From Deltaproteobacteria bacterium (GTDB lineage: Bacteria; Myxococcota; JACPTQ01): a stretch of 39,483 nt of DNA. The notes under the pieces are model-generated. The model saw nothing but the letters and a program-made list of their open reading frames with translations. It made no database searches and had not been told where the DNA came from. Both the position numbers and the translations under genes were made by a program. Numbering within the stretch: position 1 is the stretch's first letter; the number at the start of each line of letters is the position of its first letter. Below are positions 1 to 39,483 of this stretch, in pieces. The stretch covers positions 1 to 39,483 of the forward strand of contig JACPTQ010000023.1 in assembly GCA_016192705.1 (NCBI GenBank), read 5' to 3'.

Positions 1-41
1 GATATCGCGCTGCAGACCCTGCTCAATTGTGGGGCTGCGGG

Positions 42-114
42 CTCCGTTCCGTCGCCCTCGCCATTCCGCTCGCGCCGGCAAGCCACTGGCTTGCCGACAG
101 ACTGCTCGCGGAAT
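42..114 (-). repeat. Nested hairpin repeat 1L (REP-like)
   Basis: Inverted copy of the repeat at 329-400. The outer stem is ATTCCGC (63-69) with GCGGAAT (108-114). The inner stem is CGGCAAGCC (76-84) with GGCTTGCCG (88-96), closed by a 3-nt loop. The flanking block at 42-60 is the reverse complement of the conserved flank that follows the hairpin in the other orientation. The third element copy (17846-18399) lacks the segment altogether, which indicates it is a separate nested unit. Confidence 0.8.
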
Positions 115-328
115 ATGCGCGCCTGCGCGGCGCCCCTGCCGACCCCACGCAAATCCGGGCGGACCGCTTTCCGGGGACGTGTTTTCTGGGCTTGAGGGCG
201 GTACAAAGGTTTCACCCGTTGGGCGTCGACCAGCGTTCGATCGACCCGCAAGTCTCTCAAGCGCCGTTCGAGGTAAACGGCCGAATTCTGATTGGGCGGA
301 CGGGGATTGGGCAAGCGGAGGCTCGCAT

Positions 329-400
329 ATTCTGTGAGCGATCGTTGGCAAGCCTGTGGCTTGCCGACGCGAACAGAATCGCGAGGGCGACGGAACGGAG
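329..400 (+). repeat. Nested hairpin repeat 1R (REP-like)
   Basis: The outer stem is ATTCTGT (329-335) with ACAGAAT (373-379). The inner stem is GGCAAGCC (347-354) with GGCTTGCC (358-365), loop TGT. A conserved flank GCGAGGGCGACGGAACGGAG (381-400) follows. It is opposed to repeat 1L about 215 bp away, so the pair could also form one very long inverted repeat. Confidence 0.8.
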
Positions 401-625
401 CCCGTAGCGCACCTTTGTGCAGGGGATGAGGTGACGATGGGGCGCGGAATTGCCGTTCTCATGATGTTTGATTCGTTTTGCGCGGACTCACATTTAATGT
501 TAGACCCGAGGACTTTTGCGAGCCGGAGCGAGCCCAGACCCCGACCGCCCCACGCTGGTCATGGCCGTTAACCGGGGATCAGGGTAACTGTGTAGTCTCG
601 GTCCCGTTCATGCTAAGCCAAATCC

Positions 626-1276
626 ATGCGTACAATCGTCGTTGCCCTCCTTCTTGTCGACACAAGTCTTGCGTTCGCCGCCAAGTCCAATCGATTCAAT
701 ATCGACCTCGCGCTCTCGCCGTTCATGCGCGAACAACAGATCGAGAACCCGAGTCGCGACGACCGCGTCGTGCGTGAAGTCGGCGTCGTCACGCGGACAA
801 CGTTTTCGTATGCATTCGTCCCGTGGCTCGAAGCGGGGCTTTACGTCGCGTTCGATGCGGGGAGCGGCGAGCGATCGAACTACAGCCGCCCGGCCGCCGA
901 CGGAACCGCGACCGTTGTGAGCCGCAGCGCCGGCGCGTACTGGGAGCTTTGGACGGGGCCATTCGTGCGCGGCGTCTGGGGCCCGGCGTTTTTCGAATTC
1001 GGCTGGTCGCCGCTCGTGCTTCGCGGAGACGATGGTCGCGCCGACTTGGCAAGCACCGCGGGCGACACGACCGGCACGTTTCGCGGAAACCCGTTCATCG
1101 CTTTCATGTTGGCCGGCGGCGCCCGCGTTTCGCTCGCGCCGAACCTCGAACTCAAACTCATCCTTCAGTTTCGGATCCGCTACCTCTCATCGCGCGGCGG
1201 CGACGCGCTCGAGTCGTCGCAGAATTTTGGGCAGATGCACCTCTGGCCGTACATGGGAATTGGATATCGCTTTTAG
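626..1276 (+). CDS. Exported outer-membrane-barrel-like protein
   Basis: The 216-aa product starts with a short Sec-type signal peptide (MRTIVVALLLVDTSLAFA, cleavage probably before AKS). The rest is rich in alternating hydrophobic and aromatic residues. It ends in Gly-Tyr-Arg-Phe, a C-terminal aromatic of the kind seen on outer-membrane beta barrels. Repeated short strands such as PFVRGVWGPAFFEFGWSPLV and the terminal MHLWPYMGIGYRF fit a small barrel of eight or so strands, but I cannot name a family. No clear Shine-Dalgarno precedes the ATG, which lies only 41 bp after transposable element copy 1. The stop overlaps that of the convergent lipoprotein gene by four bases, so the two messages must run into each other. 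Confidence 0.8.
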   Translation: MRTIVVALLLVDTSLAFAAKSNRFNIDLALSPFMREQQIENPSRDDRVVREVGVVTRTTFSYAFVPWLEAGLYVAFDAGSGERSNYSRPAADGTATVVSRSAGAYWELWTGPFVRGVWGPAFFEFGWSPLVLRGDDGRADLASTAGDTTGTFRGNPFIAFMLAGGARVSLAPNLELKLILQFRIRYLSSRGGDALESSQNFGQMHLWPYMGIGYRF

Positions 1277-2319
1277 TTGGCGACGCACGCGCCCGCACCA
1301 CCAATGGTCGAGCCCGCGTCGGCGCGAAACTGGCACGAGAAAAGGGCGGCGCCCGGGATTTGGCACGCGCTGCCGATGTTGCACTGGTCGGCAACCGCGC
1401 ACGCCCAGCAGCAAGCCTTCGCACACAAGCCTTCGTTGCAAACGTTTCCGGTGCCGCAATCGGCGTCGGCTGAACACGACTTCGTGCAGTAACCAACGCT
1501 CTGCGATGAAGGATAAACGCACGTCAGCGAGCTTTCGCACCCACCACCGGTCACGCAGCGGTCCATGACCTTGCCAAGACACGTCCCCGCGTCGGGGTGC
1601 GGTGGTCGCGGGGGCGGAGGCGTCAAGCGACCCACGCAACGCCCACCCGTCCACACACAGCGCGTGGAGTGGCCGTCGCATTTCAATTGCGTCGTCAGCG
1701 TGTCGCAAGCCTCACACGAAGGCGGTTCCGCCCAATCACACGGAATGCACGGCCCTGCGTCCAAGTCGCACGGGCACTCGGGAACGTCACAGAACAGTCC
1801 GTCGCGACAGTCGTTGTCGCTCCAACACGTGTCACAGCGGCCAATCTTCTTGAGCGACACGCGGGCCGCGCGCGCCTCGCAGTCGTTGCCGTACGTGCGC
1901 CCATCGCAGCCGCAAACCGGCGCGTAGATCTCCGCGCACGCGCTCGGGACGTTTTCGCATAGGCCGAGATCATCGCCGACGCCGCACCGGCCGATCGCGA
2001 AGTGGCAGAACTCGTTGCGCGACGAACACTGAAGGCCGACAAACCCGCCGCACTCGCGATTCGTTCCTGCGTCGCGCACAACTCCTGCGTCACGATGAAC
2101 GCCCGCATCGCGCGCCAACCCGCCATCACGAGCGACGCCCGCATCCCTTTGCAAACCCGCATCGCGCGTAGTTCCCCCGCCCGTCGACCCGTCGGGAACA
2201 ACCGGATGAAGCGGTCCGAGCGGCGCCTCGCCCCCTGGGTCATAAGGCGTCGATCCGCAGCCGATAACCAACGACGCCGCGATAAGACCCAAACATTGTT
2301 GCATCGCTTTAAGTCGCAT
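1273..2319 (-). CDS. Cys-rich lipoprotein with Kazal-type inhibitor domain
   Basis: The start at 2319 gives a 20-residue signal peptide ending in the lipobox Val-Ile-Gly-Cys; the frame can open 30 bases earlier but that would lengthen the signal awkwardly. A linker (residues about 51-88) has tandem RDAGVx hexapeptides, an 18-bp tandem repeat. Residues about 121-162 match a Kazal-type serine protease inhibitor: the core PVCGCDGRTYGNDC has the characteristic Cys-Gly-x-Asp-Gly-x-Thr-Tyr-x-Asn-x-Cys order. Several Cys-rich modules of the C-x-x-D-x-D-C type follow. The product is expected to be lipid-anchored, with the Kazal domain possibly blocking an extracellular protease. That role is inference. 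The gene is divergent from the glycosyltransferase gene at 2505. Confidence 0.9.
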   Translation of the reverse strand: MRLKAMQQCLGLIAASLVIGCGSTPYDPGGEAPLGPLHPVVPDGSTGGGTTRDAGLQRDAGVARDGGLARDAGVHRDAGVVRDAGTNRECGGFVGLQCSSRNEFCHFAIGRCGVGDDLGLCENVPSACAEIYAPVCGCDGRTYGNDCEARAARVSLKKIGRCDTCWSDNDCRDGLFCDVPECPCDLDAGPCIPCDWAEPPSCEACDTLTTQLKCDGHSTRCVWTGGRCVGRLTPPPPRPPHPDAGTCLGKVMDRCVTGGGCESSLTCVYPSSQSVGYCTKSCSADADCGTGNVCNEGLCAKACCWACAVADQCNIGSACQIPGAALFSCQFRADAGSTIGGAGACVAN

Positions 2320-2504
2320 CCCTGGTTCGCAATGCGAATCCAGTGCCACAGAGCCGCACGCGGATTACCGAGGAATCATCGAACTTCTGATCCGCCACCC
2401 CGGGTCTCGCGTCAGTCTTCGTCAACGCGATGTCGAAATTGTCGGCGCTGGGTTTCCGAAGCGCGCACGAGACGCTATGTTCAACGCATGGCGTTCGCCG
2501 CACG

Positions 2505-4496
2505 ATGAAACGTCGACACCTCCTCCTCTTGCTCGCTCTCGCGGCCATCATCCGCTTCTCGTACCTCGCGGACTACCTCGCGTCGCTCCCCTACGGAGAC
2601 GCCCCAATCGCCGACGCGTATGTCCACGACGCCTTCGCGAACCGCATGCTGCGCGGCCACCTCGTCGACGAGGAGTACACCGTGCGCTCGCCTCTCTTCC
2701 CGGTACTTCTCGCGGGCCTCAAGGGAATCGGGCTCTCGTTCGGAGCCATTTACATCTTTCAGATGCTCCTCGGTCTCGCCACCGTGGTTCTCGTTTATCG
2801 AATCTCCGCGCACCTTTTCGGTGACCAAGCACCCCTCGCGCCCCTGATTGGCGCTAGCCTCTTTGCCCTGTATGGATCTGCCGCGTTTCACGAAACAAAG
2901 CTTCTCGGTGTTTCAGTCGGTGTCTTCTTTTTGGTTGTTGCGGGTTCGCTCATCCTTTGGGCGCGCGCGCGTCGCTCCGTCGCCGAAATCCCGGCCGGCG
3001 TCGCTCTCTCGCTTGCGTCCCTCGCGGTTCCGCAGTTCGCACTCTCGGCGATTCTCGTTGCCGTTCTTCAGCTCGCACGAAAGCGCTTTGGGCGAGCGCT
3101 CCTTTTCGGACTCGGCTTCGTGGTCCCGCTCGTCCCGTTTTCGGTTCGCTCCCACCTCGCGGGCGCCGGCTTAAACCCGTTCCCTGCGCAATCAGGCGGA
3201 ATGCTGTACGTGGGCTTTCATGATGGCGCGAACGGCGCCTTTCGCCCACCCGTTGAGCTCGACGGGCCTGTGGTCTCGATAACGCAAAAGGGACGGCGCG
3301 CCGCCGAAGAGGAGACCGGTCGGCCGCTCGGAACTCATGAAGCGTCCAACCATTTTCGCGCGAAGGCCATTCGATGGATCGTCGACCATCCGCTTGGCGC
3401 CCTCCGCCTCATCGCCATCAAAGTCTACCGGCTTGCGATGGCATACGAAGTGCCGCTCAACTACGACTTTCAGGAGGAACGCCCCGACACCCCGACGCTT
3501 TACGCCTATCCGGTTCCCTTTAGCCTCCTCTTCGTCTTTGGCGTTGCGGGTTTCGTGATGGCCACGCGACGCCGCATATCTCAAGGAATCCTCGTCGCGC
3601 TTGCCGTTCCGACGATTTTGACCGTCCTCGCGTTTGTTGTCACCGCGCGGTATCGGCTCCCCCTCGCGCCTTTTCTCGCGATCTGGGCCGGCTTCGCGCT
3701 TCACGTTGTCCTCGTCGAAAATAGGAAAAAACTCGCGGTGATCCTTGGCGCCGCTTCCGCGCTCCTCCTCGTCAATCCGCTCGACGACCCGCGGTTTCCG
3801 GCGGCCGCCGAACAGCTTAACCGAGCCTCCGCCTATCGCGGGACAAACCCAGAAAGAGCGCTTGCCGCTCTTGATCGGGCGATCGCGTTTACGCCCGAAG
3901 TCCCGTCGCTTTGGGCCACGCGAACTGAGTTTGCGCTGTCCGCTGGGAATTTGGCTGAAGCGCGTCGTGGGCTCCGCGAGACGACGCGCCTTGCGCCCGA
4001 CTCCGCGACGGCTGCGCTTCTTCGAGGTGAGGTCATGCTGCTCGAAGACCGCGCTCGGCAGAGCGAAGCCCAAGCCGTTTGGCGCGCCGCGCTTGCCGAG
4101 GCCCCGGGTCGCAAGGCGCGAAACCGAAGGCTTTTGCTTGCGCTCGGCGCGTCACTTCGTGACGAGGGAAACGCGGGGCAAACCGAAGCCGCGACGCTTT
4201 TTCGCGAGCTGCTCGCGCGCGATCCGCGTGATGCGACGGCTCACGCCGAGTTGGGGCTCGTTCAAATCGCGGCCGGCGACTTCGTGGCGGCCGAGGCGAG
4301 TTTTCGGCACGCGGCAAAAAACGACCCCGATTCGGCGGGCCACTGGAACAACCTCGGTGTCGCGCTTCTCCGACAACAACGTCACCGCGAGGCGTGCACC
4401 GCGTTTCGCGAAGCGCTTGCCATCGACCCAGCATTTGCGCGTGCCCGCCAAAACCTCGCACGCTGCGAGTCGATTCCAACCTGGATCCCCGGATAA
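2505..4496 (+). CDS. Polytopic GT-C-type glycosyltransferase with C-terminal TPR repeats
   Basis: The 663-aa product begins MKRRHLLLLLALAAII, which places the start at 2505 directly before the first membrane helix; an in-frame ATG at 2430 would add 25 unlikely residues. Residues 1 to about 430 hold around ten hydrophobic segments with a large first external loop (PIADAYVHDAFANRML), the layout of PMT_2/ArnT-type glycosyltransferases that use polyprenyl-phosphate sugar donors. Residues about 440-655 are TPR repeats, for example GHWNNLGVALLRQQRHREA followed by AFREALAIDPAFARARQNLA. The last five codons and the stop lie inside transposable element copy 2. Removing the element restores a frame ending MPDRQNR, so the tail of this protein was changed by the insertion. 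Acceptor and donor cannot be read from sequence. Confidence 0.9.
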   Translation: MKRRHLLLLLALAAIIRFSYLADYLASLPYGDAPIADAYVHDAFANRMLRGHLVDEEYTVRSPLFPVLLAGLKGIGLSFGAIYIFQMLLGLATVVLVYRISAHLFGDQAPLAPLIGASLFALYGSAAFHETKLLGVSVGVFFLVVAGSLILWARARRSVAEIPAGVALSLASLAVPQFALSAILVAVLQLARKRFGRALLFGLGFVVPLVPFSVRSHLAGAGLNPFPAQSGGMLYVGFHDGANGAFRPPVELDGPVVSITQKGRRAAEEETGRPLGTHEASNHFRAKAIRWIVDHPLGALRLIAIKVYRLAMAYEVPLNYDFQEERPDTPTLYAYPVPFSLLFVFGVAGFVMATRRRISQGILVALAVPTILTVLAFVVTARYRLPLAPFLAIWAGFALHVVLVENRKKLAVILGAASALLLVNPLDDPRFPAAAEQLNRASAYRGTNPERALAALDRAIAFTPEVPSLWATRTEFALSAGNLAEARRGLRETTRLAPDSATAALLRGEVMLLEDRARQSEAQAVWRAALAEAPGRKARNRRLLLALGASLRDEGNAGQTEAATLFRELLARDPRDATAHAELGLVQIAAGDFVAAEASFRHAAKNDPDSAGHWNNLGVALLRQQRHREACTAFREALAIDPAFARARQNLARCESIPTWIPG

Positions 4497-4744
4497 GCAG
4501 CCAGTTCGCTTCCGCGCGTAGCGTCGGCAGGTGCCGCTTCGGCGCGCCGACGTCCTCGGGTCTGAACTGACTCGCGCGATTGAGCCGCTGATCAGAGGCA
4601 TGCGAAAACTCGGTGACCCCAGCCAATATCGCGCTGCAGACCCTGCGGAAAGGTGGGGCTGCGGGCTGCGCGGCACTGCCGCGACACCAAGTTCGGTCGA
4701 GCACAACCGGCATTTGCAACTCCGAGCACACAAAGATCTCGGGT

Positions 4745-4813
4745 GTTCCGTCGCCCTCGCCATTCTGCTCGCACAGGCAAGCCACCGGCTTGCCTGCAGA
4801 CCGCTCGCAGAAT
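4745..4813 (-). repeat. Nested hairpin repeat 2L
   Basis: The outer stem is ATTCTGC (4762-4768) with GCAGAAT (4807-4813). The inner stem is 10 bp, CAGGCAAGCC (4774-4783) with GGCTTGCCTG (4787-4796), loop ACC. It is inverted relative to repeat 2R. Base differences from the other copies fall on paired positions and keep the pairing. Confidence 0.8.
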
Positions 4814-5026
4814 AGGCGCGCCTTTGCAGGCCCCTGCCGACCCTACGCAATTCCGGGCGGACCGCTTATCGGGGACATATTCTTTAGGCTTTAGGGCGGT
4901 ACGAAGGGTTCACCCGTTGGGTGTCGGCCAGCGTTCGATCGACCCCCAAGTCTCTCAACCGTCGTTCCAGGAAAACGGCCAGGTTCTGATTGGGCGGGCG
5001 GCGATTGGGCTTGCTCCGGGTCGCGT

Positions 5027-5098
5027 ATTCTGTGAGCAATCGTTGGCAAGCCTGTGGCTTGCCGACGCGAACAGAATCGCGAGGGCGACGGAACGGAG
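5027..5098 (+). repeat. Nested hairpin repeat 2R
   Basis: The outer stem is ATTCTGT (5027-5033) with ACAGAAT (5071-5077). The inner stem is GGCAAGCC (5045-5052) with GGCTTGCC (5056-5063). It is followed by the conserved flank up to 5098. The sequence is nearly identical to repeat 1R, suggesting recent copying of the whole composite element. Confidence 0.8.
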
Positions 5099-5308
5099 GC
5101 CGCAGCGCACCTTTGGGCAGGGGATGAGGTGCCGATGGGGCGTGGGATTGCCGTTCTCATGATGTTTGATTGATTTCGTGCAGACTCACATTTCATGTCA
5201 GACCCGAGGACTTTCGCGAGCCGGAGCGAGCCCAAACCCGACCGCCCCACGCTGGTCTTGGCCGTTAACCGGGAATCAGGGGATTCCAATGCCCGACCGC
5301 CAAAACCG

Positions 5309-5337
5309 TTGACACGACACATTCACGCCCGTAATTG
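5309..5337 (+). promoter_or_regulatory. Possible sigma-70-type promoter
   Basis: A perfect TTGACA at 5309-5314 is followed after 17 bp by TAATTG (5332-5337), which is a poor -10 box. It lies about 110 bp before the lipoprotein start at 5449. It also overlaps the ancestral stop codon of the upstream glycosyltransferase gene, as reconstructed by removing element copy 2. Weak evidence. Confidence 0.25.
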
Positions 5338-5448
5338 CTTAGCGCGCGGAAAGATCCGCGTAAGGCGATGTCAGGGCACTTTGATGCAACAAAGGTTTGC
5401 CGTGGTCGTCTCTTTTATAGAAGGTCGAATAGAAAAAGGAGGTTGTTC

Positions 5449-7029
5449 ATGAAAAAAAGTCTCGTTGGTTTAATGACGTTCATGGTCGGCTGCTCTCAGC
5501 TTTTCTCGGGAAGTGGCGGCTCCGGAGCGCGCGCTGGTTCGCGTGGCGGCGACGACGGAAAATACGGAGCCCTCTTTTTGAACTTTCAGCGTACCGAGTT
5601 CTGCGGCACGACGCGCACCGAGCGTGGCCAGAGAATCTACTCGCCGCGTTCCACCGACCTTTCGACGAAGGTTTCGCCGGGCGAGAACATTTTGCGCCTC
5701 ATGTGCACCGAAGGCGCGCGAGGCGCATACAACGTGACCGACCAATTCGTGAGCACGGTCAACGACGCGGCGCCAGACCCGCTCACCGTCGGAATCCTGG
5801 TCGTTGCGTGTGTTGGGACCGGTGAGTGCGAGAGCGCGACGGGGCGCCCCCATTATGGGTCGAGCGGCAGCAACGGGCGTCGGTACCGCTTCGCCATCAG
5901 CATCTCGGCCGACGTCGCCGACGTCGCGCGTCGAGTGCCACAAGAGGCGGTGAAATCTGCGGTCGAAGCACTCGATCTCCCGGGCGACATCAAGTCTGGA
6001 TTTACAACTCGATTCGACGCCTGTCGCGCGCACCTCGTCGCAGAAGTCGAAGCGCTCAACCCGCGCCTCAAGAAAGTCTACGTCGAAACGATCACGAAAA
6101 CGCGTGCGGAGCGCTTCGCCGACGAACAGGCGCTTGCGTCCTTTTACCAGCGGTACGCCGCGCAGAAGCCCAAGCTCGACCGCGCGCTGCTTTCGAGTGG
6201 CGTCACGGCGGCGCTTCGCAACGAGGCGCGTTCCCTTCGCGACGCTTACGTCGACGCGTGCCTCAAGCGCGGCCGCACAGCGCTCTACTGCTTGACCGGC
6301 CCCGTCGCGCGCCCGCTCACCGATTTGCTCGTTCGACTCGCGATCGCGCTTCGCGATCCGGTTGGCGCCGAAGCGGAAAACGCGACGCTCGCGATCGGAC
6401 CGGACCAGACGTCGGTCAAGACGGAAATGCACCTTGCCGTTGGGAAGGCGATGCGCGCGGAGACGACGGAATACCGAAAGTACATGGACGCCAAGCGGCA
6501 AGGGACGGACCCGTCGGTTCTCGCGTCGACATTCGGCAACCCGCCGCCCGTCAACCTTGGCGAATATCGAAACGGCGCGGGGGCGCCACCGCCCCAGCGG
6601 CGCGACTATTGGAGCGAGATCAACCGCGTGACCAAGGGCGGCCTTGAGCGAATTCGCCGGACCATCGCGCGCGTGAGCGTCAGCGGAAATTCCGCGACCA
6701 TTGCCTTCAAGGACATCGTGAATAAGAGCGATGTTCAAACGGGGTGCCGCGAGACGAACAAGATTCAATCGATCACGCGGCACGGCGAAATTGTTTATCG
6801 GGTCGATTGCTCGGGCCCTTGGGTCACGCGGACGTCCGTGAACCGCGTGAAGCCGATCGTCGTTGCGGCGCGTGAGGCGCGCAGATTAAAAAGTGGCAAC
6901 GTCGTGATGGCGGTCGCCGACAAAAAATCGCGCCGCGGGGCCGTCCTCACGGCGTTTCGTTCAGAGCGCGGCGACGACGCGAACGACCCGATCCAGTACG
7001 GTGCGTTTCCAGCGAAGGCGCGCCGATAA
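5449..7029 (+). CDS. Lipoprotein of unknown function
   Basis: The start at 5449 is fixed by an ideal ribosome-binding site AAGGAGG (5436-5442) six bases upstream and by a short lipoprotein signal, MKKSLVGLMTFMVGC, with lipidation expected at Cys15; a longer in-frame opening at 5335 lacks both. A Gly/Ser-rich linker follows, then about 480 residues with few recognisable features. The central part (residues about 150-330) is predicted-helical with many Arg and Lys. The C-terminal 110 residues look beta-rich (for example VSVSGNSATIAFKDIV). Scattered Cys residues suggest periplasmic disulfides. I do not recognise a family. The gene converges on ettA with only six bases between stops. Confidence 0.87.
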   Translation: MKKSLVGLMTFMVGCSQLFSGSGGSGARAGSRGGDDGKYGALFLNFQRTEFCGTTRTERGQRIYSPRSTDLSTKVSPGENILRLMCTEGARGAYNVTDQFVSTVNDAAPDPLTVGILVVACVGTGECESATGRPHYGSSGSNGRRYRFAISISADVADVARRVPQEAVKSAVEALDLPGDIKSGFTTRFDACRAHLVAEVEALNPRLKKVYVETITKTRAERFADEQALASFYQRYAAQKPKLDRALLSSGVTAALRNEARSLRDAYVDACLKRGRTALYCLTGPVARPLTDLLVRLAIALRDPVGAEAENATLAIGPDQTSVKTEMHLAVGKAMRAETTEYRKYMDAKRQGTDPSVLASTFGNPPPVNLGEYRNGAGAPPPQRRDYWSEINRVTKGGLERIRRTIARVSVSGNSATIAFKDIVNKSDVQTGCRETNKIQSITRHGEIVYRVDCSGPWVTRTSVNRVKPIVVAAREARRLKSGNVVMAVADKKSRRGAVLTAFRSERGDDANDPIQYGAFPAKARR

Positions 7030-7035
7030 GTCCTT

Positions 7036-8715
7036 TCACCCGCGCACAAGCGGCTTGTAGCGGATGCGGTGCGGCGTGTCGGCGTCGGCGCCGAGGCGCT
7101 TCTTGCGGTCGGCTTCGTAGTCTTGATACGTGCCAACGTTAAACCAAACGCTCGCGTCGTCCTCGAACGCCATGATGTGCGTGCAAATGCGGTCAAGGAA
7201 CCAGCGATCGTGTGAAACGATCATCGCGCACCCAGCCCACTCGAGGAGCGCCTCTTCGAGCGCGCGAAGCGTGTCGACGTCGAGATCGTTCGTCGGTTCG
7301 TCGAGGAGCAGCAAATTCGCGCCCTGCTTGAGCGTCTTCGCGAGATGCAAGCGATTCCGCTCGCCGCCCGACAAGTCGCGCACTTTCTTTTGCTGGTCGG
7401 TCCCCTTGAAGCCAAACCCACCCGCGTACGCGCGCGAATTCATCCGCCGCTTCCCGACCTCAAAGAAATCTTCGCCGCCTGAAATCTCCTCGTACACCGT
7501 TTTTTCCGCCGCGAGCGCCTCGCGCGACTGGTCGACATACCCGAGCGCCACCGTGTCACCAACGGTGAGCCGCCCCGAATCCGGCGTCTCGCGCGCCGCA
7601 ATCATCCGAAAAAGCGTGGTCTTCCCGGCGCCGTTCGGCCCGATGATCCCAACGATCGCCCCCTTCGGCACCGCGAAGTTGAGCCCGTCGATGAGCAGCC
7701 GATCGCCGTACCCCTTCACGAGCCCCTTCGCCTCAACAACGACGTCGCCCAACCGCGGCCCCGGCGGAATCGCGATGTCGATGTTTTCGACCTTCTCTTT
7801 CCCCGCGTCCGCCAAGAGCGCCTCGTACGCATTCAAGCGCGCCTTCCCCTTCGCCTGTCGCGCGCGCGGCGCAAGCCGCACCCACTCGAGCTCACGCGCG
7901 AGCGTTCGCTGTCGCGCCGACTCCTGCTTCTCCTCGACGGCGAGACGCGCCCTCTTCTGGTCGAGCCACGACGTGTAGTTCCCCTCCCAAGGAATTCCGG
8001 CGCCGCGATCGAGCTCCAAAATCCACTTCGCAACGTTGTCGAGAAAGTAACGATCGTGCGTGATCGCGACGACCGTCCCCGGAAACTCGGCGAGAAACCG
8101 CTCGAGCCACGCGACCGACTCCGCGTCGAGATGGTTCGTCGGCTCGTCGAGAAGCAGCAGGTCTGGCTTCGAGAGCAGCACGCGGCAGAGCGCCACGCGA
8201 CGCTTTTCGCCGCCCGACAGCTTCGTCACGTCGGCATCTCCCGGCGGGCATCGCAGCGCGTCCATCGCGATTTCGATCGTCCGGTCAAGCTCCCACGCAT
8301 TCGCCGCATCGATCGCATCCTGCAGCCGCGCCTGTTCGGCGAGCAGCTTCTCCATCTCGTCGTCGCTCGGCCCCTCGCCAAACTTCGCGTTAACCTCGTC
8401 GAACCGCGTCAAGAGCGCGCGCACCTCGGCGACCCCCTCCTCGACGTTCCCCTTCACATCCTTCGTGGGATTCAAAACCGGCTCCTGCGGCAAATACCCA
8501 ACGCGCGTCCCATTGGCCGGCGCGGCCTCGCCGATAAAATCGGTGTCAACGCCCGCCATAATGCGGAGCAGCGAGCTCTTCCCAGCGCCGTTCGCCCCGA
8601 TGACGCCGATCTTCGCGCCCGGGTAAAACGAAAGGTAAATTCCCTTGAGGATTTCTTTTCCCGGCGGAACGACCTTCCGCAGATTGACCATTGTATAGAT
8701 GTATTGATGAGCCAT
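7036..8715 (-). CDS. ettA: Energy-dependent translational throttle protein EttA (ABC-F)
   Basis: The 559-aa length and the opening [20 protein letters not shown] match the EttA family closely. There are two ABC ATPase cassettes: Walker A GANGAGKS (about 40-47) and GPNGAGKT (about 355), each with an LSGGE signature and a Walker [10 protein letters not shown] followed by HLD or DLD. There are no membrane segments, as expected of ABC-F proteins. Members of the family bind the ribosomal E site and gate entry into elongation according to ATP/ADP; that role comes from the family. A GGAGG ribosome-binding site six bases before the ATG supports the start. This is probably a housekeeping gene and shares no obvious operon. 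Confidence 0.97.
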
Positions 8716-8861
8716 CGCGCGCCTCCGTCTCGAAAAGGGACGCGTAATCTACACAGGCAGAGCGCGCTTGCCAAGTGGTCCCGCAGCCTGTTAGTTTCGC
8801 GGCGCTTTTGGAAATCCCGCCTGTCTTTTCGCGAGCGGGACACTGTTGGAGGGTGTTGAAG

Positions 8862-9401
8862 ATGAAGAAGCGCACATTGATTCCCGTAACCGCATTCGCC
8901 GTGGCGCTCTCGGCCGCAAGCCCGGCCAGCGCGACCTACTCGATCAAAAAAGGCACGATGGACCTCGACATGTATTTGGGCGTCGCCATCGCGACCGCGG
9001 GCGGCGGATCCGGCGCCGGTTTCAAGCTCGGCAGCGACTTCAACTACAGCCTCTCGGATGTGCTCGCGTACACGCCGACTTTCAGCCTCGGCTTCGCGAG
9101 CGGCGTCGTTAACCTTGAACTCGCGCCCGGCGGCATCAAGTTCCGCATCAAGTCGCTCTACAAACACAACGTCAACCTCGGCATCAAGGCGCAGCTCGCG
9201 CTCAACTTCGGGTTCGTGAGCGGCGGCAGCACGATCATCTCGGTCGGCCCCAAGTTTGGCCCCGCCTTCTACTATATGTTCACCGATTCGATCGGCGCCG
9301 GGATGGTCTTCAACATCATGCTGGGCGGCGCATTTGGCGGCGGTGGCTCGGCCTTCGTCGCGATCTTCGACATCGTCTTCGGCGTCAGCGTCGTTTTCTA
9401 G
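8862..9401 (+). CDS. Exported glycine-rich barrel-like protein
   Basis: The 179-aa product starts MKKRTLIPVTAFAVALSAAS with a Sec signal ending ASPASA, and GGAGGG (8848-8853) lies eight bases before the ATG. The mature part alternates glycine-rich turns with amphipathic strands (GAGFKLGSDFNYSLSDVLAY, FGFVSGGSTIISVGPKFG) and ends in Val-Val-Phe, consistent with an outer-membrane beta barrel of about 160 residues. It is the first gene of the plus-strand run that continues to the caspase-like gene, with 52 bp to the next start. The role is unknown. Confidence 0.83.
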   Translation: MKKRTLIPVTAFAVALSAASPASATYSIKKGTMDLDMYLGVAIATAGGGSGAGFKLGSDFNYSLSDVLAYTPTFSLGFASGVVNLELAPGGIKFRIKSLYKHNVNLGIKAQLALNFGFVSGGSTIISVGPKFGPAFYYMFTDSIGAGMVFNIMLGGAFGGGGSAFVAIFDIVFGVSVVF

Positions 9402-9453
9402 AGAGTCGCTCGACCCAGCACCGCGCTTGAATTCACGCGTTACGTCGGGCACG

Positions 9454-11667
9454 ATGCGCGACGTGAAATCATTAACCACAACTCTTTTCGTTTTCGTGGC
9501 GTGCGGTTCGTCGATTGCGCGCGGCGAAACTCAGCTAGAGGTCAGCGTCCGTTACTGGCATCCGTTGAAATCTGTTTATGTTCCAGCGGGTGGCATCGGT
9601 GTCACCGCCGAGGTTGACGCGCTCGGCCTAAATCCGTCGGGCGAAACCGACGCGAGCGGGAAATTCAGCGCAACGGTCGCGGAAGCGGTTCTTGCGAACG
9701 GCTCGGTTGTCGTTCGCGCCAAGGCGGAGTTGCCGACGCGGCTCACGGTGTACAGCGACCCGATTGCGCTTGGCCCGTACGAAGCGGCGTCGAAACCGGT
9801 CGCGCTCGTTGCGGGCGGTGCGACGGCGGTCGAGTTGTCGATCGGCGGTCCCGATGACAATGTCGCCGACGCTCGGTTTGGGGCGAAAGAACGAATCGCG
9901 GAGGCGATTCACGCGACGGTTGAAATGGGCGCGGTGTGGCGCTGGTTCAAGGAAGACCACGGAAAGACGCGGATCTTTCCCGTGCGAACGGTCTTCTTTC
10001 CGTCGGCGGTCGAATTCTCAACTCCCGAGTGGTTTGGCCTTCGGGCCTCTGACGGCGGCGCCTGGAATCCGCTCGCACCGTCAAACCCGCGCCACATCTA
10101 TGCGCACACGCTCATCGAAAGCGTCTGGGCGCCCTCCCCCAAAAAGGTTGAGGCGGTTGGATTCCATGGCGAATCCGAGTTGTCGGACCCGGGCGAGGCG
10201 CTCCGCGAGGCGCTCGCAACGGCGCTCGACTGTCTTTCGCTTGGAAAGGATTGCGCGTGGCCAAAGCCGTCAACGCGCGAAACGCCGGCAGAGACGACGC
10301 TCCGCATACTCATCGCCATCGCGCAAGGTGCTCCCGACGCGACGGTTAATCTGGGTGAAGGAATTCCGGCGGCGTCGGTTAAGCTCGAAGGACTCGATCC
10401 TCAGCTCGCCAAGGTTTGGGAAATCGCGGCCGAACATAACCCGACCGTTCTCCACGCGACGGAGGGCGATCTTGAGGATTCATTGCTGGCGTTTTGGTTG
10501 AGCCAAGCCGACTTCGGGAAAGTGCATGAGCTTCGCGCCATTTTGGGTCGCGCCGGGATCGCGCTAAAGACGCACCCGCAAAATGCGCCGGGCGTGAAGA
10601 TCCTCACGGTGTCGAAACCGAAAAAATTTGGGCGCGCCAGGAAAAAGGCGGATCAGAAGTGGCGAACGACGATCGAATTTGAAGTCGCGGAAGTCGACGC
10701 CGAGGATCGGCCGTTTGTAAAGTGGGGCCTTTATTTCAAGGAGCTCGGCGAAGGGAAACCGTGGGCGAAGGTCAGCGACGGAGGATGGAAAGGGGACGCC
10801 AAGTCGAGCGCGACTGTTGTTCTGCACACACACGAGCGCGTCGGCGCCTATGAGGAGGGCGAAGAGTTTCGCGTGGTCGTGCATGACGAAATGGCGGCGG
10901 CGAGCGATTCGTTTAAGGTGCCCGAAAAGTGGGAAAAGAAAGGCGAGAAGCCGGCTGAGAAGGGCGCGGCGCTGACGAGTCTCGGCGACAAAGTGGTCGA
11001 GAAAACGGTGCTCGAACGAACGGCGCCCGAAGCGATTCGCGAGCGACGGCGTGCGACGGGGCTTTTTGTTGACCGAAAGGATGAACCGGTCGCCAAACTT
11101 GCCGTGGCAACGGCTGCGCTCGTTCGATTGTTCGCGAATGCCCATGAGACCACGGATGCCGTTATCCGAAAAATTGCGCTGGCTGGGGCAACGACCAAAC
11201 AGCTCTCGAAAAGCGGCGGAGGCGCGGTAGCGACCGCGCTCGATCGGGCGAGGTCGGCGCGAAAAACGTTTTGGCGAGTTCGGTCGCGCGCGAGCTGGTC
11301 GGAGTCGTTCACGGAGCTCGTCGACCGGTTTAAAGAGGTGTTGTTTAAGAACGAGTGGATTCCAGCGACCGATCGCGCGGCGACTCGGGACGGGCTAGGG
11401 GCGCTTGACGCCGCGGCGGAGAAGATTGTCGGCGAGATCAAAGGCGTCGCCGACACCGTCCGCGAACTGCGCGCAAAATTCATCGAGAAGGAAACGTCCG
11501 AACGAATCGCGAGGGCGAACGCCGACGTGCGCAAACGGCTTGACGAAATCGTGAAGGCGCTAACCGAGGCGCGGTCGTGGATTGCGTCGCGCGTGGCCGG
11601 GCTCGTGCGCGACCTCGAAGCGGCGCGTCGCGCCCTCGCTGGAATGGCGAAGGCGATTAAATTGTGA
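9454..11667 (+). CDS. Large exported protein with C-terminal coiled coil
   Basis: The ATG at 9454 gives 737 aa starting with a hydrophobic leader (SLTTTLFVFVACGSSIARGE) that could be a Sec signal or, less surely, a lipoprotein signal at the Cys; the frame opens earlier, inside the upstream gene. Residues about 28-135 look like a beta-sandwich carrier domain with the transthyretin-like phrase GETDASGKFSATV. A middle region of about 300 residues has no recognisable motif, and a second beta-rich domain sits around 390-490. The last 200 residues are highly charged and helical, probably coiled coil. The stop overlaps the following hydrolase start as TGATG, so the two are translationally coupled. 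Family not recognised. Confidence 0.87.
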   Translation: MRDVKSLTTTLFVFVACGSSIARGETQLEVSVRYWHPLKSVYVPAGGIGVTAEVDALGLNPSGETDASGKFSATVAEAVLANGSVVVRAKAELPTRLTVYSDPIALGPYEAASKPVALVAGGATAVELSIGGPDDNVADARFGAKERIAEAIHATVEMGAVWRWFKEDHGKTRIFPVRTVFFPSAVEFSTPEWFGLRASDGGAWNPLAPSNPRHIYAHTLIESVWAPSPKKVEAVGFHGESELSDPGEALREALATALDCLSLGKDCAWPKPSTRETPAETTLRILIAIAQGAPDATVNLGEGIPAASVKLEGLDPQLAKVWEIAAEHNPTVLHATEGDLEDSLLAFWLSQADFGKVHELRAILGRAGIALKTHPQNAPGVKILTVSKPKKFGRARKKADQKWRTTIEFEVAEVDAEDRPFVKWGLYFKELGEGKPWAKVSDGGWKGDAKSSATVVLHTHERVGAYEEGEEFRVVVHDEMAAASDSFKVPEKWEKKGEKPAEKGAALTSLGDKVVEKTVLERTAPEAIRERRRATGLFVDRKDEPVAKLAVATAALVRLFANAHETTDAVIRKIALAGATTKQLSKSGGGAVATALDRARSARKTFWRVRSRASWSESFTELVDRFKEVLFKNEWIPATDRAATRDGLGALDAAAEKIVGEIKGVADTVRELRAKFIEKETSERIARANADVRKRLDEIVKALTEARSWIASRVAGLVRDLEAARRALAGMAKAIKL

Positions 11668-12530
11668 TGCTCGGCGAGATGCGCGAGATCACGTCGTTCG
11701 ACGGCACGCGGCTCGCGGTTCAGACCGCGGGCGTTGGACCGCCCGTTGTCCTCGTGAACGGCCTTGGGGGCACATTCGCCGCGTGGCGCTTGCAGATCGA
11801 AGAGTTCATGGGGACGCGGCGCTTTGTCTCGTGGGATTACCGCGGCATTTACCGGTCAGCGGCACCGGCCGATCGCACCCGCGTAACCGTCGACGATCAC
11901 GTGCGCGACCTTGAAGCGGTGCTGGCGGCCGAATCGATCGACGCCGCCGTGTTCATGGGTTGGAGCATGGGCGTTCAGGTCGCGCTTGAATTCTACCGGC
12001 GCGCGCCCACCCGGTTTCGCGGGCTCGTCCTCATCAACGGCACGTTCGGGCACCCCTTCAAAACCGCCTTCAACTGGCCGCTCGCGCGTTTCGTTTTGCC
12101 GCGCCTTCTTCGCCTCGCCGAAACACGCGTGGGCGCCTTCCAGCCGCTCTTGCAAGCGCTCGTGCGACAGCCGCGCATCCTCGGCCTGCTCAAGTCGCTT
12201 CGACTCGCGGCGCCATCGCTTCACGAGCAACTCTTCCGCGATCTCGCTGCGGAGTACGCCAACATGGATTTTCGGTTGTACATCGCGATCCTCCTCGCAC
12301 TCGCCGACCACGACGCGCAAGACGTCCTCCCAACGATCGCCGCGCCGACGCTCATCATTACAGGTCAGCGCGACTTCTTTACGCCACCCGGCCTTGCGAA
12401 GCGCATGGCTGACCGCATCCCCGGCGCCGAACTGCTCGAGGTGAAACTCGGCACGCATTACACCCCGGTCGAATTCCCCGACGTCGTCAACCTCCGTCTC
12501 AAGAAGTTCTTTCGCGATCACGCGCTTTAA
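11667..12530 (+). CDS. Alpha/beta-hydrolase fold protein
   Basis: The 287-aa product has the canonical order of the fold. An oxyanion-hole strand reads VVLVNGLGGT, and the nucleophile elbow is Gly-Trp-Ser-Met-Gly with Ser100. The acid is Asp236 in ITGQRDFFTPP and the base is His264 in GTHYTP. No signal peptide is evident, so it probably acts in the cytoplasm. Substrate cannot be inferred; the nearest general type is the esterase/haloperoxidase-like group. The ATG at 11667 shares bases with the upstream TGA; a GTG three bases earlier is an alternative. A 33-bp gap leads to the next gene, so it is part of the same operon as the envelope genes around it. Confidence 0.93.
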   Translation: MLGEMREITSFDGTRLAVQTAGVGPPVVLVNGLGGTFAAWRLQIEEFMGTRRFVSWDYRGIYRSAAPADRTRVTVDDHVRDLEAVLAAESIDAAVFMGWSMGVQVALEFYRRAPTRFRGLVLINGTFGHPFKTAFNWPLARFVLPRLLRLAETRVGAFQPLLQALVRQPRILGLLKSLRLAAPSLHEQLFRDLAAEYANMDFRLYIAILLALADHDAQDVLPTIAAPTLIITGQRDFFTPPGLAKRMADRIPGAELLEVKLGTHYTPVEFPDVVNLRLKKFFRDHAL

Positions 12531-12563
12531 GTTCGCTTGGCGATTGTTTAGTATGAGTGGCGA

Positions 12564-13364
12564 ATGAAGCGCATTCGGTTCACTCGCTTCGCAACCGGCC
12601 TTTCTGTTCTGGTTTCGGCCACCGCGTTATGGGTCTCGCGCGCAGAGGCGCAGTGCCGCGACTGTCCGAGCAATCGCGTCTGCATGAATAGCGTGTGTCG
12701 GTTTCTCTTCGCAGGCGAAACTCCGCCAACTTCGCCTTCGCTCACGCGCCGCCCGTCACGACCGACGCCGGTCGTACAACCGACCTTAACGCCGTTCCCG
12801 TCTACCCGCCCCGCACCCATCATCACGCGCCGCGTGCGCGATCCCGGCTGGGCGTACGAAGCCGGCGTGACCGGACTTATCTCGTCCGTGCTCATCCTCG
12901 GGCTCGGCATCGCCAGCGAGGCCACCAATGAGGGCGGCAAGCTCGTTCCATCGTTGCCGCTCGGCGGGTCCGCCCTCCTGATCGCCGCCGGTGCGGTCCC
13001 GCTCGTCGCCGCGGGGGCCACATCGGCTCGCGAGCGGTCGGGACTTCGCGAGAACGCCTTCCTTCGAATCATGGGCTGGGGCTTTTACGGAGCCTCAATG
13101 ACCGTGGGGTTCATCCTCACGCTCGTCGGTGTCAGCAGCCAAATCCCGACCGGTCTCATCACGACGACGACGGTCCTTGGGATCGGCTCGGTCGCGATCA
13201 TGACGGTCGATGCGTTTCAAGCGCGAAACGAAGCGCTTGCGCTCTCGCCCACCGGCATTCTCCGCGCGAACGAAAATGTGTCCCGTGGTTCGCTGACGCT
13301 GGCGCCAAAGCTCGACGCGGGGCGCTTGCGTGGCCTCGTGCTCGGCTGGGGCGGCTCGTTTTGA
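12564..13364 (+). CDS. Small exported/membrane protein with Cys cluster and four TM segments
   Basis: The 266-aa product has an N-terminal signal (ending SRAEA-Q) followed by a tight cysteine cluster CRDCPSNRVCMNSVC (residues 31-45), a Pro/Thr-rich linker to about residue 93 and four hydrophobic segments at about 98-118, 132-152, 169-191 and 194-214. The C-terminus LVLGWGGSF follows a short beta-like tail. This arrangement recurs in many predicted envelope proteins of the group, but I know of no assigned function. Its TGA overlaps the TTG start of the caspase-like gene (TTGA), which suggests co-translation and perhaps joint localisation with that protease. Confidence 0.85.
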   Translation: MKRIRFTRFATGLSVLVSATALWVSRAEAQCRDCPSNRVCMNSVCRFLFAGETPPTSPSLTRRPSRPTPVVQPTLTPFPSTRPAPIITRRVRDPGWAYEAGVTGLISSVLILGLGIASEATNEGGKLVPSLPLGGSALLIAAGAVPLVAAGATSARERSGLRENAFLRIMGWGFYGASMTVGFILTLVGVSSQIPTGLITTTTVLGIGSVAIMTVDAFQARNEALALSPTGILRANENVSRGSLTLAPKLDAGRLRGLVLGWGGSF

Positions 13365-14959
13365 GGCTGGCGGCCGCAACGCTTATCGCACTCGTGCTCG
13401 AACATACGCTCGCCTTCGCGAAAACAGCGTGGCCTGAATTCCGCGATTTCAAACGCGTGGGTGGCGGCGCGAAAGACGCCGCGCTCATCGTCGCGATCGA
13501 GAAATACTCGTTCGTCGCGAAGGTCCCCGGCGCTGGCGACAACGCGGACGATTGGAAAAAATACCTTACCAGCAGTCGCGGGGTGCCCAGCCACAACGTG
13601 TTTGAGCTCAGAGACGCGGAGGTCCAACCCAAGACCGTCGTCGAGAAACTCTCGGAGACCGCGCGTCGCGTCGAGGCGGGTGGAACGCTCTGGTTCGTCT
13701 TTATTGGGCACGGCGCTCTGGCCAAGGGCGGCAAGGATGGGCTCCTCGTCGGGGTTGATGCGCGGCCCGCCGTCGACAGCCTCTTTGCGCAAAGCGTACG
13801 CCGATCTGATGTCCTCAAGATCGCCGCGTCGAGCCGCGCCACTCAATCGATGATCGTCCTCGACACTTGTTTCAGCGGGCGGTCCACGAAAGGCGATCCA
13901 CTCATCCCAGGTTCTCAGCCGCTTGTGGCGGAAGAAATCCCCGCAGTCCCCGACAAGCGCACTGTTCTCTTCACCGCCGCACGGAGCGACGAATTCGCAG
14001 GTCCCCTTCCGGGCGGCAATCGGCCGGCCTTCAGCTACCTGGTCCTCGGCGGATTGCGCGGCTGGGCCGATGCGGACGGCAACGGCACCGTCACCGTTAA
14101 GGAGCTCGGCGATTTTTCCCGACGCGTCTTAACTAAGTTTGTCACCAACCGAATGCAGACCCCAACCGTCGAAGGGCCACCCGATCTCGCGATTGGACAG
14201 GGCTGGGAGACGCAGCCGAACATCGACGCTATTGTCCGCGCCCCCGACGAACCGACTGGAAAGCCAGCCGCACCTCCGATCAAGTGTCCCCCGATGATGC
14301 TCCCGATTGCGGGCGGAGTGTGGAAGTGGCCAGGAAATCCGACGGGAATCACGATCGCGCCGTTCTGCCTCAATCAGTTCGAGGTTACGGTTGGTCAATA
14401 CGCGCATTGCAGCCGCCTCACCAAAAAGCCCTGCGCGCCCCCCGCGCTCAAGGTGAATTGGCCCGGAATCCGCCCGGACGAACGCGCGCGATGGAGCCGG
14501 TATTGTAACGATCCGCGCAACAAGGATCTCGAACTTCACCCGATGAACTGCGTGACGTGGGCCGAGGCGAACGAGTATTGCCACGCATACAATTTGCGCC
14601 TCCCCTCGGAATACGAGTGGGTCTGGGCAGCGCGAGGCGGCGAGGCGGCGCAAAAGTACCCATGGGGCAACGAGGAGCCCGCGATGCAGACATGCTGGTC
14701 CCATGACCCTGACAAGCCGCGCAGTGGAACATGCCCGACCGGTTCGCGACCGCTGGGGAAGAGCGTCGACGGCGTTCATGACCTCGTGGGAAATGTCTGG
14801 GAGTGGACCTCCAGCCTGGTGAGCCGGGATAAGTTGGAGCGAATCATCCAAGGCGGGGGCTGGTTCGACTCGCTCTTGCCCACGGTCGCTCGGTCCGCCG
14901 GCGTCGACCCCCGAACGCGTGATTTCGCCGTCGGCTTTCGATGCGCGCTCACACCGTAG
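13361..14959 (+). CDS. Secreted caspase-like protease fused to EF-hand and FGE-like domain
   Basis: The product is 532 aa from a TTG start that overlaps the preceding TGA; the leader (about residues 1-20, ending LAFA) is a Sec signal. Residues about 40-260 are a C14 caspase/metacaspase-like domain: the opening VAIEKYSFVAKVPGAGDNAD, catalytic His117 in FIGHGAL and catalytic Cys170 in IVLDTCFSGR. An EF-hand loop DADGNGTVTVKE (237-248) has acidic or Asn residues at positions 1, 3, 5 and 12, so calcium control is plausible. Residues about 312-532 are a formylglycine-generating-enzyme/sulfatase-modifying-factor-type domain (NQFEVTVGQY, MNCVTWAEANEYC, LRLPSEYEWVWAARGG, YPWGNEEP, VGNVWEWTSS, VGFRC). 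Whether that domain is catalytic or only a C-type-lectin-like binding fold is unknown. It is the last gene of the operon. Confidence 0.92.
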   Translation: MRLAAATLIALVLEHTLAFAKTAWPEFRDFKRVGGGAKDAALIVAIEKYSFVAKVPGAGDNADDWKKYLTSSRGVPSHNVFELRDAEVQPKTVVEKLSETARRVEAGGTLWFVFIGHGALAKGGKDGLLVGVDARPAVDSLFAQSVRRSDVLKIAASSRATQSMIVLDTCFSGRSTKGDPLIPGSQPLVAEEIPAVPDKRTVLFTAARSDEFAGPLPGGNRPAFSYLVLGGLRGWADADGNGTVTVKELGDFSRRVLTKFVTNRMQTPTVEGPPDLAIGQGWETQPNIDAIVRAPDEPTGKPAAPPIKCPPMMLPIAGGVWKWPGNPTGITIAPFCLNQFEVTVGQYAHCSRLTKKPCAPPALKVNWPGIRPDERARWSRYCNDPRNKDLELHPMNCVTWAEANEYCHAYNLRLPSEYEWVWAARGGEAAQKYPWGNEEPAMQTCWSHDPDKPRSGTCPTGSRPLGKSVDGVHDLVGNVWEWTSSLVSRDKLERIIQGGGWFDSLLPTVARSAGVDPRTRDFAVGFRCALTP

Positions 14960-14984
14960 GTCGTAACTTCGGGGCGGCCCCGCG

Positions 14985-17099
14985 TCACTCCTTCGCGCGG
15001 ATGGTGTATGAAACGCGGGTGTCGCGCCAATCGTCAGAATCGATTGCGGCGAGTCGCTTCAAGATCGATGACAAAAAGAGTGACCGTGCACCCGCGTGGC
15101 TCTGAAACGTTGTCGCCGGTCCGGCGTCGTCGTACAGCGCGATTTTTTTTCGGAGTGCGATGACCTTGAGCGACTCAACGACGTGCGAGCGTCCTCGAGG
15201 CAAGCGAGCCGCAAGCCGAACGCGTCGCCGAAGCGCATCTGGGGGAAAAATATACGTTTCGCCCGCGCGCACGAACGGCACTTCTACAAATCTGTTGGGT
15301 ATGACGACGGTCACGGTGCCATCGGCGTCAACGCTGAAGACGTATAGATAGGCGTCGCGTGTCGTCGTGATCTTCGCTTCGACCGCGTCGCCCTCGCGAA
15401 GGTCGCGCCTCGAAAGTTTCGCCGTCACACGAAAACCCGCGTCAGCACGGGGCCCGCGAAGCGCAGCGCGCGCCCGAAGCCTCACATGCACGCTCGATCG
15501 CTCGTTCCCACGCGCCGGGAGAAACTCAGCCGCGAGAATCTCCTCATCCACAATCATCGCGTCCGCCATAAGCGCGTCGAAGTCTTCGACGACACGCCGA
15601 TTTTCGGGACCTGATTCGCCCGCCGCGTTTGACACAACGTAACGACCGCCCGCACCGCCGCCAATCGATTTCTCGACAACCCGCACGCGCGCCGCATCCA
15701 ACGCCCGCGCACGAATTGTGGCCTCCGGCTCCTCCGGCGCCCCCCGTTCGGTGTGCTCGACCTCGACCCAGCCGACCGCCGCTCTCGCGAGGAGCGCCTT
15801 CCACTTCGCCTCTTCTGATTTCTCCGCGCCCGCGATTTCGCGTTCGCGCGCCCCATCTTCCGCAAGAGCCTTCGCAAGTGCCAACGGAATCGGAACGCCC
15901 CGTTTCTCGGCATCCGCACGCAACGCGCGCACAAGGCCCTGAAGTCGAAACCGAATCTCTTCGATCTCATACAGCTCTAAGAGATCCCGAAAGTTCGATT
16001 TGAGATCCAGAAGTGCGAGCGCCTGTTTCACGGACGCCGCCGCACCGCGCGCCCCGTCGTTTGAAGACGCAGCCCGTAACGCTTCGATGCCCAACTGAAA
16101 AAAAAGGCGCCACGCGTCTTCGAGGTGTTTTTCGCGCGTCGAAAGTCCGCTTTTCGAAATCTCGTCGCGCAACGTCTTCTCAAACGAGTCGGCGAGATCC
16201 GCGTTCTTTTGCGCGAGCGCCGTTTCGACGTCGCGTTTGGCTTTCGCAACGCTCTCCTTCATCACCGGAGCGCGCCGAAATCGCGTCACGTTGATAACGA
16301 CGTACGGCGACGCATGGTAATCACGCCCCGTCGTGCGATCGATGAGTCGATTCCCTTCGAGCTTCAATCGTGCGCGCAAGACGTCGGGCGACGGCACCGC
16401 CTTCGCGTCGCGCGAATCGGGCGACGGCGCCACCAACACGATGTGCCGCGCAGCGGTGAAAAGCGTCTCCGGCTTATCGGCAATGACCGTATCGGCTGGG
16501 AAAAACTGGAAGACGTATCGCCACACGGGGCGACTCGCCGTGGCCCCTTCGAAGACCGATGAGAAGACGTTTCGCGCGGCGTCGAGCGCTGGGTCGGCCG
16601 TCGGCGAAAACCGTCGCGTCGCTTGTCCGGCCGCAAGGAGCAGCGCCCGCACAGGACTCGCCTCATCGCGTGGAATCGCCTGAAGGAAAATCTGAATTTC
16701 CACCACACGGCCCGGATAGAGCGTCGGCTCGATAAAGAGCGCATGGTCCGCGTACAGCCCAGTCCCGGCGCCCCGCATCTGCATAAGCCCAGCGACCGCT
16801 TTGAGAGTTTTTCCGTCCGGCAAAAGCCCGCGCACTTCGAAACCAAGCGCCGCGTCGTTTCCGCGAACCGCCTCCGGCAACTCTGGAAACGACACGCGCT
16901 CGACGTCGACCGAAACGTAGTCAAGATTGCGCCTCACCTTGCCGCGCACCACCTCGCCCGGATCGACGTGCGCGAGCCCAACCTCGCCGCCCATCGATCG
17001 CAACGACAAGTCGCCCGTCCACCCACCGCCCAATCTGGTCGTCGTTGTGCACGCTGCGAGCGCCGCAAAAGCACACGGGAAAACCGATGAGAACCGCAT
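14985..17099 (-). CDS. Large lipoprotein with C-terminal DUF4384-type domain
   Basis: The ATG at 17099 gives 704 aa with a lipoprotein signal MRFSSVFPCAFAALAAC (lipobox Leu-Ala-Ala-Cys); an in-frame TTG at 17108 is an alternative. The central 400 residues are charged and mostly helical. Near the C-terminus the segment YLYVFSVDADGTVTVVIPNR followed by RAGETYIFP is the hallmark of DUF4384, a beta domain often found attached to or next to bacterial caspase-family proteases. Here the caspase-like gene is the convergent neighbour, 25 bp away. I infer that the two proteins work together in the envelope. The gene is second in an operon with the small lipoprotein at 17148-17711. Confidence 0.88.
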   Translation of the reverse strand: MRFSSVFPCAFAALAACTTTTRLGGGWTGDLSLRSMGGEVGLAHVDPGEVVRGKVRRNLDYVSVDVERVSFPELPEAVRGNDAALGFEVRGLLPDGKTLKAVAGLMQMRGAGTGLYADHALFIEPTLYPGRVVEIQIFLQAIPRDEASPVRALLLAAGQATRRFSPTADPALDAARNVFSSVFEGATASRPVWRYVFQFFPADTVIADKPETLFTAARHIVLVAPSPDSRDAKAVPSPDVLRARLKLEGNRLIDRTTGRDYHASPYVVINVTRFRRAPVMKESVAKAKRDVETALAQKNADLADSFEKTLRDEISKSGLSTREKHLEDAWRLFFQLGIEALRAASSNDGARGAAASVKQALALLDLKSNFRDLLELYEIEEIRFRLQGLVRALRADAEKRGVPIPLALAKALAEDGAREREIAGAEKSEEAKWKALLARAAVGWVEVEHTERGAPEEPEATIRARALDAARVRVVEKSIGGGAGGRYVVSNAAGESGPENRRVVEDFDALMADAMIVDEEILAAEFLPARGNERSSVHVRLRARAALRGPRADAGFRVTAKLSRRDLREGDAVEAKITTTRDAYLYVFSVDADGTVTVVIPNRFVEVPFVRAGETYIFPPDALRRRVRLAARLPRGRSHVVESLKVIALRKKIALYDDAGPATTFQSHAGARSLFLSSILKRLAAIDSDDWRDTRVSYTIRAKE

Positions 17100-17147
17100 T
17101 CCCCCCAAGTCTATCGGTTCTCGCGCACCACTTCCAAGATTGGCGAT

Positions 17148-17711
17148 CTACGGGCAGATCCCAGCGCAACGGGAGCGTTGGCAGACCTGAATACCCGCGA
17201 GACATGAAATGCACGCAAAGTCCGGGTTGGGACAGCGTGCGTTGCAGGCGCCATCGCGCGGCGCGCAGCGGCATGTGCATTCGAAATACGATTGGCATTT
17301 GCCACCCGAGAAATCGAGCTGCGTCCAATTCGTGCCAAAACACGACGTCGCCTCGTTGGAACAATTCTGGCTCACGCACGACGCGCACGGCCCGACGATC
17401 ATGAACGACGTGCACGACGTGATCGACGAACCCGAGCCTCCACCGCCCGCGTCGACAATCGGCGCACCGGCGTCGATAGGCGGCGGCGTCGTTGGCGAGC
17501 CGGCATCAACCGCTGTTGTCGGAATGCCCGCGTCCGGCACAAATGGGGCGGGGATTCCGCCTCCACCGCCCGAGCCACCACCGCCCGCGTCGACCGGATT
17601 TGCGGGCGGACGCCCGGTGCCCCCCGAACCCGGAAGCTGTCGCGACGGCTCCTCGTCGCAAGCAACAACACCGACGGCAACCAAAACAACGCAAAGCTCG
17701 CCCAATTTCAT
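17148..17711 (-). CDS. Small Cys-rich lipoprotein with Asp-Ala-Gly linker
   Basis: The 187-aa product starts MKLGELCVVLVAVGVVAC, a lipoprotein signal with Val-Val-Ala-Cys, and GGGAGG lies six bases upstream of the ATG. Residues about 25-95 are a low-complexity linker of Gly, Pro and repeated VDAG/PDAG. The last 90 residues contain about 14 Cys in patterns such as CASCVSQNC and CTCRCAPRDGACNARC, probably a compact disulfide-bonded surface domain. It lies 48 bp upstream of the DUF4384-type lipoprotein gene and is probably co-transcribed with it. Function unknown. Confidence 0.87.
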   Translation of the reverse strand: MKLGELCVVLVAVGVVACDEEPSRQLPGSGGTGRPPANPVDAGGGGSGGGGGIPAPFVPDAGIPTTAVDAGSPTTPPPIDAGAPIVDAGGGGSGSSITSCTSFMIVGPCASCVSQNCSNEATSCFGTNWTQLDFSGGKCQSYFECTCRCAPRDGACNARCPNPDFACISCLAGIQVCQRSRCAGICP

Positions 17712-17792
17712 CGTTCGCCTCCCGCATCTAAAATGCTTCGTTCGAATCCGCCTGAAGCCGAACCGTATACCACGACTTGCTCCGATCGCAGC

Positions 17793-17816
17793 CTTACATC
17801 TCCTTAGATCAACTTA
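17793..17816. promoter_or_regulatory. Three CTTA repeats phased at exactly 10 bp
   Basis: CTTA begins at 17793, 17803 and 17813 within CTTACATCTC, CTTAGATCAA and CTTAGAGC. A two-copy version occurs at 21632-21645 upstream of another lipoprotein gene. On the minus strand the site lies about 80-105 bp before the ATG at 17711. One-helical-turn phasing suggests cooperative binding by a regulator on one DNA face; the protein is unknown. The site also sits just outside transposable element copy 3, so the element may separate it from the plus-strand NmrA-like gene. Confidence 0.4.
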
Positions 17817-17845
17817 GAGCGCTCGGCATGACGGGCGTCGTTAGC

Positions 17846-18399
17846 CCCCAATCCCCGGATAGGCGGTTCGTTCGCTCATGAGCGTGAGGGTCGACAGGCG
17901 CCCGCTTTGGCGCGCCGACGTCCTCGGGTCTGGACGCGAACGAGCGCTCGAGCCACTGTTTGGAGGCGTGTGAAATCTGGGAGATTCCCGTCCGATATCG
18001 CGCTGCAGACCCTGCGGAGGCGCGCCTCTGCGGCGCCCCTGCCGACCCCACGCAAATCCGGGTCGACCGCTTTCCGGAGACGTGTTTTCTTGGCTTGAGG
18101 GCGGTACGACGAGTTCACCCGCTGGGTGACGGCTGACGATCGATCGACCCCCAAGTCCCTTAGCCGCCGTTTCAGGAAAACGGCCGGGTTCTGGTTCGGC
18201 GGGCGGGGATTGGGCTTGCTTCGGGTCGCATCCGCAGGGGATGAGGTGCCGATGGGGCGTGGGATTGCCGTTCTCATGATGTTTGATTCGTTTCGTACAG
18301 ACTCACATTTCATGTCAGACCCGAGGACTTTTGCGAGCCGAAGCAAGCCCAGCCCCCGCCCGCCCCACGCAATTGTTGCCCGTTATCCGGGAATCAGGG
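17846..18399 (+). mobile_element. Non-coding transposable element, copy 3 (complete, 554 bp)
   Basis: Same family as 1-584 and 4480-5281. The left terminus CCCCAATCCCCGGATAG and the right terminus read inward, CCCTGATTCCCGGATAA, form the inverted repeat. The flanks TCGTTAGC (17838-17845) and TCGTTACC (18400-18407) are an 8-bp target duplication with one mismatch. The subterminal block GTCCTCGGGTCTG lies at about 17920 and is inverted at about 18314. It lacks the nested hairpin repeats of copies 1 and 2, so it represents the simpler form of the element. It accounts for most of the geneless interval 17712-18460. Confidence 0.85.
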
Positions 18400-18460
18400 T
18401 CGTTACCCTTGACGCGCAGATGGCGAGTGATTACCTCAATGAACACAGGAGGAACCAGCC

Positions 18461-19327
18461 ATGTCGAAAAAAACGGTGTTCGTTACGGGGGCTACTGGGA
18501 AACAAGGCGGAGCGGTTGCGCGAAAACTGATTGCGCGCGGGCACAAGGTTCGAGCGCTCACGCGAAGGGTTGACGCTCCGGCGGCGCAAACTCTCGCGTC
18601 ACTCGGGGCCGAAGTTGTCGCGGGGAACCTCACCGACCGCGCGAGCATCGATCGCGCGCTCAAGGGCGTCGACGCGGTTTTCACCATGTCAACGCCGTTT
18701 GAGGCCGGTATGGACGCCGAGACGACGCAGGGCGTGACGGTCGCCGATGCGGCCAAGGCAGCCGACGTGCACCTCGTCTACACGTCGGTCGGGAACGCGA
18801 ACTGCGCGACCGGGATTCCGCACTTTGAAAGCAAGTGGCGCGTCGAGCAACACATCACGAAAATCGGTGCGACAGCGACCGTGCTCGCGCCCGTTTACTT
18901 CATGGAGAACGTCGTTGCCTTCACGCTGCAGCAGCTCCGCGAGGGGATTTACGCGACGCCGCTCAAGCCGACGACGAAGCTCGCGCAGGTTGCGCTCGCC
19001 GACATCGGGTCGTTCGCGGTGCTCGCCATCGAGAATCGCGATCGCTTCGTTGGAAAGCGCGTCGACCTCGTCTCAGACGACCTGACCGGCGCCCAGGCGA
19101 CGGAGATTTTGTCGCGCGCAACTGGCAAGAAGCTCACCTACTTCCAAGTACCGATGGAGAACATTCGCGCGATGAGCGCCGACTTCGCGACGATGTACGA
19201 GTGGTTTGAGCGCGTCGGTTACAAAATCGACCCGGCCGCGCTTCGTCGCGAGTACCCTGATGTCGGCTGGCACACGTATGAATCGTGGGCAAAGGAGCAG
19301 GACTGGGCCGCGATCTTGCGCCCGTAA
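18461..19327 (+). CDS. NmrA-like NAD(P)-binding protein
   Basis: The 288-aa product opens MSKKTVFVTGATGKQGGAVA, the Gly-x-x-Gly-x-x-Gly nucleotide-binding turn of an atypical short-chain dehydrogenase, followed by a basic residue cluster (TRR) after the second strand that favours NADP. The YFMENV and LALADIGSFAV-like segments (here VALADIGSFAVLAIENRDRF) are typical of NmrA/HSCARG-type redox sensors and of azoreductase-like or isoflavone-reductase-like members. Catalytic Tyr-x-x-x-Lys is not obvious, which also fits NmrA. AGGAGG about eight bases before the ATG supports the start. It stands alone between element copy 3 and a convergent lipoprotein gene. Function beyond dinucleotide binding is not inferable. 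Confidence 0.92.
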   Translation: MSKKTVFVTGATGKQGGAVARKLIARGHKVRALTRRVDAPAAQTLASLGAEVVAGNLTDRASIDRALKGVDAVFTMSTPFEAGMDAETTQGVTVADAAKAADVHLVYTSVGNANCATGIPHFESKWRVEQHITKIGATATVLAPVYFMENVVAFTLQQLREGIYATPLKPTTKLAQVALADIGSFAVLAIENRDRFVGKRVDLVSDDLTGAQATEILSRATGKKLTYFQVPMENIRAMSADFATMYEWFERVGYKIDPAALRREYPDVGWHTYESWAKEQDWAAILRP

Positions 19328-19339
19328 CGTCCCGCGCGA

Positions 19340-21556
19340 TCAGTTAAACTCGATTCCAAACAAGAGCTGATGACTTTGGCCCGCTATGGTGGCGTCGCAG
19401 TCCAGCGAGGTGAAGCAGACGTACGAGACCGAGTGAACACCGGGGAACAGCCATGCGCGATAAGTGCCGGCCCCGCTTGTCGCGATCGGGAAAAACACGA
19501 TTCCGCCACCGCCCTGAACGTTCCAAAAGCCGATTTTTCCGCGATCGAGGTTTGAGCGCGCTGGCGCCGGAAGCGGACGACCTCCGACGGTTAGCGTCCC
19601 AGACACATCGACCGCGCGGATGTCCCACGTGATCGCGGAGTCGGCGACCAAGTCGATCGCGCCGTAGCGGACGTTCCCCTGCGGCATGCCGGTGTAGTCG
19701 GCCGCAGCGTTGCCATACCGAATTGTCCAGTTTCCCGGCGGCAAAACGACGCTCGCCTTGAGCGGTCCGGTCGCGGGCGCCAACGCGTAGGCGCTGAGCG
19801 GCGCATCGGCCGTCGCGGGCGCGCCGTTGAGATTAAATGAAAATGATCCGCGCGCCGAAATCGCCGAGGCGGCTGCATTCGCGGGTTGTGCGCCGTTCAA
19901 CTTGACCGTGACGTCGAGCTTTCGCGTGGGAATGTCGATCGCGAGCGGCGTCGCCGACGGCTGCCAATCCCTTCGCGCGGGCCATTTGAGCGTTGGGAGC
20001 ACGTTGGCGTCGTGCCCCTCGACAAAGACGTCGTACGTCCCGGCGAACACGGAACCCGAAAACGTGGCGCGCCCACGAGCCGGGAGATTGAACGAAACCG
20101 GGAAAAACAAAATGGGAGCGCTCTTTGGTCGAAAGGTGACGGCGCCGCGAATGGACGATGAATCGGGGACGACGGCGTTGTTGCGCGTGACCTCGCCCGA
20201 AACGGCGACGCTCACAAGATCGACGTCAAGCGTCCCACCGGCCGTGACACCCCGCTCTACGCGCGTGCCACCCCTCGGCATTCCCGCGACGTTGCTCGAC
20301 ATGCCGTCGTAAAAAACGTCGTACGCACCACGAAAAACTTTCCCCTGATAACGCGCGGGCCGCGTCGATGAAACAGCGAATCGCGTCGCCATGACGCCGT
20401 TCCCGAGGAAGTCGACGTAACCGGAGCGCGTGGCAGCACCAAGGTCACGGCCGTTCAAGCGAACCGCTCCCGACACATCCACCGTGCTCAGATCGAATCG
20501 TGCGGACGCGGCAACCGGAGACGCTGCCAAATCCCAGGCGTCATTGACGGTCGTCGCGCCTGCAGGGAGATTCAGCGAGGCGGTTTCGCCGTTCGTCTGA
20601 ACGCCGACGGTATAACGCCCGGGCTCAAGGAATATCGCGCGTCGCGGCGTTTGGCGTGCACCGAGCATTTCAATGACCGTCGGTCCTCTCCAACTCGAAA
20701 AGGTGACCCACAGTGAACTGTTGGCTGGAAGCGCTGGAATCGCCGCACCGTTCAAAGTGACCTCGTACGAAACCGCGACACCTTGAAACGGGATGGCCGC
20801 GATGCCCGGTGCGCGAACAACGAGGCGGCCCGTTGCCGACACGGGAGGGAACGCCAGCCGACTCTTTTCGGTGTTCGCGAAGGCAAGCGACACGCGATAC
20901 GCCCCCGGTTCCATCGCGAGGCGCAATTCGGATGGCGACGTCGCCAAGATCTCCTTCGTCAACGACGGACCGGCCGGTTCCGGCGTAAAGGTGATCGTGC
21001 CAACGGGGTTCGCGTCTGCGGCGGCCGGCCATGGGCGCCCGTTGAGCGTAAACTTGAGCGTGACGTCGACCGGTCGAGTCGGGACCGGTGGCGCCGGAAG
21101 GTCCTGGTCGAGCGTGTAGGGGCTCGCTCGATTCGGCTCGCAAACCGGAAACGTCATGGTTGACCAAGTGGTTTCGCGCCCGCATCGCCAACCGGAAGGA
21201 CACTGCCCGCGCGCGATTCCACCCGCGTTGCAGTCGGTGAGCCGCGTCGGCGCCGGTGTTCCGCCCGTCGTCGGCCGCGATTCGGGTCGCGCATCCATCG
21301 TGAAACAAACCGCCGGACAATCGGGTGGGCCGCCACCGCCTGCTCCACCGCCACCGCCGCCAGCATCCGCGGCACCGCCACTTCCGCCGCCGCCCCCAGC
21401 ATCGGGCGCTCCGGCATTCGCGCCACCATCCATGCTCGTCACCGGATCTTCGGGACCGGACGCTCCGCTTCGACCCGCATCCCCTTGTCCGTGACCAGCA
21501 CCGTCACACGCGGCAAACAGCAGACTTCCACATACGATAAGCGATTCGACTCTCAT
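19340..21556 (-). CDS. Lipoprotein with six tandem beta-type repeats
   Basis: The start at 21556 (MRVES) has a poly-G ribosome-binding site a few bases upstream and gives 738 aa with lipobox Phe-Ala-Ala-Cys. A Gly/Asp/Ala-rich linker (about residues 20-80) is followed by a small Cys-containing segment. The rest consists of about six repeats of 90-98 residues. Each opens with a phrase like VDVSGAVRLNGRDL, VAVSGEVTRNNAVV or VDVSGTLTVGGRPL, and continues with a beta strand ending in a Thr-Phe or Asp-Phe motif and a PGxYxV-like turn. These look like carboxypeptidase-regulatory or Ig-like sandwich modules forming a rod on the cell surface. Family and ligand unknown. Confidence 0.88.
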   Translation of the reverse strand: MRVESLIVCGSLLFAACDGAGHGQGDAGRSGASGPEDPVTSMDGGANAGAPDAGGGGGSGGAADAGGGGGGAGGGGPPDCPAVCFTMDARPESRPTTGGTPAPTRLTDCNAGGIARGQCPSGWRCGRETTWSTMTFPVCEPNRASPYTLDQDLPAPPVPTRPVDVTLKFTLNGRPWPAAADANPVGTITFTPEPAGPSLTKEILATSPSELRLAMEPGAYRVSLAFANTEKSRLAFPPVSATGRLVVRAPGIAAIPFQGVAVSYEVTLNGAAIPALPANSSLWVTFSSWRGPTVIEMLGARQTPRRAIFLEPGRYTVGVQTNGETASLNLPAGATTVNDAWDLAASPVAASARFDLSTVDVSGAVRLNGRDLGAATRSGYVDFLGNGVMATRFAVSSTRPARYQGKVFRGAYDVFYDGMSSNVAGMPRGGTRVERGVTAGGTLDVDLVSVAVSGEVTRNNAVVPDSSSIRGAVTFRPKSAPILFFPVSFNLPARGRATFSGSVFAGTYDVFVEGHDANVLPTLKWPARRDWQPSATPLAIDIPTRKLDVTVKLNGAQPANAAASAISARGSFSFNLNGAPATADAPLSAYALAPATGPLKASVVLPPGNWTIRYGNAAADYTGMPQGNVRYGAIDLVADSAITWDIRAVDVSGTLTVGGRPLPAPARSNLDRGKIGFWNVQGGGGIVFFPIATSGAGTYRAWLFPGVHSVSYVCFTSLDCDATIAGQSHQLLFGIEFN

Positions 21557-21631
21557 CTTAGACCCCCCTGACACGATTCAATTTCGCGTTCATGAAGCCG
21601 CCCATATTAGCACTTCGCAAACAAGAGTCTC

Positions 21632-21645
21632 CTTACATCGCCTTA
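21632..21645. promoter_or_regulatory. Two CTTA repeats phased at 10 bp
   Basis: CTTACATCGC at 21632 is followed directly by CTTACTTCGG at 21642. This is the same unit as the triple site at 17793-17816. It lies about 75-90 bp upstream of the repeat-lipoprotein ATG (21556, minus) and also upstream of the fimT promoter region, so either direction could be served. Confidence 0.35.
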
Positions 21646-21689
21646 CTTCGGCGGGATACCTTCTTTCATCCCCGCAAAAAGTAGCGAGG

Positions 21690-21706
21690 TGGCACGAGAA
21701 ATTGCT
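21690..21706 (+). promoter_or_regulatory. Near-consensus sigma-54-like site
   Basis: TGGCAC (21690-21695) and TTGCT (21702-21706) match the two sigma-54 promoter elements, but the GG-to-GC spacing is 11 bp instead of the usual 10. It is positioned about 60 bp before fimT. Pilin genes in several proteobacteria are sigma-54/PilR controlled, which makes the location sensible. The spacing fault keeps confidence low. Confidence 0.3.
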
Positions 21707-21765
21707 AAACAATTACGCATGATCGGCGTCGGATCCGCCTTTGCTCTCCTTAGAGAGGGGACGGT

Positions 21766-22446
21766 ATGAAAGCGCGCTGTTGCAAACGCCGTGGAGGATT
21801 CACGCTCCTTGAGCTGCTCATCGTCATTGTCATTATCGGGCTCATCATGCTTCTTGGGTTTCCCGTCGTCTCGCGTACGCTCCGCGGGTTTCGCGCACAA
21901 GAAGGCTTGAAAGCGGTCTTGAACGGCTTTCACTCGGCCCGCGCGCGCGCCGCCATCATGAACAAGGCGCTTCGCATCGATCTCACGAGCTCAAACACCA
22001 TCGGCGCCATCGACCCGCTCGCGGGGGGTGGCCAGCTCCAGGTTTTCAAGTACAGCGGGACCGACTGCAGCGGGACAACCTCGCCGCTCGTCCCAGACCC
22101 GGGGAGCCCGGCGAACCCGCTCACCGGCGACGGCAAGCGCTGGGACAACTTTCAGTTTCGCGAGCTGAAAGACATCGGCTTGTGTCGAACGACGACCGAT
22201 GCGGCTGAGATGTCGCTCGGGTGCGTCGCCGCAACGACGGTGCAGTTTTGCGTGAAGCCAAACGGCGAAACGACGAACCTCACGCAGTCGTCGGCGAATG
22301 ACGCGACGGTGGTTTACGTCCAAGAGTACCTGCAAAGCGGCGCGTCGTCGGTGACCGCCATCGGAAACCCGATGCAGGTCGTGGTGCCGCGGTATCGGCC
22401 GGCGCGTTACAACAATGTGGCGGTGACAACCAATGCGTGCTTGTAG
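21766..22446 (+). CDS. fimT: GspH/FimT-family minor pseudopilin
   Basis: The 226-aa product has a class III (prepilin) signal: a basic leader MKARCCKRRGG with cleavage expected between Gly11 and Phe12, then FTLLELLIVIVIIGLIMLLG with Glu at position +5. The C-terminal globular part of about 185 residues contains Cys pairs and fits the GspH/FimT fold. AGAGGGG precedes the ATG. It is the first gene of an operon with pilV, pilW, pilX and pilY1-like genes. These minor pilins prime type IV pilus assembly and form the tip complex that carries PilY1 (family knowledge). FimT homologues can also bind DNA during uptake in some species; that is not shown here. Confidence 0.92.
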   Translation: MKARCCKRRGGFTLLELLIVIVIIGLIMLLGFPVVSRTLRGFRAQEGLKAVLNGFHSARARAAIMNKALRIDLTSSNTIGAIDPLAGGGQLQVFKYSGTDCSGTTSPLVPDPGSPANPLTGDGKRWDNFQFRELKDIGLCRTTTDAAEMSLGCVAATTVQFCVKPNGETTNLTQSSANDATVVYVQEYLQSGASSVTAIGNPMQVVVPRYRPARYNNVAVTTNACL

Positions 22447-22708
22447 CGGTCGGCCAAACAACAGGTCCCAGCGACGCCGGGTGACTGCTGCGTGGCTCCG
22501 CGTTCGCACGGGACAACACTTCCCCCTGCCTTGGCAACGCGATGAAGCAGCTCCTGTTTGGGATACACAAAGGTCGCCGCGTGGGAGACGCGCAGCGGCG
22601 ACTCTGAGGGCGTGGCGACCACCACAAATTTCTTGGCCTAGCCTGCATAACGCCCGAAGAGCGAGCGCACCGCAAGTGCGCGAGCGCGGAGCCGCGAAGT
22701 GCTCCCAC
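22447..22708 (+). other. 262-bp intervening segment between fimT and pilV
   Basis: All other junctions in this operon overlap or are under 60 bp, but here 262 bp separate fimT from the pilV class III signal. The segment contains an imperfect inverted repeat, GGCTCCGCGTTCGCAC at 22494-22509 against GTGCGCGAGCGCGGAGCC at 22676-22693. The pilV frame stays open through it (ATG at 22433), but the encoded 92 residues look like translated non-coding DNA and would precede a prepilin signal. I interpret it as an inserted repeat. Confidence 0.5.
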
Positions 22709-23377
22709 GTGGCGACTGACTTGTGCGACCCAAACTATGTAACGGGCTTTACGCTTGTCGAGGTGATGATCTCGATGCTCATTTTGTCGGTCGGGGTGCT
22801 CGCGATCATGGCGATGCAGTTTTCGACGCTCGCGGCCAACACGGCATCGCGCGAAACGACCGAAGCGACGAGTCTCGCGCGCCGCATGCTCGAGATGCTG
22901 AAACGCGACACGTACGACTGGAACGTGAAGTCCGACCTGTCAAGCGCGACCGAAGTGCCGCTTCTCCAACCGGCCAACGCGGCCCTCTCGCCGGGTCCGG
23001 GTACGACAACGTGGCTTAACATCCCCGTGAGCGTTCTTCCCGGGATCGAATCGGGCGGCACCAACTATATGGTCGACCGCGAAATGCGCCCGAACGCAAC
23101 ACCGTCCGGCCTGCCGGCGACGGTCACCGGGTACGGCCCCCCGCGCTACTGCATCCACTACCGATTGACGTGGCTAACCGACAACGAGCTCCTTCTCGCC
23201 GAGGCACGCGTGACCTGGAACCGAAAAGACCGGTCCGAGACGCGAGCCCTTTGCACACCCAATATCAATTCGTGTTGCAACTCGCCGAACGACGCCGTCT
23301 ACTCGAACCTCCAACGCATCAACTCGCTCATCGTCTCGACAACGATCTCGCGCAAACAAAAGCCGGGGCAACCCTAA
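22709..23377 (+). CDS. pilV: PilV-like minor pilin
   Basis: The class III signal is clear: cleavage before Phe in TG-FTLVEVMISMLILSVGVLAIMAMQ with Glu at +5, and the GVLAIMAMQ stretch is typical of PilV. The start is uncertain. GTG at 22709 would give the leader MATDLCDPNYVTG and TTG at 22721 a nine-residue leader; neither has a good ribosome-binding site or the usual basic residues. An ATG at 22433 would add 92 implausible residues. The globular domain of about 190 residues has several Cys, including CNS and SCC near the end. The stop overlaps the pilW start as TAATG. The likely role is a subunit of the priming/tip minor pilin complex. Confidence 0.85.
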   Translation: MATDLCDPNYVTGFTLVEVMISMLILSVGVLAIMAMQFSTLAANTASRETTEATSLARRMLEMLKRDTYDWNVKSDLSSATEVPLLQPANAALSPGPGTTTWLNIPVSVLPGIESGGTNYMVDREMRPNATPSGLPATVTGYGPPRYCIHYRLTWLTDNELLLAEARVTWNRKDRSETRALCTPNINSCCNSPNDAVYSNLQRINSLIVSTTISRKQKPGQP

Positions 23378-24573
23378 TGCGACGGCGCGGCTTCACCATG
23401 ACCGAACTCTTAATAACGCTCCTCGTCGCGTCGTTCGTTGCGATCGCGCTTTACTTCCTCTTCACGTCAAACAGCCGCGTCTTCTTCCTCCAGGAACGCA
23501 TCGCGCAAAGCCAGGCATCGACGCGCTTCGTGCTCGAAACAATTTCCGCCGACCTTCGCCGCGCCGGCTACCTCGCAACGCCGAACTCCACGTCCGACAA
23601 AAACCTCTGCGCGGGAAGCCCCGTCGGTGGCGCGTCAAGCCCCATCCGCGGCATCTCCATCGCCGACGGCGTCGACCAATCGGTCGTCAACATGAACACC
23701 GTCAACACCAACATCAAGCCCGACCGCGTCACAATCGCCGCGAACTTCCGCAGCTCCGAAAAGTATCGCGCGAAGGTCAACGGCACGACCGTCACGCTTT
23801 GTGGCACCGACGACACGCATCCACTCTGCGTGGGGTCGCCAACGACGTCGACGGCGTTCAACAACCTCTTCGCGCCAAACATGTTTTTGCGCGTCGAAGA
23901 CACGATTGGCAAATACCAGTTCGCCGTGATCACCGTCGTCGCCTGGAATGCCGGCACGAAGGCAAGTCCGCCCACGATCACAATTTCCGCGGCGCCGTCG
24001 ACGAGTTGCGGATTTCACGGCGGCGACATGGCCGAAGACGCGTTCGTCAACCCCGTTGAGTACATCCGCTATCGGATCGAAACGCCCACAAACCTCGGCT
24101 GCGCGACCGACCCCAAAAACCGCATTCTCATCCGCGAGCGCCTCGATTCGGCCGGCAACCCATATTCGCCGTCAAACTACTGGATGATCGCCGACAACAT
24201 GGTCGACCTACAGGTGTGGGCCGACCTCGATACCGGTGCGGGCGGCGGCGACTCAGTCATTCCCGCGAACCCGAACCCGTATAATCACCGGGGCAACGAA
24301 GACAACAACCCGATCGCCGGCGCCGACGAAACAGCCAAGGTCAATTTGAACCCGCACCTCGCGCGCACGGTTCATGTCGCCATCGCGATTCGCGCGCCGT
24401 CGGAAGTTCCCAATTACGCGTTCACCGCGCGCCCCGTGAACAACCTGAACGCAATCGGCGAATACTACGGTCCCATAACGTCGATGGCGCTGTCGGACGC
24501 GGGCGCCGCGCCTGTGCAAACCCTCACGCTTGAAGCGGTCTTGGAGAACTTTTTTTATGGTTGGTACTATTAA
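23377..24573 (+). CDS. pilW: PilW-like minor pilin
   Basis: The ATG at 23377 overlaps the pilV TAA. The 398-aa product has a very short class III leader MRRRG followed by FTMTELLITLLVASFVAIAL, with Glu at +5. Length and position match PilW. The first helix is followed by SQASTRFVLETISADLRRAGYL, a conserved phrase of PilW-type proteins, and a large C-terminal beta-rich domain. The frame opens upstream at 23170 inside pilV, but those codons are a shadow. The end overlaps pilX by 17 bases. The role is a minor pilin in the type IV pilus priming complex, from family membership and gene order. Confidence 0.92.
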   Translation: MRRRGFTMTELLITLLVASFVAIALYFLFTSNSRVFFLQERIAQSQASTRFVLETISADLRRAGYLATPNSTSDKNLCAGSPVGGASSPIRGISIADGVDQSVVNMNTVNTNIKPDRVTIAANFRSSEKYRAKVNGTTVTLCGTDDTHPLCVGSPTTSTAFNNLFAPNMFLRVEDTIGKYQFAVITVVAWNAGTKASPPTITISAAPSTSCGFHGGDMAEDAFVNPVEYIRYRIETPTNLGCATDPKNRILIRERLDSAGNPYSPSNYWMIADNMVDLQVWADLDTGAGGGDSVIPANPNPYNHRGNEDNNPIAGADETAKVNLNPHLARTVHVAIAIRAPSEVPNYAFTARPVNNLNAIGEYYGPITSMALSDAGAAPVQTLTLEAVLENFFYGWYY

Positions 24574-25165
24574 CGGCCGTTATCAGCGCACGGGCGGTTA
24601 CACGCTGGTTTTGTCGATGGTGATCCTCGTCACGCTCACGGCGATCGGCATCTTCGCGCTCCGCACGACGCGCACCGACCAGCTCATCTCGCAAAGCCAA
24701 CGCATCGCCGCGCTCGCGCACTACATCGCCGAGGCCGGGCTCATTTACGTGCAACGCCACGCCTCACAAGGCGACGCGAACCTCATCATTCGCCAAATCA
24801 ACGCGTCCGACGGCGGCATGACGCTCACCTATCCCTCGACAAACATCCCGTCGGGTGTGTTCGGTGAAGATGCGGGCGCCGGTTACGCACCGCTTGGCTA
24901 CGGTTCGGATTTGCGGCCGGCGTTTCAGGTCGTTGTTTCGAAGCCGCGCTCCATTCCGATTGTCGCGGGGCAGAGCATCGGGGTGGGCAGTTCCGGCTCA
25001 AAAAAATGTTACTGGGTTTTCGACTACCTCTCGACCGGCGTCGCGCTGCCGTCACGCGTTCTCGACGCTGGCGTTAACTGGAGCGATCCAGGCGCAACCG
25101 CGAGCGACCGATTTGGCGTCGCTCAGATTCGTGCCGAAATCGTCCAAATGGGGAATTGTTTCTAA
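24557..25165 (+). CDS. pilX: PilX-like minor pilin
   Basis: The ATG at 24557 is preceded by TTGGAGA, begins inside the end of pilW and gives 202 aa. The leader MVGTINGRYQRTGG is followed by YTLVLSMVILVTLTAIGIFAL and then the phrase RTTRTDQLISQSQRIAALAHYIAEAGL, typical of the PilX N-terminal domain. The residue at +5 of the mature helix is Leu, not Glu. Absence of Glu5 is what is expected of a subunit placed at the very tip of the pseudopilus, by analogy with GspK. The C-terminal part is short and contains one Cys pair. Confidence 0.9.
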   Translation: MVGTINGRYQRTGGYTLVLSMVILVTLTAIGIFALRTTRTDQLISQSQRIAALAHYIAEAGLIYVQRHASQGDANLIIRQINASDGGMTLTYPSTNIPSGVFGEDAGAGYAPLGYGSDLRPAFQVVVSKPRSIPIVAGQSIGVGSSGSKKCYWVFDYLSTGVALPSRVLDAGVNWSDPGATASDRFGVAQIRAEIVQMGNCF

Positions 25166-25184
25166 TGGACGGGAAAAGACTCAA

Positions 25185-25208
25185 CGCAAAGACGCAAAGA
25201 CGCAGAGA
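25185..25208 (+). repeat. Three 8-bp tandem repeats before pilY1
   Basis: CGCAAAGA at 25185 and 25193 is followed by CGCAGAGA at 25201. They fill the 56-bp gap between pilX and pilY1 and run straight into the GAGGAAG ribosome-binding site. Similar CGCAAAGA strings occur dispersed in many unrelated genomes, from general recollection, so this may be a mobile microsatellite and not a regulator site. Confidence 0.6.
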
Positions 25209-25221
25209 GAGGAAGAATATA

Positions 25222-28200
25222 ATGCGTACTTTTTCTGTGCCCATTATTCAATTTGCTCTTGCTGTGATTCTTCTCTCTTCGCCGCGCGCCCGCGCACAAT
25301 CGCTCGACGATGACGTCTCGACTTCGCTCATGCCGATCGTCGTGGTCGTCGTCGACAATTCTGGTTCGTCAAACTTTCGCACAACCGCCGCGCGCTACGG
25401 CGGCTCCGATTGCGCACTCGCGAACAGCACCGACAAGACGCGCCTCATCACGATCCAAGAGATCCTCTCGGGCACGTGGAGCGGCTACAACCTCAAGTTC
25501 TGCGACGACGCCGGCGTCGACGCCACGAATTGGAACACGCACCCCCAGCGCAACATCAACGATTCGAACAACACAAAGGACTGCCGGCCGGGGTGTTACA
25601 TGGGCGCGGGGACATCGCAAGGCACGGGCCTCATCGACACGTTTTCGACCAGCGTCAAATTCGTGCTCGCCACGTTCGACCAGGAACAAGACGCGGGCGG
25701 CGGCGACGCCGGCGGCTACAGCTACAACTCGAGCGACTCGTTCCTCTGGTACGACACGGACACCCTCACCAACAAAACCGGCAACGTTGGCATCCGCGAG
25801 GCCGCCGCGTGCACCGTTGAGGGCGACTGCGGCTCCGAGTGCACCGACTGCTGCGTCGCGGGGCTCGGCTACTGCGCCGATTGGCGCGGCCGCATGATTC
25901 CACCGGGCGACGCGGGCGCGAACACGGCGAACGCAAACGCCGCGATCAAATCGACCATCATGAAGCTTCGCCCCTACGGCGGCAGCCCCATCGCCGCCGT
26001 CTTCAAAGACCTCGAAAACTGGTTCGCGAACGATCCGATGGTCAAAACCGGCGGCGTCGATCCGTACGCGCAGTGCCGTCGCAAATACGTCATCCTCTTC
26101 TCGGACGTTGCTGCGAACATGAGCTGCGGGTACACGTCGGGCACGACCGGCCAAGCCGCGCGCTGCCAAAACTATACGCCGCTCCCGTGCAGCCCGCTCG
26201 GCCCGGCTTCGTGCTACGACGCAGGGTTTGAAAACGTTCGATGCGACGTCGACGCCGTCGCCGATTGCAACGGCACCACGACGTGTCATTACTGCCCCGT
26301 GGGCACATCATGCGATCGCGTCTCCGGGCATTGCAGAGACTCGAACTTTGACCTCTGGGATGCGGGCGCCTGGCTCGGCGTGCAGACATGGAAGAAGCCG
26401 CTCTCGCCGAACGACTATCGCGACCCGACGAAAATTCCCGTGTTCGTGGTCGGCTTCAACCTCGACGACACGACGAGCTGCTCAAGCGACAGCGATTGCA
26501 ACAGCGGCACCACCGTCGGAAATTCGTGCAACACCGCAACCGGAAAGTGCCGCCAATCAACGCTCATGGAGCAACTCGCCGTGCAACTCAACACCGATTG
26601 CGACACCGACGCCGGTGGCATCAACACGTGCCGCGCGACCGACCCCGATATCGTCGCGAAGCTCTCAGCGCTCCTCAACACCGTCTCCGCGGGCCGCACG
26701 TCGCGCACGCGCTCGGCCTCGACCACGCGCACGCTCATCCCACGGTTCGACGGCAACGACGCCTGCCCCGACCCCGGGAAAACGCTCTTCAAACTCTTCG
26801 CGTCGTACCAAGTCCCCGAAGCGGCCATTCACTGGAAAGGCTACCTCGAGCGCATCACGCAGAGCTACGATCCCAGCGACCCGCTCAAGACGCCAACCGT
26901 GAACGCGAGCGTCTGCCCCTCATCGTGCGCGGGCGGCAACGCTGGCCAAACGAATTTCCACGATCTCTTGAACCAGGCGTCATTCGTCAACGACGCCGGC
27001 ACGCTCGTCTCGTACACGCGCCGCATCTACACATTCATGTCGAACGGCGAAGTCGTGCCGGCTGACGACAACAACCTCGGTAATGTGGACCTCGATGTCG
27101 CCAGCACCCAAGTTCGCAACCAGGTTCTTTCGTGCGTCTGGGGACAACAGTTTGGCTCGGGCGGAAACCTCGGAGATTGCCGCGAGCGGATCCCGAGCGA
27201 GGGCGGGCACAAGCTGCACGGCATCTGGCACTCGAGCCCCGCTGTTGTCGGCGCGCCGAGCGCGAACATTGCAAGCGCGTCGTACCAAACCTTCAAGAAC
27301 GCCGCGGGCGTCAAAGACCGGCCGACCATGATTTATTTCGGCTCAATGGGCGGCATGATCCACGCCGTCAATGCGCACACGATGAAGGAGGAGTGGGCCT
27401 TCATTCCGCGGTCGTTACAGAGGAAACTGCAGCTACAAACGTCGACGCCGTGGGCCGGATTCGATGGAAACATCGTCGTGCGCGATGTGCAGCTCTCGAA
27501 GATCGCGACCGACAACTCCGAGTGCCCCGAAGACCTGACGACAACAAGCGAACTCTTTGGGTACGCGACGAGCATGAACCTATGTCGGTGGCGTACCGTC
27601 CTCGTGGCGTGCTTTCGTCGTGGTTACGAGGGGGTCTCGGTCGACACCAGGGGGCACGGCTGCGTCGCACTCGACGTGACGAAACCGACCGACACAACGT
27701 GGGCGTATGGTGGCGCGCCGTTCGCGTTCTTGTGGGAGTTTAACGATCTCTCACCGACAGACAGTTCGCTGCATAACCGAATCGGCTACACGACCGGCGA
27801 ACCGCTCATCGGCTCAGTGTTCGTCGACACGGGTGTTTGGCCGGCCGACGCGCCGCTCGATGGCGAGGGCTCAAAAAAATATACGTCGTCGGATCAGAGA
27901 CATCGTGAGGTCGCAATCGCGGTGATTCCAGGTGGAAAACCGGATGGCACGGCTGTGAATGGCGGCGCCGACAACGGCAAAGACTACTGGGTGCTTGAAA
28001 TCATGAAGCGGAAAAGCAACACGACGAATTATCCGACCATCATCAAGCGCATCGAGCTTTTGGGGGCCGACGCGGGCCTCGCGGTCGGAGGCTGCACCGC
28101 GCTCTTCGATACGACGGGCACGCTCTTGCGCACGGCCTACTGCGGAACGTCCGCGGGGCGAATCGCCGAGCTGAATATCGGCGGCTCCGACCCGACCCCC

Positions 28201-29043
28201 AAAACCAACCCCAAGGCCACCGAACCGGATGGGGGCTGGACCGTCAACGCGTTCTTCTACGACGTGTTTGCCGATTCGGGGGTGAGCGCCCAACCGATCT
28301 ACGACGCGCCCGCCATCGCTTACGATTCGGCAGGTCTCCTCACCTTTGTCGTCGGCAGCGGAAACCCCGACGACCTCGAAGACTCCAACCGGCACCGAAT
28401 CGCCATCTTCAAGCGGCTCTCCGACGGCGGCACCATGACGGTAATGGCATCCACAATGGACGCGGGCGACAAGGTGATAGGCTCGCCGGTCATCTACAAT
28501 GACGTCGCCTATCTCACCGTTTTTTCCGCGAACACCACGCAGGCGTGCGTCTTTGGAGGCTCAACGCTGGTCGGTTTCCAGTTTGACTCGATTAACATTT
28601 GCAACGCGCCAAAACCGCGCCTCGAAGACCCCACGACGACGGCTTGTCAGAGTGACTCCGCCTGTTCGGGCCTCGGGTACGGCTACACGTGCGACTTTTA
28701 CGCAGGGACAAGCTGCGGCGACATTTCGCGCGCCGGTTTTTGCCGCCGCCTGTACAAATGGCTCGGCGACGGCACATTCGCGATGGGCGTTGATTTGCAG
28801 CCCGCACCCGCAACATGCACCGCGACCGTCGACCCGATGACGCAGCAACTGACGGGCGTGTCGGGATACGTGCCGGGCTCGATGAACATTGTCGTCCAAA
28901 CCGGCGCCGTTCCATCGACCTCCTACACGGCGCCACCGTCCGGCCAAGGCGGCCCGACCGCGAAAGTCACGACGTTCGCCGTGCCAAACAGCACCTCGTA
29001 TCTTTCAAGCCGAGTCTCGTCGTGGGGAACCGTCGTGAGGTAG
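25222..29043 (+). CDS. pilY1: PilY1-like pilus tip protein
   Basis: The start at 25222 follows GAGGAAG and gives 1273 aa with a Sec signal ending ARAQ. Residues about 36-50 (MPIVVVVVDNSGSS) open a von Willebrand-A-like domain with the MIDAS-type Asp-x-Ser-x-Ser motif at D45. A long Cys-rich region follows, with repeats of the kind CSSDSDCNSG...C. The C-terminal 600 residues correspond to the PilC/PilY1 beta propeller, with signs such as KDRPTMIYFGSMGGMIHAVN, GYTTGEPLIGSVFVDTG and APAIAYDSAGLLTFVVGSGN. PilY1 proteins sit at the pilus tip and act in adhesion, retraction control and surface sensing (family knowledge). It is the last gene of the minor pilin operon. Confidence 0.95.
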   Translation: MRTFSVPIIQFALAVILLSSPRARAQSLDDDVSTSLMPIVVVVVDNSGSSNFRTTAARYGGSDCALANSTDKTRLITIQEILSGTWSGYNLKFCDDAGVDATNWNTHPQRNINDSNNTKDCRPGCYMGAGTSQGTGLIDTFSTSVKFVLATFDQEQDAGGGDAGGYSYNSSDSFLWYDTDTLTNKTGNVGIREAAACTVEGDCGSECTDCCVAGLGYCADWRGRMIPPGDAGANTANANAAIKSTIMKLRPYGGSPIAAVFKDLENWFANDPMVKTGGVDPYAQCRRKYVILFSDVAANMSCGYTSGTTGQAARCQNYTPLPCSPLGPASCYDAGFENVRCDVDAVADCNGTTTCHYCPVGTSCDRVSGHCRDSNFDLWDAGAWLGVQTWKKPLSPNDYRDPTKIPVFVVGFNLDDTTSCSSDSDCNSGTTVGNSCNTATGKCRQSTLMEQLAVQLNTDCDTDAGGINTCRATDPDIVAKLSALLNTVSAGRTSRTRSASTTRTLIPRFDGNDACPDPGKTLFKLFASYQVPEAAIHWKGYLERITQSYDPSDPLKTPTVNASVCPSSCAGGNAGQTNFHDLLNQASFVNDAGTLVSYTRRIYTFMSNGEVVPADDNNLGNVDLDVASTQVRNQVLSCVWGQQFGSGGNLGDCRERIPSEGGHKLHGIWHSSPAVVGAPSANIASASYQTFKNAAGVKDRPTMIYFGSMGGMIHAVNAHTMKEEWAFIPRSLQRKLQLQTSTPWAGFDGNIVVRDVQLSKIATDNSECPEDLTTTSELFGYATSMNLCRWRTVLVACFRRGYEGVSVDTRGHGCVALDVTKPTDTTWAYGGAPFAFLWEFNDLSPTDSSLHNRIGYTTGEPLIGSVFVDTGVWPADAPLDGEGSKKYTSSDQRHREVAIAVIPGGKPDGTAVNGGADNGKDYWVLEIMKRKSNTTNYPTIIKRIELLGADAGLAVGGCTALFDTTGTLLRTAYCGTSAGRIAELNIGGSDPTPKTNPKATEPDGGWTVNAFFYDVFADSGVSAQPIYDAPAIAYDSAGLLTFVVGSGNPDDLEDSNRHRIAIFKRLSDGGTMTVMASTMDAGDKVIGSPVIYNDVAYLTVFSANTTQACVFGGSTLVGFQFDSINICNAPKPRLEDPTTTACQSDSACSGLGYGYTCDFYAGTSCGDISRAGFCRRLYKWLGDGTFAMGVDLQPAPATCTATVDPMTQQLTGVSGYVPGSMNIVVQTGAVPSTSYTAPPSGQGGPTAKVTTFAVPNSTSYLSSRVSSWGTVVR

Positions 29044-29044
29044 T

Positions 29045-29093
29045 ACCCGCACCCGCACCCGCTCCCGCCTCCGCTCCCGCTCCCGCTCCCGCT
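29045..29093 (+). repeat. C-rich hexamer tract, left copy
   Basis: Degenerate tandem hexamers of the type CCCGCW or CCCGCT begin two bases after the pilY1 stop. Positions 29058-29078 are identical over 21 bases to 29948-29968 on the other side of the two four-helix-bundle genes. Confidence 0.8.
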
Positions 29094-29183
29094 TTCCTTC
29101 GTTCGCGCCTCCTTTCTCGCCGCCTCATGCGACCCCATCCGGTTGGTGAGGGCCGCATTCGGCGGCTTCGAAAGGAGTTCCTC

Positions 29184-29525
29184 ATGTCTCATCGGTTCAT
29201 CGCTTACGACGTTGCGTTCGAGTTCGCGCATCGGCTCGCGCCAGTGCTCACAGTTCTTCGTCGACGAGATCGTTCGCTCGAAGATCAACTTCGCCGCGCC
29301 GTTGCCAGTACGGTTCTCAACATCAGCGAGGGCGATGGCAAATCGTCACTTCGCGATCAAGCACGCTTCTTCGAGATCGCTCGCGGGAGTTGCCGCGAAG
29401 CTCGCGCCGCGCTCAAACTCGCGGCGATTTGGGGATACATCGACGACGCGCAGGTCGCCGAGCTCGACGCGATCGGCGATCGAGTCTGTGCGCTCCTTTC
29501 GCGCCTTATCCAACGAGTCGCGTGA
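29184..29525 (+). CDS. Four-helix-bundle (S23/IVP-type) protein
   Basis: The 113-aa product starts at an ATG preceded by AAAGGAG (29171-29177). The phrase QLRRAVASTVLNISEG (35-50), with later DQARFFEIARGSCREARAAL, is the signature of the four-helix-bundle family first noticed as proteins encoded in 23S rRNA intervening sequences. No rRNA is present here. Members are small, often multicopy, and of unknown function. The 3' end overlaps the convergent paralogue by 20 bp. Confidence 0.92.
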   Translation: MSHRFIAYDVAFEFAHRLAPVLTVLRRRDRSLEDQLRRAVASTVLNISEGDGKSSLRDQARFFEIARGSCREARAALKLAAIWGYIDDAQVAELDAIGDRVCALLSRLIQRVA

Positions 29526-29835
29526 GCATTGCGATCACCCGAGAGAGCAACTCACCGATCTCGGTGGGTGCATCGTCGAGAAGGTCGAGCAGCGCCGCGC
29601 ATTCACACGCTTCACCGCGAGCAATGGCATAGCACCTTCGTTTGTCGGCCTTCGCCACGCGGCCCGCGCCCTCCGCGATGTTGGTGAAAACCGAGAGCGA
29701 CGCGCGACGAAACTGATCGCGAAGGACGACGTTCGCGATCGGTAGGCGTTGAGCGAGACGTGCGAAATCGCGGGCGACCCTGTAGCAGTCGAGGCGCTCG
29801 AGGGAAGCCGTTGTGGTGACGAAGTAACGATTCAC
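29506..29835 (-). CDS. Four-helix-bundle (S23/IVP-type) protein, GTG start
   Basis: The 109-aa product starts at GTG (29835) preceded by AAAGGAGG six bases upstream; no ATG is suitably placed. The signature QFRRASLSVFTNIAEG (41-56) and IARGEACECAALLDLL identify the same family as the convergent neighbour at 29184-29525. The two are clearly different in sequence, so they are not a recent tandem duplication. The leader holds two overlapping hairpins (29850-29909). Confidence 0.9.
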   Translation of the reverse strand: MNRYFVTTTASLERLDCYRVARDFARLAQRLPIANVVLRDQFRRASLSVFTNIAEGAGRVAKADKRRCYAIARGEACECAALLDLLDDAPTEIGELLSRVIAMLTRLVG

Positions 29836-29849
29836 CGGAAACCTCCTTT

Positions 29850-29909
29850 GGAGCCCGATGTTCGAGTGGGCTCCTGCCCGAAAGGCGCGAAGCGCCAGGG
29901 CGAGCCCAC
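29850..29909 (-). promoter_or_regulatory. Leader with two mutually exclusive hairpins
   Basis: Given in plus-strand terms. Hairpin A pairs GTGGGCTC (29866-29873) with GAGCCCAC (29902-29909), and continues inside with GCCC/GGGC and GGCGC/GCGCC. Hairpin B pairs GGAGCCC (29850-29856) with GGGCTCC (29868-29874). Both use the bases 29868-29873, so only one can form. In the minus-strand transcript, hairpin B ends two bases before the AAAGGAGG of the gene starting at 29835. This resembles an attenuation or translation switch, but no ligand or known class is recognised. Confidence 0.4.
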
Positions 29910-29946
29910 GAGAACGCGGGCGAAAAAGGAGGTCGTGACGAGGCAA

Positions 29947-30010
29947 CCCCGCTCCCGCCTCCGCTCCCACTACCGCTCCCGCTCCCGCCCCCGCACCCGC
30001 ATCCGCTCAC
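29947..30010 (+). repeat. C-rich hexamer tract, right copy
   Basis: Hexamers of CCCGCT/CCCGCA type in the same orientation as the tract at 29045-29093, with 21 identical bases at 29948-29968. It lies in the geneless interval 29836-30141, which otherwise contains the leader hairpins and a short palindrome. Confidence 0.8.
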
Positions 30011-30096
30011 GGTGTCGGACCATCGCGCACACCACCAACATTTCGATTGACGACGGTGATCGCGATCCGCATCATCAATTCGGGCCGATCTTTGAG

Positions 30097-30114
30097 TTAA
30101 CCGCTGACGGTTAA
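30097..30114. promoter_or_regulatory. Perfect palindrome before the RHS gene
   Basis: TTAACCG (30097-30103) and CGGTTAA (30108-30114) are perfect inverted repeats around CTGA, ending 27 bp before the ATG at 30142 and upstream of its AAAAGGAGG. It could be an operator for a dimeric repressor or a weak hairpin in the leader. Confidence 0.35.
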
Positions 30115-30141
30115 ACGACAGACGAGAGAAAAGGAGGTCTT

Positions 30142-33100
30142 ATGAGGCACTCCGCTTTCTTGTTTGGCGCTCTCCTCGTGGCAGCAAACGCAGGTGACGT
30201 GAGGGCGCATGCGTCGCCCCCCCCTCCCCCCGCACCCGCTCCCGCGTCCGCTTCCGCAACCGCTTGCGTAGCCTTTGGCCCTGAGCGCTTCGAGCGCCAG
30301 CGCCGCCACGAGCGCTGGGAGTCGCGTGTCTTCGCCCGAAAGAATCCGAACGGCGTCTTCACGCTGGTCGCGGAGACGACGAACATTCATGCGGCACGCC
30401 TCACGCTGAATGGCGTCGCGCTCCTCGCGCCGCGCGATTTCGAAGGGCGAGGTGATCGGCCGTGTCCTAAGCACCGTCACCACTGCCGCTGCAAGAAGCC
30501 GCGGCCATGCACGCGGGGCGACTTGAATCCACAGCGCGGACATCACAACCCCGAGCGGTTCCTCTTTCGGTGCGCGGTCGCGCTCGCCGGTACGAACACC
30601 CTTCGGGTGAAGCTCAAAGGAAAGCCGGGCTCCAGTCTCACGACGATCATCGAGGACGCGGATCGCACGCCGCCTTCCATCAGCATCACATCGCCACAGA
30701 ATGGCGCGACCGTTTCCGCAACGCCGATTCGAGTTCTGGGCACCGTCGACGACGCATCTGCGACCGTTTCCGTAACCGCTGCCGCTCCCGTTCCCGCAAA
30801 CGCAACCGTCTCCGCTTCCGTTTTCTTCGCGAGCGTTCCTCTCGCCGAGGGCTCAAACACGGTGACCGCGATCGCGCGTGATACCTGCGGCAACGAGGGG
30901 AGAGCCGTCGTGACGGTCACGCTCTGCACACCACGAACTTGCGCCGACGCCGGCGCGACGTGCGGAACCATCTTCGACGGGTGCGGCGGCACGCAGAACT
31001 GCGGCGCGTGCACAGTGCCCGAGACGTGTGGCGGTGACGGCGTCGCGAACCGCTGTGGCTGCAGTCCCGACAACGTCGCGGCGTGCTCGGGCAAGGACTG
31101 TGGCGACGTCACCAACAACTGCGCGCAAACCGTTTCATGCGGGACCTGCTCGGCTCCAAAGACCTGTGGTGGCGCAGGCTCACCAAACGTTTGTGGGCTC
31201 CCTGGACCGCCGCTCCCACCCGACCCCGCGACCGTCGCACCGCCCGTCGCTCCCGCGGTCACAACGACCGTCGCCGCCTCAACCGAATTCCTTTACACAG
31301 GCGCAACGGCCATCCAAACCGGCGTCGATGCCGGCACGATTGAGCCCATCCGCGCCGCCGTCATTCGCGGTCGCGTTGTCGCCCGCGATGGCACAACCTC
31401 GGTGCCCGGCGCCACCGTCACCATCGTCGGCCACCCCGAGTTGGGCCAGACGCTCACGCGTGCCGACGGCGCGTTTGATCTCGCCGTGAACGGAAACGCA
31501 TCGCTCATCGTTCGCGTTGAGAAGCCGGGCTTCCTCTCCGCCGATCACCCCGCTGCGCCCGTCGCGCAAGACTTCACGGTCCTCGCCGACATCGTCCTCG
31601 TCGCACTCGACTCCGCCGCGACCCCCGTCGACCTCGCCGCGCCCACCATGCAAGTCGCCCGCGCGAGCGCTGTCACCGACGAAAGCGGCACCCGCCGCGC
31701 GACCGTCCTCATCCCCGCCGCGACGACCGCGACGATCGTCCACCCGGACGGCACGACCACAACCCCCGCGCAACTCACCATCCGCGCAACCGAAATCACC
31801 GTTGGCCCGTCCGGTCCCGCCGCCATGCCGGCGCCTCTCCCCGCCACGACCGGCTACACTTACGCCATCGAATTCACCGCCGACGAAGCGCTCGCAGCCG
31901 GCGCAACCACCGTTCGCTTCTCGCAGCCGCTCATCCACTATGTTGACAACTTTCTCAACTTCCCCGTCGGTATCGCCGTCCCAACCGGCTACTACGACCG
32001 CGCGCTCGGCGTCTGGATCGCCTCCGATAACGGCCGCATCATCCGCGTCCTCTCGATCGCAGCCGGCCTCGCCAACCTCGACATCAACGGCACTGGCACC
32101 GCCGCAACCCCAACCGCCCTCGCCACCCTCGGCGTCACCGACGACGAACGCGCAAAGCTCGCGACGCTTTACGCCCCCGGCCAGTCGGTATGGCGCGTCC
32201 CAATTCCTCACTTCACGACCTGGGATTGCAATTGGACCTCCGGCCCACCGCTCGATGCTACCCCACCACGCGAAGAGGCTCCGGGAACGACGCTCGCGTC
32301 CGACGTCGACATGTGTGCGGGCGGCAGCACTGCGGTTGGCGGCGCGGGTGGCACCGCCTCTTCAAGCTCAACGTCCGTCATCAACCAGACCCAGGCCGTA
32401 AACCACACGACAACCGTCGCGGGCGCCGGCACCTCCATGACTTACCAAAGCGATCGCGCCCCAGGCCGCGCCTCGAGCCGCGCCATCACGATTCCCGTCA
32501 GCGAGTCGTCCTCGCCCCCCGCGTCACTCGCGCGCATTGACGTCGAGGTCTCCGTCGCCGGCCGCTCGTACAAGTCGTCGCTTCCACCAACCTCCGGTCA
32601 GCGCCACACGGTCGTCTGGGACGGCCTCGACGTCTACGGCCGCGTCGTACAAGGTGCCCAAACCGCGACCGTGACCATCAACTATGCTTATCCAGCGAGC
32701 TACGCAGATCCGGGCGACTTGCGCCGCGCCTTTGGTTTTCGGGGCAACGGGTTCGAGTTCGCCCCAGCGCGCAACGAATTCGTCTTCTCGCAATCGTACC
32801 GCGTCCCACTCGGGGGTTCGATCGACCCGCGCGACACGGGGCTCGGTGGATTCACGTTTGCCATGCACCACTCCTACAACCCCATTTCACGCGTCGTCTA
32901 TCTCGGAAACGGCCGCGAACAGCGCGCCTCACAAAGGCTGCCGGGGACCATCGAAACCATCGCCGGGAACGGCTCACCGGGCGAATTACTCTATGCGCCG
33001 CTCACGACAAGCGCATTCTCAGCAGTCGGCGCCCCATCGGGTCTTGTCTACGATTCCGTCGGCAACCTCCACATCTCCGACACGGTCGCGCGACTCACTC

Positions 33101-36100
33101 GCGTCCTTCGCTCGAACGACACGTTGACCACATCAACCGGCTGGTTCGCTTACCGGCAGCGGTTTGTCCAAGCCAACTTCATGCAGCCCGGCGGGCTTGC
33201 GCTATCGCCAGGCGGCGACCTCGTCATCGCCGATTCGCGAAACAGTTGGGTGCTTCGCGTGCTTTCGGATGGCTGGATTTACCCATGGCTCGGGCAGGCG
33301 CTGCTTTCCGACATCTCAACCGTCGTGCCATGCACCATACCGGTTGGAGAGAACGTGGCTCGCGGCGGCTTTGCGGGAGACAACGAATTGGAAGTCGCGC
33401 AGTTTTACGCCTGGCTCTGCGGCCCGCGCGATGTCTGGTTCGACTCCGAGGGGAGCCTCTTCATTGCCGATACGTTCAACCATCGCATCCGCAAACTGAC
33501 GCCCGACGGGACGATTCGCACCATCGCGGGGAATGGATGGCAGGGGTTCTCTGGCGACGTGGACCCTTATGAAACAGACCCGATCATGATGATGTTCAAC
33601 GGGATCGCGACCATGGCGTCGCTCAACACACCGTCGGGAGTAAGTGTTGATCGCGCGGGGAACGTCTATATCGCCGACACCGGCAATCACCGAATCCGCA
33701 AGGTGACGCCCGATGGCCGGATTCGCACGGTCGCGGGAACTTACGGCGCAGGCTTTTCCGGCGACGATGGACCGGCGAGGTTCGCAAGCCTCTCATCGCC
33801 CCGAGACGTTGTCGCGAGGGACGACGGGTCGTTCTTTATCGCCGACACGGGGAATCACCGCGTGCGGCGAGTCGGCTCGGACGGCATCATTACGACGGTT
33901 GCGGGGACTGGAAGCGCGGGATTTGGCGGCGACCGCGAACCCGCGCGACTCGCGCAGCTTAACGCGCCGGTTGCGATTGCGCTCGACCCCACGGGGCGCC
34001 TCACGATCGCCGATACAGGGAATAACCGCGTGCGCCGCGTCGAGCCGAGCTATCCAGGGTTTACGAACGCCGCGATCACGATCGCCTCGGAAGATGGGAG
34101 CGAACTTTTCCTCTTCGACAAGGCGGGGCGGCACTTGCGCACGATCGATTCAACAACGGGCGTCGTCGTGTGGGACTTCGTGTACACGTCGAGTGGCGCA
34201 CTCGCAAGCGTGACCGACCGGGACGGCCTCGTGACGCGGATCGAGCGCGACGCGGCTGGAGTTGCGACAGCGGTTGTTGCGCCGCACGGGCAGCGCACGG
34301 AGTTTGCGTACGACGCGAACGGCTATCTCGCGCGGATCGTCGACCCGGCGGGGGCGACGCAAACGTTTACGTACGACCCGGGCGGTCTCGCGGCGCAGGT
34401 GACCGACGCGCGGGGCGGTGTTTATCGATTCACGTACGACGCTTGGGGGCGCTTGTCGCGTGTCGACGACCCGGTCGGGGCCGCGACGCAATTCTCGGGC
34501 TTTGAGTTCGGTTTCGATTCGCAGTCGAACGTTCGGACGGCGGAAGGGAGGCTGTCGACCTTTTCCGCAACAAAGAAGCCGTCGGGGTTAGATTTTTACA
34601 ACTTCACCGATTTTGATGGCACGATGACGGTGACGAACGAACGCCGCGGCGAGTCTGGAACGGAGACGGCGCCCGATGGAACGGTGACGGCGTGGACGTA
34701 TGGGCCCGACCCGCGCTTTAAGATGCAGTCGCCGATCGCAAGCGGAAGCGTTCGAACACCCAGCGGCCTCACGCTTGCGGTTTCGACATCGCGAGCGGCG
34801 ACGCTTATCGACCCGTCCGATTTGACGAGCGTCGCCGCGGCGAGTGAGACGGTTGCGGTAAACGGGAGGGCGTACGTCGCGGCGTTTAGCAGTTCGCCGA
34901 CGAAGCAGGTTGTCGAAACGTCGCCGAGCGGGCGGCGGGTGACGCGCGGGCTCGACGCGCTCGACCGCGTGACGCTTGAAGAGGTGCCGGGCATCACGCC
35001 GTGGGAGTACGCCTACGATGCCGAGGGTCGCGTCGTCGCGGTTACGCAAGGGGCGCGCATGGCGTCGCTTGCTTACAACGCCGCGGGTTTCTTGTCGTCG
35101 GTCGTCGATCCCCTCGGGCGATCCTGGGGCTACAGCTACGACGCGGTCGGGCGCGTGACGAAAGAAGTCCTCCCAGACCTTCGCGAAGTTCGGTATACGT
35201 ACGACGGGAATGGAAACGTGACGTCGGTGACTCCACCATTTCGGCCTGCGCACAACTTCTCGTACACGCCGTTTGATTTGGAATCGGAGTATGCGCCGCC
35301 TCCGGTCGTCACGCCGAGCGCGACGACGTACAGCTACAACTTGGATCGGCAGTTGACGCACGTGACGAGGCCCGACGGTCAAGTGATCGATGTTGGGTAC
35401 GATACGGGTGGCCGGCTTGCGAGCGTCGCTCAAGCGAGAGGGACGATCGCGTTTACATACGACACGGCGGGACGACCCGCTACCGCTACCGCAACCGCAC
35501 CCGCTACCGCTCCCGAATCCGTCTCTTTCGCCTACGATGGATTCCTTCTCACCTCCGCTACCGCAACCGGCTCCGCTCCGGGTGTTGTCGCATACAGCTA
35601 CGACAACGACTTCCGCGTGACGTCGATCTCGGTCAACGGCGCGGCTATCGCGTATTCCTACGACGCTGATTCACTCCTCACGCAAGCTGGCGCTCTCACG
35701 CTCACCCGTGATCCGCAAAACGGCTTCATCAGATCCACCACCGTCGGCTCGATCGCGACCTCATACACATACGATTCGTACGGCGATCTCGCGTCGATCG
35801 CCGCGCCAAACTTCAGCGTGACTTACAGCCGCGATTCGCTCGGCCGGATCACGCGCAAATCCGAAACTCTTAACTCTCAACTCTCGACTCTCGACTATTC
35901 CTACGATTCCGCGGGTCGTCTCGCGTCGGGTGGAGGCGGGACGTATACCTACGACGGGAACGGGAATCGGCTCCCAGGCGTTTACGACGATCAAGATCGG
36001 CTGCTGTCGTTTGGCACAGCGACGTACACATACCACGCGAACGGCGATCTGAGTTCGAAGACGAACCCGACCGGCACCACGAGCTACACGTACGACGCGC

Positions 36101-37038
36101 TCGGAAACCTTGTCACCGCAACGCTTCCAGACGCGACTCGGATCGACTACGCGATCGACGGGTTGAATCGTCGCACCGCGAAGCGTGTGAACGGCGTCGT
36201 CACGCAAGGCTTCCTTTACGAGTCGCAACTTCGAATCGCTGCTGAACTCGACTCGGCCGGCGCCGTCGTCTCCCGCTTCGTTTACGCGACGCAAGCAAAC
36301 GTCCCCGATCTCATGGTCAAGGGCGGCGCGACGTATCGCCTCCTCCACGATCACTTGGGCTCGGTGCGTCTCGTCGTCAACACCGCAACCGGCACCATTG
36401 CCCAGCGCCTTGACTACGACGACTGGGGCCGCGTAACGCTCGACACCGCGCCCGGTTTCCAACCGTTCGCCTTCGCCGGCGGCCTCTACGACGCGCACAC
36501 CACGCTCACCCGCTTCGGCGCCCGCGACTACGACGCCGAAACCGGCCGCTGGACGACGAAAGACCCCATCCGCTTCGAGGGCGACGATACCAATCTCTAC
36601 GGCTACGTCGTCAATGACCCGGTGAATTGGATCGACCCGGGGGGAGAGGTATTGGCTGGCGGTGGTTTCTGGGGCTGGTTCGGCCGTGGGTTCGGCCGTG
36701 GTGGACCTGGGCTTGGAGGCGCACGCGGCGCAGGCCGGGGCCTGGGGCCTCGCGGTGGGTCCAAGCCTGATTGGACGCGTCCAATTGGCCCGCAGATACC
36801 AGCGAGCGTGAAACGAGCCAAGGATTTTCCGACCTACTTGGAGAAAGAAACACCAGAACAGCTTTGTAAAATGCTGGGCGGGGGTGGCAAGAAAGCTCGC
36901 GACGCTCAGAGGGCCTTGAAAGCTCTTAAGGATAAGAATCGTCTGCTTCCGAAGGGTAAGGTGCCGCACCGTGGCTTTGTGCCACCCTGGGGTCCACTGA
37001 CTGACGACGAATTCGGAAGTGGGCGCGATCCGATTTAG
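30142..37038 (+). CDS. Giant secreted NHL/RHS protein with variable C-terminal tip (putative polymorphic toxin)
   Basis: The 2298-aa product starts after AAAAGGAGG with a Sec signal (MRHSAFLFGALLVAANAGDV, ending RAHA). In order: a Pro/Ala hexamer-encoded linker (about 26-41); an Ig-like segment PPSISITSPQNGATV (about 177-260); two Cys-rich modules of the DGCGGTQNCGAC type (about 264-353); a carboxypeptidase-regulatory-like domain (about 407-490); NHL propeller repeats such as IADTGNHRIRKVTPDGRIRT (about 934-1303); and YD/RHS repeats (about 1317-2150). The RHS core closes with YDAETGRWTTKDPIRFEGDD and ends at IDPGG (about 2169). The remaining 129 residues are Gly-rich, then basic and helical, and differ from any part of the core. 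They occupy the place of a toxin domain. I cannot name its activity. NHL plus RHS recalls teneurin-like proteins. Confidence 0.94.
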   Translation: MRHSAFLFGALLVAANAGDVRAHASPPPPPAPAPASASATACVAFGPERFERQRRHERWESRVFARKNPNGVFTLVAETTNIHAARLTLNGVALLAPRDFEGRGDRPCPKHRHHCRCKKPRPCTRGDLNPQRGHHNPERFLFRCAVALAGTNTLRVKLKGKPGSSLTTIIEDADRTPPSISITSPQNGATVSATPIRVLGTVDDASATVSVTAAAPVPANATVSASVFFASVPLAEGSNTVTAIARDTCGNEGRAVVTVTLCTPRTCADAGATCGTIFDGCGGTQNCGACTVPETCGGDGVANRCGCSPDNVAACSGKDCGDVTNNCAQTVSCGTCSAPKTCGGAGSPNVCGLPGPPLPPDPATVAPPVAPAVTTTVAASTEFLYTGATAIQTGVDAGTIEPIRAAVIRGRVVARDGTTSVPGATVTIVGHPELGQTLTRADGAFDLAVNGNASLIVRVEKPGFLSADHPAAPVAQDFTVLADIVLVALDSAATPVDLAAPTMQVARASAVTDESGTRRATVLIPAATTATIVHPDGTTTTPAQLTIRATEITVGPSGPAAMPAPLPATTGYTYAIEFTADEALAAGATTVRFSQPLIHYVDNFLNFPVGIAVPTGYYDRALGVWIASDNGRIIRVLSIAAGLANLDINGTGTAATPTALATLGVTDDERAKLATLYAPGQSVWRVPIPHFTTWDCNWTSGPPLDATPPREEAPGTTLASDVDMCAGGSTAVGGAGGTASSSSTSVINQTQAVNHTTTVAGAGTSMTYQSDRAPGRASSRAITIPVSESSSPPASLARIDVEVSVAGRSYKSSLPPTSGQRHTVVWDGLDVYGRVVQGAQTATVTINYAYPASYADPGDLRRAFGFRGNGFEFAPARNEFVFSQSYRVPLGGSIDPRDTGLGGFTFAMHHSYNPISRVVYLGNGREQRASQRLPGTIETIAGNGSPGELLYAPLTTSAFSAVGAPSGLVYDSVGNLHISDTVARLTRVLRSNDTLTTSTGWFAYRQRFVQANFMQPGGLALSPGGDLVIADSRNSWVLRVLSDGWIYPWLGQALLSDISTVVPCTIPVGENVARGGFAGDNELEVAQFYAWLCGPRDVWFDSEGSLFIADTFNHRIRKLTPDGTIRTIAGNGWQGFSGDVDPYETDPIMMMFNGIATMASLNTPSGVSVDRAGNVYIADTGNHRIRKVTPDGRIRTVAGTYGAGFSGDDGPARFASLSSPRDVVARDDGSFFIADTGNHRVRRVGSDGIITTVAGTGSAGFGGDREPARLAQLNAPVAIALDPTGRLTIADTGNNRVRRVEPSYPGFTNAAITIASEDGSELFLFDKAGRHLRTIDSTTGVVVWDFVYTSSGALASVTDRDGLVTRIERDAAGVATAVVAPHGQRTEFAYDANGYLARIVDPAGATQTFTYDPGGLAAQVTDARGGVYRFTYDAWGRLSRVDDPVGAATQFSGFEFGFDSQSNVRTAEGRLSTFSATKKPSGLDFYNFTDFDGTMTVTNERRGESGTETAPDGTVTAWTYGPDPRFKMQSPIASGSVRTPSGLTLAVSTSRAATLIDPSDLTSVAAASETVAVNGRAYVAAFSSSPTKQVVETSPSGRRVTRGLDALDRVTLEEVPGITPWEYAYDAEGRVVAVTQGARMASLAYNAAGFLSSVVDPLGRSWGYSYDAVGRVTKEVLPDLREVRYTYDGNGNVTSVTPPFRPAHNFSYTPFDLESEYAPPPVVTPSATTYSYNLDRQLTHVTRPDGQVIDVGYDTGGRLASVAQARGTIAFTYDTAGRPATATATAPATAPESVSFAYDGFLLTSATATGSAPGVVAYSYDNDFRVTSISVNGAAIAYSYDADSLLTQAGALTLTRDPQNGFIRSTTVGSIATSYTYDSYGDLASIAAPNFSVTYSRDSLGRITRKSETLNSQLSTLDYSYDSAGRLASGGGGTYTYDGNGNRLPGVYDDQDRLLSFGTATYTYHANGDLSSKTNPTGTTSYTYDALGNLVTATLPDATRIDYAIDGLNRRTAKRVNGVVTQGFLYESQLRIAAELDSAGAVVSRFVYATQANVPDLMVKGGATYRLLHDHLGSVRLVVNTATGTIAQRLDYDDWGRVTLDTAPGFQPFAFAGGLYDAHTTLTRFGARDYDAETGRWTTKDPIRFEGDDTNLYGYVVNDPVNWIDPGGEVLAGGGFWGWFGRGFGRGGPGLGGARGAGRGLGPRGGSKPDWTRPIGPQIPASVKRAKDFPTYLEKETPEQLCKMLGGGGKKARDAQRALKALKDKNRLLPKGKVPHRGFVPPWGPLTDDEFGSGRDPI
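30229..30267 (+). repeat. Hexamer tract inside the RHS signal-proximal linker
   Basis: The same CCCGCW-type hexamers as in the neighbouring intergenic tracts, here read in frame as Pro-Ala, Ser-Ala and Thr-Ala dipeptides just after the signal peptide. Confidence 0.7.
35476..35520 (+). repeat. Hexamer tract inside the RHS core
   Basis: CCCGCT/ACCGCA-type hexamers encode a Pro-Ala/Thr-Ala run between two YD repeats. The corresponding place in the displaced RHS copy (38764-38808) has a tract of different length and order, which points to repeat turnover. Confidence 0.7.
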
Positions 37039-37087
37039 CGCCGGCTGAGTTTCGCGACCTTAGTACTCGAAGTGAAGGTGGAATGAA

Positions 37088-37867
37088 ATGAAAAGCGTTT
37101 TAATTAAAATTGATTCACTGATGCGTTCAGACAACTTCGCGCAAGCGCTAGAAATGATCCGCCGACTCAAGCCAGGGACGATCGTACATCCAGATCTGAT
37201 GGTCAGGGAGGCCACCTGTCGTGCGATGTTGAACTGTGATGAAATTGGGTTTCCAGCGGATGGCCGAGTTGTTCTGCAAGTCCAGCGTCTCCTGACACGG
37301 GCCGTAGCTACAGACCCATGGTTTGTACAAGCTTTACTCGAACTGGCTTGGCACTACCGTAACACTCGCGACGACGCACGGCGGGCGCGTCCTCTTTTTG
37401 AACGGGCTTTTGAGATTTGTCGCTGGCAAATGACGGAGACGATTGACGGCCTCGCACGGTGCATCGCCGAAACGGAATCAAAGGCGGCGGGCCTCCGGTT
37501 TCTTTCATCGGTCCAGAAACGGCTCGTAAACAAAAAAGAACTCGCGAAAACGCAGCGTGAGATTCGCGACTATCTACGACGTGGGGGTCGTGGCGCAAAA
37601 GCCGAAGCTGAACGACGGTCGTATCTAAGGTGGCTGTTGGGGAGAAGGCCCAAGAACCGGCCCAAGGGGTGGACGCCACGCGGGTACTGGCAAAAGATCC
37701 TCTACGAGGTGGCCAACCCTGTCAACAATGGGGCAGCGAGACTGGCGACAAAGACGGGGACGGAGGAGGCCGTCGAAAAAGGCCGGGGCGGCGGAGTCCG
37801 TAAGAAGAATAAGAGCGCGCCTCGCGGCGCGCCGAGAAAGCGCTCCCGAACGCGCCGGAGCGAATGA
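37088..37867 (+). CDS. Putative immunity protein next to the RHS tip
   Basis: The 259-aa product starts at 37088, 50 bp after the RHS stop, with AAGGTGG upstream. Residues 1 to about 165 are predicted helical hairpins resembling TPR/Sel1-like repeats (DNFAQALEMIRRLKPGTIV, ALLELAWHYRNTRDDARRAR). No signal peptide is present, so it would be cytoplasmic. The first 300 bp are visibly richer in A and T than the surroundings, as is the preceding tip. The last 70 residues are basic, low-complexity and GC-rich (for example RKKNKSAPRGAPRKR) and may be a recombinational add-on. Position directly after a variable RHS tip is the basis for the immunity call; no sequence family is recognised. Confidence 0.75.
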   Translation: MKSVLIKIDSLMRSDNFAQALEMIRRLKPGTIVHPDLMVREATCRAMLNCDEIGFPADGRVVLQVQRLLTRAVATDPWFVQALLELAWHYRNTRDDARRARPLFERAFEICRWQMTETIDGLARCIAETESKAAGLRFLSSVQKRLVNKKELAKTQREIRDYLRRGGRGAKAEAERRSYLRWLLGRRPKNRPKGWTPRGYWQKILYEVANPVNNGAARLATKTGTEEAVEKGRGGGVRKKNKSAPRGAPRKRSRTRRSE

Positions 37868-37868
37868 G

Positions 37869-39483
37869 GTGGCGATAACGAAGGGCCGTGGGTTCCGCTT
37901 GGTGTTACTGGCGGCGGTGTGGGGTGTTGGTGGTTGCGGTGATGGGACGGTCGCGGCGACGTTTGCGGACGGGACAACGGCGCGCGTTACAGTGGGCCCG
38001 ACCCACGCTTTAAGATGCAGTCGCCAATCGCGAGCGGAAGCGTGCGAACACCCAGCGGCCTCACGCTTGCGGTTTCGACATCGCGAGCGGCAACGCTTAT
38101 CGACCCGAGCGATTTGACGAGCGTCGCGACGGCAACCGAGACGATGACCGTGAACGGGCGGGCGTATCAACGCACGTACGACTCCGCGACAAGTGGAGTG
38201 ACAGAGAGAAGTCCGGCGGGGCGCGACGCGGTTCGAATTCTGGACGCAAAGGGGCATGTCATCGAAGAGCGACTTCCCGGTTTCATTCCAATCGCTTATT
38301 CTTACGATGTGCTTGGTCAGTTGATTTCGAAGGCGCAAGGAGACCGCACGACAACGTATTCCTTTAATGCCGCGGGGCGCATCGAGAGCGAGACCGACGC
38401 GCTGTCGCGAACGCGGCGCTTTGAATACGACGCCGTGGGGCGCATCACGAAGGAGACTCTGCCCGACCAGCGGGAGCTGCTTCTTTCGTACGACGCAAAT
38501 GGTAATGCGACATCGATAACGCCGCCCGCTCGGCCTGCGCACAACTTCTCGTACACGCCGGTTGATTTGGAGTCGGAGTATGCGCCGCCCGCCGTCGTGA
38601 CACCGAGCGCGACGACGTACAGCTACAACTTGGATCGACAGTTGACGCGGGTGACGAGACCCGATGGGCAAGTGATCGATGTTGGGTACGATACGGGTGG
38701 CCGGCTTACGAGCGTAACGCAGCCGAGAGGGACGGTGAGTTACACATACGACACGGCCGGACGAACCGCTTCCGCTACCGCTCCCGCATCCGCTACCGCT
38801 ACCGCCTCTGTTTCTCCCGAAGTCGTCGCCTTTGCGTACGATGGATTTCTTCTGACATCCGCAAGTGCAACCGGCTCCGCTCCCGGTGTTGTCGCATACA
38901 GCTACGACAACGACTTTCGCGTGACGAGTGTTTCGGTGAACGGCGCCGCAGTGAATTTCGCCTACGACGCCGATTCGCTTCTGACCGACGCCGGTGCGCT
39001 CACGATCTCTCGCGACGCGCAGAACAGATCCACCACCGTCGGCTCGATCGCGACCTCATACACATACGATTCGTACGGCGATCTCGCGTCGATCGCCGCA
39101 CCAAACTTCAGCGTGACTCACACCCGCGATTCGCTCGGCCGTATTACGCGCAAGTCCGAAACCGTAAACGGTGCCGCCGCAACATTAGACTATGCCTACG
39201 ACTCGGCTGGTCGTCTCGCGTCGGGTGGCGGCGGGATGTACACGTACGACGGGAATGGGAATCGGCTCCCAGGCGTTTACGACGATCAAGATCGGCTGCT
39301 GTCGTTTGGCACAGCGACGTACACGTACAACGCGAATGGCGATCTGAGTTCGAAGACGAACCCGACCGGCACCACGAGCTACACGTACGACGCGCTTGGG
39401 AATCTCACGTCGGCTGTTCTTCCCGACGCGACTCGGATCGACTATGCGATCGACGCGCTCAATCGCCGCATCGCGAAGCGTGT
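37869..39483 (+). pseudogene. Displaced second RHS core, frameshifted and cut by the window end
   Basis: From 37994 to the window end one frame is open without stops and aligns with 34706 to about 36190 of the large RHS gene (GPDPRFKMQSPIASGSV onward), ending within the RHS core. Upstream, a second frame begins with GTG at 37869, one base after the immunity stop. It encodes a lipoprotein-like leader (GFRLVLLAAVWGVGGC) and then DGTVAATFADGTTARVTVG, which is RHS-like. The two frames join if one G is added to the run at 37994-37996, so a single-base deletion (or read error) separates them. Downstream sequence, outside the window, would hold this copy's own tip. It is either an intact short lipo-RHS gene with an error, or a silent cassette for tip exchange. 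Confidence 0.8.
38764..38808 (+). repeat. Hexamer tract inside the displaced RHS copy
   Basis: A run of CCGCTW/CCCGCA-type hexamers coding for Ser-Ala, Thr-Ala and Pro-Ala pairs. It occupies the same site as 35476-35520 in the large gene but with a different unit order and length. Confidence 0.7.

Follow-up and report, generated by a model that had tools for sequence, protein, structure and literature searches.

A predicted exported caspase-like protease with an FGE-like C-terminal domain encoded in a myxococcotal genome

Introduction

Fusions of caspase domains to FGE-like domains, as well as caspases with signal-like N-terminal helices, are already known. In the 2012 survey of Asplund-Samuelsson, 33 of the 671 prokaryotic metacaspases were fused to FGE, and 46 caspases lay behind a single N-terminal helix, possibly a signal peptide, for which extracellular action was suggested (PMC3501461). 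One caspase–FGE orthocaspase, MaOC4 of Microcystis, has been named (PMC5756287). The other described systems closest to the gene reported here are the EACC1-associated caspases (NF047832; system 4 of PMC7159879), in which a caspase with many alternative C-terminal domains is encoded together with a 5' membrane protein gene. Bacterial caspases are mostly discussed as cytoplasmic effectors of death or defence.

Here we describe a caspase–FGE-like gene in a contig of a deltaproteobacterial genome assigned to the Myxococcota (GCA_016192705.1, contig JACPTQ010000023.1; the 39,483 nucleotides analysed are referred to as the window). Like the metacaspases and orthocaspases with an FGE-sulfatase tail, its product joins a p20-type caspase domain to an FGE-like domain within a single chain and has an intact His/Cys dyad; unlike them, it is predicted to be exported, contains an EF-hand-like loop and belongs to a subfamily that Pfam C14 missed here. 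That exported subfamily, found in Myxococcota and Elusimicrobiota, may be the less known part of this landscape, and within the limits of the library searched we found no paper on it.

Results

The gene and its architecture

The open reading frame at 13361–14959 is real and coding, because relatives from other genomes match nearly its entire length; the full-length relatives L001, L002, L003 and L029 align over ~505 residues at 36–38% identity. (Note that the source genome is the sole representative of its family, order and class in the collection.) The TTG at which it begins is the only in-frame ATG, GTG or TTG upstream, back to a stop at 12929, and overlaps the TGA of the upstream gene, an arrangement that raises the possibility of translational coupling. 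Taken together, the translation, the alignment of relatives and the predicted fold support the view that the product is an exported caspase-like cysteine protease whose dyad is intact and which carries an FGE-like fold in the same chain (Table 1).

The linker between the caspase and FGE parts spans 52–309 residues in FGE-tailed relatives. The short form present in the window protein is common to only four relatives, the others having 86–309 residues, and these long spacers are mostly helical-looking and lie outside Pfam. A conserved helical-looking spacer of 200–280 residues (KYDAAVKFEKG...WRELG...DKDWSKLRRLL), with no Pfam family, is found in L008, L013 and L022.

Table 1 Features of the caspase–FGE-like gene and its upstream neighbour
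Feature	Position	Strand	Details and basis
Upstream gene, 266 aa	12564..13364	+	Leader, Cys-rich N-terminus, several hydrophobic helices
Whole gene, predicted exported caspase–FGE-like protein	13361..14959	+	532 aa plus stop; TTG start
Predicted signal peptide, residues 1-20, MRLAAATLIALVLEHTLAFA	13361..13420	+	Predicted cleavage before Lys21; sequence rule, relatives
Caspase-fold domain, residues 36-290	13466..14230	+	Alignment, NF047832, AlphaFold, Foldseek
Catalytic His117	13709..13711	+	Conserved 76/76; after strand 109-115
Asp168, predicted acidic S1 residue	13862..13864	+	Caspase-3 Gln161 position; conserved 76/76; pocket logic from PMC5756287, specificity predicted
Catalytic Cys170	13868..13870	+	Conserved 73/76
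Arg200, candidate p20/p10 autoprocessing site	13958..13960	+	Just before a beta strand
EF-hand-like loop, residues 237-248, DADGNGTVTVKE	14069..14104	+	Between two helices; putative calcium binding
Linker, ~residues 291-327	14231..14341	+	AlphaFold model, linker comparison
FGE/SUMF1-like (C-type-lectin-type) domain, residues 328-529	14342..14947	+	Lacks FGE catalytic cysteines; PF03781, pFGE best match
Cys407, predicted disulfide partner of Cys528	14579..14581	+	Covariation
Cys528, predicted disulfide partner of Cys407	14942..14944	+	Covariation

An intact caspase dyad and a predicted basic specificity

A preliminary description, made from the letters alone, had proposed His117 (in FIGHGAL) and Cys170 (in LDTCFSGR) as a plausible C14 dyad, and both the family alignment and the predicted structure bear this out. 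Across 76 aligned caspase domains, His117 and Asp168 are present in every row and Cys170 is missing in three. In the AlphaFold model the caspase domain is confidently predicted (pLDDT 75–98 in blocks of ten residues, above 90 across most of the domain; pTM 0.60 for the whole protein), and His117 and Cys170 follow strands 109–115 and 162–168, respectively, which are the canonical dyad positions, behind strands 3 and 4 of the clan CD caspase fold. Foldseek matched this domain to MALT1, to yeast and plant metacaspases and to Geobacter GSU0716. Pfam Peptidase_C14 (PF00656) did not match the window protein, nor anything else in the whole source genome, and it did match 17 of the 65 relatives scanned; because the caspase fold and the dyad are both found, we take the miss to be a matter of model sensitivity. 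The best curated match of the caspase part is NF047832 (E 1.4e-19), at 70.4 bits against a curated cut-off of 140 bits.

Bacteria commonly encode caspase homologues without a dyad (PMC5756287), and the cysteine is lost in three of the 76 rows, as it would be if such proteins were receptors in which the caspase domain served as a scaffold and not as a working protease. However, the window protein and nearly all of its relatives retain the dyad, the pocket and the residues around them, which makes a scaffold extremely improbable and argues for a working protease. Three exported caspase relatives (L059, L064 and L065) are without the catalytic cysteine.

The window protein shares with the metacaspases and the paracaspase MALT1 not only the fold but also an Asp two residues before the catalytic Cys. 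This residue, Asp168, occupies the position of caspase-3 Gln161, which belongs to an Asp-specific pocket (PMC5756287), and its presence there makes a metacaspase-like specificity, with cleavage after Arg or Lys, likely. Lys or Arg is found at position 174 in 58 of the 76 rows and at position 200 in 52, marking both as candidate self-cleavage sites. Unlike metacaspases and MALT1, the window protein is predicted to be exported.

Evidence for export

The preliminary description had also placed the protein outside the cytoplasm on account of a signal peptide. Using a home-made rule (charge, hydrophobicity and an A-X-A-like site; not SignalP), we found a leader in 69 of 75 relatives but in only 20 of 375 control segments (5%); by the same rule, 27 of the 29 FGE-tailed members of the subfamily have one, so that leaders are the norm among these caspase–FGE fusions. 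Most leaders in relatives are followed immediately by a conserved W-P motif. The distribution of cysteines agrees with export: 75 of the 76 caspase domains have no cysteine other than that at position 170, and in the window protein the caspase domain contains the catalytic cysteine only, whereas the tail contains ten. A caspase part free of cysteine except at 170, combined with covarying and conserved cysteine pairs in the tail, is what would be expected of a disulfide-bonded protein outside the cytoplasm. Export of the window protein is thus strongly supported by these sequence patterns.

It could nevertheless be argued that the protein is a cytoplasmic conflict (defence) effector akin to those of the EACC1-caspase or VMAP systems, with the leader acting as a membrane anchor and the caspase remaining inside. 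In favour of this, the closest curated model is that of the EACC1-associated caspase, the gene immediately 5' encodes a membrane protein and overlaps the caspase gene, like the EACC1 pair, and both share the layout of an unchanging caspase with diverse tails. Yet the caspase part scores below the cut-off (70 versus 140 bits) and the locus has no EACC1 gene; unlike in that system, it is the caspase itself that is predicted to be exported. The upstream 266-aa protein matched no Pfam or NCBIfam family, EACC1 models included, and its several hydrophobic helices distinguish it from EACC1, a single-helix membrane protein. Nor does it travel with caspases elsewhere: a search for the upstream gene as a conserved partner found nine relatives of it without a caspase within ~1.4 kb. 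Leaders that run straight into the W-P motif, together with the cysteine pattern, agree with export of the mature protein, and we regard a cytoplasmic effector as highly improbable. PADLOC, for its part, gave only a weak generic caspase match, and we rejected an assignment to an anti-phage system.

A canonical EF-hand-like loop

The loop DADGNGTVTVKE, which had been described as a near-perfect EF-hand loop, obeys the 12-residue EF loop rule at every position and is modelled by AlphaFold between helices 223–235 and 246–260 (pLDDT ~97). Among the 76 rows, 28 have a strict loop at the same place, 6 a loose one and 42 something else, often a shorter turn. Two points weaken the earlier suggestion that the protease is calcium-activated, even though the loop itself is canonical: only a minority of relatives have it, and extracytoplasmic calcium is usually high. 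With a loop in only 28–34 of the 76 rows, calcium is more likely to be a structural staple than a family-wide switch. A protease that is off until the loop is filled, and that senses calcium in the envelope or upon export, would be compatible with the canonical loop in a confident helix-loop-helix, with the 28 strict rows and with the calcium dependence of most metacaspases (PMC5756287). But the loop is missing in 42 rows, several with a shortened turn, and metacaspase calcium sites have been reported in apparently different elements, such as the 280-loop (PMC5756287). We consider a physiological calcium switch unlikely.

An FGE fold lacking the FGE catalytic cysteines

Consistent with the complete FGE/SUMF-type domain noted previously, PF03781 covers residues 328–529 (E 3.4e-35). 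AlphaFold models this part only moderately well (pLDDT 37–91 in blocks of ten), and its best match, both in sequence and, by Foldseek, in structure, is human pFGE. The tail shares the fold of human pFGE (SUMF2, PDB 1y4j) and FGE (SUMF1, PDB 1y1e) and keeps the GFRC cysteine and its partner; in contrast to them, it is fused to a protease and has eight further cysteines in a pattern of its own. Cys407 and Cys528 covary among aligned relatives (both in 12, neither in 7, mixed in 0), and 350/358 and 382/397 are further conserved cysteine pairs.

At the position of the human FGE catalytic motif (GGSYMCHRSYC, confirmed from the PDB sequences) the window protein has GGGWFDSLLPTVARS, with no Cys before Cys528. 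There is no Cys between Cys458 and Cys528, hence neither catalytic cysteine (human C336/C341) is present, and the pair is likewise absent in every aligned FGE row that reaches that far. The pair is also missing from pFGE itself. The idea that the C-terminal fold binds or modifies a partner therefore divides: comparison of the catalytic positions leaves modification unsupported, while the absence of the pair, together with pFGE as the best match, makes binding probable, and the tail is best read as a putative binding module of the C-type-lectin kind. Weak matches of EgtB, SenA and PvdO models to the common fold might suggest that the tail has remained an enzyme, of the SUMF1/EgtB/PvdO type, and modifies a partner, which would make the protein a bifunctional protease and modifying enzyme. 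The EgtB and SenA scores, however, are far below cut-off and cover the FGE-fold part only, such that the N-terminal domain that supplies the iron ligands in those enzymes is absent. With neither FGE catalytic cysteine here and the pair absent in the aligned FGE rows, a modifying tail appears very unlikely.

A conserved caspase part with exchanged tails

Close relatives occur in Myxococcota, Elusimicrobiota and a few other groups. An FGE tail is present in 29 of the 65 relatives scanned; others have Sel1, PEGA, PDZ, cyclophilin or TPR domains. Mapped onto the caspase tree, the long-FGE label requires no fewer than 17 changes on branches with good support, a figure that may be somewhat inflated, since some relatives lie at contig ends and a few of the 'no FGE' labels may be truncations. 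Separate FGE genes lie near FGE-less caspases at 6 of 46 loci, not clearly above the expectation from the abundance of FGE genes in the phylum. Single loci in UBA1203 and 2_bin.9 (L029, L048 and L027) contain several exported caspase genes with FGE lipoprotein genes adjoining.

Mobile or diversifying origins were also considered and set aside. A hypervariable DGR target in the FGE tail was rejected, there being no reverse transcriptase (RVT_1) match in the 97%-complete genome; a single phage record gave a partial match to the tail at 28% coverage; and plasmid records matched less than 80% of the query and, among the matches listed, mainly the tail.

Genomic surroundings

A gene for a predicted lipoprotein of 707 aa with a DUF4384 domain (14985–17108, minus strand) faces the caspase gene convergently, and the two end 26 bases apart. 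DUF4384 is often fused to caspases; DUF4384-like open reading frames lie near few of the caspase relatives, and the lipoprotein was set aside as a candidate partner. The window also encodes a protein with a Kazal-type protease inhibitor domain (1273–2349, minus strand). Farther along, on the plus strand, three genes with type IV pilin-type N-terminal methylation motifs and a weak PilX-like one (21766–25165) are followed by a 1295-aa open reading frame (25156–29043), the whole resembling a minor pilin cluster, and soon after it comes a YD-repeat/RHS core protein of 2298 aa (30142–37038, plus strand).

Discussion

Judged by its sequence and predicted fold, the gene product is an exported caspase-fold cysteine protease, and we think it probable that it works as follows. 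After removal of the signal peptide, the His117/Cys170 dyad would act outside the cytoplasm, where the acidic pocket residue Asp168 would set a metacaspase-like specificity for cleavage after Arg or Lys. Self-cleavage at Lys/Arg 174 or 200, between the domain halves, may accompany activation. Close to the end of the domain, the EF-hand-like loop could hold a calcium ion and so stiffen the fold in the calcium-rich exterior. The disulfide-bonded FGE-like tail, predicted to be devoid of FGE chemistry, would tether the protease to a target, whether protein or glycan, located in the envelope or beyond the cell. Since the caspase part is retained among relatives and the tail is swapped, it is probably the tail that determines the protease's site of action or its substrate.

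A broader reading, which we put forward only tentatively, is that these proteins might represent a widespread and undescribed class of exported caspases in Myxococcota, Elusimicrobiota and their neighbours, in which a constant core adapted to a disulfide-forming compartment is joined to tails that are exchanged freely (FGE/lectin-like, Sel1, PEGA, PDZ and cyclophilin). Such a class could amount to a periplasmic or extracellular system of constant protease and variable targeting domain, a counterpart to the EACC1 and VMAP conflict systems of the cytoplasm.

A caspase subfamily that is exported as a rule, free of cysteine save at the active site and repeatedly refitted with binding tails would indicate extracytoplasmic proteolysis by caspases, for which the processing of envelope proteins, attack on neighbours and predation are candidate roles. 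The Myxococcota, with their predatory and gliding members, are where an extracytoplasmic role for caspases would be testable.
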